Assembly: GCF_018069875.1 (NCBI RefSeq)
Contig: NZ_JAGQDF010000006.1
Coordinates: 1-64,000 of the forward strand
Reading direction: 5' to 3'
Length of the DNA stretch: 64,000 bases
Source of the DNA: Ideonella alba
GTDB taxonomy: Bacteria; Pseudomonadota; Gammaproteobacteria; Burkholderiales; Burkholderiaceae_C
A program made the position numbers and the translations under genes. Shown here piece after piece: positions 1 to 64,000 of this stretch (position 1 is its first letter; each line of letters starts with the position of its first letter). The notes under the pieces are model-generated. The model saw only the letters and a list, made by a program, of their open reading frames with translations, searched no databases and was not told the DNA's origin.

Positions 1-77
1 TGGACGGATGATGACCTAAGCCGGGAAGCGGGCCAAGTGCCATGACGGTGGGCGTCGGTTCCAGCGAGGGGTTAGGC
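1..77 (-). repeat. Partial attC-like recombination site at window edge
   Basis: The plus strand ends in GTTAGGC at 71-77 after a GC-rich stretch with the sequence pattern of the two complete sites at 570-680 and 1240-1365. In cassette (minus-strand) orientation this is the R'' side of the attC that follows the cassette gene at 109-549. The other end lies outside the window, so the cassette array continues to the left. Confidence 0.6.
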
Positions 78-108
78 CTCGCCGGGGTGGCACCGTTGCT
101 GCGTGGCG

Positions 109-549
109 CTACCAGAGTTTCCACCATGGTTTGCGGTTGGCATTCGCCTGTGCTGCGCATGCGTTGAGCCGGGACTGCTCTCGTGCGCCAAACTCTTGTA
201 GCCAGCCGGCAAACTGCACACGCTCCCTCTCACCTTCAGCTGTAGAAGAAAAGAACTTCACCAGCAAGGGATGATGCTGCGCAAGCCACTCAACCGGAAT
301 TCGAGAAGCTTGAGTGGCGCTGTCGTCGGATGTGAAGTAGGCGACCAGGCCATTCAGAAACCGCCTGTCGTCGGGCTTCCCAGGAGGAGCGACCTGAACG
401 TACTGCTCTTGGCCATGCTCCCCGACCAAATGGACTCGGAGTTCTCGGCTCTCAAACACTCGAACGGTAAGTCCAGGTGATTGCCGCTCATTGCTGGGAA
501 GCTCGATGAGTCCGTGATTTGCAAGGTAGTCGGCAAAGGCGTCTGGCAT
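109..549 (-). CDS. Integron cassette gene, hypothetical protein
   Basis: About 146 residues from the ATG at 549 (MPDAFADYL...). An upstream in-frame start at 666 would run through the attC site, so the 549 start is preferred. The protein is mostly charged, shows no signal peptide or membrane segment, and ends in a basic, Trp-rich tail (KPWWKLW). I recognise no family. Its position between two attC-like sites, in the same orientation as the other two cassette genes, marks it as the third cassette from the integrase. Cassette proteins of unknown function are common in chromosomal integrons. Confidence 0.65.
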   Translation of the reverse strand: MPDAFADYLANHGLIELPSNERQSPGLTVRVFESRELRVHLVGEHGQEQYVQVAPPGKPDDRRFLNGLVAYFTSDDSATQASRIPVEWLAQHHPLLVKFFSSTAEGERERVQFAGWLQEFGAREQSRLNACAAQANANRKPWWKLW

Positions 550-569
550 GTGCGGCGCTTTTCTGCGAG

Positions 570-680
570 GTCTAACGTTGAAGCTGAGCGGCCGAAGACA
601 ACTGGCCGCGCGCAGCGATGATGAACTGGTGAGCGTAGCGCGGCCAGTTGGCGGAGGTCCACTCAAGCGCCCTGTTAGCC
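570..680 (-). repeat. attC recombination site
   Basis: About 111 bp bounded on the plus strand by GTCTAAC (570-576) and GTTAGCC (674-680). Inside are extended complementary arms, including AACTGGCCGCGC and its inverse, around a short unpaired centre. This is the imperfect inverted-repeat architecture of attC, which folds as single-stranded DNA for IntI recognition. Read on the minus strand, the G-TTAGAC box supplies the recombination point. It separates the cassettes at 109-549 and 682-1224. Confidence 0.8.
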
Positions 681-681
681 A

Positions 682-1224
682 TCACTCTTCTCTGTCTAGC
701 GTTTGGCCGGCAGCACCAATTCCCAGTGGACTCTGAAGCACGTAGTAATGCTCACCAAGCAGCATTGCGACTACACCACGCGCGCGACTGTAGTAGAAGA
801 CGCGCTGGCGCCCTGCGTCGCTGGTTTGAACGATCGCGAGCACGTTGCCAATTGCCGAACCTGCCAATTGGAAGTCCTTGGATAGGCCAGTGCACTGGTA
901 ATGAAATCCTGGCCTCCGCCATTCCTTGAGCGGCTCGCAGGCATTTCGCGGCATCTCAAACGAGAGATAGCGCGAAATCATGCAGAAGCCGCCATCGTCG
1001 CTATCACAGCGCGACACTTCAAAGAGGATATCGAAGACGCGAAATCCATTGGACCTCATCTCGAGTCCGATGTCGGAACGCACATCGTTCTCTCCGATGC
1101 GCGGCACCGCCCTGTACATGGAGTCGTGAGTAACGTTGAAAGGCGCTGCTGCCGATGCGCTATGGATACACCAGATCAGCAGCATCTCAGCGAATTTCCT
1201 GCCTGCGGTCGCGCTCAGTGGCAT
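682..1224 (-). CDS. Integron cassette gene, probable exported hypothetical protein
   Basis: 180 residues. The N-terminus carries a basic stretch, a short hydrophobic segment (MLLIWCIHSASA, residues 14-25) and an Ala-rich cleavage-like site (SASAAA), so export across the inner membrane is likely. The mature part has no domain I recognise. It is the second cassette from the integrase, bracketed by attC sites at 570-680 and 1240-1365, and its stop codon lies just beside the attC end, as is typical for cassette genes. Expression would depend on an upstream cassette promoter. Confidence 0.65.
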   Translation of the reverse strand: MPLSATAGRKFAEMLLIWCIHSASAAAPFNVTHDSMYRAVPRIGENDVRSDIGLEMRSNGFRVFDILFEVSRCDSDDGGFCMISRYLSFEMPRNACEPLKEWRRPGFHYQCTGLSKDFQLAGSAIGNVLAIVQTSDAGRQRVFYYSRARGVVAMLLGEHYYVLQSPLGIGAAGQTLDREE

Positions 1225-1239
1225 GGCGGTTGGATTGAT

Positions 1240-1365
1240 GGCTAACGCTTGAGCTGAGGGGCCGACGCCGGCGTGGCGCTTGGCCCGACGGCCGGATGAT
1301 GGACCACACCGGCTGGTGGGCCAAGTGCCACGCCGGTGGAGGTCCGCTCCAGCGAAGGGTTAGGC
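1240..1365 (-). repeat. attC recombination site
   Basis: About 126 bp bounded on the plus strand by GGCTAAC (1240-1246) and GTTAGGC (1359-1365). Long internal complementary arms (for example GCCGGCGTGGCGCTTGGCCC near the left end, matched by GGGCCAAGTGCCACGCCGG near the right) make an imperfect hairpin. The TAA stop of the first cassette gene overlaps its GTTAGGC box. The site resembles the partial attC at 1-77 more than the one at 570-680, as expected for a family of related sites in one integron. Confidence 0.8.
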
Positions 1366-1872
1366 CGCTGTGGGGCCACGGTCGATATGCCGTTCGGCGG
1401 CCGCTTTGAGCATGGGCCAGTCCACAAGGCTCTTTGCAGCTTCAGCATGGCCTTGTGACGCCGCAGCATTGAGGAGCGATTCAGCCCTGAGCAATGCTTC
1501 GAGCGAGCGCATCCGCATTGCCTGTGAATGCAACTCAATGAAGAGGTGGAACTGTGCGTCTGCGTCGTTGGCCCTGGCTTGTTCCTCAAGCTCCGCAACG
1601 TACTCGGAGTGCGCTATGGCTGACTCGGCCGGGTAGTCGCGAATGTTGACTTTCTTGATGGCGCCGAGATCAAGAAGCGAGAAGGCCATGCCACCCAGTG
1701 TTTTCTCCGCCTCGTCCGGAGGGAGAGACTTGAAGTACTCGACCTCTGGGCACACACCGTCAAAGGCATCCCGCCGCAGCGAGGCCGTGTCACTTGAGTT
1801 GACTGAGTAGAAGATGAACTTCTGCTTGTCTTCGTCGTAGTGAATTAGGAGGTCGTTCTTCTCGCGAGGCAT
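1360..1872 (-). CDS. Integron cassette gene, Sel1/TPR-like hypothetical protein
   Basis: 170 residues, the first cassette next to attI. The N-terminal half is unrecognised. Residues ~105-155 (DADAQFHLF..., AESLLNAAASQGHAEA) have the Ala/Gly pattern of one or two Sel1-like helical repeats, which usually mediate protein contacts. No signal peptide is visible. The start at 1872 lies 18 bp from the GCCTAAC box at the attI junction, and the stop overlaps the next attC. As first cassette it is the one most likely to be expressed. Confidence 0.65.
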   Translation of the reverse strand: MPREKNDLLIHYDEDKQKFIFYSVNSSDTASLRRDAFDGVCPEVEYFKSLPPDEAEKTLGGMAFSLLDLGAIKKVNIRDYPAESAIAHSEYVAELEEQARANDADAQFHLFIELHSQAMRMRSLEALLRAESLLNAAASQGHAEAAKSLVDWPMLKAAAERHIDRGPTAA

Positions 1873-1884
1873 GGAGTGTGTGTA

Positions 1885-2000
1885 TCAGCGGCCTAACGTG
1901 TTTTGGGGATCAACAGCCTGCGCCACTATTGGACCACTGCGCCCTAAGATGGCCGCCGTTGGCAATCGCAAGTGCCTGTCGCATCTGTCTTTTTCCCTGG
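1885..2000. other. attI region of the integron
   Basis: The gene-free segment between the first cassette and intI begins with GCCTAAC (1891-1897), the complement of the G-TTAGGC crossover box. By position this is attI, where incoming cassettes insert. I cannot define the accessory IntI-binding sites from sequence alone. Confidence 0.55.
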
Positions 2001-2001
2001 C

Positions 2002-2030
2002 TTGACTGGCTTTTTATCCAGTATTAAATT
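2002..2030 (+). promoter_or_regulatory. Predicted intI promoter overlapped by a LexA-like SOS box
   Basis: TTGACT at 2002-2007 and TAAATT at 2025-2030 make a sigma-70-like promoter with a 17-bp spacer, about 70 bp upstream of the intI ATG. CTG-N10-CAG at 2006-2021, with a T-rich centre and flanking GA/TA, matches about 14 of 20 positions of the E. coli LexA consensus. LexA control of intI is established for class 1 and Vibrio integrons, so SOS-induced integrase expression is a reasonable inference here. Confidence 0.6.
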
Positions 2031-2100
2031 TGGCGCGAAAACCGGCGCCTGTTACAAAACATTCTGCAGCGCAGCCGGGGGTTTGCCAAGGGAGGCAACG

Positions 2101-3180
2101 ATGGCAGAAAAGGCCGTGGCGTCCGCGGCGGCAGGGCCGCGTCTGCTGGACCGGCTGCGTGCGCGCATCCGGGCCAAGCACTACAGCCTGCGCACCGAGC
2201 AGGCTTATGTGTTCTGGTGCCGGGCGTTCATCCGCTTCCATGGGCTTCGCCATCCGGCGCAGATGGGCGGGCCCGAGGTCGAAGCCTACCTGACCCACCT
2301 GGCCGCTGATCGCGGGTTGTCGCCGTCCAGCCATGGGCAGGCCTTGTCGGCACTGCTGTTCCTCTATGGCGAGGTCCTGGGTCTGCAACTGCCCTGGATG
2401 GACGAGATCGGTCGGCCGGTGCCGCCCAAGCGTTTGCCTGTGGTGCTCTCGGTGCAGGAGGTGAGCAGCGTGTTGGCGGAACTGGAGGGCGTGAACCGCT
2501 TGCTCGCGCAGCTGCTGTACGGCACCGGTCTGCGCATCTCCGAGGCCCTGCGCCTGCGCGTCAAGGATGTCGACTTCACCCACCGCGCCATCATCGTGCG
2601 TTCGGGCAAGGGCGACAAGGACCGGGTGGTGATGCTGCCCGCCAGTCTGGCTGCCGCGCTGCGCGAGCAACTGGCCCAGGCCAGGGCCCTGTGGGCCGAC
2701 GATGCGGCGCACGACCGGGGCGGGGTCGAGTTGCCGCATGCGCTGGCGCGCAAATACCCGCGAGCGCCGCAGAGCTGGGCCTGGTTCTGGGTGTTCCCGC
2801 AGGACCGGCACAGCACCGACCCGCGCACCGGCGTGATCCGCCGACACCACCTGTTTGATCAAAGCTTCCAGCGCGCCTTCAAGCGCGCCGTCCAGTCCGC
2901 CGGCATTGCCCGCCCCGCCACCCCGCACACGCTGCGCCACTGTTTTGCCACGCACCTGCTGCAGTCGGGCGCCGACATCCGCACGGTGCAGGAGTTGCTG
3001 GGCCATGCGGATGTGTCCACCACGATGATCTACACGCATGTGCTGAAGGTGGGCGGCCTGGGTTCGCGCAGCCCCTTGGACGCGCTTCAGCTGCCGCCGG
3101 CCCCGATGATGCAACTCCCAAAGTCAGATCGCAAACCACCCGTCAACGCCCTCGTCTTCCCTGAATTACCCAGCGCCTGA
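2101..3180 (+). CDS. intI: Integron integrase, tyrosine recombinase
   Basis: 359 residues from the ATG at 2101, which has a GGGAGG Shine-Dalgarno upstream. An in-frame GTG at 1972 is less likely because it would place the promoter inside the gene. It recombines attI and attC sites to insert, excise and reorder cassettes. All tyrosine recombinase landmarks are visible: the N-terminal SAM-like domain, first catalytic Arg ([14 protein letters not shown]), Lys (SGKGDKDR), [15 protein letters not shown] and the Tyr nucleophile in MIYTHV. The insert with [20 protein letters not shown] between the Lys and HxxR boxes is the patch that separates IntI from other Xer-like recombinases. It is divergent from the cassettes, as in all integrons. 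No frameshift or stop interrupts it, so it looks active. Confidence 0.95.
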
Positions 3181-3185
3181 CAGAG

Positions 3186-3204
3186 ATTTTGTGATCACAT
3201 CAAT
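3186..3204. promoter_or_regulatory. Candidate GntR-family operator upstream of the 3228-8263 operon
   Basis: TTTTGTGATCACATCAA contains the perfect palindrome GTGATCAC (3191-3198), 30 bp before the first ATG of the operon. FCD-type GntR regulators bind short palindromes of this size, and the operon's last gene encodes one. The assignment is inference. Confidence 0.35.
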
Positions 3205-3227
3205 GCCAATCGGCTACACTGCCAGGC

Positions 3228-4562
3228 ATGGACACCCCCCTGCACGACTTCCTCTCACGCCACCGCATCCACGAGGTCGAGTGCGTGATCCCGGACATGA
3301 CCGGCATCGCCCGCGGCAAGATCCTGCCGCGCGATCTGTTCCTGGCCAGCGGCGAGATGCGCATTCCCAAGAGCGTGCTGCTGAACACGGTGAACGGCCA
3401 GCAGCCCGACAACGGCCCCTTCGTGGGCGACACCGACCCCGACATGGTCTGCAAGCCCGATGCCGCCACCGTGCGCATCGTGCCCTGGGCCGCCGAGCCG
3501 GTGGCGGTGGTGATCCACGACTGCGAGGAGTGGGACGGCCGCCCGGTGCAGTTGTCGCCGCGTGCGGTGCTGCGCCGCGTGCTGGCGCTGTACGAACGCC
3601 AGGGCTGGAAGCCGGTGGTCGCCCCCGAGATGGAGTTCTACCTGGTGGCCCGCCAGCAGAACCCGCACGAGCCGCTGCAGCCGCCGCTGGGCCGCACCGG
3701 CAAGCCCGAGGTGGGTCGGCAGAGCTACTCGATTGACGCCGTCAATGACTTCGACCCCTTCTTCATGGAGCTGTCCAACTTCTGCGACCAGCACCAGCTG
3801 GGCGTCGAGACACTGATCCACGAAGCCGGCCCCGGCCAGATGGAGATCAACTTCAGCCACGGCGAACCGCTGGAGCTGGCCGACCGCGTGTTCCTGTTCA
3901 AGCGCGCAGTGCGCGAGACCGCGCTGCGCCACGGCGTGTTCGCCACCTTCATGGCCAAGCCGATGGAAGGCGAGCCGGGCAGCGCGATGCACATCCATCA
4001 AAGCATCGTCGATGTCGACGGCGCCAACATCTTCAGCCGGGCCGATGGCGGCCCGTCGGAGCTGTTCCACCACTTCATCGGCGGGCTGCAGACCTACATC
4101 CCGCAGGTCATGCCGATGTTCGCGCCCTACGTCAATTCGTACCGCCGGCTGGCACCCTACATGTCGGCGCCCATCAATGTGCGCTGGGGCGATGACAACC
4201 GCACCTGCGGCATCCGCATCCCAAAGTCAGGCCCGGCCGCGCGTCGCGTGGAGAACCGCGTGCCCGGCGTGGACGCCAACCCCTACCTGGCGATGGCCGC
4301 CACGCTGGCCTGCGGCTGGCTGGGCCTGCAGGGCGGCCTGCAGCCCAGCGAGCCCACCCAGGGCAGCGCCTGGAACGTCAGCCACGAGCTGCCGCGCCAC
4401 CTGGAAGATGCGATCGAGGCCATGCGCGCCTGCGAGCCCATGAAGGAGATCCTGGGCGAGACCTTTGTCGATGCCTTCTGCGCCGTCAAGGAGCTGGAAT
4501 ACGCCACCTACAACCGCGTCATCAGCAGCTGGGAGCGCGAGCATCTGCTGCTGTTGGTCTAG
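3228..4562 (+). CDS. Glutamine synthetase family protein, PuuA-like gamma-glutamyl-amine ligase
   Basis: 444 residues, the usual length of the GlnA-III/PuuA branch and shorter than true GlnA. This family ligates glutamate to amines such as putrescine or ethanolamine with ATP. Visible family boxes are the start IPDMTGIARGK (~residues 22-32), the metal-binding PEMEFYL, the catalytic region GPGQMEINFSH, the ATP-binding GSAMHIHQS and the RRVENRVPG segment. It leads an operon with an aminotransferase, two short-chain dehydrogenases and a GntR regulator, which points to catabolism of an amine or amino acid. The substrate cannot be read from the sequence. Confidence 0.85.
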   Translation: MDTPLHDFLSRHRIHEVECVIPDMTGIARGKILPRDLFLASGEMRIPKSVLLNTVNGQQPDNGPFVGDTDPDMVCKPDAATVRIVPWAAEPVAVVIHDCEEWDGRPVQLSPRAVLRRVLALYERQGWKPVVAPEMEFYLVARQQNPHEPLQPPLGRTGKPEVGRQSYSIDAVNDFDPFFMELSNFCDQHQLGVETLIHEAGPGQMEINFSHGEPLELADRVFLFKRAVRETALRHGVFATFMAKPMEGEPGSAMHIHQSIVDVDGANIFSRADGGPSELFHHFIGGLQTYIPQVMPMFAPYVNSYRRLAPYMSAPINVRWGDDNRTCGIRIPKSGPAARRVENRVPGVDANPYLAMAATLACGWLGLQGGLQPSEPTQGSAWNVSHELPRHLEDAIEAMRACEPMKEILGETFVDAFCAVKELEYATYNRVISSWEREHLLLLV

Positions 4563-4649
4563 AGGCGCAGCCAGATTCGCGGCTGCCGCCGAAAGGGCGG
4601 GCGCCTGCGGCGCCCCTCGCAGCCCCACATGTTCCCGGAGATTCGATTC

Positions 4650-6035
4650 ATGAGCGCACATGCCCCCCACCAGCGGCCAGACACTGGCGTGTCCCCGCTG
4701 AGTGTCCAAGCCCTCCTCGCCCGAGAGCGCGATCGCTATGCCCAGACACACCCGCGCTCGCGCGAGCTGGCCGGCCGCGCCGCCGAGCACCTGATGTTCG
4801 GCGTGCCGCTGCACTGGATGAACGACTGGGGCACGCCCTTCCCGCTGCAGGTGGCGCACGCCCAGGGCGCGCAGCTGACCGACGTGGACGGCCACACGCT
4901 GGTGGACTTCTGTCTGGGCGACACCGGCGCCATGTTCGGCCACTCGCCCGCGCCGGTGGCGGCCGCGCTGCAGCGCCAGGCCGCCGCCGGTCTGACCACC
5001 ATGCTGGCCAACGAGGACGGCGCGGTGGTCGCCCAGTTGCTGGCCGAGCGCTTCGGCCTGCCGCAGTGGCAATTCGCGATGACCGCCACCGATGCCAACC
5101 GCTTCGTGCTGCGCTGGCTGCGCGCTGCCACCGGCCGGCCGGTGCTGCTGGTCTTCAATGGCTGCTACCACGGCACGGTGGATGACGTCTTTGTCGACCT
5201 GATAGCCGGCCAGCCGGTGCAGCGCCCCAGCCTGCTGGGCCAGGTGCACGATCTGCTGCCCACCACCCGCGTGGTCGAGTTCAATGACCTGGCCGCACTG
5301 GAAGCCGCGCTGGCGCCCGGCGACGTGGCCTGCGTGCTGGCCGAGCCGGTGATGACCAACATCGGCATGGTGCTGCCGCAGCCGGGTTTCTGGGAAGCCG
5401 CGCAGGCCATCATCCGCCGCCACGGCACGCTGCTGGTGATGGACGAGACCCATACCCTCAGCAGCGGCCCGGGCGGCTACGCGCAGGCCCACGGCATCGC
5501 AGCCGATGCGGTGGTGGTGGGCAAGGCGCTGGGCGGCGGCATGCCTTGCGCCGCCTACGGTTTCACGGCCGATCTGGCCGCGCGCGCGCAGGCCGCCAAG
5601 CGCGCCGCGCCGCCGGGGCACTCGGGCATCGGCACCACACTCACCGCCAACCTGCTGGCCATGGCCGCCATGCGCGCCACGCTGGAGCAGTTGCTGCGGC
5701 CCGAGGTCTTTGCGCCCATGCACGCCCGCGCCGCCGCCCTGGCCGACGGCCTGCGTGCGCTGTTCCAGCGCCACGGCCTGCCCTGGTGCGTCACCCAGGT
5801 GGGCGCGCGCACCGAGTTCCAGTTCTGCGCCCAGCCGCCCCACAATGGCAGCGCCGCCGGTGCCGCCATGGACCCTACGCTGGAGCACGCGCTGCACCTG
5901 TACCTGCTCAACCGCGGCGTGCTGATCACGCCCTTCCACAACATGATGCTGGTCTGCCCCGACACCACCAACGCCGACCTCACCCGCCTGCTGCAGGCCA
6001 TGGACGGCGCCCTGAAGGAACTGGGCCGTGGCTGA
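4650..6035 (+). CDS. Class III PLP-dependent aminotransferase (GSA-aminomutase-like)
   Basis: 461 residues from the ATG at 4650, preceded by GGAG at good spacing; a start at 4629 is possible. The fold-type I class III signature is present: GCYHGTVDDV, LVMDETHTL and the PLP lysine in VVGKALGGG (Lys292). It resembles glutamate-1-semialdehyde aminomutase-like transaminases used in catabolism rather than haem synthesis, because it sits with a PuuA-like ligase and SDR dehydrogenases. A GC-rich hairpin at 4599-4615, without a T-run, lies in the gap after the ligase gene and may tune expression. The stop overlaps the next gene's start. Confidence 0.85.
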   Translation: MSAHAPHQRPDTGVSPLSVQALLARERDRYAQTHPRSRELAGRAAEHLMFGVPLHWMNDWGTPFPLQVAHAQGAQLTDVDGHTLVDFCLGDTGAMFGHSPAPVAAALQRQAAAGLTTMLANEDGAVVAQLLAERFGLPQWQFAMTATDANRFVLRWLRAATGRPVLLVFNGCYHGTVDDVFVDLIAGQPVQRPSLLGQVHDLLPTTRVVEFNDLAALEAALAPGDVACVLAEPVMTNIGMVLPQPGFWEAAQAIIRRHGTLLVMDETHTLSSGPGGYAQAHGIAADAVVVGKALGGGMPCAAYGFTADLAARAQAAKRAAPPGHSGIGTTLTANLLAMAAMRATLEQLLRPEVFAPMHARAAALADGLRALFQRHGLPWCVTQVGARTEFQFCAQPPHNGSAAGAAMDPTLEHALHLYLLNRGVLITPFHNMMLVCPDTTNADLTRLLQAMDGALKELGRG

Positions 6036-6825
6036 GTCCGTCGTCCAACACCCGCTGTTTCGCCTCAGTGGCCAGGTGGCGCTGGTCACCGGCGCCGGCA
6101 GCGAACACGGCATCGGCTTTGCCACTGCCCGGCTGCTGGCCGAACTGGGCTGCGAGGTGGCCTTGGCCGCCACCACCATGCGTGTGCACGACCGCGCCAA
6201 CGCGTTGCGCGAGCGCGGGCATGTGGCGCGCGGCTACGTGGCCGACCTCACCGATGCCGCCGCCGCCACCAACCTGGTGGCGCAGGTGCTGGCCGACGCG
6301 GGCCGGATCGACATCCTGGTGAACAACGCCGGCATGGCCCAGCAGGGCCAGGCCGAAGACTTCACGCCCCTGGCCGAACTGGACGACGCCCAGTGGCACG
6401 CCAGCATCGCCCGCAACCTGGACACCTGCTACCTGGTCACGCGGCGCGTGCTGCCTGGCATGCTGGCGCGCGGCCACGGCCGCATCGTCAACGTGTCCTC
6501 GGTCACCGGGCCGCTGGTCAGCAACCCGGGCGAGGCCGCCTACAGCGCCGCCAAGGCCGCCGTGGTAGGCCTGAGCCGGGCGCTGGCACTGGAAGTGGCC
6601 GGCCAGGGCGTCACCGTCAATTGCGTGGCCCCAGGCTGGGTGGCCACCGGTTCCACCACGCCCGAGGAAGCCCAGGCCGCCCGACACACGCCCATGGGCC
6701 GCGCCGGCACACCCGACGAAATGGCCGCCGCCATCGCCTTCCTGGCCATGCCGGGCGCCGCCTACATCCAGGGCGAGCTGCTGGTGGTCGATGGCGCCAA
6801 CTGCCTGCAGGAGCGCAAGGGATGA
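6028..6825 (+). CDS. Short-chain dehydrogenase/reductase (SDR)
   Basis: 265 residues starting with GTG inside the end of the aminotransferase gene (8-bp overlap). The cofactor-binding TGAGSEHGIG motif, NNAG, catalytic Ser (NVSSVTG) and Tyr172-xxx-Lys176 (YSAAK) are all present, so it should be an active NAD(P)-dependent classical SDR. In this operon it probably oxidises an alcohol or reduces a carbonyl made by the upstream transaminase. The substrate is unknown. Confidence 0.9.
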   Translation: MAESVVQHPLFRLSGQVALVTGAGSEHGIGFATARLLAELGCEVALAATTMRVHDRANALRERGHVARGYVADLTDAAAATNLVAQVLADAGRIDILVNNAGMAQQGQAEDFTPLAELDDAQWHASIARNLDTCYLVTRRVLPGMLARGHGRIVNVSSVTGPLVSNPGEAAYSAAKAAVVGLSRALALEVAGQGVTVNCVAPGWVATGSTTPEEAQAARHTPMGRAGTPDEMAAAIAFLAMPGAAYIQGELLVVDGANCLQERKG

Positions 6826-7601
6826 GTGTCTTCGCGCCCGACCTGATGCAGGGCCGCGTGGTGCTGGTCACCGGTGCCGCCGGCGGCGTGGGCGGCGCGC
6901 TGGCCGACCTGCTGGCCAGCCTGGGCGCGCGCCTGCTGCTGACCGACGTGCAGGCCGAACCGCTGCGGGCCCGCGCCCAGGCGCTGGGCGCCAGCGCGGT
7001 GGTGGCCGACCTGCGCGACAGCGCCCAGGCCGACCACCTGGTGCAGCAGGCGCTGGACCGCCACGGCCGCCTGGACGGCCTGGCCAACTGCGCCGGCCTG
7101 TGGGTGGAAGGGCCCAGCGAGCGCGCCACCGAGGCCGACTGGCAGCGCTGCATCGACGTCAACCTGAAGGCCGTGTTCTTCCTGTGCAGCCGCGCCATTC
7201 CGGCGCTCAGCGCCAGCCGCGGCGCGATCGTCAACATCGCCTCCGATGCCGGCGTGGTGGGCAACGCCGGCGCCGCCATCTACTGCGCCAGCAAGGGCGG
7301 CGTGGTGCTGATGAGCAAGGCACTGGCGCGCGAGTTGGCGCCGCAGGGCGTGCGCGTCAATGCACTGTGCCCCTCGGACATCGCCTCGCCGATGCTCGAC
7401 TTCCAGGCCCAGCGCTATGGCGAAGGCGACCCCGCCGCCTACCACCGCCGCCTGCTGGCCCACTACCCGCAGAGCGACGCGGCGCGTTTCCTCAGCCCGA
7501 TGGAGGTGGCGCAGCACGCGGTCTGGCTGCTGTCGCCCGCCTGCACGGGTGTCACCGGCGCTGCGGTGATGCTCGACTTTGGTCTGACCGCCGGCTACTG
7601 A
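6822..7601 (+). CDS. Short-chain dehydrogenase/reductase (SDR), second of the pair
   Basis: 259 residues with a 4-bp ATGA overlap with the preceding SDR. It has the TGAAGGVGG cofactor loop, a NCAG box in place of NNAG, Ser in NIASDAG and Tyr154-xxx-Lys158 (YCASK). It is clearly homologous to its neighbour but diverged, so the two may act on different substrates or successive steps. Translational coupling with both flanking genes is likely. Confidence 0.9.
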   Translation: MSVFAPDLMQGRVVLVTGAAGGVGGALADLLASLGARLLLTDVQAEPLRARAQALGASAVVADLRDSAQADHLVQQALDRHGRLDGLANCAGLWVEGPSERATEADWQRCIDVNLKAVFFLCSRAIPALSASRGAIVNIASDAGVVGNAGAAIYCASKGGVVLMSKALARELAPQGVRVNALCPSDIASPMLDFQAQRYGEGDPAAYHRRLLAHYPQSDAARFLSPMEVAQHAVWLLSPACTGVTGAAVMLDFGLTAGY

Positions 7602-8263
7602 TGAACCCCGCCGAGGATCCCAGCACAACCCAGCAGGACGAGGTCTACGCCCGCCTGCGCCAGTGGATCACCGTGGGCCGTTTCCTGCCCGGCGAGCGGC
7701 TGAAGATCCGCAACGTCGCAGCCGACCTGGGCGTGGGCCAGATGCCGGTGCGCGCCGCACTGCAACGCCTGGCCGCCGAGGGCGCATTGGTCAACATCCC
7801 CAACGCCGGCGTGGCCGTCCCGCGCCTGGGCGTGGCCGAGTTCGACGACCTGCTGCAGACCCGCATGCTGCTGGAAGGCGAGGCCGCCGAACGCGGCGCC
7901 GCGCGCCTGGACACCGCGCAGCGCAAGGCCCTGAAGGCCCTGTGCACCCGCATGGCCCAAGCCCTGGCCCGCGGCGACGCGACCGACTACCTGGCCGCCA
8001 ACGAGGACTTCCACGTCATCCTCTACCAGGCCGCGGGCTCGCCCACGCTGTGGCGCCTGATCGACACCCTGTGGCTGCAGGCCGGCCCCATCAGCAACCA
8101 GCTCTTCGACACCCCCGACGCCGCCCGCGTGCTGAACGACGCCCACGAGGCACTCATCAAGGCATTGGCGCGCAACGACAGCGCCGGAGTGCGCCGCGCG
8201 GTGGAGCAGGACATCTTCGTAGCCGGGCAGTTCCTGCGCCAGCGGTTACGTGACGGCAGCTAA
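7601..8263 (+). CDS. GntR family transcriptional regulator, FCD subfamily
   Basis: 220 residues. The start overlaps the SDR stop by one base (TGATG). Residues ~12-75 form the GntR winged helix (RLRQWITVGRFLPGERLKIRNVAADLGV... PVRAAL), and the rest is the all-helical FCD effector-binding domain that senses small carboxylates. As the last gene of the operon it most likely regulates it, possibly through the palindrome at 3191-3198. Confidence 0.9.
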   Translation: MNPAEDPSTTQQDEVYARLRQWITVGRFLPGERLKIRNVAADLGVGQMPVRAALQRLAAEGALVNIPNAGVAVPRLGVAEFDDLLQTRMLLEGEAAERGAARLDTAQRKALKALCTRMAQALARGDATDYLAANEDFHVILYQAAGSPTLWRLIDTLWLQAGPISNQLFDTPDAARVLNDAHEALIKALARNDSAGVRRAVEQDIFVAGQFLRQRLRDGS

Positions 8264-8301
8264 CTGCCCAAGGCAGTCATTGCGCGCAGATGTGGTCGAG
8301 G

Positions 8302-8517
8302 CGAGGTGGGGGAAAGGGGCCTCTCTCATGTCCCCCGGCCTGCGGCCTCCTCCTTGACTTCGTTCGACCCCTTTCCCCCACCTCGCTTGGCACCGTTTCG
8401 GGACTGCTCGCGCGAGCAGTGCGGGAACGTCGGTAGCGGGTGAGGGGGAGTTCGCTTGGCCGAAGTCAAGGAGGAGGCCGCAGGCCGGGGGACATGAGGA
8501 CAAGCGAACTCCCCCTC
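8302..8517. repeat. Nested inverted-repeat intergenic element
   Basis: Three perfect inverted repeats interlock in a gene-free stretch: 18 bp (8302-8319 with 8368-8385), 38 bp (8325-8362 with 8461-8498) and 16 bp (8443-8458 with 8502-8517). The first and third pairs each form a hairpin whose loop carries one arm of the 38-bp repeat, so the region can fold as two adjacent hairpins or as one long one. No ORF is convincing. It lies between an operon end and a convergent gene, as intergenic REP/ERIC-type repeats often do. Confidence 0.75.
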
Positions 8518-8566
8518 GGCCGCCGCGCCACACCGTCGCAGTCAACCCAACGGCCGGTCAGGGAAG

Positions 8567-9013
8567 TCAGCCGCCGTTCGCCGGCACCGTTGGCGGACGC
8601 CCCCGCCCCCGCTTGGCCTGCTCGATGCGTTCGTTGAGTTGCGCGAACTCGGCCAGCAGCGCCTGGCAGGCGGCGGCGGGGGATTCGCAGAGGTGGTCGG
8701 TGCGCACCTGGACCTGGCCGTCGGCACCGCGCACCATCGTGCGGCGCAGCACCGCCGGGTAGGCGGCATGGCCCACCGGCGGGAAGGACCACTGGGCGGC
8801 GGCGGCCGGCTCGTTCACCGTGGTCCAGCCGTCGCCGTGGGTGACCACGGTGTCCTTGCCGTCGCGGGACTCCAGGTCCTTCAGTGCGGCAGCCACGCTG
8901 GGGTAGTTGATACCGGGCGCGGCGGACTGCTGCGCCAGTGCCTGATCGCTGAGGGCCAGCACGGCCAGCAGTGCTGCCAGGGTGGGGACGATGCGGGAGT
9001 TCATGCGCTGCAT
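8567..9013 (-). CDS. Secreted hypothetical protein
   Basis: 148 residues with a clear Sec signal peptide (basic MNSR start, hydrophobic PTLAALLAVLALSDQ, cleavage after ALA-Q). The mature 120 residues carry a conserved-looking central part (HGDGWTTVNEP) with two Cys in LCESPAAAC, possibly a periplasmic disulphide, and a basic tail. I do not recognise a characterised family. It is a single gene transcribed towards the repeat element. Confidence 0.7.
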   Translation of the reverse strand: MQRMNSRIVPTLAALLAVLALSDQALAQQSAAPGINYPSVAAALKDLESRDGKDTVVTHGDGWTTVNEPAAAAQWSFPPVGHAAYPAVLRRTMVRGADGQVQVRTDHLCESPAAACQALLAEFAQLNERIEQAKRGRGRPPTVPANGG

Positions 9014-9057
9014 GGTAGTGCGGCGCCAGGGCCGCCAGGCACAGGGGAACTCCTGCG

Positions 9058-9483
9058 TCAGGAATGGGGCAGTTCGCGCAGGAACAGGTACTTCACATGG
9101 CCGCCGCCGAAACCCTCGATGCGGGCTTGTTCAGCGTAGCCCAGCGCGGCGTAGAAGCGCGGCGCCTGGAAGCTGAAGGTGGTCAGGTAGACGCGCCGCA
9201 CGCCGCGCTGCGCCGCGGCTGCCTCGAAGCACTGCATCAGCGCACGGCCCAGGCCCTGCTTGCGCTGCTCGGGCAGCACCCACAGTTGCTGCAGCTCGGC
9301 GCATTCACCCCAGGTGCGGCCCAGCGCGCCGCCCAGCACACGCCCCTGCGCATCACGGGCCAGGCAGGCCAGCGAGCGCACGCCAACCACCCAGGGCGCG
9401 TTGTGCGCCTCCAGGCCGTCGTCAACGATGCCCGCATCGGCCGGCCAGTCCTCGTGCTCCGACAGTTGCCAGCCCGTGCTCAT
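9058..9483 (-). CDS. GNAT family N-acetyltransferase
   Basis: 141 residues. The acetyl-CoA loop of the GNAT fold is visible as LPEQRKQGLGRALMQ (R/QxxGxG/A), followed by a helix and the C-terminal FYAALGYAEQ strand. The substrate is unknown. It is followed on the same strand by no close partner; the asparaginase gene upstream ends 13 bp away, so the two are probably co-transcribed. Confidence 0.85.
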   Translation of the reverse strand: MSTGWQLSEHEDWPADAGIVDDGLEAHNAPWVVGVRSLACLARDAQGRVLGGALGRTWGECAELQQLWVLPEQRKQGLGRALMQCFEAAAAQRGVRRVYLTTFSFQAPRFYAALGYAEQARIEGFGGGHVKYLFLRELPHS

Positions 9484-9496
9484 CCATCCCTCCGGT

Positions 9497-10546
9497 TCAG
9501 CGGGCCAGCGTGGCCAGCGCCTGCTGCAGGCTGCTGGCGGGTCGCAGCGCGCCCACCACGGTACCGCGCCAGTTGCGCAGCGTCACCGCCACACGGGGGG
9601 CCAGCACGGCGGCATCGGCCTCGTCGCGCACCAGCAGCGCCTGCACCACGCTGGCCAGCACCACCTCGGCGGCGCGGGCGTTGTTGCCATCGTCCACCTT
9701 GATCGCCACGCCCCAGCCGCGCTCGGGCAGTGCGGCGCAGTACACCCCCTCGGCGCCCACCTTGCAGCACAGGCGCTCGCCGAAGTGCGCCATCAGGTCG
9801 GTGTCCAGGCGGCCGCTGCCGGCCACCATGAAGGGCTGCGCGGCAATGGCCTGGCGCAGGCGCCGCGCCGCCACCGCGTGCCCGGCCGACAGGCCCAAGC
9901 CGCTGGCCACCCGCGCAAAACCCAGCGCCAGCGCCTGCAGCGGGATCGCGAAGGTGGGGATCGAGCAGCCGTCGATGCCCATCGGCGCGTGCGCCAGGTC
10001 GTGGCCGGTGGCCGCCTGCAGCGCTGCACTGACCTCGCGCATCACCGGATGCTGCGGCTGCACGTAGCCCGACAGGAAGCCGCGCCCATCGGCACCACCG
10101 GCCAGCAGGCAACCCAGGCAGGCCAAGCCGCTGTGCTTGCCCGAGCAGTTGTTGTGCAGCGCCGAGGGCTCGGCGCCGCTGCGTGCCAGGGCGCGCGTGG
10201 CCGGCTCGAAGCCAGGCCAGTGGGCGCCGCATTCCAGCACGCTGTCGTCCAGCCCCAGGCGGGCCAGCAGGCCCGCTGCGGTCGCCACATGGGGCGGCTC
10301 GCCGCCGTGCGAGGCGCAGGCCAGGGCCAGTTCGGCGTCGCTCAGCTGCCAGCGGTCCGCCGCACCGCTGGCCACCAGCGGCAAGGCCTGCAACAGCTTC
10401 ACCGCCGAGCGCGGAAACACCGGCCGCGATGCATCGCCCAGCGCCAGCACGGTGGTGCCCTCGGCATCGACGATGACCAGCGCACCGCGGTGCGCCGATT
10501 CCACGGTGTCGCCGCGCAGCACCTCGACCAGAACCGGGTTGCTCAT
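9497..10546 (-). CDS. L-asparaginase, thermolabile Rhizobium-etli-type family
   Basis: 349 residues matching the asparaginase family unrelated to E. coli AnsA/AnsB. It hydrolyses asparagine to aspartate and ammonia in the cytoplasm. Recognisable parts are EVLRGDTVESAHRG at the N-terminus, FPRSAVKLLQALP, the ASHGGEP box, HNNCSGKHSG (the catalytic Cys/Ser/Lys region), GIDGCSIPTFA and the KVGAEGVY segment. Length agrees with the family. No signal peptide is present. Confidence 0.88.
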   Translation of the reverse strand: MSNPVLVEVLRGDTVESAHRGALVIVDAEGTTVLALGDASRPVFPRSAVKLLQALPLVASGAADRWQLSDAELALACASHGGEPPHVATAAGLLARLGLDDSVLECGAHWPGFEPATRALARSGAEPSALHNNCSGKHSGLACLGCLLAGGADGRGFLSGYVQPQHPVMREVSAALQAATGHDLAHAPMGIDGCSIPTFAIPLQALALGFARVASGLGLSAGHAVAARRLRQAIAAQPFMVAGSGRLDTDLMAHFGERLCCKVGAEGVYCAALPERGWGVAIKVDDGNNARAAEVVLASVVQALLVRDEADAAVLAPRVAVTLRNWRGTVVGALRPASSLQQALATLAR

Positions 10547-10584
10547 GACCGCAGTATGCCGCGCCGGCCCCCTACACTGTGGCC

Positions 10585-11067
10585 ATGACTTCCCCCACCG
10601 ACGACGGCGCCGTGGTCCACGAGGACCGGCTGTGGGCCGACAAGGGCTGGACCGCCCGCGTGATCAAGAACGAGGACGACGACGGCTGGGCCGTGGCCAT
10701 GTACAAGCAGGGCGTGGATGAGCCCGCGCTGGTCGGCCCCTGGACCATGGGCCGCGACAAGAAGAACCCCAAGCCGCTGGACGCGGGCGCCTTCAACACC
10801 CTGGTCAAGACCGCCAGCGAGGTGCTGCGCCGCCATGAGCAGCACCTGCAGGCCACGCTGCACCAGGAGATCACCGTGTCGGCCGGCGGTGGGCGCATCA
10901 GCGTCCGCCTGGACATCACGCCCGATGACGATCAACCCAGCGCCCGACTGACCGCGGTCGATGACAGCGGCGAGGAACTCGCCGCCGTGGCCGTGTCACC
11001 GGGCTTCAGGCTCAACCGCGCCAGCGCCGAGGCCTGGATCGCCAGCGACTACGCACGCCCCCGTTAG
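10585..11067 (+). CDS. Hypothetical cytoplasmic protein
   Basis: 160 residues from the ATG at 10585 (a GTG six bases earlier is possible). It is acidic, with two parts: a compact N-terminal segment (RLWADKGWTARVIKNEDDDGWAVAMYKQG) and a beta-rich C-terminal half (EITVSAGGGRISVRLDITPD). There is no signal peptide or transmembrane segment. I recognise a conserved Burkholderiales-type protein but no function. It diverges from the asparaginase gene across 38 bp. Confidence 0.7.
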   Translation: MTSPTDDGAVVHEDRLWADKGWTARVIKNEDDDGWAVAMYKQGVDEPALVGPWTMGRDKKNPKPLDAGAFNTLVKTASEVLRRHEQHLQATLHQEITVSAGGGRISVRLDITPDDDQPSARLTAVDDSGEELAAVAVSPGFRLNRASAEAWIASDYARPR

Positions 11068-11086
11068 GCCCGACCGCGTGCTGCGC

Positions 11087-11347
11087 TCAGCGCCGCTGCG
11101 GTGCGCGCGTCAGCTCGCGCTGCATGAACAGGTACAGGCTCTCCAGCTTGGCGCGCGCCCAGGGCGTCTTGCGCAGGAACTTCAGGCTGGAGGCCACGCT
11201 CGGGTCGCTCTGGAAACAGCGCACCGGCAAGCGCTCGGCCAGGCCGGCCCAGCCGTAGTGCGCGGCCAGCGCCACCACCATGGCCTCCAGCGTCACGCCA
11301 TGCAGCGGGTTGCGGGGCTGGACGGGCGGCGGGGGGACGGGGTGCAT
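11087..11347 (-). CDS. VF530 family (DUF2132) small protein
   Basis: 86 residues from the ATG at 11347. The body [20 protein letters not shown], then [20 protein letters not shown] and [13 protein letters not shown], is the hallmark of the VF530 family, whose Vibrio fischeri member has a small helical fold with a proposed DNA-binding role. The biological role is unknown. A longer upstream frame exists but is a shadow of the DMT transporter gene on the other strand. Confidence 0.88.
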
Positions 11348-11467
11348 GGCCGCATTCTCGCCGCCATCGCCGACAATGCCGCGATGCGCCCCTGCCCGCC
11401 GCGCCCCTCGTCGCTGCCGACGCCACACCCCTGCGGCCGCGCCACGCGGGCCCGGCACCACTGAACC

Positions 11468-12349
11468 ATGCCGATCAGCGCGCTGGCCCTGGTGATCATC
11501 GCCGCCCTGCTGCACGCGCTGTGGAACGTGGCCGCCAAGAAAGCCGGTGGCAACCACCACTTCGTGCTGCTGTCGGCGATTGGCATCGTCGTGTTCTGGG
11601 CGCCGGTGGGCGTGTGGGCCGCGTGGACCGAACTGCCGCGCTGGGGCGCGCTGGAGTGGGGCCTGGTGACGGCCAGCGCCGTCACCCACCTGGTCTACTT
11701 CAATGTGCTGCTGACCGGCTACCGGCGATCTGACCTGAACGTGGTCTACCCGGTGGCGCGCGGCACCGGCCCGCTGCTCAGCGCCGCGCTGGCCTGGTGG
11801 CTGCTGGCCGAAACGCCCGGCCCACTGGGCGTGGCCGGGGTGCTGGCGGTGTGCGCGGGCATCTGGCTGATTGCCGGCGGCCCGGCGCTCTGGGCACGCG
11901 CCCATGACCCGGCGCAGCGCCTGCGCGTGCGCGCCGGCCTGGCCTGGGGTGCGGCCACCGGCGTGCTGATCGCCGGCTACACGGTGATCGACGGCTATGC
12001 GGTGAAGGTGCTGATGGTCTCACCCATCCTGGTCGACTACTTCGGCAACCTGCTGCGCGTGCCCTTCATGCTGCCGGCCTGCTGGCGCGACCGCAGCGGC
12101 TTCGTGCAGGCGCTGCACACGCAATGGAAGCACGCGCTGGTGATGGCGGTGTTCAGCCCGCTGGCCTATGTGCTGGTCCTGTACGCAGCCACGATGGCGC
12201 CGCTGTCGCATGTGGCGCCGGCGCGCGAGGTGTCGATGCTGTTCGCCGCGCTGATCGGCGGGCGCTGGCTGGGCGAGGCCGACCGCGGCTGGCGCCTGGC
12301 GGGCGCGGCCTGCATGGCCGGCGGCGTGGCCGCGCTGGCGCTGGGATGA
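11468..12349 (+). CDS. DMT superfamily (EamA) transporter
   Basis: 293 residues, nearly all hydrophobic, with about ten membrane helices in two halves of EamA type. The conserved [21 protein letters not shown] segment closes the first half and [16 protein letters not shown] the second. Such proteins export metabolites or amino acids across the inner membrane; the substrate cannot be told. Its stop overlaps the start of the nuclease gene. Confidence 0.88.
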
Positions 12350-13314
12350 CGATGAAGCACCTGGCCCTGCTCCTGCTGCTGGTGCTGACACTGGGAACGG
12401 CCAGGGCCTGGGGCCCGCGCGGCCACCAGGCCAGCGTGGCCATCGCCGAATCGCTGATCGCCGGCAGCCGTGCCGAGCGCGAGGTGCGCGCGCTGCTGCA
12501 GCCGGTGGGCTGGACCCTGGCCGACGCCGCCCAGCGGCCCGACTGCCTGCGCGGCGTGGGCCGCCCCGGCAGCGTCCCCAGCGGGCCGCGCGAGTGCCGG
12601 GTCTTCAGCGCCGAGGACCTGACCCGCGCGGTGGCGGCCTTCGAGGGCGCCTGCGGCCCGCACACCTCGCCCGAGGCCTGCCACCGCCGCCTGCACTACA
12701 CCGACGTCGCGCTGCAGCGCCCGGCCTGGCGCCCGGGCCTGGCGGGCACGCGGCCGGACGACATCGTCGGCGCGCTGCAGGCCGCCATTGCCACGCTGCG
12801 CGGTGAGTCGCCCGCCGGAACGCTGCGCTTCGAGAACAAACGCGAGGCCCTGGCCTGGCTGGCCCACCTGGTGGGCGACCTGCACCAGCCGCTGCATGTG
12901 GGCGCGCTCTACCTGGACCGCGCGGGCCGGCCGATCGACCCCGACCACGCCCCTCATGACCACGCCAACGACACCACCGGCGGCAACCGCCTGAGCGTGG
13001 GTGAGCGCAACCTGCACGCGCTGTGGGACGCCGCGCCCTCGCTGAACCTGGACGCGGCCCTGCTGGCCCAGGCCCGCGCCCTGCCCCGCCCCGAGCTGCC
13101 CGTGTCGCAATGGCCCGCCGCCTGGGCCAGCGACACGCTGGACGTGGCGCGCCAGGCGCTGTCGCCGCTGCGCTTCGGGCCAGCGCAGGGCGACCCGCCG
13201 CAGTGGACCCAACTGGGCCCCGATGACGCGGCGGCGCGCGACGCCCTCCAGCGCCGCCAACTGCTGCGCGCCGGCGCCCGGCTGGCGCAACTGCTGCAGG
13301 CGATCTGGCCATGA
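12346..13314 (+). CDS. Secreted S1/P1-type zinc-dependent nuclease
   Basis: 322 residues including a signal peptide (KHLALLLLLVLTLGTARA). Cleavage would leave an N-terminal Trp, whose backbone binds zinc in this family. The trinuclear zinc ligands are visible in WGPRGHQ, RRLHYTD, LVGDLHQPLHVG and a GGN/HALWD pair further on. It should cut single-stranded DNA and RNA in the periplasm or outside the cell for phosphate and nucleoside scavenging. ATGA overlaps couple it to both neighbours; a start at 12352 is equally possible. Confidence 0.9.
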   Translation: MTMKHLALLLLLVLTLGTARAWGPRGHQASVAIAESLIAGSRAEREVRALLQPVGWTLADAAQRPDCLRGVGRPGSVPSGPRECRVFSAEDLTRAVAAFEGACGPHTSPEACHRRLHYTDVALQRPAWRPGLAGTRPDDIVGALQAAIATLRGESPAGTLRFENKREALAWLAHLVGDLHQPLHVGALYLDRAGRPIDPDHAPHDHANDTTGGNRLSVGERNLHALWDAAPSLNLDAALLAQARALPRPELPVSQWPAAWASDTLDVARQALSPLRFGPAQGDPPQWTQLGPDDAAARDALQRRQLLRAGARLAQLLQAIWP

Positions 13315-13789
13315 TCACACTGACCGCGATCACCCTGGACGACGCCGCGCCGCTGTGGCCGCTGATCCAGGACCCCGCCCTCTACACCTACACCGACGAC
13401 CACCGCCCGCCCGGCCTGGCGGCCTGGCAATCGCGCGTGGCGCGCTGGGTGGCCGGCGCGCCCGCGGACAGCGGCGAGACCTGGCTCAACGCCGTCATCC
13501 GCGACCGCGCCAGCGGCGCGCCGCTGGGCCTGGTGCAGGCCACGCGCGAGGCCGATGGCCGGCTGTGGGTGGGCTACCGCATTGGCAGCACGCACGCCGG
13601 CCGGGGCGTGGCCACCGCGGCGCTGCAGGTCTGGTTGCAGCAACTGCTGGCGCGCTGGCCGGGCAGCACCGTGTGGGCCAGCGTGGACCTGCGCCACACC
13701 GCGTCGCGCCGGGTGCTGGACAAGTGCGGCTTCGTGCTCGACCACAGCGCACCCAGCACGCTGCACGGCGCGCCCAGCGAGGACGCGCT

Positions 13790-13817
<28 letters not shown>
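13311..13817 (+). CDS. GNAT family N-acetyltransferase (RimJ/RimL-like)
   Basis: 168 residues, ATGA overlap with the nuclease gene. The segment [19 protein letters not shown] holds the acetyl-CoA loop, and [16 protein letters not shown] is the typical RimJ/RimL C-terminal box, so it may acetylate a protein N-terminus or a small amine. Its end overlaps the 3' end of the convergent ygiQ-like gene by 28 bp. Confidence 0.87.
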
Positions 13818-16165
<2,348 letters not shown>

Positions 16166-16208
16166 AGCCCTGCTTCGCCCCGCGCCGCCGGGGTCTATGC
16201 CGGCGGCG

Positions 16209-17288
16209 TCAGCGGCCGAACAGGCCCTTGATCACGTTGCCCACGCCTTCCACCACCCCGCCCAGGCTCACGCCCACCGCCTCGGCCACGCCGGTGGCAA
16301 AGCGCTGGGCCAGGCTGTCGTTGATCGAGAAGGCGGGGTCGTCCAGCCGGCCCTGCAGCGTGAAGTCCAGCGTGATGCGGCCCTGGTTGCGCAGCGCCGC
16401 CACCGCGGCCTGGCGCGACAGGCTGCCCAGCCGGCCCAGCAGGCCGGAGCCGTCGGCCAGCTCCAGCCCGGTCAGCACCATCCGGCCCGGCGCCTTCAGC
16501 CGCTGACCGCGCACGCTGGCCTGAACCTGCAGGTCCAGCCGGCCCTGGCGGATCCCGCCGTCGTTCACCTTCAGCAGGTAGGGCTGCAGCGCCCGCATGT
16601 CGATGCCGGTGAGCGCCGCCGCCAGCTCGGCCTCGCGCGTGGCCGGGGTGAGCTGGCCGCGCACCGCCACCTGGCCGTCGTGCGCCGGACCCTTCAGCGT
16701 GGCCGACAGGTCCACATCCATCGCCCGGTCCAGCCCGGGCAGGACCAGCGTGTCCAGTGTGGCGTTCAGGTCGGCCAGGCGGATGCGGTGCGGCCGCGGC
16801 AGCGCCAGGCTGGCATCGAAGAGGTCCACCTGCACGCCGCGCAGCACGATGTGGTCGATCAGCACCGCGGGCGCAGGGGTGGTGGCGCTGGCAGCCGGCG
16901 CGGCGGCGCGCGCGCCGGTTTCCAGCATCGAGGGCAGCACGCGCAAGCGCCCGTCGCGGGTGCGCAGCAGCACGATGCGGGCATCTTCGACGACGATGCG
17001 CTGCACCCGCCAGGCGCCGCTGAAGGCACTGGCCAGGTCGGGGCGCACGGTCACCAGGCCGGCGTGCAGTTCCTCATCGGCTGGCCAGCCGGGCGCCGCC
17101 GCCACATGCAGCTCGCGCACCCGCAGACCGGTCCAGCCCACCTCGATGGCCCCCACCGTGGCGCGCGGGCCCAGGGCTTCGCGCAGGCCAGCCTCCAGGC
17201 GCTGCAGCGCCACGCGGTAGGCGGCGAACAGGCCCAGCAACAGGGCACCGAGCAGGGCCAGGACGATCAACACACGGGAGCGGGTCAT
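16209..17288 (-). CDS. AsmA/DUF748-like envelope protein
   Basis: 359 residues from the ATG at 17288. One N-terminal membrane anchor ([19 protein letters not shown]) precedes a periplasmic beta-rich region with repeated LxVxxxxxxD-type strands ([26 protein letters not shown]), as in AsmA-like proteins implicated in lipid traffic or envelope maintenance. The short C-terminal [14 protein letters not shown] segment resembles the end of DUF748 proteins. It is shorter than typical AsmA. The start codon is close to the divergent DUF429 gene. Confidence 0.7.
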
Positions 17289-17340
17289 CCCGGCATTGTC
17301 GCCACGCCGGCCGGTCCCGGCAGCGAGAATGCGCGCCACC

Positions 17341-18171
17341 ATGCCCCACCCTGCCCCGCCCACCGACCGGCTGCTGCTGGGCGTCGACTTCTCCAGCGCG
17401 CCCCGCGCCGCCAAGCCCATCGTCGCGGCCTGGGGCCGGCGGGTGGGCGCGGTGGTCCGGCTCGACACGATCGAGACGCTGCCGCGCCTGGACGATTTCA
17501 GCGCCCTGCTTCAGCGCCCCGGCCCCTGGGCGGGCGCGTTCGACCTGCCCTTCGGCCTGCCGCGCGAGCTGGTGCTGGCGCTGGGCTGGCCCACCGACTG
17601 GGCGGCGCTGATGCGCCACTACGCGGCGCTCTCGCGCGAGGAGATCCGCGCCACCTTCCAGGCCTTCTGCGATGCCCGACCGGCCGGTGGCAAGTTCGCC
17701 CACCGCGCCTGCGATGTGCCAGCGGGCTCCTCGCCCAGCATGAAGTGGGTCAATCCGCCGGTGGCCTACATGCTGCATGCCGGCGTGCCGCGGCTGATCG
17801 AGGCCGGGGTGGACCTGCCCGGCCTGCACGCGGGCGACCCGGCGCGCGTGGCGCTGGAGGCCTACCCCGGCCTGCTGGCGCGCGAGCTGATCGGCGCGCG
17901 CTCGTACAAGAGCGATGAGCGCGCGAAACAGACGCCCGAGCGCCTGATCGCCCGCAAAGACCTGCTGGCCGCGCTGGAGCAGGGCCGCAGCCGGCTGGGC
18001 CTGCGCCTGAAACTGAGCCCGGCCCAGCACGAAGCCCTGGCCGAGGACGCCAGCGGCGACCGGCTGGACGCGGTGCTGTGCCTGCTGCAGGCGGCCTGGG
18101 CCGTGGGCCAGCCGGGCTGGGGCCTGCCGGCGACGATGGATCCGCTGGAGGGCTGGATCCTCAGCGCCTGA
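17341..18171 (+). CDS. DUF429 domain protein
   Basis: 276 residues from the ATG at 17341. LLLGVDFSSAP opens an RNase-H-like fold with the first acidic residue, followed by GAFDLPFGLPRELV, VNPPVAYMLHAG and EAYPGLLARELIG, then a C-terminal DRLDAVLCLLQAAWA with a further acid. These are the signature blocks of DUF429, predicted nucleases of unknown substrate. Its stop codon abuts the stop of the convergent gene. Confidence 0.8.
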   Translation: MPHPAPPTDRLLLGVDFSSAPRAAKPIVAAWGRRVGAVVRLDTIETLPRLDDFSALLQRPGPWAGAFDLPFGLPRELVLALGWPTDWAALMRHYAALSREEIRATFQAFCDARPAGGKFAHRACDVPAGSSPSMKWVNPPVAYMLHAGVPRLIEAGVDLPGLHAGDPARVALEAYPGLLARELIGARSYKSDERAKQTPERLIARKDLLAALEQGRSRLGLRLKLSPAQHEALAEDASGDRLDAVLCLLQAAWAVGQPGWGLPATMDPLEGWILSA

Positions 18172-18498
18172 TCAGCGCAGCGCCACGTACAGGTAGTACG
18201 GCGGCGGGCCATCGGCGCCGACGACGCCGAAATGCGGGCTGTCGAAATCGTCGCGGTACCACTGTCGCAGGTCGCGCTCGGTTTCGCGCATCTGGGTCTC
18301 GGACGTGGTCTGGCCCAGCACCACCAGCTCGGTGAAGCCGGGCGCCAGGCGGTGGTAGAGCTCGACGCGGCCATCGACATCGGCGGTCAGACCGACCCGG
18401 AAGTCCGCGCGGTGATCGGGGCGCGCATGGATCGCGATGCGGCGGCGCAGGTCCAGGCCGGTGGGCCAAGCGGACTTCGGGTCTTGGCGGATCAGCAT
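18172..18498 (-). CDS. Hypothetical protein
   Basis: 108 residues, cytoplasmic, with no recognised motif. The C-terminal half (SETQMRETERDLRQWYRDDF, PYYLYVAL) alternates charged helix and short strand. It sits between the convergent DUF429 gene and fahA and is not obviously part of either unit. Confidence 0.55.
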   Translation of the reverse strand: MLIRQDPKSAWPTGLDLRRRIAIHARPDHRADFRVGLTADVDGRVELYHRLAPGFTELVVLGQTTSETQMRETERDLRQWYRDDFDSPHFGVVGADGPPPYYLYVALR

Positions 18499-18544
18499 GC
18501 AGCATCCATGCAGGTCGGGACACCAATGATAGATCGCTGCGACC

Positions 18545-19852
18545 TCAGACCGCCGGCAATACCGTGCCCACGCAGGGCCCGAAACCGATACCTACCGCGC
18601 CCGCCGCGTCGCAGCGGCCGACCAGGGCGATCGCGTCACCATCCTGCAGGAAGCGGCGCGTCTCGCCACCCGGCAGCGTCAGCGGCTGCTTGCCGCCCTG
18701 GCTGAGTTCCAGCAGCGAACCACCCTGCTCCGGCTGCGGACCGCTCTGCGTGCCGCTGCCCAGCAGGTCGCCGGGCTGCAGGTTGCAGCCGTTGGCGCTG
18801 TGGTGGGCCAGCATCTGGGCCACGGTCCAGTAGGCGTCGCGGAAGTCGCTGCTTGAGAGCGTGGCAAAGCCCTGACCGGCAGCGCGCATCTGCGCGGTCT
18901 GTATCTGCACCTGCAGTTGCACCGCCACGCCGCCCTGGCGGCGGTTGGCGGGCGAGTCAAGGTAGGGCAGCGGCTGCGGGTCGTCCGCCGGGTGGGCGAA
19001 GGGCACGCGAAACGGCGCCAGCGCCTCCTGCGTGACGATCCAGGGCGAAATCGTGGTGGCGAAGTTCTTGGCCAGGAAGGGGCCCAGCGGCTGGTACTCC
19101 CAGGCCTGCACGTCGCGCGCCGACCAGTCATTGAGCAGGCACAGACCGAACCAGTCGGCCTCGGCCCGTTCCATGTCCATCGGCTCGCCCAGCGCGTTGC
19201 CGGCACCGACGAACACGCCCAGCTCCAGCTCATAGTCCAGGCGCTGGCAGGGGCCGTACTCGGGCACCGCGGCGTCCGGTGCCTTGAACTGACCCTTGGG
19301 GCGGCGGAACTGCTGGCCGCTGACGCCGATCGACGAGACCCGGCCGTGGTAGCCGATCGGCACCCACTTGTAGTTGGGCAGCAGCGGGTTGTCCGGGCGG
19401 AACAGCTTGCCCACCGTGGTGGCGTGGTGGATGCCGGTGTAGAAGTCGGTGTAGTCGCCGATCTGGCAGGGCAGCGCCATCTCGGCGGCGGATTGCGCCA
19501 CCAGGCACGGCGCCAGCGCAGCCTGCTGCGCACTGCCCTCGCGCAGCGCGGCGCTCAGCGCGGCACGCAGGCCCTTGCGGGCCGCTGGGCCTTGCGCCAT
19601 GAGGGCGTTCAGGTCGCCCGCCGCCAAGGGCGCCAGCCAGGCCTGGGCCTCGGCGCTCCAGCCGCCCGCGGCCAGCGCCTGCTGCAGGTCCAGGATCTCG
19701 TCGCCGATGGCCACGCCCACGCGCAGCGGTTCGCTGCCGCCGGCACGTCGGAAACGCCCGAAGGGCAGGTTCTGGATCGGGAAGTCGGTGCCCGGCTGGT
19801 TGGCCGAGGGCACCCAGCTCTTCAGCGTGGGGGCGTGGGTGGCGTCCAGCAT
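18545..19852 (-). CDS. fahA: Fumarylacetoacetase
   Basis: 435 residues from the ATG at 19852. It catalyses the last step of tyrosine/homogentisate degradation, splitting fumarylacetoacetate into fumarate and acetoacetate. Visible are the N-terminal FPIQNLPFGRFR, the catalytic DFYTGIHHATTVGKLFRP, the calcium ligands in LDYELELGVFVG and LLNDWSARDVQAWEYQPLG, the Lys/Arg region, and DLLGSGTQSG near the C-terminus. All match functional FAH. A 5-bp gap separates it from the upstream MBL gene, so both form one operon facing an IclR regulator. Confidence 0.95.
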   Translation of the reverse strand: MLDATHAPTLKSWVPSANQPGTDFPIQNLPFGRFRRAGGSEPLRVGVAIGDEILDLQQALAAGGWSAEAQAWLAPLAAGDLNALMAQGPAARKGLRAALSAALREGSAQQAALAPCLVAQSAAEMALPCQIGDYTDFYTGIHHATTVGKLFRPDNPLLPNYKWVPIGYHGRVSSIGVSGQQFRRPKGQFKAPDAAVPEYGPCQRLDYELELGVFVGAGNALGEPMDMERAEADWFGLCLLNDWSARDVQAWEYQPLGPFLAKNFATTISPWIVTQEALAPFRVPFAHPADDPQPLPYLDSPANRRQGGVAVQLQVQIQTAQMRAAGQGFATLSSSDFRDAYWTVAQMLAHHSANGCNLQPGDLLGSGTQSGPQPEQGGSLLELSQGGKQPLTLPGGETRRFLQDGDAIALVGRCDAAGAVGIGFGPCVGTVLPAV

Positions 19853-19857
19853 GGCGT

Positions 19858-20823
19858 TCAACCTTCCAGCGCCTTCCACATCTCGATGTCGCGCTCGGCG
19901 GTCCAGATGCGCGGGTCGGGGTACTGCGTGGCCTCGTCATAGGCACGGGTCACGTCGAAGGGCATGCAGTGGTTGAAGATCACCCAGTGGCCGTACTTGG
20001 GCTGCAGCGCCTTGAAGGTCTCTTCATACACGGCGCGCAAGGGCTTGCCGGCGGCAGCCCCGGCCTTCACGCTGGCGAAGAGTCCGGTGACGAAGGCCTC
20101 GGTGCCCTGCAGGCCGGCCTGCACCTGCTCCGGCGTGGCCAGCGCGGCGCCGCGGCCCGGCACCAGCTTCTCGGGTTTCAGCGCGGCGATGTTGCGCAGC
20201 GTCTGCGGCCAGTCCTGGAAGTAGGCGTCGCCGGCGTAGGGGGTGGCGTCGAACTCGACCAGGTCGCCCGAAAACAGCACCTTCTCCTGCGGCAGCCAGG
20301 CCACCGTGTCGCCCTTGGTGTGGCCGCGGCCCAGCTGCAGCAACTGCACTTCCAGCTTGCCCAGCCAGACGGTCATCTTGCCGGTGAAGGTCATGGTGGG
20401 CCAGGTCAGGCCCGGGGGCACGCTCTCGACGTTCTGGAACAGGCGCGGGAAACGGCCGATCTCGCTGGCCTTGTCCTGCTCGCCGCGCTGCACGATCAGG
20501 TCGTAGGTGTCCTGGCTGGCGATGATCTGCTCGCCGCCCTCGGCCATGTAGGCGCTGGCACCCAGCACGCGCACCGCGTGGTAGTGGCTCATCAGCACGT
20601 ACTTGATGGGTTTGTCGGTGACGGTGCGGATGCGGCGGATCACGTCCTGCGCCATCACCGGCGTGGCCTGGGTGTCGATGACCATCACCGCGTCGTCGCC
20701 GATGATGATGCCGGTGTTGGGGTCGCCCTCGGCGGTGTAGGCCCAGGCGTGCTCGGACAACTGGACGAAGCTGACCTGCTTTTCTTCCAGGTCGGCGTGC
20801 GAGGCGAAGGTCTTGGTGCTCAT
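19858..20823 (-). CDS. MBL-fold metallo-hydrolase upstream of fahA
   Basis: 321 residues from the ATG at 20823. The metallo-beta-lactamase fold is clear (GIIIGDDAVMVIDTQAT, GRGHTKGDTVAWLPQEKVLFSGDLVE, NHCMPFDV). The normal HxHxDH metal box is replaced by HYHAVR (in VLMSHYHAVRVLG), so the second metal site is probably altered or missing, although His in GRGHTKGD and Asp in FSGDL remain. Linked to fahA, it may act on an aromatic-degradation ester or lactone; that role is inferred. Confidence 0.85.
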   Translation of the reverse strand: MSTKTFASHADLEEKQVSFVQLSEHAWAYTAEGDPNTGIIIGDDAVMVIDTQATPVMAQDVIRRIRTVTDKPIKYVLMSHYHAVRVLGASAYMAEGGEQIIASQDTYDLIVQRGEQDKASEIGRFPRLFQNVESVPPGLTWPTMTFTGKMTVWLGKLEVQLLQLGRGHTKGDTVAWLPQEKVLFSGDLVEFDATPYAGDAYFQDWPQTLRNIAALKPEKLVPGRGAALATPEQVQAGLQGTEAFVTGLFASVKAGAAAGKPLRAVYEETFKALQPKYGHWVIFNHCMPFDVTRAYDEATQYPDPRIWTAERDIEMWKALEG

Positions 20824-20945
20824 GGCGGTGTTCCTGTGGCGGCGGCGCGAAAACGGCGGAGCCCGCCCTGCGGGTTCCACCCCTTGATCTTAGATTGGTT
20901 GTTCGATAATGTCTAATCGATTCGTTTCAGTATAAACCCGAGCCA
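20824..20945. promoter_or_regulatory. Divergent promoter region between MBL-fahA and iclR-type gene
   Basis: The part from about 20885 to 20938 is markedly AT-rich against the surrounding GC-rich DNA and holds GATAAT and TCTAATCGATTCG. IclR-family proteins usually bind such divergent regions. I cannot define a precise operator. Confidence 0.4.
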
Positions 20946-21734
20946 ATGAGCCTGCATGAACCCGGCGACGACGCCGAGCCCCGCGGTCCGCGGGGCATCC
21001 AGAGCATCGAGGTGGGCGGCCAGCTGCTGCTGGCGCTGGCCCATCACGGTCGCCCGCTGCCGCTGAAGGACCTGGCGCGCGGGGCCGGCATGGTGCCGGC
21101 CAAGGCCCACCCCTACCTGGTGAGCTTCCAGAAGGTGGGCCTGGTGGCGCAGGACGCGCCCAGCGGCCACTACGGCCTGGGCCCGCTGGCGCTGCAGATG
21201 GGCCTGATCGGCCTGCAGCAGTACGACCCGCTGCGCCTGGCCACCCCGCTGATCGAGGAACTCGCCGAGTCCCTGGGGCTGACGGTGGCGCTGGCGATGT
21301 GGGGCAACCGCGGCCCGACCATCGTGCGGGTGGCCGAGGCGGCCACGCCGGTGCACGTGACGATGCGCCACGGCACGGTGATGAGCCTGCGCGACACCGC
21401 CTCGGGCCGCCTGTTCGCGGCGCTGCTGCCGCCCGAGCGCCTGCGCGAGGCCCTGGGCGCCGGCCTGGACGAACTGGCCGCCGATGCGCCCTTCCAGCAG
21501 GCGATGGCAGACATCCGCGCCGGCCAGCCGGCCCGCGCCGAGGGCGACGCGGTGCCGGGCATCCACGCGCTGGCGGTGCCGGTGTTCGACAGCGGCGGGC
21601 GGCTGGTGCTGGGCCTGACCGTGGTCGGCCCGGGCGCCGCGATCGACCTGGGACCGCAAGGCGCCGTGGCCCACCGCATGCAGCAGGCCGCCCAGGCGCT
21701 GTCGCAACGCCTGGGATGGCGTGTCCGAGCCTGA
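20946..21734 (+). CDS. IclR family transcriptional regulator
   Basis: 262 residues. The N-terminal winged helix (RGIQSIEVGGQLLLALAHHG, KDLARGAGMVPAKAHPYLVS) is followed by the IclR effector domain with DTASGRLFAAL and IHALAVPVFD. Divergent from the MBL-fahA operon, so it probably controls homogentisate catabolism. The C-terminal 36 bp before the last codons (21681-21716) recur downstream of the next gene at 23437-23472, see the remnant entry. Confidence 0.92.
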   Translation: MSLHEPGDDAEPRGPRGIQSIEVGGQLLLALAHHGRPLPLKDLARGAGMVPAKAHPYLVSFQKVGLVAQDAPSGHYGLGPLALQMGLIGLQQYDPLRLATPLIEELAESLGLTVALAMWGNRGPTIVRVAEAATPVHVTMRHGTVMSLRDTASGRLFAALLPPERLREALGAGLDELAADAPFQQAMADIRAGQPARAEGDAVPGIHALAVPVFDSGGRLVLGLTVVGPGAAIDLGPQGAVAHRMQQAAQALSQRLGWRVRA

Positions 21735-21842
21735 AGTGGGCTCCTGTTCAGGGCCTGTTCGACGCATGGTGCGCCTGTCCCGACCGCGACACTTGCACAG
21801 CCCTGGCCCACCGCAGGGCGACACCTTGAAGGACACCCGCCC

Positions 21843-23387
21843 ATGAAGACCCGCACCCTCTTGCTTTACTCTTTCGGTGCGCTCGCGGCCCTGGTGCTGA
21901 TCACCGCCCTGCTGGGCCTGAGAACCGCGGCCAACACCAGCGACGCATTCGACCGCTATGTCCACGGACCGGCGGAGCGAATGGCTCTGGCCAACAAGGC
22001 GCTGGATGCCACCAACGCGCGCGCCATCGCAGCCCGCAACCTGGTACTGGTGACCGATCCTCAGCGTCTGCAGGCCGAGAAGCTGGCGGTCAACAAGGCG
22101 CACGCCGAGGTCCAGACCCAGCTGACCGAGTTGCGTAAACGCGCCGAACAGGCCACGGATCCCAAGGTCAGGCAGTTGGTCGATGCCATCCTGGCCATCG
22201 AAGCCAAGTACGGCCCTGTGGCCCTGGACATCGTGGCCAAGGCCACCAACGGCGAGCGCGACGCCGCCATCGCCAAGATGAATGCGGAATGCCAGCCCTT
22301 GCTGGACGCGCTGATGAAAGCCGGTGATGAGTACCTGGCCTACGCAGCGCAGCGCGGGGAACAAGACACCCAGCAGGCCCAGGACAGCTATGCGACGGCC
22401 CGGGCGATCCTGCTGTCGGCATTGCTGGTGGCCATCGCCACGGCGGTCGGCCTGGGCATCTTCATTCCCCGCAGGCTGATGCGCTCGCTGGGCGCCGAGC
22501 CGGACGTCCTGGGCAACGCCGCCCAGCGCATCGCCGAGGGCGACCTGAGCCCGATCGAGGGCGCCGGCGTGGCCCCGTCGGGCAGCGTGCTGGCCTCGAT
22601 GGGGGCCATGCGCCAGAGCCTGGCGACGATCGTGTCCCAGGTCCGCAGCGGCAGCGACAGCGTGGCGACGGCCAGCAGCCAGATCGCCCAGGGCAACCAG
22701 GACCTGTCTGGCCGCACCGAGCAACAGGCCAGCGCACTGCAGCAGACCGCCTCGTCGATGGAGCAACTGGGCAGCACGGTCCGACAGAATGCCGAGAGCG
22801 CCCAGCAGGCCAACCAGTTGGCCCGCGCCGCGGCCGGCGTGGCCCAGCAGGGTGGAACCGTCGTCGGCGAAGTGGTCACGACGATGCAGAACATCAGCGA
22901 GTCCAGCCGCAAGATCGGTGACATCATCGGTGTCATCGACGGCATCGCCTTCCAGACCAACATCCTGGCGCTCAACGCCGCCGTCGAGGCTGCCCGCGCA
23001 GGCGAGCAGGGCCGTGGCTTCGCCGTGGTGGCAGGCGAGGTACGCAGCCTGGCCCAGCGCAGCGCCGAGGCAGCCAAGGAGATCAAGGGCCTGATCACCC
23101 GCAACGTGGAGCAGGTCGAGCAGGGAACGACCCTGGTGGGTCAGGCCGGCGAGACGATGGCGCAGATCGTCGGATCCATCCAGCGCGTCAGCGACATCGT
23201 CAGCGAGATCAGCTCCGCCTCTGCCGAGCAGAGCAGCGGCATCCAGCAGGTGGGTCTCGCGGTGGGTCAGATGGACCAGTCCACGCAGCAGAACGCCGCC
23301 CTGGTGGAGGAAAGCGCCGCCGCCGCCGAGAGCCTCAGGAAACAGGCTCAGCAGCTGGTGGAAGCGGTCTCGGTCTTCAAGGTGTAG
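21843..23387 (+). CDS. Methyl-accepting chemotaxis protein
   Basis: 514 residues: an N-terminal membrane helix ([21 protein letters not shown]), a periplasmic four-helix-bundle sensor of about 150 residues, a second helix near residues 183-205, a HAMP-like linker and the cytoplasmic signalling hairpin with [20 protein letters not shown] and [18 protein letters not shown], which bind CheA/CheW. A CheR-type C-terminal pentapeptide is not present. Ligand unknown. It sits between the iclR gene and a copy of that gene's tail, which suggests it was inserted there. Confidence 0.93.
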
Positions 23388-23427
23388 ACCGGGCGCTTCA
23401 GCCACCTCTGGCCGCTTCGCAGCGGCC

Positions 23428-23484
23428 TGCCGCACCCAGCAGGCCGCCCAGGCGCTGTCGCAGCGCCTGGGATACCGCGCCTGA
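23428..23484 (+). pseudogene. Remnant of an IclR-type gene 3' end
   Basis: In frame this reads TQQAAQALSQRLGYRA-stop, almost identical to the C-terminus of the IclR regulator at 20946-21734. At DNA level 23437-23472 matches 21681-21716 at 35 of 36 positions. No start or upstream IclR sequence is present. The simplest reading is that the chemotaxis gene entered, or the iclR tail was duplicated, by recombination, leaving the old end behind. Confidence 0.75.
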
Positions 23485-24243
23485 TCAGGCGGCGGCGGGC
23501 GCCTTGGCCAGACGGCGCTCGATCAGCGCGCGCATGTTGCCCAGCGACACCTGGTGCGTCATCAGCACGGCGGCCAGGCCGCCGCGGTGCAGCTCCAGCA
23601 CCTCGGCGTCGCCCAGCGCCGCCATCTTCTCCTCATCCACCGCCAGGAAGCCGTCCACCACCAGCGGCTGGCCGTCGGGCAGCGTGGCATCGAAACGCTT
23701 CTCCTGCAGCAGGCCCAGCTCCAGCAGGCGTTCGCCGGCCTTGCGGGTGCGTTCGATCTCGGCCTCGACGCGCTCGACGAACTCGCGCACGGTGTTCATG
23801 TAGGGTGTGGGTTCGCCCTGGTCATCGAACAGGCGCTCGCCCTCGGTCTCGGAAAAGCCCTTCCAGCTGCGATCGATCGCCACCGCCCATTGGTCGGGCT
23901 GGGTGCGGGCCATCGTGAACGGGTAGGCGCGCAGCACGGCCGGCACGTAGCGGCCGGTCCAGCGCTCGCTGCCGTCGTGGGTGGTTTCCATCATCAGGTT
24001 CTCGCCCGGGCTCAGGCCCATCACCGCCACCGCGGCCACCTGCGGCTTGCCGTCCAGCTCGCCGGCGCGCAGGAACAGGATCGGGTACTCCTTGCAGGCA
24101 TCGGCGAACTCCGCCACGGTCAGGAACATCGCGTTGAGCTGCTTGGCGACCACCAGGTTGTTGAGGTCATTGCGCAGGCGCAGATGGCGATGCAGGCTGC
24201 GGTCCAGCAGCTGGGGTTGCTTGTGCAGGTCAGGATTGATCAT
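23485..24243 (-). CDS. SapC family protein
   Basis: 252 residues with the SapC layout: VVAKQLNAMFLTVAEFADACKEYPILF near residues 31-57, a central ENLMMET and YVPAVLRAYPF block, and the C-terminal AVDEEKMAALGDAEVLELHRGG segment. SapC was first named as an S-layer secretion-linked gene in Campylobacter but its role in Proteobacteria is unknown. The start overlaps the end of the CNNM/CorC gene by 4 bp, so the two are probably one unit. Stop codon directly adjoins the IclR remnant. Confidence 0.85.
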   Translation of the reverse strand: MINPDLHKQPQLLDRSLHRHLRLRNDLNNLVVAKQLNAMFLTVAEFADACKEYPILFLRAGELDGKPQVAAVAVMGLSPGENLMMETTHDGSERWTGRYVPAVLRAYPFTMARTQPDQWAVAIDRSWKGFSETEGERLFDDQGEPTPYMNTVREFVERVEAEIERTRKAGERLLELGLLQEKRFDATLPDGQPLVVDGFLAVDEEKMAALGDAEVLELHRGGLAAVLMTHQVSLGNMRALIERRLAKAPAAA

Positions 24244-25550
24244 GGCTCTTGTCTCTCGTCTTCAGGGTCGTGCAGGCGGCTGGCCAGCACCTTGTCCACG
24301 CGCTTGCCGTCCAGGTCCACCACCTCGAAACGCCAGCCACTCCACTCGACGACGTCGGCGGTGCGGGGCAGGCGCCCGAGCAGCAGCATGACCATGCCGG
24401 CCAGGGTGTTGTAGCGCCCGCGGTCTTCCTCGGGCAGTTCCTTGATGTTCAACCGGTCCTTCAGCTCGGGCACCGGGATCAGGCCGTCGACCAGCCAGCT
24501 GCCGTCCTCGCGCTGCACGGCCCAGGCGTCTTCGTCGGTGGGCATGCCGAACTCGCCGGTGATGGCCTCGAGCACGTCGCGCACGGTGATCACGCCCTGC
24601 ACCGCGCCGTACTCGTCCACCACGAACACCAGCTCGGCGCCGCTGGTCTTGAAGTGCTCCAGCAGCTCCATGCCCGACAGCGTCTCGGGCACGAACACCG
24701 GTGGCGCCAGGTGATCGCTCACGGCGCCCAGGCGGCCTTCGGCCAGCGGGCGCAGCAGGCTGTGCGCCGCCACCACGCCGATCACATCGTCCAGGCCGCC
24801 GCGGCACACCGGATAGCGTGAGTGCTCGGCCTCGGTGACGATGCGCAGCACCTCGGTCACCGGAGCGTCGGCATCGATCCAGTCGATCTCGGCGCGCGGA
24901 ATCATCATCGAGCCGATCTGGCGGTCGTCCAGGCGGAACACGTTGCGCACCATCTGGTGCTCCTGCGCCTCGATCACGCCGGCGTCCAGGCCCTCTTCCA
25001 GCTGGGCGGCGATCTCCTCTTCGGTGACGCTGCGGCTGGGGCCGCCGCGGATGCCGATCAGGCGCAGCACCGCCTCGGTGGTCACGCTCAGCAGCGCCAC
25101 CAGCGGCCGCGTGGCCGAGGACAGCCACATCATGGCGGGGGCCACCAGGCGGGCCACGGTCTCGGGGTACATCTGGCCCAGGCGCTTGGGCACCAGTTCG
25201 CCGAAGATGATGCTCAGGATGGTGATGATCATCACCACCAGCGCGGTGGCGGTCACCGCCGAGGTGCGCTCGCCCAGGCTGAAGGTGGCACGCAGCCAGT
25301 CGGCCAGCGGCCCCGAGAACGCCGCCTCGCCGACGATGCCGTTGAGCACGCCGATCGAGGTGATGCCAATCTGCACCGTGGACAGGAAACGCGTGGGGTT
25401 GTCATGCAGCGTGATCGCCGCCTGCGCGCCGCTCTCGCCCGACTCCAGCATCACCTGCAGGCGCGCCTTGCGGCTGGCCGACAAGGCCATTTCCGACATC
25501 GCGAACACACCGTTGATCAGGATCAGCAGGACAAGAAGTGCAACGTCCAT
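24240..25550 (-). CDS. CNNM/CorC (HlyC) family membrane protein
   Basis: 436 residues: an N-terminal DUF21/CNNM membrane domain with about four helices (start MDVALLVLLILINGVFAMSE), two CBS domains in the middle (MMIPRAEIDWIDADAPVTEV; LVFVVDEYGAVQGVITVRDV) and the C-terminal CorC/HlyC transporter-associated domain (NTLAGMVMLLLGRLP). Such proteins are linked to magnesium or sodium efflux and heavy-metal tolerance. Inner-membrane location. A haemolysin label would be historical only. Confidence 0.92.
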   Translation of the reverse strand: MDVALLVLLILINGVFAMSEMALSASRKARLQVMLESGESGAQAAITLHDNPTRFLSTVQIGITSIGVLNGIVGEAAFSGPLADWLRATFSLGERTSAVTATALVVMIITILSIIFGELVPKRLGQMYPETVARLVAPAMMWLSSATRPLVALLSVTTEAVLRLIGIRGGPSRSVTEEEIAAQLEEGLDAGVIEAQEHQMVRNVFRLDDRQIGSMMIPRAEIDWIDADAPVTEVLRIVTEAEHSRYPVCRGGLDDVIGVVAAHSLLRPLAEGRLGAVSDHLAPPVFVPETLSGMELLEHFKTSGAELVFVVDEYGAVQGVITVRDVLEAITGEFGMPTDEDAWAVQREDGSWLVDGLIPVPELKDRLNIKELPEEDRGRYNTLAGMVMLLLGRLPRTADVVEWSGWRFEVVDLDGKRVDKVLASRLHDPEDERQEP

Positions 25551-25621
25551 GGAACGCGGCGGACCACCCGAGGCGCCGCCGCTGAAAGAAAAGGACCCGC
25601 GAGCGTAGCAGAATCCGCGCC

Positions 25622-26443
25622 ATGCATTACCTGATCGGCGACCTGCAAGGCTGCCACGACGCCTTCGACCAGCTGCTGGCCGAGATCGGGTTCAGCCCCT
25701 CGCGCGACCACCTGCACGTGCTGGGCGACCTGGTCAACCGCGGCCCCGACTCGCTGGCGGTGCTGCGGCGCCTGCGCGGCTTCGGTGCCAGCGCCACCTG
25801 CCTGCTGGGCAACCACGACCTGCACCTGCTGGCCGTGGCCGCGGGCGTGCGCCGGCCGCACCGCAAGGACACGCTGGACGCGCTGCTGGCCGACGACGAG
25901 CGCGAGGCCTGGCTGGCCTGGCTGCGCCAGTGCCGCCTGGCCGACAGCGCCTGCGGCTGGCTGACCGTGCATGCCGGCGTGCTGCCGCAGTGGAACAGCG
26001 CCCGCACGCTGGCGCTGGCGCGCGAGGTGGAGGCGATGATCCGCGGCCCGCAGTTCCCCGATTTCCTGCGCGTGATGTACGGCAACGAGCCGCCCCGCTG
26101 GGACGACACGCTGGGCGGCTTCGACCGCTGGCGCTTCATCATCAATGTGCTCACCCGCATCCGTTTCTGCAGCGCCGACGGTCTGATGGAGTTCGACACC
26201 AAGGACAGCGCCGAACAGGCGCCACCCGGCTTCGCCCCGTGGTTCAGCCATGCGGGCCGCGCCAGCGTCGGCGAGCCGATCGCCTTCGGCCACTGGTCGA
26301 CGCTGGGCCTGATCAACCGGCCCGACCTGCTGGCGCTGGACACCGGCTGCGTCTGGGGCGGCGCGCTCAGCGCGGTGCGGGTGGACGGCGGGCGGCGCGA
26401 GGTGGTGCAGGTGCACTGTCGCCAGGCCCAGGCCCCCGGCTGA
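25622..26443 (+). CDS. apaH: Symmetrical bis(5'-nucleosyl)-tetraphosphatase
   Basis: 273 residues. The PPP phosphatase motifs are clear: YLIGDLQGCHDAF, LGDLVNRGPDSL and LLGNHDLHLL, with the later FSHAGRAS histidine region. ApaH hydrolyses Ap4A to two ADP and can remove Np4 caps from RNA. It is divergent from the CorC gene across 71 bp. Confidence 0.95.
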   Translation: MHYLIGDLQGCHDAFDQLLAEIGFSPSRDHLHVLGDLVNRGPDSLAVLRRLRGFGASATCLLGNHDLHLLAVAAGVRRPHRKDTLDALLADDEREAWLAWLRQCRLADSACGWLTVHAGVLPQWNSARTLALAREVEAMIRGPQFPDFLRVMYGNEPPRWDDTLGGFDRWRFIINVLTRIRFCSADGLMEFDTKDSAEQAPPGFAPWFSHAGRASVGEPIAFGHWSTLGLINRPDLLALDTGCVWGGALSAVRVDGGRREVVQVHCRQAQAPG

Positions 26444-26535
26444 GGCGCCCTCGCACACCCACAGGCGATCTCAAGTCAGGGCGGCACCGGCCGATATCCG
26501 GTCGAGCCGCCCCCGCGGCGCCAACGCCTTCGCCT

Positions 26536-27741
26536 GTGTTTCCCGACCTGCCCGGCCCCCCGCTCGACACCCGCACGCTGCTGTTCGCCACGGCCATGGT
26601 GAGCTTCGTGATGGCCGCCTTCACCGCCAGCGTCGCGCGCTCGATGCCCGAGCAGGCGCGCGGTCTGCGCCTGTGGACACTGGCCAACAGCGCCGCCGGC
26701 GTGGCCTTTCTGATGTATTTCCTGCGCGGCCACATCCCCTTCGGCCTGTCCTTCGTGGGCGCCAACGTGGCGGTCACCGCTGTCCCGGCGCTGTTCCTGC
26801 ATGCCCAGGCCCGGCTGCTGGACGCGCCGCCACGCCGACAATTGAGCCGCTGGGCCGTGGGCCTGGCCACCGTGAGCGTGCTGCCCGCCCTGTTCGACCC
26901 GCACCTGGGCTGGCTGGCGGCCGTGGTGGTTTCCGGCGCGATCGCGACGCTGGCAGGCGCCATCGCCCACCTGATGTGGACCGATCCGCAGGCCCGCACC
27001 CTGGCGTCCTCGCGCTTTGTGGGTTTGGCGGCCGCATCGGCGGCCGCGGCCGTGGCCTGGCGGGCCGGCAGCAGCGCCTGGCGCGCGCTGCAGGGCATGA
27101 GCTACGACATCCATGCCACCGCCCCCGCGCACACGGTGTCGCTGCTGCTGGGCGGGCTGTTCCTGGTGGCCGCCTCGGTCAGCTTCATGTCCACGGTGCA
27201 CGAACTCAGCCGCCGCGCGATCTCGGAGCGTGCCCGCCGCGACGGCCTGACCGGCGTGCTCACCCGCACCGCCTTCTACGAGGAGGCCCGCCAGCGCCTG
27301 GCCGCCCAGCCGGGGGCGCGCTACGCGGTGGCGATGATCGACGTCGACCATTTCAAGCGCATCAACGACGGCCACGGCCACGCCGCCGGCGACCAGGCCA
27401 TCGTGCACCTGGCCCGCGAGGTCAGTGCCAACGCCCGGGTCGGTGACCTGGTCGGCCGCTACGGGGGCGAGGAGTTCATCGTGCTGCTCGACGGCGCCGA
27501 CCTGGCCGCCGCCCACCGTTTCGGCCAGCGCCTGGTGGATTCGGTGCGCCAGACCAGCGTGCGCCTGCCCAACGGCCTGTCGCTGAGCTGCACCGTTTCG
27601 GCCGGCGTCGCCGAAGGCCTGCCTACGCGCACGGCGGGCAGCCAGGACCTGGAGCAGACGATCGCGCTGGCCGACGCCGCGCTCTACATCGCCAAGGCCC
27701 AGGGCCGCGACCGGGTGCACAGCGCCCTGGAGGCGACCTAG
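26536..27741 (+). CDS. Diguanylate cyclase with membrane-embedded sensor
   Basis: 401 residues from a GTG at 26536; a start at ATG 26596 is possible. The N-terminal ~215 residues contain about six membrane helices. The GGDEF domain has GGEEF at residues 310-314, and five residues before it an RVGD inhibitory site (RxxD), so it should make cyclic di-GMP and be feedback-inhibited by it. The stop codon lies inside the left terminal repeat of the element at 27738-28015. Confidence 0.9.
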   Translation: MFPDLPGPPLDTRTLLFATAMVSFVMAAFTASVARSMPEQARGLRLWTLANSAAGVAFLMYFLRGHIPFGLSFVGANVAVTAVPALFLHAQARLLDAPPRRQLSRWAVGLATVSVLPALFDPHLGWLAAVVVSGAIATLAGAIAHLMWTDPQARTLASSRFVGLAAASAAAAVAWRAGSSAWRALQGMSYDIHATAPAHTVSLLLGGLFLVAASVSFMSTVHELSRRAISERARRDGLTGVLTRTAFYEEARQRLAAQPGARYAVAMIDVDHFKRINDGHGHAAGDQAIVHLAREVSANARVGDLVGRYGGEEFIVLLDGADLAAAHRFGQRLVDSVRQTSVRLPNGLSLSCTVSAGVAEGLPTRTAGSQDLEQTIALADAALYIAKAQGRDRVHSALEAT

Positions 27742-28015
27742 TGTGCTGTCCCGCAGATAACTGCCCTATGGATTCGTTCAGATGGTGATGATCGTGCGTT
27801 CGCCGCAACGGGCCCATACCTGGCGGTATGCGCCCGTTGCGGCGGGCGCGCGAGGGCGCCATCTGAATGAACCCCTGCGGGGCGGGTCGAAACGGGGCGA
27901 TCCGGGCGTTGCCCAACCGGGCAGATACCACCCGGTATCTGCCCGCTCGTGCGCCTACGGCTCATCCCCGTTTCGACCCGTCCATAGGGCAGTTATCTGC
28001 GGGACAGCACACTAG
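27738..28015. mobile_element. MITE-like element with 34-bp perfect terminal inverted repeats
   Basis: 27738-27771 and 27982-28015 are perfect inverted copies of each other, starting and ending with CTAG. The 278-bp element has no convincing ORF. Inside are further hairpins at about 27803-27842, 27918-27945 and arms near 27885-27901 with 27966-27980, so the whole strand can fold as a multibranch structure. It sits exactly between the stop codons of two convergent genes, and both stops lie in or next to the repeats. No transposase is present; it would need one in trans. Confidence 0.75.
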
Positions 28016-30565
28016 CTACAGCCTCGGATCGATCGGCTCGCTTTCCAGCGCGAGCACGCCGAACACGCACTCGTGCACCCGCCGCAGCGGCTCCTGGCGG
28101 ACGAAGCGCGACAGCGACTCGATGCCCAGCGCGAACTCCCGCAGCGCCAGGTTGCGCTTCGCCGAGACGTTGCGCTCCCTCAGGCGCTCCAGGTGCTCCG
28201 GCCGCAGGTACTCGGGGCCGTAGATGATGCGCAGGTACTCGGGGCCACGGCACTTGATCGCCGGCTGCAGCAGGCCCTTGCGGCCGCGCGTCACGAAATC
28301 GATGGGTTTCACGACCATGCCCTCGCCGCCCTGTGCGGTCAGCGAGCGCCACCACTCGACCGCGGCCGTGCAGGCCGCCTCGTCGTCCAGGTTCACCACC
28401 CGGTGCGGGGTGGCGATGATCAGCGCGGGCTGCTCGGCGGCCAGCCGGGCCAGCGTGCGCATGTGCCAGTCGTGGGGCTGGTCCACGAAGGTCCGCCCTT
28501 CGGCCGCCAGCAGGTGAAACGGCGCCAGCCGCAGGTCGGCCAGACCGCCCACGTCCCAGCAGTAGCGGCCGTAAGCGTCGCGGTACTGCCTCACCGACGA
28601 CAGCCGCTCGTCAACGACCCGCTGCAGCGCCTCCACGCTGCGCCCCTGGGCGGCGGCCCGACCGAGCAGGTCCTGCAGGCTGCTCAGCATCTCGCTGCCG
28701 GATGCCGCCACCGGCGCGTACTGCGTGCGGATCAGCTCGATGGCCTTGGCCGACCAGGGCATCAGCTCGCCGTCCAGGCACAGCCAGTCGGTGGACAGCT
28801 CGTCCCACAGGCCCGCGCGTTCGGCCGCCTCGGCCACCTGCGCCAGCAGCGCCTGCTCGGTCGCCGTGTCGGCGAAGAAGCGCCGACCGGTGCGGGTATG
28901 GACGATGCCGATGCCCTCGCCCTGGACACCGAAGCGGCGCAGCGCCACCTCGGGACCGCGGCAGACGACGAGCACCGCCCGCGAGCCCATGTGCTTCTCT
29001 TCGCAGATGACCTGGGCGACGCCGTTCTTGCGGTAGTAGGCCAGGGCCTCAGCCGGGTGCTCCAGCAGCGCAGGTTCGGCCGACGTCTCCGCCGGTGACA
29101 TGGTGGGCGGCAGGTAGATCAGCCAGCGGGGGTCGGCGGCGAAGCGGCTCATGACCTCCAGCGCCGCCGCCGCGTTCTCCTCGCGGACCTGGACGGTGCC
29201 GTAGACCTCGGTGGTGATGTAGCGCTTGCCGCCGACATCGTCGATGTCCAGCATGTCATCGGCGGCCAGTTGCGCCGACAGCGACGGCGCCGCAGCAGCG
29301 AGCGGCTTCATCGGTGGGTAGTACTCGCGCGCCGCCGTCACGCTGACCAGTTCCTTTTCCGGGTAGCGCAGCGCCGTCAGCTGGCCGCCGAACACGCAAC
29401 CGGTGTCCAGGCAGATGGTGTTGTTGAGCCACTCCGCCTGCGGCACCGGCGTGTGGCCGTAGACCACCATCGCCTGGCCGCGGTAGGCCTTGGCCCAGGG
29501 GTAGCGGACCGGCAGGCCGAACTCATCGGTCTCGCCCGTGGTCTCGCCGTACATCGCGAAGGAGCGAACGCGGGCCGACGCGCGGCCCTGCAGTTCCTCG
29601 GTGAGCCCGGCGTGGGCGACGACCAGCCGCCCACAGTCCAACACGTAGTGGCTGACCAGCCCGTCCAGGAAAGCGGCGATGTCCTGCCGGTCCTGCGCGG
29701 ACGCGTCGGCCAGCTGCGCCAGCGAGCGCTCCAGCCCGTGCGTGACCTGCACGTCCCTGCCCATCAGGGCCCGGGCCAGCTTCACATCGTGGTTGCCGGC
29801 CACGCAGAAACCCGCGCCGGAGGCGACAACACCCTGGACGAAGCGCACCACGCCCGGCGAATCCGGCCCCCGGTCGACCAGATCACCCACGAAGACCAGC
29901 TTGCGCCCCTGCGGATGGCGGACCTGCCATCCGCCGTCCTGGCGCGTGTGCTCGTACCCCAGGCGCTGCGTGAGCTGCAGCAGCTCGTCCAGACAGCCAT
30001 GCACGTCGCCGACGATGTCGAACGGGCCGGTCTCGTCGCGGCGATTGGTCCACAGCCGCGTCCGGCTCACCGTGGCCTGGTCCACCTGCTCGGCCTGCCT
30101 CAAGACGTGAACGTACCGGCAGCCTTCGCGTTCCAGCCCGCGCAGCGAACGGCTCAGGTCCTGTCGCTGGTGGCGGATGACATGCGCACCGAAGGGCCGG
30201 TCGGTGCGCTGCGCGTGCCGCTCCACCAGCACCTGGTCGGGCAGGTCGAACACGATGGCCACACAGAAGACGTTGTGGGTCTTGGCCAGCTCGATCCATC
30301 CCTGCCGCGACGCCGGCCGCACATTGGTGGCGTCCACCACCGTGAGCCGCCCGAGCCGCAGACGCTTGGAGACGATCGAGTGCATCAGCTCGAAGGCGTC
30401 CTGGGTGACCGATTGGTCGTTCTCGTCGTCGGCCAGCGCCGCGCGGCAGAAGTCCGAGGACACCACCTCGGTGGGCAGGAAGTGGCGGCGGGCAAAGGTG
30501 GACTTGCCCGAGCCGGTCGCGCCGACGAGCATGACCAGGCAGAGTTCCGGAATGTCGATCTGCAC
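28016..30565 (-). CDS. pnkp: Polynucleotide kinase-phosphatase-ligase (bacterial Pnkp) of the RNA repair system
   Basis: 849 residues in three modules: a 5' kinase with P-loop GATGSGKS (residues 15-22), a calcineurin-like 2',3' phosphatase (IVGDVHGCLDELLQL, GDLVDRGPDSPGVV, VAGNHD) and a C-terminal adenylyltransferase/ligase with the lysine nucleotidyl motif EEKHMGSRAV. It heals and seals broken RNA ends, such as tRNAs cut by ribotoxins. The partner Hen1 gene lies 12 bp upstream on the same strand, the standard two-gene operon. Confidence 0.95.
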   Translation of the reverse strand: MQIDIPELCLVMLVGATGSGKSTFARRHFLPTEVVSSDFCRAALADDENDQSVTQDAFELMHSIVSKRLRLGRLTVVDATNVRPASRQGWIELAKTHNVFCVAIVFDLPDQVLVERHAQRTDRPFGAHVIRHQRQDLSRSLRGLEREGCRYVHVLRQAEQVDQATVSRTRLWTNRRDETGPFDIVGDVHGCLDELLQLTQRLGYEHTRQDGGWQVRHPQGRKLVFVGDLVDRGPDSPGVVRFVQGVVASGAGFCVAGNHDVKLARALMGRDVQVTHGLERSLAQLADASAQDRQDIAAFLDGLVSHYVLDCGRLVVAHAGLTEELQGRASARVRSFAMYGETTGETDEFGLPVRYPWAKAYRGQAMVVYGHTPVPQAEWLNNTICLDTGCVFGGQLTALRYPEKELVSVTAAREYYPPMKPLAAAAPSLSAQLAADDMLDIDDVGGKRYITTEVYGTVQVREENAAAALEVMSRFAADPRWLIYLPPTMSPAETSAEPALLEHPAEALAYYRKNGVAQVICEEKHMGSRAVLVVCRGPEVALRRFGVQGEGIGIVHTRTGRRFFADTATEQALLAQVAEAAERAGLWDELSTDWLCLDGELMPWSAKAIELIRTQYAPVAASGSEMLSSLQDLLGRAAAQGRSVEALQRVVDERLSSVRQYRDAYGRYCWDVGGLADLRLAPFHLLAAEGRTFVDQPHDWHMRTLARLAAEQPALIIATPHRVVNLDDEAACTAAVEWWRSLTAQGGEGMVVKPIDFVTRGRKGLLQPAIKCRGPEYLRIIYGPEYLRPEHLERLRERNVSAKRNLALREFALGIESLSRFVRQEPLRRVHECVFGVLALESEPIDPRL

Positions 30566-30577
30566 GGGACACCTGCC

Positions 30578-32005
30578 TCAGGGTTGGAGGGTGAAGATGG
30601 CCATCTGGGTGGGCGCGCCGAGGTGGGCATCCGCATCGCCAATGCCCTCGAAACGCACCGCATAGCCGAAGTGATCGGCCTGTTGGCGCGCCCAGGCCTG
30701 GAACTGGGGCCGCGACCATTCGAAACGGTGGTCCGGATGCCTCAGCCGGCCCGCCGGCAGACCCGGGAACCGGGCGTTGTAGTCCACGTTCGGCGTGGTC
30801 ACCACCACCGCCTTCGGCCGGGCGAACTCGAAGACCACGCGCGACAGCATGCCCAGCCGCGGCTCGTCCAGGTGCTCGATCACCTCGACCAGCGTGGCCA
30901 GGTCGTAACCTGCGAAGCGGGCATCGCGGTACACCAGCGAGCTGTGCAGCCAGCTCAGCTTGTCCTGCAGCATCTGGGGCTGGCGGTCCAGGTTCAGTCG
31001 CTCCCGCGCCAGTTGCAGGCTGCGGTGGGACACATCCATGCCGGTCAGCCGCACCACGCCCTTCATCGGCAACAGCTGCTTGAGCAGCCGCCCCTCGCCA
31101 CAGCCCAGGTCGATGACGCTGCTGGCCTGCAGCGACTCCACCACCGCGGCCACGGCCTCCAGCCGCCGCTCGTTGAGCGACAGGCTGCGCTCCAGCCGGT
31201 GCTCCTGCTCATCGCCACGGGGCGCGTCGGTGCCGTCCGCGGTGGCGGCATCCTCGGCGGTGCTGCCGTCCGAGACCACCAGGCGGTCGATCGCCAGGTC
31301 GGCCAGGCTGCGCCGGTGCTTGAGGTAGCGGCGCACGATGAGGTCGCGCTGCGGATGGGTGCCCAGCCAGGGTTCGCCCCGGGCCAGCAGCTTGTCCACC
31401 TCGTCCTCGCCCACCCAGTAGTGCTTGCTGTTGTCCAGCACCGGAATCAGCACATACAGATGCGTCAGTGCCAGGTGCAGCGGCGCGGTCGTCCTCAGCT
31501 GCACGCTGAAGTAGGGGCTGGCCCCCCAGGACGGGAAGCGCTCGTCAAGTGGCAACTGCCGCGCCTCGACCTCGTAGCCCAGCGGTTCGAACAGCGCGCG
31601 CAGCAGGCGCTCGCCGCCACGGCACGGCAGGGTCGGCAGCGAGAACACCAGCGGCAGCGGCACACCCACCAGCTCGGGCCGGTCGGCCGAGCGGCCACCC
31701 ATCGCACTGCCCAGGGTGTCGGCCATCGCCGCGCTCAGCAAGGACGAGGCCGCGTACGGCCGATCGTTCACGTACTGGTCCATCAGGCCGGCGCTGGCCG
31801 ACGTCCCCTTGCGGTCCCGCACCAGACCGACCGGGTCGACCTCGACGAACAGGGCCGCGGTGCAGCGCTCCTCGCTGACCTCGGGAAAGAAGACATGGGC
31901 GACGCCGTAGGACTGGCGGCGCGAATGCACGCGCTCGGGATGCTTGTGCAACAGGTAGCCCAGGTCGGTCGCCGGACGATGGGTCGTCGTGATTGCAAGC
32001 AGCAT
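30578..32005 (-). CDS. hen1: 3'-terminal RNA ribose 2'-O-methyltransferase Hen1
   Basis: 475 residues from the ATG at 32005, which has a strong GGGAGG Shine-Dalgarno (an upstream ATG at 32035 lacks one). The N-terminal half is the Hen1-specific domain that activates the Pnkp ligase. The C-terminal half is the methyltransferase with SAM loop IDLGCGEGRLLKQL and the Mn-binding EVIEHLDEPR box. It methylates the 2'-OH at the 3' end of broken RNA before Pnkp ligation so that the same break cannot be cut again. Confidence 0.95.
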   Translation of the reverse strand: MLLAITTTHRPATDLGYLLHKHPERVHSRRQSYGVAHVFFPEVSEERCTAALFVEVDPVGLVRDRKGTSASAGLMDQYVNDRPYAASSLLSAAMADTLGSAMGGRSADRPELVGVPLPLVFSLPTLPCRGGERLLRALFEPLGYEVEARQLPLDERFPSWGASPYFSVQLRTTAPLHLALTHLYVLIPVLDNSKHYWVGEDEVDKLLARGEPWLGTHPQRDLIVRRYLKHRRSLADLAIDRLVVSDGSTAEDAATADGTDAPRGDEQEHRLERSLSLNERRLEAVAAVVESLQASSVIDLGCGEGRLLKQLLPMKGVVRLTGMDVSHRSLQLARERLNLDRQPQMLQDKLSWLHSSLVYRDARFAGYDLATLVEVIEHLDEPRLGMLSRVVFEFARPKAVVVTTPNVDYNARFPGLPAGRLRHPDHRFEWSRPQFQAWARQQADHFGYAVRFEGIGDADAHLGAPTQMAIFTLQP

Positions 32006-32106
32006 GCTGGCCTCCCCTCTTCTTGTGGGCGCCATTATCGATGCGGTCCTGGGCCATTGCGCCCGACGGGTCGGGCGGAACGTACACTACGATGCTGATG
32101 TCCGGG

Positions 32107-32163
32107 GAAGGCTGGCCGAGTGGTTTAAGGCACCAGTCTTGAAAGCTGGTGCATGGGTTTGGA
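32107..32163 (+). pseudogene. Truncated tRNA-Ser (UGA) 5' fragment
   Basis: The sequence follows tRNA-Ser through the acceptor 5' strand, D arm (GGCCGAGTGGTTTAAGGC) and a perfect anticodon stem with TTGAAA in the loop, then begins a variable arm and stops. No T arm or acceptor 3' strand follows. It is therefore a fragment, probably left by insertion of the island whose intact tRNA-Ser begins at 32230. Confidence 0.7.
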
Positions 32164-32229
32164 AAATTGAGTGTTGACGCCAGCTTAGGAGTGATCGTCT
32201 CCGCAACTTTGCCGATCATCTCCGCAACT

Positions 32230-32319
32230 GGAGGCGTGCCAGAGCGGTTTAATGGATCAGTCTTGAAAACTGACGACGGGGTAACTCGTCCGTGGGTTCG
32301 AATCCCACCGCCTCCTCCA
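32230..32319 (+). tRNA. tRNA-Ser, anticodon UGA
   Basis: 90 nt including the encoded CCA. GGAGGCG pairs with CGCCTCC in the acceptor stem. The D arm, an anticodon stem with loop CTTGAAA (anticodon TGA), a long class II variable arm and a GTGGGTTCGAATCCCAC T arm are complete. The gene is intact and lies just before a P4-type integrase fragment, so it marks an island attachment site. Confidence 0.92.
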
Positions 32320-32480
32320 AAACACATGCGGTTGATGAGTGCCAAAGCCCTCTTCCGTGTGCAGCACTCAACAGCCTTGGCACCTATGAAAAGTGCCTTA
32401 ACTTGGCAACCCAGAAGCGCGTCCTCTACGACCGCTTGCCGACAGCATCCCACCAAGCCAGAGTGATGTAGTGATGGTGG

Positions 32481-33158
32481 GTGGGAAGGCGGGTAGGCTC
32501 TGTGCCGATCGTTGCTCGAGAGCTGACAGAGGTTGAGCTAAGAGCTCTTGTGGCGCCAGGCACCCATGCTGTGGGAGGGGTCACCGGCCTATGCCTCCAA
32601 ATCACCAGCACAGGAGCAAAGTCATGGCTGCTGCGGATAACGGCCAACCAGCGTCGACGGGAGTTCGGCCTCGGAGCCTTTCCAACCGTCACCCTTAACC
32701 GCGCTCGCGAGAAAGCGCGCGCCCTCCGCGAAAAGGTCGGCTCAGGTGCCGACCCAACTCTCCAACGCCGAGCGGCCAGTGCAGCACGTCGCGTAGCCGA
32801 AGCCAAGATGGTGACCTTCAAGGCCTGTGCAGAAGCGTACGTCGCGGCAGAACTGAATGGCGGATGCAATGCTCGCCATGCAGCGCGGGTACTGCAGGAA
32901 CTCCAGCGCTACGCCTTCCCGATGCTTGGGCGCCGGGACGTGCGCGCGATCACGGCAGAAGGCGTCTTATCCATCTTGCAGCCACTTTGGACGACCAAGT
33001 TCGCAACGGCAACCAAGCTGCGTGGCCAGATTGAGCGAGTGCTGCGCTTCGGGATTGCGAGCGGCTTCAGGAATGAGCCAAACCCAGCCAATTGGGCAGG
33101 CAACCTGGAAGCGATGCTTCCAGCACCTGAGGTCGGACCAGATCTCAGACAGGTTTGA
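32481..33158 (+). pseudogene. Truncated P4-type tyrosine integrase
   Basis: About 215 residues of native integrase: an N-terminal DNA-binding part (GGVTGLCLQI, SWLLRITANQRRREFGLG) and the start of the core-binding domain (LQRYAFPMLGRRDVRAITAE, NWAGNLEAML). The frame runs into the left end of the IS3 element at about 33128 and stops at 33158. The catalytic half is missing, so the protein is inactive. It sits right after tRNA-Ser, as island integrases do. Start could be GTG at 32481 or 32502. Confidence 0.85.
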
Positions 33159-33999
33159 ACTGGAGTCGGCCCACCTGTGACGGGTTGTCCTGACCTTGTT
33201 CGATGAACTCCCGCGGGGTCAGGTGACCGAGGGAACTGTGGGGCCGGTGCTCGTTGTAGTCGTGGCCCCATTAGTGGATTTTTTGCCGTGCATCGTCGAT
33301 CGAAGTGAACGCGTTGACGTTCAGACATTCGTCGCGCAGCCGCCCGTTGAATGACTCGATCATGCCATTCTCTACGGGCTTGCCGGGCCGAATGAAGTCG
33401 AGCTGGACACCGTGACGCCATGCCCACTCGTCCATGACTTTGGACGTGAATTCCGTCCCGTTGTCTACGGTGATCGCCTGGGGCAACGACCGCTGCTTGG
33501 ACAGGTGGTCGAACGCCCGTACGACGCTCATTCCGGTCAGCACGAAATCGACCTCCAGCAGCACGCTTTCGCGACTCCACTTATCGACCACGGTCAGCAC
33601 CCGGAACTTCCTGCCGTCGACCAGTTGATCGTGCACGAAGTCCATTGCCCAATACTGCCCTGGCCCAGTTGGCCGGGGCGTCGGCCCTCGATGCAGGCTC
33701 ATCTTCTTGCGTCTGCGACAGCGCATTCGCAGCTGAAGGCCTTCCTGTCGGTACAGCCTGCGCACTCGCTTTCGGCCGACTGGCCAGCCTTCTCTTCGCA
33801 ACATGACCGTTATGCGCTCGTAGCCAAACCGAGGCCTGGCGTTGGCGATCTCGCGGATACGCATCGTCAAGGCGGATTGATCCTTGGCTCGGCTTCGGTA
33901 GTACCAACTGGCGCGCGTGATCTTCGCCAGTGCACAGGAACCTACCGCGCTGACGTGGAACCTGTCCTGGATCCAATGGGCGATCTCCTTCCTGCGCAC
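33145..33999 (-). pseudogene. IS3-family transposase OrfB, interrupted by an in-frame stop
   Basis: The DDE integrase core is present: [20 protein letters not shown] and [17 protein letters not shown]. In place of the usual QKIDAW the frame reads QKIH-TAA at 33271-33273, then continues without a shift through WGHDYNEHRPHSSLGHLTPR to a stop at 33145. The lost tail is the conserved HRPHSSL region after the catalytic Glu, so the copy is probably inactive unless the stop is suppressed. Confidence 0.85.
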
Positions 34000-34004
34000 C
34001 GGCG

Positions 34005-34271
34005 TCAGATCTTTTTTTTGATGACCTCCTGCAGGATCTGCTTGTCCAAGGTCAGATCGGCAACCAGCCGCTTCAGGCGGGCGTTCTCTTCGCTGAGCTG
34101 CCGCAACTGTCGGGGCTCCGTTACCCCGAACTGGGAGTACTTCTTCTTCCAGACGTAGAACGTTGCCTCGCTGATACCCATTTTCCGACAGACATCGCCG
34201 ACAGGGGTACCCGATTCGGCCAGCCGCAACGCGAAGGCGACTTGCTCTTCGCTGAACTTGCTCTTCTTCAT
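34005..34271 (-). CDS. IS3-family transposase OrfA
   Basis: 88 residues from the ATG at 34271 ([11 protein letters not shown]...). It contains a helix-turn-helix ([21 protein letters not shown]) and a leucine-zipper region ([25 protein letters not shown]), which direct terminal-repeat binding and dimerisation. Translation would shift at the following A8 run to make OrfAB. Confidence 0.9.
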
Positions 34272-34358
34272 CGCTCGTGCTCCTGGGCTGCTCAGCAGCC
34301 TGGTCACGGGCGACCGTACTCTAGTTTTCAGCTGTAGCGAAATTCTGGTCCGACCTCA

Positions 34359-34695
34359 ACGTGGACCTCCTTCCGCCACAGTCGATGCGGTAGACGTCTT
34401 TCCCGGCAGCGGAAACTTCACCGTGTTCGAGCAGCATCCCTCAGCTTGAGGCTGGCTTTCCTCCAGATGTCTTCATCTCAAGTAGTTCAAAAACTTCAAC
34501 TTCTTCAAGTACTTCAACTTCTTCAACGGTCCAAGTGGCAAGCCGCTCGCCGGATGGGACCTGTGCGGTTGAAGTTGTTGAAGTTGAAATAGTTGAACTC
34601 GACACGGTGGCGAAGGCGCTGGCGCCGCGCCTGCCCCGCCCCGTTTCTCCAACGTGCTGCGCCCTGCCCTGGTCAATGCGAGAGAGAATTTGACA
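34359..34695. repeat. Gene-poor segment with clustered TTCAAC/GTTGAA repeats
   Basis: 34493-34508 and 34511-34526 are perfect 16-bp direct repeats at 18-bp spacing. A mirrored cluster of GTTGAA words follows at 34569-34596, giving a large dyad centred near 34545. It lies directly upstream of the HEPN gene and could be an operator array. Read in frame 34467-34592 it would also encode a Leu/Gln-rich 41-residue peptide (QKLQLLQVLQLLQ), but no Shine-Dalgarno supports this. The rest of the segment shows nothing. Confidence 0.55.
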
Positions 34696-35190
34696 ATGGA
34701 CCCCACCGACTTCCTGCGTACCCTGGTGCCCGGCTATGCCCAACTCAGCGACGAGGAGCGGTCCGCCATCGCCAACTTCAGCCTGCTGTGGAGTGCGATG
34801 GAGGGTCGCATGCTGCAGAGCAACGCGAACCCGGGGTCACTGGCCGAAGCTGCCAAGGCACTGAACGGGCAAGGCCTTCTGCGGTACGACCGCTTTGAGA
34901 AGAGCCTTGGGTATTTTCGGGATCGCTACTTCCAGGGCGGCGTGTTCAACGAGAGGTTCGAGCATCTGCTCTGGCGGAAGAATGACCTCCGCCCTCTCGT
35001 CGAAGCCGTGCTCAGCGGCAAGGACGACGACATCGAACACGTTGTTCTCGCGCTGCTGATGATCGCCTATCGCCTGCGCAACAACCTCTTCCACGGCGTG
35101 AAGTGGGCCTACGGCATCCAGGGCCAGCAACCGAACTTCGAGCATGCCTCTGACGTGCTGATGCACATCCTCGAACTGCAAACACCTTGA
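34696..35190 (+). CDS. HEPN-like domain protein
   Basis: 164 residues from the ATG at 34696 (MDPTDFLRTLVPGYAQ). It is all-helical, with IAYRLRNNLFHGVKW near residues 124-138. RNNLFH is an R-x4-H motif, the catalytic or structural mark of HEPN ribonucleases. No antitoxin-type partner is adjacent on the same strand; the convergent CBASS genes are 25 bp away. It may act as a defence ribonuclease or as an RNA-binding accessory. The family call is moderately sure, the function is not. Confidence 0.6.
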   Translation: MDPTDFLRTLVPGYAQLSDEERSAIANFSLLWSAMEGRMLQSNANPGSLAEAAKALNGQGLLRYDRFEKSLGYFRDRYFQGGVFNERFEHLLWRKNDLRPLVEAVLSGKDDDIEHVVLALLMIAYRLRNNLFHGVKWAYGIQGQQPNFEHASDVLMHILELQTP

Positions 35191-35214
35191 CCAGCAGGCC
35201 CGTCGGCCCTCGAG

Positions 35215-35838
35215 TCAGGCTGGATCCGCCGCGCGGGTTAATGTCATGCGGCCGAACGAGTAGCGACCCAGCGAGTTGAAGTAGTGCCCTTCAGCAGTCC
35301 CGCGCGCTTCGTCGAAGGTCAGTTCGCAAAAGCCCTGGTGCTTCTGCAGTTCCGGCTCCCCGGCCTTCGGGTGGTTCTGGTAGCTGTAGGACAGCTTCGC
35401 CGCACCATCGTGCTTGAGCAGCACCGAGGCCGTCTCGCTGAACGAGCCTGATTGACCGGTCTTCAGCTCGATCGCGATGCGATCCCACTTTTGGGTGATC
35501 TTGATTGTCCCTGCCCAGTCGAACTTCAACTCGCCTTCGAGCGTGAGCGATCTGCCGGTGACTGACCAGGTGCCGCTCAGGTCAGGAATGCCCAGCAGCT
35601 TGTTCAGCCAGCGCCACACGTACCGGTTGAAAGCCCAGTAGAGAACGGCGTACACGAGTCCTGTGGACACCGTGAAAGCAACCATCTTGGCCTGGATGGA
35701 TGCCGTCAGCACCGGCCAGCCACTGGCCCAGGTGACGATGCTGGTGAGGATCGGCGCCAGGACCACGGAGGCGAAGCCCAGCCAGCGGCCGATCTCCGAG
35801 CGCTTGTGGCCAATGATGGCGTATTCGTGTGGTGTCAT
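35215..35838 (-). CDS. cap15: Cap15-like CBASS effector (two TM helices plus beta-barrel)
   Basis: 207 residues from the ATG at 35838, which has a GGAG Shine-Dalgarno. Two N-terminal membrane helices (about residues 19-40 and 50-72) lead into GIPDLSGTWSV, the start of the beta-rich cyclic-nucleotide-binding barrel (GTIKITQKWDRIAIELKTGQ, ending GRYSFGRMTLTR). This is the S-2TM-beta architecture of Cap15, which oligomerises in the inner membrane on binding a cyclic dinucleotide and disrupts it. The paired CD-NTase ends 20 bp upstream. Confidence 0.88.
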   Translation of the reverse strand: MTPHEYAIIGHKRSEIGRWLGFASVVLAPILTSIVTWASGWPVLTASIQAKMVAFTVSTGLVYAVLYWAFNRYVWRWLNKLLGIPDLSGTWSVTGRSLTLEGELKFDWAGTIKITQKWDRIAIELKTGQSGSFSETASVLLKHDGAAKLSYSYQNHPKAGEPELQKHQGFCELTFDEARGTAEGHYFNSLGRYSFGRMTLTRAADPA

Positions 35839-35858
35839 GGGGATCTCCGGCGTGGAGC

Positions 35859-37277
35859 CTACCAGCGCTTCTTCGCGCTCTTGAGGCGCCGCCAGGCCGG
35901 ATTGTTGGAGCTTGGCGCAGCCAAGTGCTTGATGTCCCGGACCGTCACCGGCACACGGCGGACGGCATAGACCGAGCCGTTCATGCGAACCACGCAATCC
36001 ATGTGATGAACGCCGACGTAGGCCGTTTTCTCCTCGACGCTGAACATTCGTGCCGCTGACCAGCGATGCCCAAGGTCGCCGATCAGCGCCGACTCCTGGC
36101 CCTCGTTGCGGACGGTCCACTCCACCGTCGCCATGTCAGGCACGACGTGCGGGTTCGTGATCGTGAAGACCAGGTCGCAATCGCGCGCGACACCGGGTAC
36201 GCCGTTCATGTGGCTGGCCATGTGTCGACGCGGTTTGCGCGCGAACACGTCGACGCGGATCTCGGGCAAGACCATCAAGGCCCGGCCCGCCGGGTTGACG
36301 ACTTCGACTTCTTCGGCTTCGGGAAGCGGCATCAGGAACGAGAAGGCCTGCGACCACGCCAATGCGGCGGAGACCTCGTCCTCCGCTGTTGAGGCTGCCT
36401 CCGCCGCATCACGAAGGGCTTGCCATCGGCTGAGGAAGGCATCCCACTGGTCCGACGCGATGCGATTCAGGTTCTCGGTCTTGTCGATGGGGTTGGGCAC
36501 GACAGAATCGTTGAGGAGCCTTTCGTGGACATCCCGAATCACGGTGCGCAGTGCATCGTCGTCATCCTCGCGCTCCCACAGACGCCCCAGCTGGCGCATG
36601 AAGGCGCAGTAGCTGTCCGCGACCAGGACACTGAGCATGACCGAAGAGGGCCTGGCATCCGGCGCATCACGAAACCCGACGGCCGCCCAGGCCTTCAGAT
36701 ACCGGATGAGGCGTCGCATCTGGTCCCGGTCCTCGCCATCGGCGACATCCTTGAACCACTTGTACAAGGGCTTGGGATCCCGGTCTTCCCAGCCGTCTTG
36801 CAGATGTGCCAGCCGACGCCGGTCTCGCCCACGGTCGAGGTGGTACGTCGGCGTGTCGATGTGGAACTGCTGCTCGTACACGGCGCGCGAGCAGCGGTCC
36901 TTCGGTGGCTCGACCACCTCGACCAGCGTGTTGGTCCTTGCCTGGTATGCGTGCAATTCTCGCTGAACCCAGTCCCTCAACTGGCGCGGCGTTGGCTCGA
37001 TGTCCTGCTCGTCGGGGTCCCACTCGAAGTACACGCCCAGATCGACGTCATAGCGCTCGCCCTTGTGAACGGGCTTGATGAGCGTGGCGTACTTGTACGA
37101 ACCCTGCAGCCAGGTGCTGATGGCGTAGCCGTGCTGCTGCGAAAGCTCGCGCCTGAGGTGGTCGGCGAGCTCGTTCCACTGCGTCCGAAGAAACTCGACC
37201 TGCTCGGGTGATGGAGTCACCCTCGTGTAGAGCGTTTGATCGGCCGCGCCATTGAACAGCCGGGAGGCTAGACCCAT
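35859..37277 (-). CDS. CBASS CD-NTase with C-terminal AGS-C sensor domain
   Basis: 472 residues from the ATG at 37277 (GGGGAG Shine-Dalgarno). The nucleotidyltransferase core has Gly59-Ser60 and the metal acids Asp77 and Asp79 (ERYDVDLGVYF), with a third acid in FHIDTPTYHL. The C-terminal ~130 residues (RPRRHMASHMNG-like start, VFTITNPHVVPDMATVEWTVRN, WSAARMFSVEEKTAYVGVHHMDC) match the AGS-C sensor found on SMODS/CD-NTases. On infection it should make a cyclic nucleotide that triggers the Cap15-like effector. No Cap2/Cap3 genes are present, so this is a minimal type I CBASS. Confidence 0.88.
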   Translation of the reverse strand: MGLASRLFNGAADQTLYTRVTPSPEQVEFLRTQWNELADHLRRELSQQHGYAISTWLQGSYKYATLIKPVHKGERYDVDLGVYFEWDPDEQDIEPTPRQLRDWVQRELHAYQARTNTLVEVVEPPKDRCSRAVYEQQFHIDTPTYHLDRGRDRRRLAHLQDGWEDRDPKPLYKWFKDVADGEDRDQMRRLIRYLKAWAAVGFRDAPDARPSSVMLSVLVADSYCAFMRQLGRLWEREDDDDALRTVIRDVHERLLNDSVVPNPIDKTENLNRIASDQWDAFLSRWQALRDAAEAASTAEDEVSAALAWSQAFSFLMPLPEAEEVEVVNPAGRALMVLPEIRVDVFARKPRRHMASHMNGVPGVARDCDLVFTITNPHVVPDMATVEWTVRNEGQESALIGDLGHRWSAARMFSVEEKTAYVGVHHMDCVVRMNGSVYAVRRVPVTVRDIKHLAAPSSNNPAWRRLKSAKKRW

Positions 37278-37341
37278 TGGCGAGCTCCCCAGCCCGTGCG
37301 AGGAGATCCCAACCGGCCGCAGTTCATGATCAGGCTGAGCA

Positions 37342-37917
37342 TTACAGGATGGCCCGATAGCCGCCGAGCGCCTGGGGCGTCTGGGCAAGTCCCTGCCGCA
37401 GGAGCACGTCGAGGTAGGCATCGACGGTCATGGGCGGGTTCTTCAACTGGCGGCGTTGGCGCTGCGCCGCCGCGATGACGGCGGCAGGATCGAGGTCGAA
37501 GAGGTTGTCGACAAACAAGTCCGGGTGTTGCGCCTCGATGCCGAACGGCTCCAACGCGTCGGCCGGAAAGTCCTTCTCGTTGAAGGTCACGATGACGCTG
37601 GCGCCGCACCGGATTGCCGCAGCAAGGACATGCCGGTCTCCAGGATCGGGCAGCCGCAGGTTCTCGGCGATGGCCTCGTGACCGGTGACCAGGGCATCCG
37701 GGATGGCCTGATCCATCGGCGCCGAAGTCCTGTTCAACTGCTCAGCCGTCAGATCAGACCGATCGCGCAGCAGGCTGCGCTTCCACTCTTCATGGATCTG
37801 AGAACTCCACCGCGCCCTGAAGCGGCCGGACAGTCCGAGCCACATCAGGAAGTCCCGCAACGGCGCCGGATAGAGCACGCAGGCGTCGTAGACCGCGGTG
37901 AAGTTCGAGTGCCTCAT
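37342..37917 (-). CDS. PIN-domain toxin
   Basis: 191 residues. The PIN acids are visible in AVYDACVLYP, in the central LPDPGDRHVLAAA and in VTFNEKDFP. PIN proteins of this size cut RNA, often tRNA or mRNA. The start overlaps the upstream HTH gene by 4 bp (ATGA), the usual order antitoxin then toxin. The pair is a type II toxin-antitoxin candidate. Confidence 0.87.
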   Translation of the reverse strand: MRHSNFTAVYDACVLYPAPLRDFLMWLGLSGRFRARWSSQIHEEWKRSLLRDRSDLTAEQLNRTSAPMDQAIPDALVTGHEAIAENLRLPDPGDRHVLAAAIRCGASVIVTFNEKDFPADALEPFGIEAQHPDLFVDNLFDLDPAAVIAAAQRQRRQLKNPPMTVDAYLDVLLRQGLAQTPQALGGYRAIL

Positions 37918-38381
37918 TCGTAGCCCATGCGCAGATCCTGGGCCTGCTGCGCCAGAGCCTCCATCGCCGCCTGGCTGGCCGTCTCCCGCTCATCCCGATA
38001 CCGCATCAGGTCAGCGAAGAGCACACGCCGATGCTTGCCAGTCTTGTGGAACGGTAGAACGCCCTCCTCAAGCAACTTGACGAGATGGGGGCGCGACACG
38101 TTCAGCAGGTCCGCCGCTTCCTGCGTGGTCAGCTCGGCATGGATCGGCACGACCTTGACGGCATTGCCGTCGGCGAGCTCGGTGAGGATGTCGACAAGCA
38201 GCCTCAGCGCGGAGGTCGGCAGCTCAACCTGGTGCGCCTTGTTCTTCTCGTCATAGATCTGAATGCGTTGAATCTCGCCGTGCGTCGCGAGGTACGCGGC
38301 CAGCGCACGCTGGCCCTTGGCGGCGGCCTGCACCTCTTGCGCAAGTGGCAAGGTCGTACGGGACAGGTCGTTGGTGGTCAT
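37914..38381 (-). CDS. Helix-turn-helix antitoxin of the PIN pair
   Basis: 155 residues. LTTQEAADLLNVSRPHLVKLLEEG (residues ~85-108) is an excisionase/MerR-type helix-turn-helix. The N-terminal 80 residues are helical and probably give dimerisation, and the C-terminal stretch after HRRVLFADLMRYRDERE likely contacts the toxin. It probably represses its own promoter in the 79-bp gap to the divergent gene at 38461. Confidence 0.85.
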   Translation of the reverse strand: MTTNDLSRTTLPLAQEVQAAAKGQRALAAYLATHGEIQRIQIYDEKNKAHQVELPTSALRLLVDILTELADGNAVKVVPIHAELTTQEAADLLNVSRPHLVKLLEEGVLPFHKTGKHRRVLFADLMRYRDERETASQAAMEALAQQAQDLRMGYE

Positions 38382-38460
38382 GGTGGTCTCCGGGATGCCT
38401 TGACATCATAGTCGAAACAAACGACAGTCGCAATATTCGAAACGCAAGGGAGCGTCCACC

Positions 38461-39555
38461 ATGAACTACAGCCAGAAGATCCAGCGGCTGAAAGACCGCC
38501 GCCAGGGCCTGTACAGCCGAGACGGGGTCTACAACTTTGTCGAGGCGATCACGGGCACGAGCAAGCTCGAGAAGTTCCAGCAACTGGCCGAGCCTGAAGC
38601 GGTCAAGTACGCGATCGGGGCCATGCAGGCCGTCGACCCGGAATACACCCAGAAGTCCTACGCCGAGGGGAACCGCGTGCGGGATCGCCTGGCCGAAGGC
38701 CTGAGCACGGCCGGCATTCCGGCGGTTTTCGACTACCAGGGCTCGGTGCCACTCGACGTCCATGTTCGTGGGAACAGCGACATCGACCTGCTGGTCCTGC
38801 ACGATGGGTTCGTCACCGTGGAAGCGGCCGCACAGGCGGCGTACACCTACCTTGACGCGCCAGGCAAGGCGCCGGCGGAAGAACTCGCAGACCTTCGCAA
38901 GGAGTGCATTGCCATCCTCGAGCGCCGCTTCTGGGGCGCCAAGGTCGACTCCTCACCAAGCAAGGCGATCACCCTGACCGGCGGCTCGCTCCAGCGCGCG
39001 GTCGACGTCATCCCGTCCCACTGGCACGACACCCTTGACTGGAAAAGAACCGGGGACAAGCGGTATCGCGACATCTACGTCTTCGACAGCAAGGCCGCCC
39101 AGCGCATGAAGAACCGCCCGTTCATGCACATCGGGCTCATCGAGGACAAGTGCATCGCCGTCCGTGGGGGACTGCGGAAGTGCATCCGCCTGATGAAGAA
39201 CCTTCGGTACGACGCCAGCAAGACCATCGACCTGTCGAGCTATGACATCGCAGCCATCGCCTGGCACATGACAGATCAGGAATTGGTGGTCCCGTTCGGG
39301 GTTGATCTGCTTCTGGTCGAACGCGTGCGCGCGCACCTGAAGTTCCTGCTTGACCTTCCTGCATACCGTGACGTCCTGCTGGTTCCGGATGCATCTCGGC
39401 GCATCTTCGACAAGCCTGAGAAGGCAGATGCTCTGGCGAATCTGTACAAGGAAGTTGAAAGACTTTCATCCGACCTAGCTCGAGAGATCAACCCTCTCGC
39501 CGCGTACGCAGGGCTGCCGTGCAACCAGGTGCTCAACAAGGCCATCATCCTGTGA
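38461..39555 (+). CDS. CD-NTase-like nucleotidyltransferase
   Basis: 364 residues. The pol-beta-type core is visible as Gly94-Ser95 then NSDIDLLVL with Asp107 and Asp109, and a third carboxylate in LQRAVDVIPSHW near residue 190. The C-terminal half is helical. This layout fits SMODS-type CD-NTases that make second messengers, but no recognisable effector lies beside it. The only downstream same-strand gene is the TPR-like one at 39687. It may be an orphan or part of a system I do not know. It is divergent from the toxin-antitoxin pair. Confidence 0.7.
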   Translation: MNYSQKIQRLKDRRQGLYSRDGVYNFVEAITGTSKLEKFQQLAEPEAVKYAIGAMQAVDPEYTQKSYAEGNRVRDRLAEGLSTAGIPAVFDYQGSVPLDVHVRGNSDIDLLVLHDGFVTVEAAAQAAYTYLDAPGKAPAEELADLRKECIAILERRFWGAKVDSSPSKAITLTGGSLQRAVDVIPSHWHDTLDWKRTGDKRYRDIYVFDSKAAQRMKNRPFMHIGLIEDKCIAVRGGLRKCIRLMKNLRYDASKTIDLSSYDIAAIAWHMTDQELVVPFGVDLLLVERVRAHLKFLLDLPAYRDVLLVPDASRRIFDKPEKADALANLYKEVERLSSDLAREINPLAAYAGLPCNQVLNKAIIL

Positions 39556-39686
39556 AAGTGGAAGCGCTTTGGCCCGCGGCTTACGGCTTACGGCTTACCG
39601 CTTCGGAGGCAGTTCAACCGCCAAGTGGGTTCATCATGTGGCCCGATGTCAGAATACTGGCTGCGTGCACTCACGGAGAAATTCGG

Positions 39687-40373
39687 ATGTCGATGTCTGC
39701 GTCGGAGGCCGAGCGTCTCTTCGAGATGGGAAAGGCGGGCGACGCCGAGCTGCTTGATCGCGCAGGCCATGCATGGCCTGCGGATCAGGAAGCTCTACGC
39801 CCTAGCGATGCCGAAGTTGCAAGGTATGCACGGATCTCGGCCTACCGCTCGGAGCAAGGCTTGGCTAGTGAGTGGCAGGCTAGGCATGTCGCTGCTGCAT
39901 CACTGACCGGCAACCTTAGGAGCCTCTGCCTCTCGCTACAGCCGGCATTCTTCATGTTGGTATCGCGTAAACACTACAGGGGCGCACACGCCGTGCTCGA
40001 TGCAATGGGGGCGATTGCCGGAGCCTGTTCGGTCGACGGCCCGCCAGAGGCTGCTTTGGTGGACCGGATATTGGCAGAGCGTAGGGCGTACCTCTATCGG
40101 ATTGAAGAGCGCTGGGAAGAGTCGATCGTCTGGTACCAGCGCGCTCTCGATCTCTGCGATCGCGGCACTCGCAGCTTCGCCAAAGTGAGAGGGGGACTCG
40201 CCCTCGCCAAATGGCTGGCAGGCGGCCCTGTTGAGGACGCAGTAGCAGAGTTCAAGTCGCTGGTTGAGCTCAGTCAGCCTTGGCGGAACGATGTTTTCGA
40301 AGCCGCCACCTCCAATCTTGCTGCCGCGCGATCGGGCAACCACACGGCGAGCGTTCCGTTCGATCTCGTCTGA
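39687..40373 (+). CDS. Hypothetical TPR-like protein
   Basis: 228 residues from the ATG at 39687, with GGAG nine bases before it; other in-frame ATGs exist upstream. It is helical, with tetratricopeptide-like segments (AERRAYLYRIEERWEESIVW then YQRALDLCDRGT). It may bind peptides or partner proteins. It follows the CD-NTase-like gene by 131 bp and precedes the nitroreductase operon by 301 bp, so its unit is unclear. Confidence 0.6.
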   Translation: MSMSASEAERLFEMGKAGDAELLDRAGHAWPADQEALRPSDAEVARYARISAYRSEQGLASEWQARHVAAASLTGNLRSLCLSLQPAFFMLVSRKHYRGAHAVLDAMGAIAGACSVDGPPEAALVDRILAERRAYLYRIEERWEESIVWYQRALDLCDRGTRSFAKVRGGLALAKWLAGGPVEDAVAEFKSLVELSQPWRNDVFEAATSNLAAARSGNHTASVPFDLV

Positions 40374-40674
40374 GTGATGGGGAAATTGCCAAGATGGAAC
40401 GGTTCACGCCCCAATCGAATTCCAAGTTACGAGGTCAATCAAGCGGCGCGGCGGCCGGTTCAGTGGTGTTGCGAAAAAATCTGAGGTGACGTATTGGCTT
40501 GGCATTCGCTAGTCCACGCACCTTTAGTTCCACATCAGTTCGCAAACGCTGGGGTACGGCGGCGCGCAATGTCAGCACATTCAGTCGAAAGACGGAATCT
40601 AACAGAATACTAGCATTCCTCTACCTGCATATCCAAGCTGCTTTCCTGTGGCACAAACCCCTTTCGGAGGCCCA
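40374..40674. other. Gene-poor gap before the nitroreductase operon
   Basis: No convincing ORF, RNA gene or repeat is seen. The DNA is visibly richer in A and T than the flanks of the island and probably holds the promoter of the nitroreductase, radical SAM and carbamoyltransferase genes; a GGAGG Shine-Dalgarno sits 5 bp before the ATG at 40675. Confidence 0.4.
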
Positions 40675-41382
40675 ATGGCCGAAATCAACTCAGGTCCCGA
40701 TTTGACAGCATCAGCCAGCAGCGAACTAACCAAGCTGATTCTATCCAGACGAAGCGTCCGGGACGAGTACCTGGACAAAACCGTCCCGGACGCCATCGTC
40801 GAAGAGATTCTGCGCTGCGGTCTATCAGCACCGTCGTCGAAGAACGCGCGGCCGTGGTGCTTTCATGTTTTGTCGGATCGCACTGTACTGAGGGAGTTGG
40901 CAGCGGCGGTAGTTTCCGCTGATGGTGCTGACAGTTATGTGCCGAACGATCCCGAGACAGGCAGGCCCCGCGCCGACTGGACCTCTTCCGTTGCCGAGTC
41001 CGCCGCCACACTTGCCGCTGTACCCTTGGGGATATTCATCGAGAACTTAGGGGCGTTCAGCAGAGGCAGGGCGACTTTGGCATCAGTTCCTCAGGACAAC
41101 CTACGCCGAAGTCTCGTCGGCTACACGTTCGAAGTGATGGGAATCGGCTCAGCGCTTATGAACATGTGGTTAGCGGCGAACGCTCTGGGCCTGCAAGCTT
41201 CATTCATGGGCGATATCTGCGTCGCCGAGAAGGCTATAGCCAAGCGACTAGGAATTCGCAAGGACCTTGTGGGAGTCCTGGCCCTCGGCTACAGCACCTC
41301 AAAGCCTCCGCCCAATCGCGAGCGGTACGACACCACCGATGAAACACGCGTTATCTGGCATCGTGGCTCGCCATCTTCTTGA
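40675..41382 (+). CDS. Nitroreductase family FMN protein
   Basis: 235 residues. LILSRRSVRDEYLDKTVP is the usual flavin-binding start; SAPSSKNARPWCFHVL and the GLQASFMGDICVAEKAIAKRLGI segment (LGIrkdLVGVLALGYST) complete the fold. Family members use FMN with NAD(P)H to reduce nitro groups or, in biosynthetic clusters, to oxidise azolines or dehydrogenate. First gene of a three-gene operon with a radical SAM enzyme and an aspartate-transcarbamylase-like enzyme, so a biosynthetic role is more likely than detoxification. Confidence 0.87.
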   Translation: MAEINSGPDLTASASSELTKLILSRRSVRDEYLDKTVPDAIVEEILRCGLSAPSSKNARPWCFHVLSDRTVLRELAAAVVSADGADSYVPNDPETGRPRADWTSSVAESAATLAAVPLGIFIENLGAFSRGRATLASVPQDNLRRSLVGYTFEVMGIGSALMNMWLAANALGLQASFMGDICVAEKAIAKRLGIRKDLVGVLALGYSTSKPPPNRERYDTTDETRVIWHRGSPSS

Positions 41383-41548
41383 CCGCCTGACAAAGACTGG
41401 CCGGGGTGTAAATCAGCTTAGGCTGGGATAGAGACAAGCGACAGCGCATGTATATTCACTTGGCACTGATTGCGAGAAAGACCTAAGTGGCGCTCTACAT
41501 GATAAACAGCCCGAGATGCTACTCAATACATAGAAATCAAAGTGAATC

Positions 41549-42673
41549 ATGCAACTAACAAGCGCACAGCGACTCAAGTTCCAACTTTTCGAACACGGGC
41601 TTTCAATCACTCGTGATGCACTGCAAGCGTTGAAGCAAGCCGCAGCAGGACAAGCGCTATCTTCTGACGACTTTGCCTCTACGAGCGGCATCATTCTTCG
41701 ACTTGAAGACAATGTTTGGGTGAACGCTCCTGTATCTATCTTCAATCCGAACTTCGTAGTGAATTCGCCGTATCTTCTTGAACACGGAAACGACGGATTC
41801 GTTGTCAGGGGAAATGGATTGGAGAGCCGGGCAAAGTACTGGCCTCAGCCCAAATTTCACTCGCAGGTGGGTGCGGATGGGCTACCACTCACGAACTATG
41901 TAGTCACACATGGCGATCGGGCCCGCCTTTCACCCATCCACGGATGTGGGATGGTGTGCAAATTCTGCGACGTTCCGTATGGAGTTCGGTATGGAAAAAA
42001 ACCCATTCCAGCGATGGTCGATGCAGTAGGCCGCGCTATCGCCGACCCGTTACAACCTGCACGCCATCTACTCATTTCTGGGGGAACGCCCCGATCCGCA
42101 GATATCGGATGGCTAAAGGAAGTCTACCGTGCAATCCTGACAAGCTTTCCTTCAATTGATATCGACATCATGATGGTTCCGGTCGATGATCTACTGAACG
42201 TCGAGGAATTGGGACTTATGGGGGTCCACCAGTTATCCATCAATCTGGAACTATTCTCCGACTACGCGGCTCGGCGATTCATGCCTCAGAAGTTCCGCCA
42301 GGGCCGCAATCACTACCTGAACTTCATCGAAAACTCCGCCACTGCACTGGGCGCGGGACGGGTTCGTTCGATGCTGATGGTAGGGCTTGAACCGCCTGAA
42401 GAAACCCTGCACGGTGTACAGGCCATCGTTGAGCGAGGGGGCGTCCCAGTGCTCAGCCCCTTCAGACCGGATCCAACGACGCCGTTGAAAGCCATGCCAC
42501 CGCCCAGCGCAGATTTGATGCAGAGCGTGTTCCTTTCGGCCATGGAGATCGTTGACAAAGGAAGCGCACATTTAGGACCGAGTTGCGTACCATGTACGCA
42601 CAACACGCTCACACTCGCCAGCACTTCTCAAGGCTCAGGGCACCACAGCCACGGTCAGCCTTTCCTCGTCTGA
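41549..42673 (+). CDS. Radical SAM protein
   Basis: 374 residues. The 4Fe-4S motif Cys-xxx-Cys-xx-Cys is in GCGMVCKFCDVPYG, with LLISGGTPRS as the SAM-binding Gly-rich strand. The N-terminal ~120 residues are a family-specific extension. The C-terminus has an extra CVPC pair that may bind a second cluster or zinc. The reaction is unknown. The gap of 166 bp before it holds only ORFs of 12-19 codons, none clearly a precursor peptide, so a ribosomal peptide product is not demonstrated. Confidence 0.85.
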   Translation: MQLTSAQRLKFQLFEHGLSITRDALQALKQAAAGQALSSDDFASTSGIILRLEDNVWVNAPVSIFNPNFVVNSPYLLEHGNDGFVVRGNGLESRAKYWPQPKFHSQVGADGLPLTNYVVTHGDRARLSPIHGCGMVCKFCDVPYGVRYGKKPIPAMVDAVGRAIADPLQPARHLLISGGTPRSADIGWLKEVYRAILTSFPSIDIDIMMVPVDDLLNVEELGLMGVHQLSINLELFSDYAARRFMPQKFRQGRNHYLNFIENSATALGAGRVRSMLMVGLEPPEETLHGVQAIVERGGVPVLSPFRPDPTTPLKAMPPPSADLMQSVFLSAMEIVDKGSAHLGPSCVPCTHNTLTLASTSQGSGHHSHGQPFLV

Positions 42674-42693
42674 AATACCCACGGAATCGCGTC

Positions 42694-43584
42694 ATGCCAC
42701 GCCACCTTGTCAGCGTCGACGACATTCGCGACTCTGAACTCGAATCCATCTTCTTACGCGCGCGTCAGTTCCGCACCGGAGCTCGGGATGCCGCCCGCTC
42801 ATCCAGGCTCAGCGGAAGGGTAGTAGGCCTATTGTTCCTCCAAACTTCGCTGCGGACCCGAGTGGGATTCGCTACTGCTTGCGCTCGACTCGGCTGGCAA
42901 AGCGTGTCTGTGTTTGAGCAGCGTGCCAGCGAAGTGTCCATGGCTGAGAGCATCGATGACACGCTTCGTGTTGCGGGAGGCATGGTCGATCTCATGGTCA
43001 CTCGGCTTCCTGTACCAGTCGGACCAGTCGCTTCGAGCTCACCGGTCCCCGTCATCAGCGGAGGCGATGCAGGCCCGCTTGCCGAACACCCAACGCAGGC
43101 CCTCATTGACGTGTTCGCGATGGAACAAGAGCGCGGTCGAGTCGGGGATCTACACATCGCCATCTGTGGCGACCTTCGTATGCGAAGTGCCCGAAGCCTG
43201 ACTAGGTTGCTACTCCGTCGACGACCGAGGAAGCTGTCTCTGATCTCCGTGCCCGCCCTCATGGATCCTGTCCTTGCAGGCAATCCAGATCCGATCCTCG
43301 ACCGCTGCCAACTGAGCGAGGTTTCGGACGTTGACGTGCTCTACGTTACCGGCATCCCGCATCAAGCCATTCCCGAGGACGTACGAGACACTTTGCGCGT
43401 CACTAGCGACGTCATGAAGCGCCTGCCAAAGAATGCTGTCGTATTGTCTCCAATGCCAGTAATAGACGAAATCGATTCGCAAGCTCGGTGCGATGATCGA
43501 ATCAAAATGTTCAATCAGAGCGACAACGGCGTCTACGTCAGAATGGCAGTCTTGGAGGCGATGGGCGACGCCTCCGCTGCTTAA
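42694..43584 (+). CDS. Aspartate/ornithine carbamoyltransferase-like protein
   Basis: 296 residues from the ATG at 42694. The transcarbamylase fold is evident from FLQTSLRTRVGFATA (the phosphate loop, normally STRT), LAEHPTQALIDVF, CGDLRMRSARSL and the final LSPMPVIDEID (normally HPLPR). The substitution of the loop Thr and of the PLPR motif suggests a changed substrate or loss of normal catalysis, not pyrimidine synthesis. It is the last gene of the operon; its TAA overlaps the stop of the convergent NTPase gene by 4 bp (TTAA at 43581-43584). Confidence 0.8.
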   Translation: MPRHLVSVDDIRDSELESIFLRARQFRTGARDAARSSRLSGRVVGLLFLQTSLRTRVGFATACARLGWQSVSVFEQRASEVSMAESIDDTLRVAGGMVDLMVTRLPVPVGPVASSSPVPVISGGDAGPLAEHPTQALIDVFAMEQERGRVGDLHIAICGDLRMRSARSLTRLLLRRRPRKLSLISVPALMDPVLAGNPDPILDRCQLSEVSDVDVLYVTGIPHQAIPEDVRDTLRVTSDVMKRLPKNAVVLSPMPVIDEIDSQARCDDRIKMFNQSDNGVYVRMAVLEAMGDASAA

Positions 43585-46244
43585 CTATCTACGCGGACGT
43601 CTGCGGCAATACCGAACTCAAGCCGCGCTGGGTAAGTTCGAAAATCCATCGCCTTCAGTTTCTTGAGCACTTCATCTGGCTCTGGGGGCATAGGCAATCG
43701 TGCCAACGTTCCAATGAAGTCATTCGTGACGCCGACTCTGAGGCTGTCGCAGAGATCGATATCGAATAGACGAGGATCACTTAGGGTGCACAATTGATAT
43801 ACCTGACAGTTCTGAAACTCACTACGACCTTGCAGATTCGCACCGAACCAACAATTGGCAACGACGCAGTCGTTCAGGCTCACTGACACCTTAGGAGTAG
43901 CCGGCGAATCGACGGCTTTGGTCACCGTGAGGCCACGAATTGCGCTCTGAACAATGTCGATGGCGCAATCGCTGGCTTCAACGACGTCCAACGACGAACC
44001 GGCGATGAAGCGAAGAGCCAGAGTGCCCCCGTCTACAAAGTGGCATGCCCTGACCATCAGGGAACTCAAGCGCCCACCGAACATTGACAGCCCGTGATCT
44101 TCCAGGCACCAGTCGTGTTTGGCAACGAACCCGTTCCGCCAGGGCATCGCACTCAGGCCGGAGGTGCGAGAGAAGAGATCCAACTCGGGGGGGCGGCCGC
44201 CCTGCTCGACTTGCAGTTCTCTATAGTGAGTCAACTCGTCCACGGTCGCACGCTTGGCGCACACGCGAAACGCGGGCAGCCGGTCGTCCTTCAAGTCGGG
44301 GTTCGGTATCACCGTGCTCGTACCGCCGACAATCGTGCACCCTTCAAACGTCACGTTGTCCATCAGGCAGTTGACGAACACCACGCCCTCAAAACGACAG
44401 CCTCGGAATCCCGTTCCACGAAAATCGCAGTTGACGAAGACGATCCTTACGAAATCCGCGGTGACCTGACAGTCCTTCCAACGCAGATTGACGAAAACTT
44501 CATGTTCTCTTGACTCGTTCCGCAAAGGCAGCGGTTCCGTATCACGGCCAAGCCAGTCCAATGTGCGCCCTTTCGCCGCAGTCAGCAAATGAAGTGCTGC
44601 TCCAGCGTCGGAACGTCTACGGCGCGCCCATGACTCAAGAGCGTCGGCGAATCCATCATGGATCAACTCCAGCATCCTTCGGCTGCCGCCTGCGGGACTT
44701 GCTTGAATAAGCATGGCTTCTTCGAGCCAGCACTGAGCGAATACCAAGCGGCGAAGCTCCTCAATGAGCACATCGCCCGGGAACATTCCGAGCATCGGCC
44801 CCGCCGTGACGTCTTGCGGATCCGCTTCCCATGGAAGCACGTCGATACCCTCCTCCTTGGCCGCGAGGGTCGGTTCGCTGAACTGTGGGTTGAAGCCTGG
44901 GTGATCGACTGATCGCTTGATCTCCGCCCGGCCAACGGTCAGGAGATCCTCTCCGCTAAACTTCTTCTCGGTCCGGTGCAGCAATTGTTCGTGAACCAGC
45001 GCAGCCGCCTCGTGGTCAATCGACCGCGACTTACCGTCAAGTTTTGCCCCATCGATCAGTTGGGTCAACTCAGCGCCAAGTGTCATCCTGGCAAGGTCCC
45101 ACGCTTCGCGCTCCAGTTTGTATCCACCGCTGGAGAGTTGCGGAACGATCCGATAGGCGAGCGCCAGTGCTCCCTGCACGAACGAAGTGTCGCATCCCTC
45201 GATGTGCATCGAGGGTTGATCCTCAAATCCGGCCGCTTCACGCCTGTCCCTCGATTCGCAGGCTCTCTTGCAGTTTTCGAGCTTGGCCTCAACTGCCTTT
45301 CGTAACCCGTAATCGAACAACGTCAACGCCGCACCACTTGCATCGACGCGTTCTGCAGCTGCCTCCTCCATCGCTCGTACGTGCCTGATCTGGATGATGG
45401 GAGTCGCGTCGCTTCCTGCATCACCTTTGGCCGCAAAGTAAAGCGCGTATTGCGTCGCTTGAAGGTGGAGAGGGCCAATGCTGTTCCAGCGCATACCGGG
45501 AGCCCTTGCGGACTCACGCCAGAGTTCGAAGATGCGGTTGGCCGCCTCTTTCTCGATGTACTGACTTGTGCCCGCCTTGTCGCTGGAAATGATCTCCTGA
45601 ATGTCCTCGTCAGCTCGAAGCGGCTCCAAGACCTTCGTTGATATGCTATACGGGGCGGCATCCCTTTCAATCTGACGCAGTCTTGTCACGAACTCCAGAC
45701 GAAGCGACAGAACAATCTTCAACTCTGTTCTTTTGTTTGCATCGAGGATCCAACTCGATACCTTACGGAACATTGCAGGCTGGTGCCTGATGAGATGTTC
45801 GAACTGGTCGAGCACAAGAACTACCTTCTTGTACGCGAGTTGGTCCAGTTGCTCGAACACCGTCTCGCCCTTCGCGTCCAGTGGGCAGCCTTGCAAAATC
45901 GCTTCAGGACCGAGGATGCGGCGCATGAAGCTGTCGGCCTCTTTGTCGGGGCTATCAGGATGCGGGTCAGACCATTTCCTGCATACTAGAACGCGGTAAC
46001 CAGATTTACGCAAGTCTTCGACAAGTCTCGTATTGAGCAGACTCGACTTCCCAGCGCCTGACTCCCCACTCAAAATGACAAGACGGTGCTTCTTCACCCT
46101 GTTCACGAAATCGCTGGAGTCCTGCTTGCGGCCAACGAACGATCCACGGTCCGTTTCGCTATCGTTAAGCGGCCGCGGACCTGGCCAAGGACACTTGTCA
46201 AGACTCTGAAAAAATCCTCGCCAGAGGCTGAGCGTGGTCTTCAT
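43581..46244 (-). CDS. nSTAND1-type NTPase with pentapeptide-like C-terminal repeats
   Basis: 887 residues from the ATG at 46244, which makes a 4-bp ATGA overlap with the upstream gene; 46259 is an alternative. The opening CPWPGPRPLNDSE and FVGRKQDSSDF mark the nSTAND1 family. The P-loop is GESGAGKS (residues 60-67) and the Walker B strand is VVLVLDQFEHLI. The middle is helical. The C-terminus has pentapeptide-like beta-helix repeats (FVNCDFRGTGFRGCRFEGVV), then a Cys-rich beta part. In conflict systems such proteins sense a trigger and oligomerise; I see no catalytic effector domain. Confidence 0.8.
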   Translation of the reverse strand: MKTTLSLWRGFFQSLDKCPWPGPRPLNDSETDRGSFVGRKQDSSDFVNRVKKHRLVILSGESGAGKSSLLNTRLVEDLRKSGYRVLVCRKWSDPHPDSPDKEADSFMRRILGPEAILQGCPLDAKGETVFEQLDQLAYKKVVLVLDQFEHLIRHQPAMFRKVSSWILDANKRTELKIVLSLRLEFVTRLRQIERDAAPYSISTKVLEPLRADEDIQEIISSDKAGTSQYIEKEAANRIFELWRESARAPGMRWNSIGPLHLQATQYALYFAAKGDAGSDATPIIQIRHVRAMEEAAAERVDASGAALTLFDYGLRKAVEAKLENCKRACESRDRREAAGFEDQPSMHIEGCDTSFVQGALALAYRIVPQLSSGGYKLEREAWDLARMTLGAELTQLIDGAKLDGKSRSIDHEAAALVHEQLLHRTEKKFSGEDLLTVGRAEIKRSVDHPGFNPQFSEPTLAAKEEGIDVLPWEADPQDVTAGPMLGMFPGDVLIEELRRLVFAQCWLEEAMLIQASPAGGSRRMLELIHDGFADALESWARRRRSDAGAALHLLTAAKGRTLDWLGRDTEPLPLRNESREHEVFVNLRWKDCQVTADFVRIVFVNCDFRGTGFRGCRFEGVVFVNCLMDNVTFEGCTIVGGTSTVIPNPDLKDDRLPAFRVCAKRATVDELTHYRELQVEQGGRPPELDLFSRTSGLSAMPWRNGFVAKHDWCLEDHGLSMFGGRLSSLMVRACHFVDGGTLALRFIAGSSLDVVEASDCAIDIVQSAIRGLTVTKAVDSPATPKVSVSLNDCVVANCWFGANLQGRSEFQNCQVYQLCTLSDPRLFDIDLCDSLRVGVTNDFIGTLARLPMPPEPDEVLKKLKAMDFRTYPARLEFGIAADVRVDS

Positions 46245-48178
46245 TTGCTGGTACCGCATCCATCTTTGCTAGCCGTCAACATCTCGCGCTTTCGGAGATG
46301 GTCCGCATAGTGGTCTAGGTCTTCGCGGAATCCTGAACACGCGGACTTGACGATGTCGACGCCAAACCACTGAAGTAGGTCACGAGCAGCGGGCCCGACG
46401 TTCTTGACCACGACTAGGCCTGCAGTAAGCGGCATCCGATTCGAGGTACTTACCTCCTGCGTACTGGCTATACCCAGTTTGCTTGCCACGCGATGGCGGA
46501 CGGCCGTGTCGTCCATCTGCACTCCCATTACCATCCAGTATCGCTCTTCCGCAACACCAGTTATTCCCCCGCTCGTGAAGGTGCCAGGCAAACCCAGTGA
46601 TCCAGAACTCCCTGGCCCCACATGAAACATTTCTGAGCTGTGTTGCTGCATAGCGTCATACTCGTCGAGCAGCAGAGCGGGCACGACCCTTTCTGCCTTT
46701 ATCTTGGACCAATCGTCATGAAAGGCCTGATCTGGATCCGTTTGATGAAGCGAAAGAGAGGTGGCCACCTCTACGTCCGGAAGTTCGATAAGCGGACTTC
46801 CTGCCAAGTGAATGACGAACGGCCAGTCTTGATACTCCCATCCAGTAAGTGTCGAGTCCAGTCCACTTAACCTGATCCAAGTTGTTGGCCGCAGTATGTC
46901 TTGGAGTTCGATTGTCTTCGTACCTACCTTTGGCGCGATCACCGCTCCTATCCACCTGAAAGAGGCCGTATCCGGATCATCGTCGTCTGCCAAAGCCGAG
47001 CGCGACTGGAAATAGATCGGCAGAGCAATGATGAAGCCTTGAACGTCATCACGACTCGCTAGTGCCATCTCCAGTTCAACATCAAACGACGTTGAGAATG
47101 CACAAGCGAAGGGGGGTGCATCTGCATCCGTATCGCCGAGTATCTGCCTTCTGAGTTCTGCCTGTGCCATCAACACGTTGGCAGCGCTATCGAAGAATTT
47201 CTGCCGTTCCGTCGACTCGTTGGCATGTCGCATCCGCCACGACTCGTTAGTGACATGCATGTAAGTCTTCCCGATCGACTCCAGCAATTGCGCTCGGCGA
47301 AGTCTGGGGCGTGGCGGAAATCCGTATGGACGATCACCATCCATTGGGTCGTCGAGGCGAGCAAGATCTGCCAACAGGTCGCTCCAACCCGGATAAACCG
47401 TTGACCAAGTGGTAAGTTCCAGCCAGGAGAACTCGGTCAGGATCTGCAGGTTCACTTGATCAATGCAATGGCCATCCACACCATTTAGATCCCGCTCCAC
47501 CTTTTCAAGTATGGTGTACACAGCCGGGGACAGATCCTCAAGCTCTGCGCGACGGAGCAATTCCCTGACGTACATCCTTGTCGGTTTGACGAACCCGTCC
47601 AGAATCTCTCCATATCGCTGCGGGGCGATGTCCCGAAAGCCCCGCTGGAGCAAAATCCTGTCGCTAGCCCTTGGATGCAGAGGGCGTTCGAGCAGAGCAG
47701 CAGCCTCGTGAAACAGCCGGGTAAGCAGGGCCGTAACAAGCATTAGAAGTGCTACCGTCTCCCAGTTGCCACGGTGAGTCAGTTCTTCATTCTTTGACTC
47801 CGCAACGTTTGGCTCCCGCAGCCTTATGAGACTGTGTACGAATGAGCGAACGATCTCGACTGGGCTCTTGCCATCTGGTAGATTCGGTTTGCCAATTAGT
47901 GAATTGGAAATCGAATCTGCGCTGACCCACATCGCCCCCTCTGTGGACTCGCTCGAACAGCCACTTCCCAGGATGAGTGTCAACCAAGGCAACTCTGGGC
48001 CGAGAAAGGGACCGGGCCCCTTCGATCTCTTCAGTGGACCATTTACCTTTGCGAGGACGTTGCACAGCCTGTGAGATGACTTCAGTTCGCTCCGAGCAAG
48101 CTCGATTCTCTTTGTTAGGAACTCACCTCGATCCAGGTAGAAGTTGCCCGCGCGCTTGACTGCTCGGAACTTAATCAT
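46241..48178 (-). CDS. Possible SIR2-like protein of the STAND operon
   Basis: 645 residues, cytoplasmic. LTLILGSGCSSESTEG near residues 67-82 resembles the SIR2/NAD-binding Gly-rich loop (GAG-x-S), and WPFVIHLAGSPL in the C-terminal half resembles the SIR2 xVxHLxG strand. The rest is not recognisable. If SIR2-like, it could cleave NAD on activation as in other defence systems. It overlaps the ATP-grasp gene by 8 bp and the NTPase gene by 4 bp, so all are translationally coupled. Confidence 0.55.
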   Translation of the reverse strand: MIKFRAVKRAGNFYLDRGEFLTKRIELARSELKSSHRLCNVLAKVNGPLKRSKGPGPFLGPELPWLTLILGSGCSSESTEGAMWVSADSISNSLIGKPNLPDGKSPVEIVRSFVHSLIRLREPNVAESKNEELTHRGNWETVALLMLVTALLTRLFHEAAALLERPLHPRASDRILLQRGFRDIAPQRYGEILDGFVKPTRMYVRELLRRAELEDLSPAVYTILEKVERDLNGVDGHCIDQVNLQILTEFSWLELTTWSTVYPGWSDLLADLARLDDPMDGDRPYGFPPRPRLRRAQLLESIGKTYMHVTNESWRMRHANESTERQKFFDSAANVLMAQAELRRQILGDTDADAPPFACAFSTSFDVELEMALASRDDVQGFIIALPIYFQSRSALADDDDPDTASFRWIGAVIAPKVGTKTIELQDILRPTTWIRLSGLDSTLTGWEYQDWPFVIHLAGSPLIELPDVEVATSLSLHQTDPDQAFHDDWSKIKAERVVPALLLDEYDAMQQHSSEMFHVGPGSSGSLGLPGTFTSGGITGVAEERYWMVMGVQMDDTAVRHRVASKLGIASTQEVSTSNRMPLTAGLVVVKNVGPAARDLLQWFGVDIVKSACSGFREDLDHYADHLRKREMLTASKDGCGTSK

Positions 48179-49520
48179 TCCGCCCTCCCCTGGCCAGGTG
48201 TGAAGTCAGGGACTCCAACGATGAGCGGACTTCATGTTCCATAGGCTCAGTCAGTGAGAACCCTGTGTTCGTGACGCTCGTCCTCACGGTCACTCGCGCT
48301 AATGTGGCCCCACTATCAACTTCAAAATCTGGTCGTGCGCACACGTCTACGTTGGCGCCCGACTCGATCAATCCTCCAAGGAAGTCTTCGATATCGATCC
48401 TGATCGGCTCTTTCCCAGTCCAGTGCAGGATCAATTGCGAGAGGGGCGCGGTCTCCCGCATCCGCTCAGAAAGGGAGCGCTGCCGAGGTAGCGGTACACC
48501 GAGTTGTGCCGCCAGGTGCTCAAGCACAAGGCACGGATGCCCGCACTCGACAGACAATCGTGCAGATGCAACAGTGGAACCTTGAAACCGCGGATTCACC
48601 TCAGTGAATCGAAGTACACCGGACTTGTCGAGCAAGTAGTCGACGCCAAATGCTCCCAGGTATCCCTTGGAGCGCAGCCATTGCCCAACGCGCACCGTGT
48701 AGTCCTCTATCCTGGATAAGAGGTCAAGGTCAAAATCTCTTGCCAACGCGAAGTCGTTGCCGCAGTAACCAAACGGGCGGGTGACACATCCTTCGATGCC
48801 GATCAGTTGAACCGAAGGATGATGAACAGAGACACCGTCATTCCAGACTACCGCGCCCACGTTTATCGGCAGGACATCACTGTAGTAAGGCGCAACACTG
48901 ACGAAGGCTTCGTCTGTCTCCGGCCAGAACTTCGACGCTTCTTCCACGGAGTTGGCTCGGAAGAACCCCTGCCCACCGGAAGTTCGACTCCGCCTGAGAA
49001 GGATAGGCCCTTCGGACACCAACTCTCCTGCCCGAAGTTGTTCCTCGTCAGCGATGTAAACCCACGGAATCGTAGGAACCCCCAAGCCTTCGACCGCAGT
49101 CTCTACCCATGGCTTGTGCTCAAAAGCGAACTGCTGTGCACCGAAGAGTCCTAGGTGCATACATCTGTCGCGACGCGCAAACCAGATAGCCGAAAGGAAG
49201 TTCGATGGCCTATAGGGAAGCAGGGCGCTGGGCTCGCTTAGGGCTTGCAACAAGGATCTGCGAAAACTGACGACAGAAGGGTCGCCTCTGAAGTCATCGA
49301 TGTCCCAGACTTCGGGATCGACTCGTCGCCCGAGTTGGTGCTCCAGCGCGACGCCTTCCACTGTCGATCGCCGGTCATACGCTCCAATGATGGAGTACGC
49401 CGAAGCGAGTTGCGGCAGGTCTGCAATGGACTCGATGTCCTCACCCCGCAGTCCGGCCCAGACGAGGCGGCGCCGGCCCAAGCGCGCAGAGACTTCAGAG
49501 ATCAAATCAGCTCGGCGCAT
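48171..49520 (-). CDS. ATP-grasp ligase
   Basis: 449 residues. The ATP-grasp fold is seen as GPILLRRSRTSGGQGFF (residues ~171-187, lysine replaced by Arg in the loop), then DVLPINVGAVVW, and the metal-binding LRFTEVNPRFQGS with Glu307 and Asn309. The enzymes join a carboxylate to an amine or similar with ATP. The substrate is unknown. It overlaps the Lon-NACHT gene by 14 bp and the SIR2-like gene by 8 bp. In this setting it may make, or modify a protein with, a small molecule. Confidence 0.8.
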   Translation of the reverse strand: MRRADLISEVSARLGRRRLVWAGLRGEDIESIADLPQLASAYSIIGAYDRRSTVEGVALEHQLGRRVDPEVWDIDDFRGDPSVVSFRRSLLQALSEPSALLPYRPSNFLSAIWFARRDRCMHLGLFGAQQFAFEHKPWVETAVEGLGVPTIPWVYIADEEQLRAGELVSEGPILLRRSRTSGGQGFFRANSVEEASKFWPETDEAFVSVAPYYSDVLPINVGAVVWNDGVSVHHPSVQLIGIEGCVTRPFGYCGNDFALARDFDLDLLSRIEDYTVRVGQWLRSKGYLGAFGVDYLLDKSGVLRFTEVNPRFQGSTVASARLSVECGHPCLVLEHLAAQLGVPLPRQRSLSERMRETAPLSQLILHWTGKEPIRIDIEDFLGGLIESGANVDVCARPDFEVDSGATLARVTVRTSVTNTGFSLTEPMEHEVRSSLESLTSHLARGGRND

Positions 49521-52500
49521 GTTCCGGCATCTCCTGGAGTTCTTTCATGCTGAACAGTCTACCGTCCACTTGGACCAGCACGCAGTCCGCAGCTAAGCCG
49601 TTTCGGATCACCACAAGGCCCTTCGGAGCCCCGCAGCGCAGTCTGAGTTCTGCTCGCCGCAAGGACGATACCGCCGGCGACACCGTGACAAGACAGCTGT
49701 CCCCACCATGACGTCCGATCGCTGCATAGATCAAGCCAGCGTCCGTAGTGGTTCCTGCGTCGAGGAACTCGATCGAATCAAGCCCAAAGGACACGTCACC
49801 GGAGGTCGGCCTACCGTCGGCATCGATCACGACCGCCTTGGCTTCAGCCGAACCTACCCGATGAAAAATGGCGGATCTGCAAGGCCCCGATGCGTCTTCA
49901 TCGGACACCCAATGCGAGCCAGAACCTGTTCCGGGATACTCCGCACGGATGGTCCGCAGCCCTTGCTTGCCTGTGGCTACGATCTCAACGCGTCGCTCTC
50001 CTCGCATGGCTATTCCAAGGAGCCTCAGATCTCCGGGAATGTCTAGTACGCGCCAGCGTTCGATCGACGGTGCATATCGATTGAGAAATGCGATCTGGAG
50101 TAGCCCATCCTGGGCCTGTGCGCAAACCCTTCCGTCGGCATCAACCACCAGAGAAATGCCGCTGGCGAATTGGCCCATGGCACCGCGCGACGAGGGGTGC
50201 AGGATTGGACCAGTGCGGCTTGGCAACAGCCGGTATTCGACACCGCCAATACGAAATTCACACCAATGTCGGCCTGGCAGTATAGGTCGCCGCGAAAGGC
50301 TTTTCCCGCGACTAGCAGCGGGGGATCGATTTCGCGCCGGACTAAGGCGCTTTGCCTTGTTCGCAACCACTGAACCCGCGATCAACGGCAACGCAAGGCT
50401 GGCAAAGAACTCACGCCAGCCGGGGTGGCTGAACTTGAACTGCCAGCCATTGTTTGCCGCATGGTCCTTCTGCACGATCCCCAATTCGACGCAAGCTTGG
50501 GCGAAGCGCTGTCGCAGAGGTTCGGGCAAATCTGGCGCGACTAGTGGGCGGGGTCGTCCATGACTGTCCGATCCGGTCTCATGGATCCTGGCTGCTGTGG
50601 GAACAGATTGATCGAGAACAGGCCGTCCACTCTGTTCCAGGCCAATCTGCCTCAGGGCCTCTGCCATCAACTCTCGAAGCAACCTGCCTTGCATCGGAAG
50701 GTTCTGCCGTATCACGGAGTCTTGGCCTGGAAACCGTTGAATGACCTCCCGGTCGCCGGATGTCAGCAGCACATGCTGGGCGTGGTCCGGGTGTTTTGGA
50801 TTGGCAGGATCGCCTTGATCGTGCGGGAGAGATTCGCTCCAGCAGGTAGCAATGGAGGCATGATCAGGCGGATACAGCGCACGATTGAGACGCATCCAGA
50901 GCCACCATGCATACAGACCGGTGATGTCTTCGAGTGGCACATCCACCCCGCGCTCCCAAAGTTCACACTGGAGAACAAGATGGATTGGCGATCCGCATAG
51001 ATCCAACGCAGCCGGGACTTGCTTTAGATAGGCTAGCTTTTTGGTGCCTTCGCTTGTACCGAGACGGCGCAGCAGGTATTTGCCTACTTCATGAGGCTGC
51101 CAAGGCAGCACATCGAGTCGGAGCAACCGAACGCCGCTGGCCTCAATTCTGAGGTCTGTCCGGCAAGCCGCCACAAACGGCGTCGAAGCAGCCAAGCGCT
51201 CTTTCACGGCCTCCAGCACCATCGCGGCAAAGGCGGGGCGGTACTCTTGCTCAGACACATCCAACGCGTCCAAGTCGTCCAGCAGCAGTCGTGGCCGCAG
51301 GCCCAGCGCTGCCCATTCTCCCCGCCCCTCTAGCAAATGAAGCAGAGGCTCAGGTGCACCCTGCTCGCGAAAAACGGTCAGTACCCACTGCCACACCTTC
51401 TGACGCGACTGAGCACTTATGGTCATCCTAAGCAATTCCCGCGGCATGTCGCCCACGGACAGGTACACCGGTAGCTCGCAAGCATCGGCGGGTAGCAGAG
51501 CGCCAGACGTGTGGTCCATGCGCGGACCTCCTTGCGCCGACGACAGCGCTTCTAACGCCAGGAGCAGACGGTGGGCGCTGCGCTGCAGGTAATGGCGCAG
51601 AAGCGTGCTCTTGCCGCTTCCCGTTTGGCCACGCAAGGTGTAGGCATGGAACGCATTGAGGGTGTCGAAGCGCTGAAGCAGGCCCGGCAACGTGCCTGCG
51701 CTGTCGTCATCCAGTTGCGGTTGGCCCTGGCCCTCGCCCTTCAAGTCGGGCTTGACCTTCAGCAGCACATGGCGCTGCTGCACCCGTCCGCCCAGGTCGC
51801 GCTCCCAGCTGGCCCAGCAATGCAGCAGCCAGGTGCGCAAGCGGTTGGTGGGCTGCAGGTGTACCGCGTCGAGCAGCTGGGCGGCGGTGGTCTCGCGATC
51901 GGCGCTGGCGGGGCTGGTTCCGGCACTGTCCGGGTCGGTGGCCCTGTCGAACGCATCGACCGCCAGCGGCGCCTCGGCATCGGGATCGCGGTCGCGCAGG
52001 ATGTCTAGCAGGGCCGCCTGCTCCGGCTCCAGCGGGTCAGCGGCCTGGACCACCTTCTGCAGCAAGGCCAGCATCGTGTGGCTTTGCTTCAGCGACACCA
52101 TGCCGTCGGGCATGTCGGGCAGGGCCTGGCCACGGCTGACGTGCAGCACCACCCGCGGCGCGCCGTGCTCGCCGGTCACCAGGCGGGCCAGATCGTGCAG
52201 GGCTTCGGCCTTTTCCACCGCGCCGCCCACTGGCTTCAATTCCATGCCGTGGCCCAACGCCGCACTGCAGGCGGTGCCGTGCAGGTCACTGGCAACCAGA
52301 CGGAGCAGCAGGTTGCGCCAACTCGGCTGCAAGTGGCGACGCAGCAGCCAGGCCGCCCCAAGCAGCAGTGCAGCACCGGCCGAGTCGCCCTGCAGCACGT
52401 CCAAGGGCTGGCCACGCCGTAGGGCCACGCTCCAAGCAATGGCAGTGTCGTTGAAATGTGAGTGGCCGGCGGGCACGGTGCTGGCTGCCGAATCCAGCAG

Positions 52501-53205
52501 GAAGTGCAAGCGGTCGGACACATTGGCCAGCGCGGCATCCCAGGTGGCACCCTTGTCGATGTGCTCCGCAGTGGCCGCGCGCAGCAGCAACGTGCTGGCC
52601 GGTGCCGGCGCCAGGCACAGGCGCGCGCCAGGCTGGCGCACGCGCCACAGCACCAGCGAGCCCGCCACGCCGCGGCCGGCGCTGTCAAGCAGGGCCAGCG
52701 GCAGGCTACAGTGTTCTTCCGCTGCGGGCGGCTGCCAGCCGCGATCACCGACGGCCCCGGGGTGGGCGGCGGCCAGCCAGTGCAGGCTGGTAGCGGCCGC
52801 GCGCGCAGCATGCGCGGCTTGCTGCGGCGTCAGGCCGAACTGCAAGCCATCTTCCCGGGCGCGTTCTGCCGCGCGGACCGCCAGGTCCGCCACCGGCTGG
52901 CCGCTGGCACCGGCCAGCACGGCATCGACCACACGCCGCACCTGCACGGCGGGCGGCTCGGCCCAGGCCAGCAGGGTGCCGGTGTTCGTCATCGGCGGCG
53001 GCACGTCGTTCAGCGCCGACAAGGCCGCCTGCAGTTTCGCAGCGCCATCCGCCACGCCTGGCAACCTTGGCAGCCGATAGGCCAAGTCCAGCAGCGGTGG
53101 CGCCAGCGGTCCGCTGCGCGGCAGCAGGGCTTGCAGCGCGAGACCGGGGCGCTGGGCCGCAGGATGGATTGTGGCCAAGTGGCGGAGGATCTCGTCGGGC
53201 GACAT
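49507..53205 (-). CDS. Lon-like protease fused to a NACHT NTPase
   Basis: 1232 residues. Residues ~165-390 read as a Lon-type S16 protease: the Ser loop GDSAG (Ser275), then LKPVGGAVEKAEAL with Lys332, matching Lon's PVGGxxEK segment, then an LPDMPDGMV strand as in the Lon C-terminus. Residues 520-760 form a NACHT module with P-loop GQTGSGKST (526-534) and Walker B RLLLDDLDALD (640-650). The C-terminal ~380 residues are beta-rich, possibly a propeller-like sensor. An NTPase that senses a trigger and unleashes proteolysis is the simplest inference. The first half is GC-rich and the C-terminal third lower in GC. The pairing of Lon-type protease and NACHT in one chain is unusual in my knowledge. 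Confidence 0.78.
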   Translation of the reverse strand: MSPDEILRHLATIHPAAQRPGLALQALLPRSGPLAPPLLDLAYRLPRLPGVADGAAKLQAALSALNDVPPPMTNTGTLLAWAEPPAVQVRRVVDAVLAGASGQPVADLAVRAAERAREDGLQFGLTPQQAAHAARAAATSLHWLAAAHPGAVGDRGWQPPAAEEHCSLPLALLDSAGRGVAGSLVLWRVRQPGARLCLAPAPASTLLLRAATAEHIDKGATWDAALANVSDRLHFLLDSAASTVPAGHSHFNDTAIAWSVALRRGQPLDVLQGDSAGAALLLGAAWLLRRHLQPSWRNLLLRLVASDLHGTACSAALGHGMELKPVGGAVEKAEALHDLARLVTGEHGAPRVVLHVSRGQALPDMPDGMVSLKQSHTMLALLQKVVQAADPLEPEQAALLDILRDRDPDAEAPLAVDAFDRATDPDSAGTSPASADRETTAAQLLDAVHLQPTNRLRTWLLHCWASWERDLGGRVQQRHVLLKVKPDLKGEGQGQPQLDDDSAGTLPGLLQRFDTLNAFHAYTLRGQTGSGKSTLLRHYLQRSAHRLLLALEALSSAQGGPRMDHTSGALLPADACELPVYLSVGDMPRELLRMTISAQSRQKVWQWVLTVFREQGAPEPLLHLLEGRGEWAALGLRPRLLLDDLDALDVSEQEYRPAFAAMVLEAVKERLAASTPFVAACRTDLRIEASGVRLLRLDVLPWQPHEVGKYLLRRLGTSEGTKKLAYLKQVPAALDLCGSPIHLVLQCELWERGVDVPLEDITGLYAWWLWMRLNRALYPPDHASIATCWSESLPHDQGDPANPKHPDHAQHVLLTSGDREVIQRFPGQDSVIRQNLPMQGRLLRELMAEALRQIGLEQSGRPVLDQSVPTAARIHETGSDSHGRPRPLVAPDLPEPLRQRFAQACVELGIVQKDHAANNGWQFKFSHPGWREFFASLALPLIAGSVVANKAKRLSPARNRSPAASRGKSLSRRPILPGRHWCEFRIGGVEYRLLPSRTGPILHPSSRGAMGQFASGISLVVDADGRVCAQAQDGLLQIAFLNRYAPSIERWRVLDIPGDLRLLGIAMRGERRVEIVATGKQGLRTIRAEYPGTGSGSHWVSDEDASGPCRSAIFHRVGSAEAKAVVIDADGRPTSGDVSFGLDSIEFLDAGTTTDAGLIYAAIGRHGGDSCLVTVSPAVSSLRRAELRLRCGAPKGLVVIRNGLAADCVLVQVDGRLFSMKELQEMPEHAPS

Positions 53206-53387
53206 GGAGTGCGATGGGACGGGTCGAGTGCGGGAATTGTGGCCAGCGCCTGTTGTTCCTATTTCACGGCGCCAGGCGCAATAGCAACGCCGATGGATCT
53301 ACGTCGATAGTCATCGCTCCCTCCTGAATTCCGGTCTGTCCTGCCGGGCTGCCCGAAGCATGCCAGATTCCGCGGCCGCGCCCAAAC

Positions 53388-54797
53388 TCAGGCGCGACCG
53401 GGCGCCGGCTGCATCGGTGCGTGCCGGCCTACGCCGACGACCCGCGCGATGCGCGCCAACCGCGCCAGCAGGTGAACCGGCGTCGGTCCGGCACCTGGGG
53501 CTGCGGCAGTGGCTGCAGCCGCCGCCGCCACGGCCGCTGTGTCGCCCGCCGGCGCACGGGCGCCAACTGCGGTAGCCGCCGCATGCGCCTGGCGCTGGCG
53601 CCGTGATGCCCTGCTGAAGGCCTGCACGCCGGCGCCATGCACCAGCTCCGGACCGACGGCATCGGCCACCAGGCGTTCCAGGTCTGACCGTAGCTCTGCA
53701 TCCTGTGCACGCACGGCCTCCCGCACCAGTTGGCGCTGGCGGCGCATGACCGCCACATGCAGCGCATCCAGCAGCCGTTGGCCATCGGCCTCTTGGCGTG
53801 CGTCGGCGGTGGCGGCGTCGTCAGGCACCAGCAGCTTGATCACGAAGCAGAAGCAGTCGCCCAGGAACACCAGCATCATGAGGCCTAGCATGGCCCAGGC
53901 CGGCACGCTGCCTGCATCCACTGCCGCCCACAGGGCGTGGTGGCGCGCAAAGCCGGTGGTGGCGCTGGTGGTGAGCGTGACCTTGTCGCCGTTCATGGTG
54001 GTGCGGTGCTCGTCCGTGGCGCGCTGCAGGGCCTCGGCCTGGCTGCTGCGGGTGGCAGTCAGGTCGGCCAGGACCTTGTCGAGCCGGGCCTGGTGCTGTG
54101 CCAGTTCCTGCGCGGCCTGCTGGCGCAGCGTGCTGCAGCGAACCTGCTGCTGACGCCAGGCCAGGCGGGCGGTCTGGTAGCCCGGTGCGTCAATGTCGGA
54201 CGGGATGCGGGCTTGAAGCGCTCGGGCGGTGCCATCACAGGCATCGGCCTGTTGCTGCAACTGCACCAATGCGTCGGGCAGGCGGGCGCGCTCGGCGCGG
54301 GCGGCGGTGGCAGCGGCGTCGGTCTGGCCCAGTTGCTGGCGCAGGCCGGGCAGGCCCAGGCTCTTCTCCAGCGCGGTGGCGTGATGGTCGATGCCGCTGG
54401 TGGCCAGCACCCGGCCCTGGGCCTGCACCTGGGGCGCAAAGGCGACGATGACCAGTTCGTGTCCGGCCAGCAGCGCGTTGACGACCATGATGCTGCCCAG
54501 CAGCGTGGTCACACAGAGGCGTGCAGCACCGCCCATCGAGTCCAGGCACCGCAAAGCCACCAAATACATCACGCCCAGCACGCCGGCCACCGTGCCGGCC
54601 ACCGCCACGGCGTGGCCAGCCGTGGCCGGCAGGTTCTGCCAAAAGAGCCAATGGCCCACTGCGATGATCACCATCGACACGATGAACAGCACACCCACGA
54701 CGATGGACTTGCCGCACTCGCTGGCGGCGCGGCCCTGCAGTTGCTGCAGGTTGCGGCCGCCAAGCAGGGCCAGGGGCTTCCAAAACAGGCCGGTCAT
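53388..54797 (-). CDS. DUF4407-like membrane protein
   Basis: 469 residues. Four likely membrane helices: about residues 32-50 (SIVVGVLFIVSMVIIAVGHW), 62-82 and 90-110, and one near 295-320 (AWAMLGLMMLVFLGDCFCF). Between them is a long charged coiled-coil region with many Gln/Ala/Arg. The N-terminus (MTGLFWKPLALLGG, SECGKSIVVG) resembles DUF4407. The C-terminus is low-complexity Ala/Pro/Arg. Possibly a membrane anchor or scaffold for the downstream Lon-NACHT system, 182 bp away; that is inference. Confidence 0.65.
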   Translation of the reverse strand: MTGLFWKPLALLGGRNLQQLQGRAASECGKSIVVGVLFIVSMVIIAVGHWLFWQNLPATAGHAVAVAGTVAGVLGVMYLVALRCLDSMGGAARLCVTTLLGSIMVVNALLAGHELVIVAFAPQVQAQGRVLATSGIDHHATALEKSLGLPGLRQQLGQTDAAATAARAERARLPDALVQLQQQADACDGTARALQARIPSDIDAPGYQTARLAWRQQQVRCSTLRQQAAQELAQHQARLDKVLADLTATRSSQAEALQRATDEHRTTMNGDKVTLTTSATTGFARHHALWAAVDAGSVPAWAMLGLMMLVFLGDCFCFVIKLLVPDDAATADARQEADGQRLLDALHVAVMRRQRQLVREAVRAQDAELRSDLERLVADAVGPELVHGAGVQAFSRASRRQRQAHAAATAVGARAPAGDTAAVAAAAAATAAAPGAGPTPVHLLARLARIARVVGVGRHAPMQPAPGRA

Positions 54798-54835
54798 GGG
54801 GGTCTCCAGGGGCGGGTGGATCGGGTGGTCGCAGG

Positions 54836-55297
54836 TCAGGGCGCAGGTGGCGAGTTGGGCGTGGACGATGTCGTGGACGGGATCTCGGTGGCCTGCACGT
54901 CCACCACCTGCGGCGCGGCCGGCGCCGGCGTGCGACCGTCGATGGCGGCCTGCAACCGGGCCATCAGCGGGTCAGCCGCCGCCAGCTGGTGGGCGTGCGC
55001 GGTCGCGGCGGCAAGCTGATGGTGGCTGCCCACGACGGCCTGGGCGGCCGACTGGGCCAGCGCGTCCTGCACACTGGCGCCGTTGGCAGCCGAGGCGACC
55101 GGCAGCGCGCCGGCCTGACTGCGCACGACCTGCAGCGCCTGGCCGTGCAGCGCCTGCATCTGGGCCGAGCGGGCCAGCAGCAGCCGGGCACGGCTGCCCA
55201 TGCGCTGGGGGGAAAGCAGGGCATCGGCCTCGGCAAGGACGTCGTCGTCGGTGGTGGACGTGGCGGAGGGCAGCAGTGGGGTGTAGCGGTTGGTCAT
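54836..55297 (-). CDS. Hypothetical Ala/Gln-rich protein
   Basis: 153 residues from the ATG at 55297 (MTNRYTPLLPSATS); 55309 is also possible. It is predominantly helical (HGQALQVVRSQAG, HQLAAATAHAHQL) with a disordered Pro/Ser/Thr-rich end. No motif recognised. It belongs to the minus-strand group that ends at the NTPase gene and is spaced 38 bp from the membrane protein gene. Confidence 0.5.
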   Translation of the reverse strand: MTNRYTPLLPSATSTTDDDVLAEADALLSPQRMGSRARLLLARSAQMQALHGQALQVVRSQAGALPVASAANGASVQDALAQSAAQAVVGSHHQLAAATAHAHQLAAADPLMARLQAAIDGRTPAPAAPQVVDVQATEIPSTTSSTPNSPPAP

Positions 55298-55346
55298 TCG
55301 AGGCTCCATCAGGTCTGGTTCGAGGTGGATGAGCGGCGCGCTGCGG

Positions 55347-55958
55347 TCAGCGCTGGCCGGCGCGGTAGGTGTTCTGCACCGTCGCCTGGTACTCGTTCAT
55401 GGTGCGGGCGAAGTCGGCCTTGAGGTCCTCATAGCGCTGGAAGCGAAAGGACACTTCCTGTTGGAAACTCGTGTCGTCGATCACTCCATCGGCCAACATC
55501 TGCTGCAGGTCATCCAGCTCGCGCTTCAGGTCGACATGCACCAGATTGCGGGCCTCCATCTCCAGAGCGCGCAGTTTGCGCAGCACGGTGATCTGGCTGG
55601 CCGCGGCGTTCTCGGCCAGCGACGCATAGCGATCGGAAAAGTCGATGCGGAACGAGGTGCGGATGAGCTCGACCTCGCCGCTCAGGCGCTCGAGCATCAG
55701 CGCGGTGGCCTGCTGGGCGCGGGCCTCGATCAGAGTCTTCTGCATCTCGCCGTCGGCCCGGTTCTGCTGGGACCGGGCGCGCAGGTTGCCCCACCAGCCC
55801 AGGTCCAGCGTGCCCACCTGGTCCCGCAAGTGCTGCTGCACGGCCGGCGTGGCCAGTGCGGCCGTGGCGCCTGGAGGCGCGTTGGTGGTGGTGGCCGGCA
55901 TGCCGGCCTGGTCAGTGAGCTTGCGCAGCTCGGCCATGGTCTTCATCGGTCGGGTCAT
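55347..55958 (-). CDS. Hypothetical coiled-coil protein
   Basis: 203 residues from the ATG at 55958. Residues ~40-200 are helical and charged, with heptad-like runs (LRKLRALEMEARNLVHVDLK, ELDDLQQMLADGVI), and the N-terminus is disordered. There is no signal peptide. I recognise no family. Same strand and close spacing as its neighbours suggest one operon with the membrane protein gene. Confidence 0.5.
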   Translation of the reverse strand: MTRPMKTMAELRKLTDQAGMPATTTNAPPGATAALATPAVQQHLRDQVGTLDLGWWGNLRARSQQNRADGEMQKTLIEARAQQATALMLERLSGEVELIRTSFRIDFSDRYASLAENAAASQITVLRKLRALEMEARNLVHVDLKRELDDLQQMLADGVIDDTSFQQEVSFRFQRYEDLKADFARTMNEYQATVQNTYRAGQR

Positions 55959-56008
55959 GGTGGAGAGTCCTTGCTGAGGGTGGTGGGAGTCGATGGAACG
56001 GGCGGGCA

Positions 56009-56347
56009 TCAGGGGTTGTCGTTCACCTCCTTGGCGTACAGCCGCCCGGCGAAGAAGCGGGCCGTGTAGAGCGGGCCGCGGATGTCCTTCCAGGCCAGGT
56101 CGGTCCGCGTCACGCCCAGCATGCGAGCCTCGCTGCGGCGGTTGGGGTTGCCCATGCGCAGCACCACCTGGTCGATGCTGTCGCCCTCGGTAAGCGCGTC
56201 CCACTTGGGGCGCAGGTCGTCGAGGCGGGGCAGGTCGAGGGCGATCGCCTCGCAGGCGGGCACGGCTAGGGCCGACAACGCGGCGCACTGCAGCCAGTGG
56301 CGGCGGGACAGGCGGGCATTCGGGGCAAACGCGGTGGCTACGGGCAT
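56009..56347 (-). CDS. Small exported BamE/SmpA-like protein
   Basis: 112 residues from the ATG at 56347 with AAGGAG six bases before it. The N-terminus has a twin-arginine-like SRRHWLQ and a hydrophobic stretch ending VPAC, a possible lipobox (Cys32). The body GDSIDQVVLRMGNPNRRSEARMLG has the Gly and Asp-Pro pattern of SmpA/BamE folds. It is the first gene of the minus-strand group. Outer-membrane or periplasmic location is likely. Confidence 0.55.
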   Translation of the reverse strand: MPVATAFAPNARLSRRHWLQCAALSALAVPACEAIALDLPRLDDLRPKWDALTEGDSIDQVVLRMGNPNRRSEARMLGVTRTDLAWKDIRGPLYTARFFAGRLYAKEVNDNP

Positions 56348-56866
56348 GGCGATCTCCTTGGGCATGGGCCGAAGAATCCGGCACCGGGCCTGCGGCGCAC
56401 CGACTCTTTCCGGCAGGTGGTGCATGCAGCTTGATCTGTGGTGCGCGTTGCGGGCCTGCAGCGCCTGCGCTTCGGCCCTAGCGCGCAGGCGCGCCGGGCG
56501 GCCGCGCTCGATGGCCCGCTGCGTCAGCTTGAGCAGCACGGACGACGTGGCATTCGTGGTGCCGGGCGTGGTCGACGGCAGCGGCGTCAGCGGCTTCTCA
56601 GCCGGGCGCGCGTCGGCGAGGGCCCGCGCGCAGGCGTGAACGGTCGCGGAAGCGTGTGTCATGGTGGCGGTCGCACAAGGGGCGAAGGGGTTGAACACGG
56701 CGCCATTCGATCCCGCGCCCGCCGCGCCATGCCGACAAAAGCCGGCAGGCATGCCGAGGCGCCCTTCCGGAAAAAGTCGGACTCGCCCGCCGAGGCTGGG
56801 AGAAGATGCGGATGAATGCAGTGGCCCGACCCCGTGAGGTCACTTCAACCTACCCAAGGAGGACGC
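56348..56866. promoter_or_regulatory. Divergent intergenic region with CCGAC-N5-CCGG sites
   Basis: Three motif copies: plus strand at 56400-56413 (N5 = TCTTT) and 56732-56745 (AAAAG), and minus strand at 56767-56780 (TTTTT). The last two face each other with 21 bp between, the same geometry as at 62700-62749. A looser variant is at 56369-56381. An open minus-strand frame spans part of the region but has no good start, so I treat the segment as regulatory rather than coding. Confidence 0.6.
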
Positions 56867-58165
56867 ATGGACAGCTGGATGGCAATGCTCAGCCCGCGCC
56901 CAGAGCCAGCCACGCCGCCCGGCCGCAGGCGCAAATCTGCCGTCACGGAATCGGTACTCGGCGTCGTCATCGACCTGGGGGACCTGGCTGATCGGCCTGC
57001 GCCGGCCGGTGGCCTGGTGCCGCCCACGCTGCACACTGGCATCCCGGGCCTCGGCCCGGCGCTGCCCGACGATGGGGCCTTGCTGGACCACTTGCAGGAC
57101 CTGGCGCGCACTCCCGGCACGCAGATCCTGCCGGAGTTCCGCCGCACGGTGTCGGAGTGGATGCAGCGCCAGCCAGATGGCCTGCCTCCCGACGTCAATC
57201 TGAAGAGCCTGCTGCGCAGCCTGCTGGACATGGAGGACAGGTTGCTGGAAGCCCAGCAGAAGAAGGAGGAACGCGACGCCCGGAAGGCGCGTGAAGCCCG
57301 CAAGGAACTCGCCGCATCAGATGGCCAGGACGACGCGTGGCTCAATCCCTTGGCGCACCACCGCTTCGGGGCGCCACTGGATACGGCGCAATCGGACGAC
57401 ACGGCGAGCAGCCACACCGAAATCGTCAACTTGCGCGAGACGCTGAAGTCGCCCGAGGTACCGCACCAACTGCGCGCGGTGTTCTACGCCAACCTGTTGT
57501 GCGTGCACCTGGCGGTGCGCGCCACGGTGACCACCGGCAAAACCCCTGTGCTGGTGGGCCTGCTGATGCGCTCGGCCACCCGGCTGCTGCAGGCTATGGC
57601 CCTACACATCGACGACGACAGTCTGGGCGACAACGCCGCAGCCATCGCGTCGGAACTGTCGCGCCAACTCGACGCAGGCCACGACGGGTTTCCGGTCGTC
57701 GGCCTGACCCGACGTGCGGCGGCGCAGGCGGCCGGCCTGCCGCGCCCATTCCGGCCCGGCTGGTTCGGGTCGCCTGACAGCCTGCTGCTGACCGCACAGA
57801 ACGCGCTGGGCACCGAGCACCACGCCTGGCTGACTGCCACGGCCTGGCTGGCGCGCGATACCGCGCATGTCATCACCTGCGGGCTGCTGGCGCCTCAGTT
57901 GCAGTTGCTGGACACCAAGGACAGCGAACTGCTGGACGGCCTGCATGTGCACCTGGACGCCCAGAAGGAAAGCCTGCGCAAGGCCAGACGCCTGGACCCC
58001 GATGCCACTGACCCGTACCTGCAGGTGCTGACCAGGCCGATGTACCTGCATCGGCTGTGGCAGCACACCGGCTTCCTGCTGCGCGCCCGCCACGCGCTGT
58101 GCCGCGCAGCCGACAACCTGCCTTCCAGCAAACTGGCCGGCGAACCCGCCAACCTGAAGGCCTGA
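56867..58165 (+). CDS. Hypothetical protein, right-hand block
   Basis: 432 residues from the ATG at 56867, which has a strong AAGGAGG. Residues ~125-160 are a highly charged helix (EAQQKKEERDARKAREARKE), and the C-terminal half is helical with conserved-looking blocks (PFRPGWFGSPDSLLLTAQNAL, LTRPMYLHRLWQHTGFLLRA). No signal peptide, membrane segment or known domain seen. It starts a two-gene plus-strand unit under the CCGAC-motif region. Confidence 0.6.
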   Translation: MDSWMAMLSPRPEPATPPGRRRKSAVTESVLGVVIDLGDLADRPAPAGGLVPPTLHTGIPGLGPALPDDGALLDHLQDLARTPGTQILPEFRRTVSEWMQRQPDGLPPDVNLKSLLRSLLDMEDRLLEAQQKKEERDARKAREARKELAASDGQDDAWLNPLAHHRFGAPLDTAQSDDTASSHTEIVNLRETLKSPEVPHQLRAVFYANLLCVHLAVRATVTTGKTPVLVGLLMRSATRLLQAMALHIDDDSLGDNAAAIASELSRQLDAGHDGFPVVGLTRRAAAQAAGLPRPFRPGWFGSPDSLLLTAQNALGTEHHAWLTATAWLARDTAHVITCGLLAPQLQLLDTKDSELLDGLHVHLDAQKESLRKARRLDPDATDPYLQVLTRPMYLHRLWQHTGFLLRARHALCRAADNLPSSKLAGEPANLKA

Positions 58166-58209
58166 GCCGCTCCGGTGCGAGCAGCCCGTCACCCCCAACA
58201 CCGATTGCC

Positions 58210-59406
58210 ATGACCCCATGCGACCCACTTCCCCAACCCGCCGACCATCCGTTGCTGCACCGCCGTGCCGTCTGGCTTCTGGCCGGCCACAGCCCGGACT
58301 GGCTGAAGGCGGCACGCGCCTTCGTGGCCGCGCCGCGCGGCCCGCTGATGCGATGGCGCGTCAGCGAGCGACTCGTGCAGGTGGTGCACGCCGAACTGCT
58401 GGACCAACGGGTGATCGACCTGCTGAACCAGGGCGCGGCCGACCTGACCCTAGTCTGCGAACCCGGCCTGCTGCCCGAGGCCGGCCAGGCCTTGCGGCGA
58501 GCACTGCCCAACCTGCTAGAACCGCCGCCCGCCAATGCGCTGCGTGCCAGCGAGCAGACGCCCCCTTTCAGTGCATTGCTGCCTCGGCTGCAGCAACCCG
58601 AGCCGTCTCTCGCCGACGCCTGGCTGCGCTGGGCGGCTGAACGCGACCAAGCCGATGCCGACCTGCCGCTCACAACGGCCGAGGTCTGGGAGGGGCTGGC
58701 CGCCAGCGCCGACAATCGTGCAGAGATAGATGTCGATGCAGAGGTGGACGGCACCGCGGCCATGCTGCCACCGGCCACGCAGCCACGCGTGGCTGCCGCC
58801 AGCCATGCCCTGGCTGTGTGGTCCGACTGGTTCAGCGCCGCGTTTGCGCCGGGCGAACTGGCCGCCACGTTTGGAGGCGCCGATCCAGCCGACAGCGCAG
58901 ACGTCGACGAGCCGCATGCATCGCAGCCGGATCCGCTGCTGCAGCACTTTCGGCCACGCCCGTCCGACGACGGCTGGACAGTGCTGCGGCCCGCCCTGCG
59001 GTCGGAACAAGCGATACAGGCCCTCGCGGCGGCAGCGGCAGCCCCAACGGCTGAAGGATGGCAGGCGATTGGCCAGTTTTCCGGCCCGGCGCACAGTGGG
59101 CAAACCACCGAATTGGGTGGCTACCTGCTGACGCTCGGCGATGACGACACCCTGCAGGCAGACGTGACCTTGCAACTGGCTGGCCTGCGCCGCCCGCCCG
59201 AGCCGGGCCAGCCCTTGGTGCTGGCGGTGCGCGGCGCCGACGGCTTGGGCCTGCGCCTGCGTGGCCAGGCGGGCGGCACGCGGCCCTCGACCGGCAGTTG
59301 GACGATCAGGTTGAACCGTCGCTTGTCGCAGGCCGATGCGGCACGCCTGCGCCAGCATCCGGCCGCCGGCGTAGTGGCCGAACTGTGGTGGGCGCCAGGC
59401 GCCTAA
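58210..59406 (+). CDS. Hypothetical protein, right-hand block
   Basis: 398 residues from the ATG at 58210 (MTPCDPLPQPADHPLL). It is acidic and Ala/Pro-rich, with an N-terminal part of mixed helix (RRAVWLLAGHSPDWLKAARAFV) and a C-terminal beta-rich part (GYLLTLGDDDTLQADVTLQLAG, TGSWTIRLNRRLSQAD). No known domain recognised. It lies 44 bp after the previous gene, so the two are likely co-transcribed. Confidence 0.6.
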   Translation: MTPCDPLPQPADHPLLHRRAVWLLAGHSPDWLKAARAFVAAPRGPLMRWRVSERLVQVVHAELLDQRVIDLLNQGAADLTLVCEPGLLPEAGQALRRALPNLLEPPPANALRASEQTPPFSALLPRLQQPEPSLADAWLRWAAERDQADADLPLTTAEVWEGLAASADNRAEIDVDAEVDGTAAMLPPATQPRVAAASHALAVWSDWFSAAFAPGELAATFGGADPADSADVDEPHASQPDPLLQHFRPRPSDDGWTVLRPALRSEQAIQALAAAAAAPTAEGWQAIGQFSGPAHSGQTTELGGYLLTLGDDDTLQADVTLQLAGLRRPPEPGQPLVLAVRGADGLGLRLRGQAGGTRPSTGSWTIRLNRRLSQADAARLRQHPAAGVVAELWWAPGA

Positions 59407-59478
59407 CCGACGGCGGAGTCCGCCGGACGGTCGGCGCCTCCATCGATGGCATCACCACGAAAGGGACCCCGGGCGCGA
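59407..59478. terminator. Possible bidirectional terminator hairpin
   Basis: CGGCG-GAGTC-CGCCG at 59411-59425 forms a GC-rich stem between the convergent stops at 59406 and 59479. There is no T-run, so function as an intrinsic terminator is doubtful. Confidence 0.3.
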
Positions 59479-60049
59479 TCAGGCAGGCGCTGCCGAATCC
59501 AACTGCAACAGCACCTCCCGCACATGCTTGCCCCAGTCCGGCGTGATGTGTAGCTCGTCGCAGTCGCGCACCGGGTGTGGATACAGCAGTCGGACGACAT
59601 GCGGGTCCGTCATCCACTCCGCCAGCGGCACCTGATCGGGCGCCGGCGTGCTGGGCGCGGCGTCGCGGCTGTCGTCATTCACCACGGCATGCGCCAAGTC
59701 GGACAGCAGGGCCACAAGGTTGGTGCGGGCGCTGTGCCAACGGGAACGCACTGCGTCATCAGGCACTGCATGGCCGTCACAGGCCACCTGCAGGCGCAAG
59801 CATGCCAAGTGCTGCTCGGGCGACGACAGGCCGCAGAACCAAATCAGAACAAAGTGGCTGCTGCACGTCGGTTGCCTGCAAGGCCGCCAGGCGGTCGTCG
59901 AAATGGCGGCGTAGCGTGTCCGGCAGCGAGTCGCCACATTCGGCCGCCTGCCGCAGCGCGGTGGCGACTGAGACGTATTCCTCGACCGACCGCACCACCG
60001 CCTGAGGCATGTCGTGGTGGGTGACCGCCAGCTTGCCGGCGCGGCCCAC
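59479..60049 (-). pseudogene. Hypothetical gene disrupted by a frameshift
   Basis: Two frames on the minus strand join in the middle. The N-terminal part reads from GTG 60049 (or ATG 60010) through MPQAVVRSVEEYVSVATAL to ATDVQQP near 59850. The C-terminal part reads HFVLIWFCGLSSPEQHLACL on to LLQLDSAAPA at 59479 in another frame. Either part alone is a poor protein; joined they give about 190 residues, so one base was gained or lost, or the sequence has an error. Family unknown. Confidence 0.55.
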
Positions 60050-60267
60050 GTTGCGCGTCAGGCCTCACTGGCCCTGGGTCCTAACCGCGGTTGCGGGCGT
60101 TCGCGGCAGCAGGTCCACCGCGGGTAAGGTCATCGGCAAGGCCATCCATGGGATCCGGGAGCAGACCTAAGTGAAACACACCAACTCCCGAGCTTTGTCC
60201 GGACTAGCTAGCCTTTCTAGCTGTTGGCTGAGCATAACGCCCAAGTGATCGGGTGCGGGATCAGGCG
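60050..60267. other. Gap with no recognised gene
   Basis: No convincing ORF, tRNA or strong repeat is present. A TAGCTAGCC-N-AGCT-like short dyad near 60205-60225 is too weak to name. The segment may hold the promoter of the disrupted gene. Confidence 0.3.
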
Positions 60268-60366
60268 TCAGGTGCCCAGCCAGGCCAGCCCCAAGGCCGC
60301 AGCCAGCAGCAACAGGAAACACACGGCCACCCGGGTGAGCGCGCTGGTGAGGGTGGGAGCGGACAT
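60268..60366 (-). CDS. Possible small membrane protein
   Basis: 32 residues from ATG 60366 (MSAPTLTSALTRVAV...) ending in one hydrophobic helix (VCFLLLLAAALGLAWLG). It lies downstream of the amidase gene on the same strand, 117 bp away. No good Shine-Dalgarno is seen and GC-rich DNA gives such frames by chance, so this is tentative. Confidence 0.3.
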   Translation of the reverse strand: MSAPTLTSALTRVAVCFLLLLAAALGLAWLGT

Positions 60367-60483
60367 GGCGATGGCGCTTAACGTGACGATCGACGCGAGG
60401 GCGAAGGCACTGCGCGCCCGGCGGCGCTTGCAATGGCCAACCCCGTGCCCGGACCAGCCAGGCACAGGTTCGGCATTCCTGCA

Positions 60484-61389
60484 TCAGCTACGACGCGGCG
60501 CTGACGCACCGGCAGCCGGTGCAACCACCGGCAAGGTGGCCGGCGCACGGGCAGCAGTCGGATCGACCCGCTTGGCCGGCGCCGGCGGGCTGGCCGGGCG
60601 TAGCAGGCAGCCTGCCAGGCCCTTGGCCACTGCGCTGGCCTGCTGCGCGACCCAGCCGTCGTTCGCAGCCAGGCGCTCTTCGGCCGGGTTGGCGATGTCG
60701 GCCAGGCTGAGTTGCAGCACTGGCACGATAGCTTGCTGCAGCAGCGCGTCTTCGCGACCCGCGTGCACGCCGAAGGCCTTGTCGGCCCAGGCGCCCGCAC
60801 CCGAAGTGCTGAAGTGCCGGCCGGCGGTCTGCAACTGCGTGGCCACCGTACGGGCGCAGGCCATGGGCTCGGCCCTGCCGACGCGCAGCTTGTAGCCGCT
60901 GCCAGTGGACACCGTAGGCGCCCTGCGCGCCCCTGCGCCAGCTGCAGGCGGTGCCGCTGCCGAGCGAGCCGCATCATGGTGCACCGACACCACCAGCACG
61001 GCGCCGCGGGCGCGTTGAGCGCGGTCGGCCAGAGACAAGCTAGTGGGCAGCCGGCGCACCGCGATGCCTTGCTCGCGCAGCCGCCCTTCCAGCGCGGACG
61101 CGAAACGCAGGTTGAAGTTGTGCTCGGGCGCGCCGCTGGCCGAGCGGCTGCCGCCGCCAGGCACATGGCCGACATCCAGCGCCACCCAACGCTGGGCCGA
61201 CGGGGCCGACGCAGGCGGCACCACGGCGGCTATACGAGCGGCCGGCGGCACAGGGGCCGACATACCTGGGGACGGCGCTGTCGGGGCGGCCGTCGGCTGG
61301 CCGGCCGCCATGGCCAGGCCAGTGGCACCGCCCAGGACCGCGGGCATCAAGAACAAGGCCGGACGTGGGAACAGGGTGGAACGCGGCAT
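60484..61389 (-). CDS. N-acetylmuramoyl-L-alanine amidase (Amidase_3-like)
   Basis: 301 residues from the ATG at 61389 (AAGGAG seven bases before). A signal peptide (LFLMPAVLGGATGLAMAAG) precedes a Pro/Ala-rich linker. The zinc amidase ligands are visible: His in ALDVGHVPGG, Glu in GAPEHNFNLRFA and His in VVSVHHDAA. A conserved Glu usually found near the end of the fold is probably in the NPAEERLAAND segment. It should cleave the peptide from the glycan of peptidoglycan in the periplasm. Overlapping neighbours upstream suggest one operon with the two proteins at 61587-62634. Confidence 0.8.
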   Translation of the reverse strand: MPRSTLFPRPALFLMPAVLGGATGLAMAAGQPTAAPTAPSPGMSAPVPPAARIAAVVPPASAPSAQRWVALDVGHVPGGGSRSASGAPEHNFNLRFASALEGRLREQGIAVRRLPTSLSLADRAQRARGAVLVVSVHHDAARSAAAPPAAGAGARRAPTVSTGSGYKLRVGRAEPMACARTVATQLQTAGRHFSTSGAGAWADKAFGVHAGREDALLQQAIVPVLQLSLADIANPAEERLAANDGWVAQQASAVAKGLAGCLLRPASPPAPAKRVDPTAARAPATLPVVAPAAGASAPRRS

Positions 61390-61518
61390 GGTGAACTCCT
61401 TGGTGATGGGACCGAGCAAGGCGCCAGACAGCAGTCAGGCGGGGCATCAGCCGGCCTTGCCCGTTGCCGGGTGGGCTGGCCGATGCGATGCATTGCAGCG
61501 CGGTCAGGCGGTGTGGCG

Positions 61519-61532
61519 CCGACACTTTCCGG
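61519..61532 (+). promoter_or_regulatory. CCGAC-N5-CCGG site upstream of the amidase gene
   Basis: CCGAC, then ACTTT, then CCGG, about 130 bp before the amidase ATG. A CCGG at 61554-61557 lies 21 bp further, the spacing seen between paired sites elsewhere, but its outer GTCGG half is not conserved. Confidence 0.5.
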
Positions 61533-61586
61533 CGCCCGGGCACCATGGGCTTGCCGGCCCTGGCGCCAAGGTAGGGAACGGTGGCG

Positions 61587-62117
61587 TCAGCCTGGCCAGC
61601 CGTCGGCCGACCAGCGTTCGAGCTGGAGCGTGACACTGCCCTGATCGCTTACCTCGCAGTCCAGCAGCACGCCACTGCGGAGGCCAGGTGCCGCCAGCAG
61701 CAGGCTGTTGCCGTCCCAGCGCAGCAGGGCCGCGGCGCGGTCGGCGAAGCCGTTGGCCGACAGGGTGTAGACGCCGCGCGTGTCGGCGTCCTGCACCAGC
61801 AGGGTCCAGTCCGCATCGGCGGCCGCGGTCGGCGCCTGCAAGCCCGGCACGGCCTGCAGGGCTTGATGCAGCGCAGGTGCGAGGGCATCCCAGTGCGGCA
61901 GATCCTGCGTCAGCATGTGGCCGGCATGGGTCGCCACGCGGTAGTGTTCCAGCACCTGCTGACGAATGAACAGGCCTTCGGCCAGGCCGAGCAGGCGCAG
62001 TGGGTGCGGCGCCAGCAGGCGCGACAGCTGGCCATGGGCGCGTCGCGACTGGGTGGCCCAGGCGATGCGGGCACCGGCCGACGGTGCGGCCGAGGTGGGA
62101 AGGTTGTCAGCGGGCAT
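61587..62117 (-). CDS. Hypothetical protein
   Basis: 176 residues. The N-terminal part is helical and Arg/Leu-rich (LRLLGLAEGLFIRQQVLEHYRV) and the C-terminal part beta-rich (LLVQDADTRGVYTLSANGF, SVTLQLERWSADGW). No known family recognised. Its start overlaps the end of the next gene upstream by 11 bp. Confidence 0.55.
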   Translation of the reverse strand: MPADNLPTSAAPSAGARIAWATQSRRAHGQLSRLLAPHPLRLLGLAEGLFIRQQVLEHYRVATHAGHMLTQDLPHWDALAPALHQALQAVPGLQAPTAAADADWTLLVQDADTRGVYTLSANGFADRAAALLRWDGNSLLLAAPGLRSGVLLDCEVSDQGSVTLQLERWSADGWPG

Positions 62118-62634
62118 GGTTCACCTTGGCCTTGTCGTTGGTCACAGGCGTGCGGCCCAGCGGGTCGGTGCGCTGGAGCTGCTTGGCACGGCCGGCCTCC
62201 CAGTGTGGGCCATGGCCGGGCACGCGGTCGGTGGTCTGGTGGGTCACCACCATCGGCTTCTTGGCACCGCCAGGCTTAGGCAGCTCGTAGTGCAACTGGC
62301 GGCCGGCGGGCGTGTGGAGCTGCTTGACCGGCTGCTGGCTGGTGGGAATGCCTGCCTGGCGCATGGCTTCGCGGCGGGCATGGCGCGAGGTGTCCACCTG
62401 GTTGATGACCGGCGCACGGGCCTTGGCCTGCTGGGCAGGCTGAGGGGCCCGCGGCGGTGGCGTGGCCGGGCGCGGCGCCGGCTTGGCCGGTTGCGTGGCA
62501 GGCGGCCTGGCCAATGGCCCGCGTGCCGCCAGCGCCGCCGTAGGCACGTTGCTGGCCAGCAGTAGCGCAGCCAGCCAGCCGGCCAGGATCGGTCGGGCAC
62601 GGTGGCGCGCAGGCCCGTTGGATGGATAGGTCAT
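62107..62634 (-). CDS. Secreted protein with a possible polymorphic-toxin-like C-terminus
   Basis: 175 residues from the ATG at 62634 (AGGAG seven bases before). A signal peptide (ILAGWLAALLLASNVPTAALA) leads into a Pro/Ala-rich linker and a C-terminal ~70 residues with THQTTDRVPGHGPHWEAGRAK and TPVTNDKAKVNHAR. This end resembles short C-terminal modules of polymorphic secreted toxins in my memory, but I cannot verify it. It stands next to an amidase and the lipoproteins divergently transcribed from 62809. Confidence 0.5.
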   Translation of the reverse strand: MTYPSNGPARHRARPILAGWLAALLLASNVPTAALAARGPLARPPATQPAKPAPRPATPPPRAPQPAQQAKARAPVINQVDTSRHARREAMRQAGIPTSQQPVKQLHTPAGRQLHYELPKPGGAKKPMVVTHQTTDRVPGHGPHWEAGRAKQLQRTDPLGRTPVTNDKAKVNHAR

Positions 62635-62698
62635 CGGCAGCTCCTGGGGTGAGGTGGAGGGAGGTGCTGCGGATGCTGACGGTCCTGGTGCCGGTACC

Positions 62699-62750
62699 GC
62701 CGACAAAACCCGGCAGCACCCGCTCGGTGCTGTTGCCGGCTTTTGTCGGC
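62699..62750. promoter_or_regulatory. Dyad operator with paired CCGAC-N5-CCGG sites
   Basis: CCGAC-AAAAC-CCGG at 62700-62713 and its inverse CCGG-CTTTT-GTCGG at 62736-62749 are 22 bp apart. A further arm (GCAGCAC / GTGCTGTTGC) extends the dyad. It sits between the divergent genes ending at 62634 and starting at 62809, so it is likely an operator acting on both rather than a terminator. Confidence 0.6.
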
Positions 62751-62808
62751 CCCGTGACGCGCACCCGGGCTTCAATCGCTTCCATCTTTCTTCAACAAGG
62801 AGCGTGCG

Positions 62809-62958
62809 ATGGGCTTCCTCTTCAAGTGGGTCTTCCGGGGCCTGGTGGTCTGGGCCACCGTGGTGATGGCGCAGAGCTGCGGCAACACCCAGGTGTTCTC
62901 CGACGACGTGCCGGTGACACCGCTGCCAGGCGTGTCCGGCCAGCGGGGTGGTGCATGA
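62809..62958 (+). CDS. Small exported or anchored protein
   Basis: 49 residues with an AAGGAG eight bases before the ATG. A basic, hydrophobic N-terminus (FLFKWVFRGLVVWATVVMA) ends in QSC, so the Cys may be lipidated or the segment may be a membrane anchor. The remaining residues are acidic and Pro-rich. Its end overlaps the next gene's start by 4 bp (ATGA). It is too short for most ORF-calling cut-offs. Confidence 0.6.
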   Translation: MGFLFKWVFRGLVVWATVVMAQSCGNTQVFSDDVPVTPLPGVSGQRGGA

Positions 62959-64000
62959 ACGCGACCCTTCTCACAGGGCGCGATGCCCACAGCCTGGCGC
63001 GCTCCGTGGCCCGTGCCGTGGCCTGGACCTCGGCGCGGGCTTGCGCCGGGGCCGTGCTGCTGCTGGCCGCCTGCAGCCCGGTCGGGCCGGGCACTACCGA
63101 TGCAGCCACCCCGCCCGTTACGGACGCAGCCGCAGCGGGTATCCAGCCGACGGCAGTCACAGCAGCGCCGGCAGCGCCGGATGGGCGATTCGAGGCGCCG
63201 GAGATCGAGGCGGCGGTGCAGCGCCTGGAACAGCAGATCCACCCAGCCGCCGCCTGTCACAAGGCCTTGGATGCGCTGGAGCGCGGCCAAGCCGACCCGG
63301 ACGCGGCGCTGGAAGACCTATGCCGCAGCGCGCTGGCCGAAGCCACCGACCCGGATGCGGCCGCGCTGGCTGCGCGCTACCGCAGCCAGGTGCGCAGCGA
63401 ACTGGCGTCTGAACTGTGGGCGGCCGCGGCCCTGGCCGGCGACGCCAGTGCCTGGCTGGGCCTGGCCCGCCAGCTTGATGCCGATGCCGGCGCACCCGAT
63501 GCCGACACTACGACGCTGGACCTGGACATCTTGGCGAGCGCCCAGGCTGCGGCGCAGCGGGCGGTGGACCTGGGCGTTCCCGACGCGCCTGCGTTGCTGG
63601 CCCGGCTGCAGGACCGCGAGTTTCCGCTGGCCGGCGCCCGGCTGGAGCCGCTGTGGCGGGCCATCTACTTCGGCGACTTCGACCGCATCCCTGACACAAT
63701 CGACAACCGGCGCCACGTGGCCGGCTTCACGCTGGGCGTGATCGACATCTGTTCACGCTGGGAGGTGGGCGTTCGGACCGTCAGCTTCGACGCGGCGTTG
63801 GAAACCTACCTCGCGCCGGTGCGCAGTCAGGTGCTGGAAAGGTCGCTGCAGGCGGTGCCCAAGGTAGGCCGCACGCTGGCTGAATCTGCCGGACAGGCAC
63901 GCGACGGCGCGGCCGAGCGCAATCTGTCGGGCTGGATCGAGCAGGGGTTGCGCGCCTTCCAGGCCACCAAGCGCGAGGTGCGCAATGCGGTGGCCATCGG
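62955..64000 (+). CDS. Lipoprotein, cut by the right edge of the window
   Basis: At least 348 residues, with no stop before the edge. The N-terminus is basic, then has AGAVLLLAAC, a good lipobox with Cys40, followed by a Thr/Pro/Ala-rich linker. From ~residue 75 it is helical with EIEAAVQRLEQQI, repeated Ala-rich segments resembling Sel1/TPR repeats (LGLARQLDADAG, AAAQRAVDLGVP) and a conserved-looking FDRIPDTIDNRRHV. Outer-membrane lipoprotein is likely; function unknown. Confidence 0.65.
   Translation, partial: MNATLLTGRDAHSLARSVARAVAWTSARACAGAVLLLAACSPVGPGTTDAATPPVTDAAAAGIQPTAVTAAPAAPDGRFEAPEIEAAVQRLEQQIHPAAACHKALDALERGQADPDAALEDLCRSALAEATDPDAAALAARYRSQVRSELASELWAAAALAGDASAWLGLARQLDADAGAPDADTTTLDLDILASAQAAAQRAVDLGVPDAPALLARLQDREFPLAGARLEPLWRAIYFGDFDRIPDTIDNRRHVAGFTLGVIDICSRWEVGVRTVSFDAALETYLAPVRSQVLERSLQAVPKVGRTLAESAGQARDGAAERNLSGWIEQGLRAFQATKREVRNAVAI

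Follow-up and report, generated by a model that had tools for sequence, protein, structure and literature searches.

Introduction

Thoeris and CBASS provide metabolite-gated abortive infection with exchangeable effectors, and Kongming comprises the KomA kinase, the KomB HAM1 protein, and KomC, an NADase with a catalytic His. To our knowledge, known metabolite-gated bacterial immunity uses nucleotide-derived messengers. The closest published idea to the locus described here is that of the FxSxx-COOH peptide-processing systems (Kaur et al. 2020, PMC7159879). The likeness lies in the combination, at one conflict locus, of a radical SAM enzyme with a protein whose C-terminal motif is conserved and with a STAND-type AP-ATPase carrying TIR. 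The zincin protease, MoxR, and vWA proteins of the same account were not recognized among the scanned window proteins; the present locus also differs in its motif and adds a carbamoyltransferase, a nitroreductase, an ATP-grasp enzyme, and a pseudo-SIR2 protein.

The DNA analyzed, hereafter the window, is the 64,000-nucleotide stretch from position 1 to 64,000 of Ideonella alba contig NZ_JAGQDF010000006.1 (GCF_018069875.1). Judging from sequence comparison, a four-gene operon within it forms one of the two arms of a more extensive bacterial gene module, which is rare and is composed of four predicted metabolic enzymes, a putative immune-type switch protein, a SIR2-like protein with altered catalytic residues, and an exchangeable candidate effector gene.

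Results

Organization of the module

The module spans 39687-53205, about 13.5 kb, and is arranged as two convergent arms (Table 1). The plus-strand arm encodes F7, which is TPR-like and has a fixed tail at its C-terminus, and then a nitroreductase, a radical SAM enzyme, and a carbamoyltransferase whose acceptor site is altered. The minus-strand arm encodes an ATP-grasp ligase, a SIR2-fold protein lacking the SIR2 catalytic residues, and an nSTAND1-pentapeptide NTPase; the gene before the ATP-grasp varies by locus (SIR2, TIR, or unrecognized; Lon?-NACHT in the window).

Table 1. Features of the module, with window coordinates and the basis of each assignment
Feature	Position	Strand	Basis
F7 TPR-like protein, 228 aa	39687..40373	+	profile of homologues
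P0007 nitroreductase-family flavoenzyme	40648..41382	+	Pfam Nitroreductase E 3e-25
P0006 radical SAM enzyme (variant_rSAM / MSMEG_0568-like)	41549..42673	+	Pfam Radical_SAM above cut-off
P0005 carbamoyltransferase (aspartate-carbamoyltransferase-like)	42694..43584	+	OTCace_N E 7e-31
P0004 nSTAND1 NTPase, short pentapeptide region, 892 aa	43581..46259	-	Pfam nSTAND1 E 1e-20
P0003 SIR2-fold protein, 645 aa	46241..48178	-	predicted fold
P0002 ATP-grasp ligase, 449 aa	48171..49520	-	invariant residues, weak profile matches
P0001 putative Ser-Lys (Lon-like?) region + NACHT-type NTPase + unassigned C-terminal part, 1232 aa	49507..53205	-	

The four minus-strand ORFs on which the original prediction was built are in the ORF list at the coordinates of Table 1. 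Their first two overlaps measure 14 bp and 8 bp, as it had claimed; the third, given as 4 bp, is correct from the second ATG of P0004 (46244) but amounts to 19 bp from the first (46259), either of which may be the start. The P0005 start at 42694 is likewise an inferred one, the longest ORF beginning at 42583. Ser275, the P-loops (526 in P0001 and 65 in P0004), and the ATP-grasp Glu307 are all at their predicted positions. They are not chance ORFs, as the ATP-grasp, SIR2-like, and nSTAND1 genes have homologues in other genomes and P0001 has three paralogues in its own genome. The family names first assigned fared unevenly. The nSTAND1 and pentapeptide names are clear, with P0004 scoring 75 bits against a Pfam nSTAND1 cut-off of 27. 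The ATP-grasp protein falls under its Pfam cut-off but keeps E307, N309, and R311, which we take to be its Mg/ATP residues, invariant in 15/15 rows, window included. Pfam has no SIR2 match in P0003, yet the predicted structure has the SIR2 fold; P0001 lies under the NACHT cut-off, whereas two of its three paralogues exceed it.

No PADLOC 2023 model matches P0001-P0003, P0005-P0007, or F7, and the matches on P0004 are at P-loop level only (best 6e-4). The composition is, as predicted, unnamed, conserved, and defence-like, and among the literature matches listed, no description of the module was found in open-licence papers. The module resembles a defence system, though an unnamed one.

Across F7 and P0002-P0007, GC at third positions is 0.57-0.66, versus 0.81-0.83 in P0009, P0010, and P0008. 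Within P0001, it drops from 0.80-0.87 in the first 500 residues to 0.53-0.63 beyond about residue 700. The low-GC region has tRNA-Ser at one end, next to an integrase-type ORF; this stretch (32481-33999) holds integrase arm-binding and central domains, with no catalytic-domain match, and then an integrase-core (IS3-like) transposase gene. CBASS genes lie within 35215-39555, comprising a Cap15 two-TM effector (35215-36120) and a cGAMP-synthase-type CD-NTase (35859-37421). A second cyclase-like nucleotidyltransferase (38461-39555), separated from these by PIN and HTH genes, sits just upstream of F7. Across tRNA-Ser from the island are Hen1/Pnkp RNA-repair genes (28016-32035), and Hen1 and Pnkp homologues directly adjoin the module at L018 (1297-5431), the sole such locus of 22.

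Distribution and conservation

The ATP-grasp protein served as query for a pattern-based scan that covered 84,980 species genomes and gave 22 related loci, an undercount because exact short peptide matches were required. Close ATP-grasp relatives define 16 loci (L002-L015, L017, L018), of which 15 are independent since L012 and L013 are near-identical; the other six (L016, L019-L023) have distant relatives only. With the window proteins as queries, the radical SAM enzyme P0006 is matched at 15/16 close loci, nSTAND1 P0004 at 12/16, nitroreductase P0007 at 10/16 (weakly at L009, L015, and L017), carbamoyltransferase P0005 at 9/16, and SIR2-like P0003 at 6/16. Misses at L003, L005, L007, L008, L009, and L011 mean little because these loci are short or end near the module. 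Family profiles, built partly from these very loci, place the SIR2-like protein at 14/16 (three weak, at 29, 110, and 110 bits), the other four counts being the same. At the six distant loci, none of P0003-P0007 was matched with window proteins as queries, and L020 gave a marginal nitroreductase-profile match (29 bits). A further carrier from a genome sample, L037 (4.3 kb examined), has a radical SAM gene and a SIR2-like match of 78 bits; L008 (Brocadiaceae) shows the ATP-grasp gene only.

The originally predicted four-gene order fails in this survey, but ATP-grasp, SIR2-like, and nSTAND1 genes do follow one another in this order on one strand in five of the 16 close loci (L002, L003, L004, L006, and L018), these genes being rearranged elsewhere or cut by contig ends. 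The close loci include Actinomycetota, Acidobacteria, Anaerolineaceae, and Fundidesulfovibrio, with 12 of the 16 records labelled MAG; Pseudolysinimonas yzui, Solirubrobacter, and Fundidesulfovibrio agrisoli are non-MAG carriers for testing. At a profile threshold of E <= 1e-30, the ATP-grasp protein occurs in 1/150 genomes of the window's family and 1/398 of its phylum, and, in samples built around other carriers and counting those carriers, in 2/396, 4/201, and 2/199 genomes. This patchy spread suggests horizontal transfer.

Pairwise identity matrices for the five core families were compared in ten pairings, on 6 to 14 loci per pairing and leaving L013 out; r ranges from 0.41 to 0.93, values reached by 0 to 96 of 5000 permutations. 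One example is ATP-grasp/nSTAND1 (r 0.88, nine loci, 0/5000 permutations). Such co-variation is supportive only, because species history contributes to it.

The exchangeable slot and P0001

No P0001 homologue is present at the 22 related loci. Directly before the ATP-grasp gene, L002 encodes a Pfam SIR2_2 protein, its TTNYD and HLHG motifs reading intact, L018 a TIR_2 protein, and L003 and L004 a protein with no Pfam match. L006 carries a separate TIR_2 gene (just over cut-off) after nSTAND1, together with a TIR-NTPase gene on the other strand. The SIR2-like protein itself carries a fused TIR_2 domain at L007, L015, and L017, where the part of the neighboring ORFs scanned held no separate candidate effector. 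A recognized TIR or SIR2 effector candidate is found at six of the 16 close loci, leaving ten without.

Up to about residue 941, P0001 matches three own-genome paralogues at 30-33% identity, which continue into FGE-sulfatase domains; a fourth own-genome protein matches over a short stretch. The last 290 residues have no match in these paralogues. The three large NACHT-type paralogues and the fourth, FGE-sulfatase, protein are clustered elsewhere in the genome (L045 and L046, C11:582000-633000). We infer that a Lon?-NACHT chassis was taken into the slot of the putative effector. The likeness to Lon is at motif level: Ser275 and Lys332 are kept in 4/4, and the Ser-Lys dyad of Lon/S16 proteases sits in GxSAG and GGxxEK motifs, but Pfam Lon matches neither P0001 nor its paralogues. 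Against solved structures, the top profile match of P0001 is an esterase whose motif reads GDSAG (E 0.0012), followed by PAD4 (0.38).

The SIR2-like and nSTAND1 proteins

Alignment of the SIR2-like family reveals substitution at both catalytic positions. The HG motif, which we take to mark the SIR2 catalytic His, has Ala459 in P0003 and A, N, C, M, R, or S in 13/13 aligned members, the site being placed by motif and predicted strands rather than a solved structure, with the L010 and L012 members left out. The catalytic Asn of the TxNxD motif is Ser364 in P0003 and is kept in 3/13 (L009, L015, and L017). P0003 is probably catalytically dead, and the NAD consumption originally suggested for it is unlikely because the catalytic His is missing in all aligned members. 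The nSTAND1 protein P0004, by comparison with its homologues, keeps the P-loop GK[ST] in 12/12 sequences examined, window included.

The four enzymes

P0006 scores just under the cut-off of NCBIfam variant_rSAM, and its CxxxCxxC motif (C133, C137, C140), together with C346 and C349, is invariant in 14/14 rows. A second radical SAM paralogue of this family lies at L012/L013 in Solirubrobacter (4270-5979, minus strand), and a different radical SAM-like family occurs beside the module at L015:8772-9947, L017:1640-2833, and L018:13468-14877, the L017 member having a sub-cut-off Pfam match only. The P0002 profile weakly matches carboxylases, carbamoyl-phosphate synthetase, PurT, and the amino-acid/peptide ligases 8yi6 and PGM1 (3wvq).

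In P0005, the carbamoyl-phosphate motifs S-x-R-T-R and H-P-x-Q are kept in 9/9 rows. The acceptor motif is altered in the same 9/9 rows, the R-x-Q of the PDB chain aligning to G/E-x-P and the Lys being missing. We take R-x-Q (R229/Q231) and K84, in E. coli aspartate carbamoyltransferase numbering, to be the aspartate-binding residues. The acceptor is probably not aspartate, because the R-x-Q and Lys of aspartate carbamoyltransferases are missing.

Discussion

Proposed mechanism and alternatives

We propose, with a probability of roughly 45%, a two-arm conflict module in which an enzyme-made compound or an F7 tail modification is read by the pseudo-SIR2 and STAND proteins and an effector is released. 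The four enzymes would make a carbamoylated amino-acid- or peptide-like compound, or attach one to the F7 C-terminal tail. The pseudo-SIR2 protein would bind the compound or a nucleotide, the STAND protein would sense infection or the compound, and the two would jointly release the effector, encoded by the slot gene before ATP-grasp, so that the infected cell is killed or arrested. The effector would act by NAD loss where it is TIR or SIR2, and by proteolysis in the window if the Ser-Lys region is active. A more specific form of this proposal, which we hold to be doubtful, is a non-nucleotide immune messenger: radical SAM, flavin, carbamoyl-transfer, and ATP-grasp chemistry would build an amino-acid- or peptide-type signal, possibly on the F7 PYEIL tail, which the dead SIR2 and STAND proteins would read, firing interchangeable TIR, SIR2, or protease effectors.

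The same parts could instead follow a guard logic, in which steady enzyme activity supplies a compound or tail modification that silences the STAND/effector pair; a phage upsetting the pools of SAM, carbamoyl phosphate, FMN, or ATP would cut off the supply and so fire the effector. The families of the four enzymes use central cofactors, and two convergent arms would fit a division into toxin and antidote. STAND proteins are, however, ligand-activated as a rule, and we regard the guard logic as unlikely.

F7 itself raises another alternative. The family was first seen at four loci, whose profile then found it in L003 and the window; window F7 has a best-domain E of 2e-12 to the profile of the four non-window homologues, and TPR matches are weak and under cut-off. 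Window F7 ends VPFDLV and its homologues PY[ED][IV]L-COOH, so that P[YF][ED][ILV][LV]-COOH is the exact C-terminus in 8/8 F7 proteins (seven independent, two being near-identical). Among 1344 stop-to-stop ORFs of >=150 aa from the loci and window (all frames, duplicates included), 14 end in the motif, all of them F7 copies. This fixed tail suggests that the C-terminus is recognized or modified. An ARAGORN tRNA-Asn call inside the F7 coding sequence (40196-40271) is probably spurious, because the F7 protein is conserved, or else an odd overlap.

The F7 tail could accordingly be the substrate of the pathway, extended or cyclized by the ATP-grasp and radical SAM enzymes, with the modified protein or a released peptide as the active agent, as in the FxSxx-COOH proposal. 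The ATP-grasp profile does weakly touch peptide ligases, and the published analogue pairs a radical SAM enzyme and a C-terminal-motif peptide with a TIR NTPase (PMC7159879). Against this, a genome-wide search of 17 carrier genomes found F7 in seven, two of them near-identical genomes of Solirubrobacter, leaving ten without a match; the conserved set has no recognized protease, and inspection by eye of a limited list revealed no other shared small ORF. One of the Solirubrobacter genomes has F7 and ATP-grasp on a single contig, about 12 kb apart, whereas the other, a draft, has them on separate contigs. Tail modification as the whole of the mechanism seems to us less likely again than the guard logic.

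Lower still, and improbable, is a role outside defence, as a cluster for a secondary metabolite or a nutrient that is governed by STAND-type regulators. Radical SAM, ATP-grasp, and nitroreductase-family genes co-occur in peptide natural-product clusters (PMC8939145), and ABC-type ATPases flank the module at L010, L011, and L014. These are three of the 16 close loci, however, and no transporter family recurs at most of the 16, whereas TIR or SIR2 genes recur at 6/16; the window module, moreover, has CBASS close by and sits in a stretch of low GC next to tRNA-Ser and an integrase ORF. Weakest is the original prediction of a self-contained four-gene operon, with Lon-NACHT, ATP-grasp, SIR2, and nSTAND1 acting together, which is largely refuted and very improbable: the genes do overlap on one strand, but Lon?-NACHT is missing from 22/22 related loci and the plus-strand genes (39687-43584) recur instead.

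Comparison with known systems

Kongming KomC has a catalytic His (an H146N mutant is among the listed structures) where P0003 has Ala, and neither a HAM1-type nor a KomA-kinase Pfam family is found among the ten window proteins scanned. Like Avs and SIR2-STAND systems, the module combines a STAND NTPase with SIR2 or TIR parts; unlike them, it has separate genes, four metabolic enzymes, and an nSTAND1-pentapeptide protein, with no Avs model match at E 0.1. NCBIfam Hailong HalA weakly matches the P0004 pentapeptide stretch (E 1.4e-4, 21 bits versus a cut-off of 250), but over about 50 residues only, which we read as shared pentapeptide repeats. Graspetide and peptide-ligase clusters (PMC8939145) likewise join ATP-grasp with radical SAM and nitroreductase-family enzymes, whereas the module adds STAND, TIR, and SIR2 parts, and no shared precursor peptide was seen in it.

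Metabolite gating and exchangeable effectors, as proposed here, would be shared with Thoeris and CBASS. The module genes differ in having no recognized SLOG or CD-NTase, and the enzyme arm suggests amino-acid-type chemistry. If the model is true, a conserved link of four amino-acid-type enzymes, among them the carbamoyltransferase with its changed acceptor site, to STAND, pseudo-SIR2, and swappable effectors would suggest that immunity can also use another messenger chemistry or a switch based on modifying a carrier.
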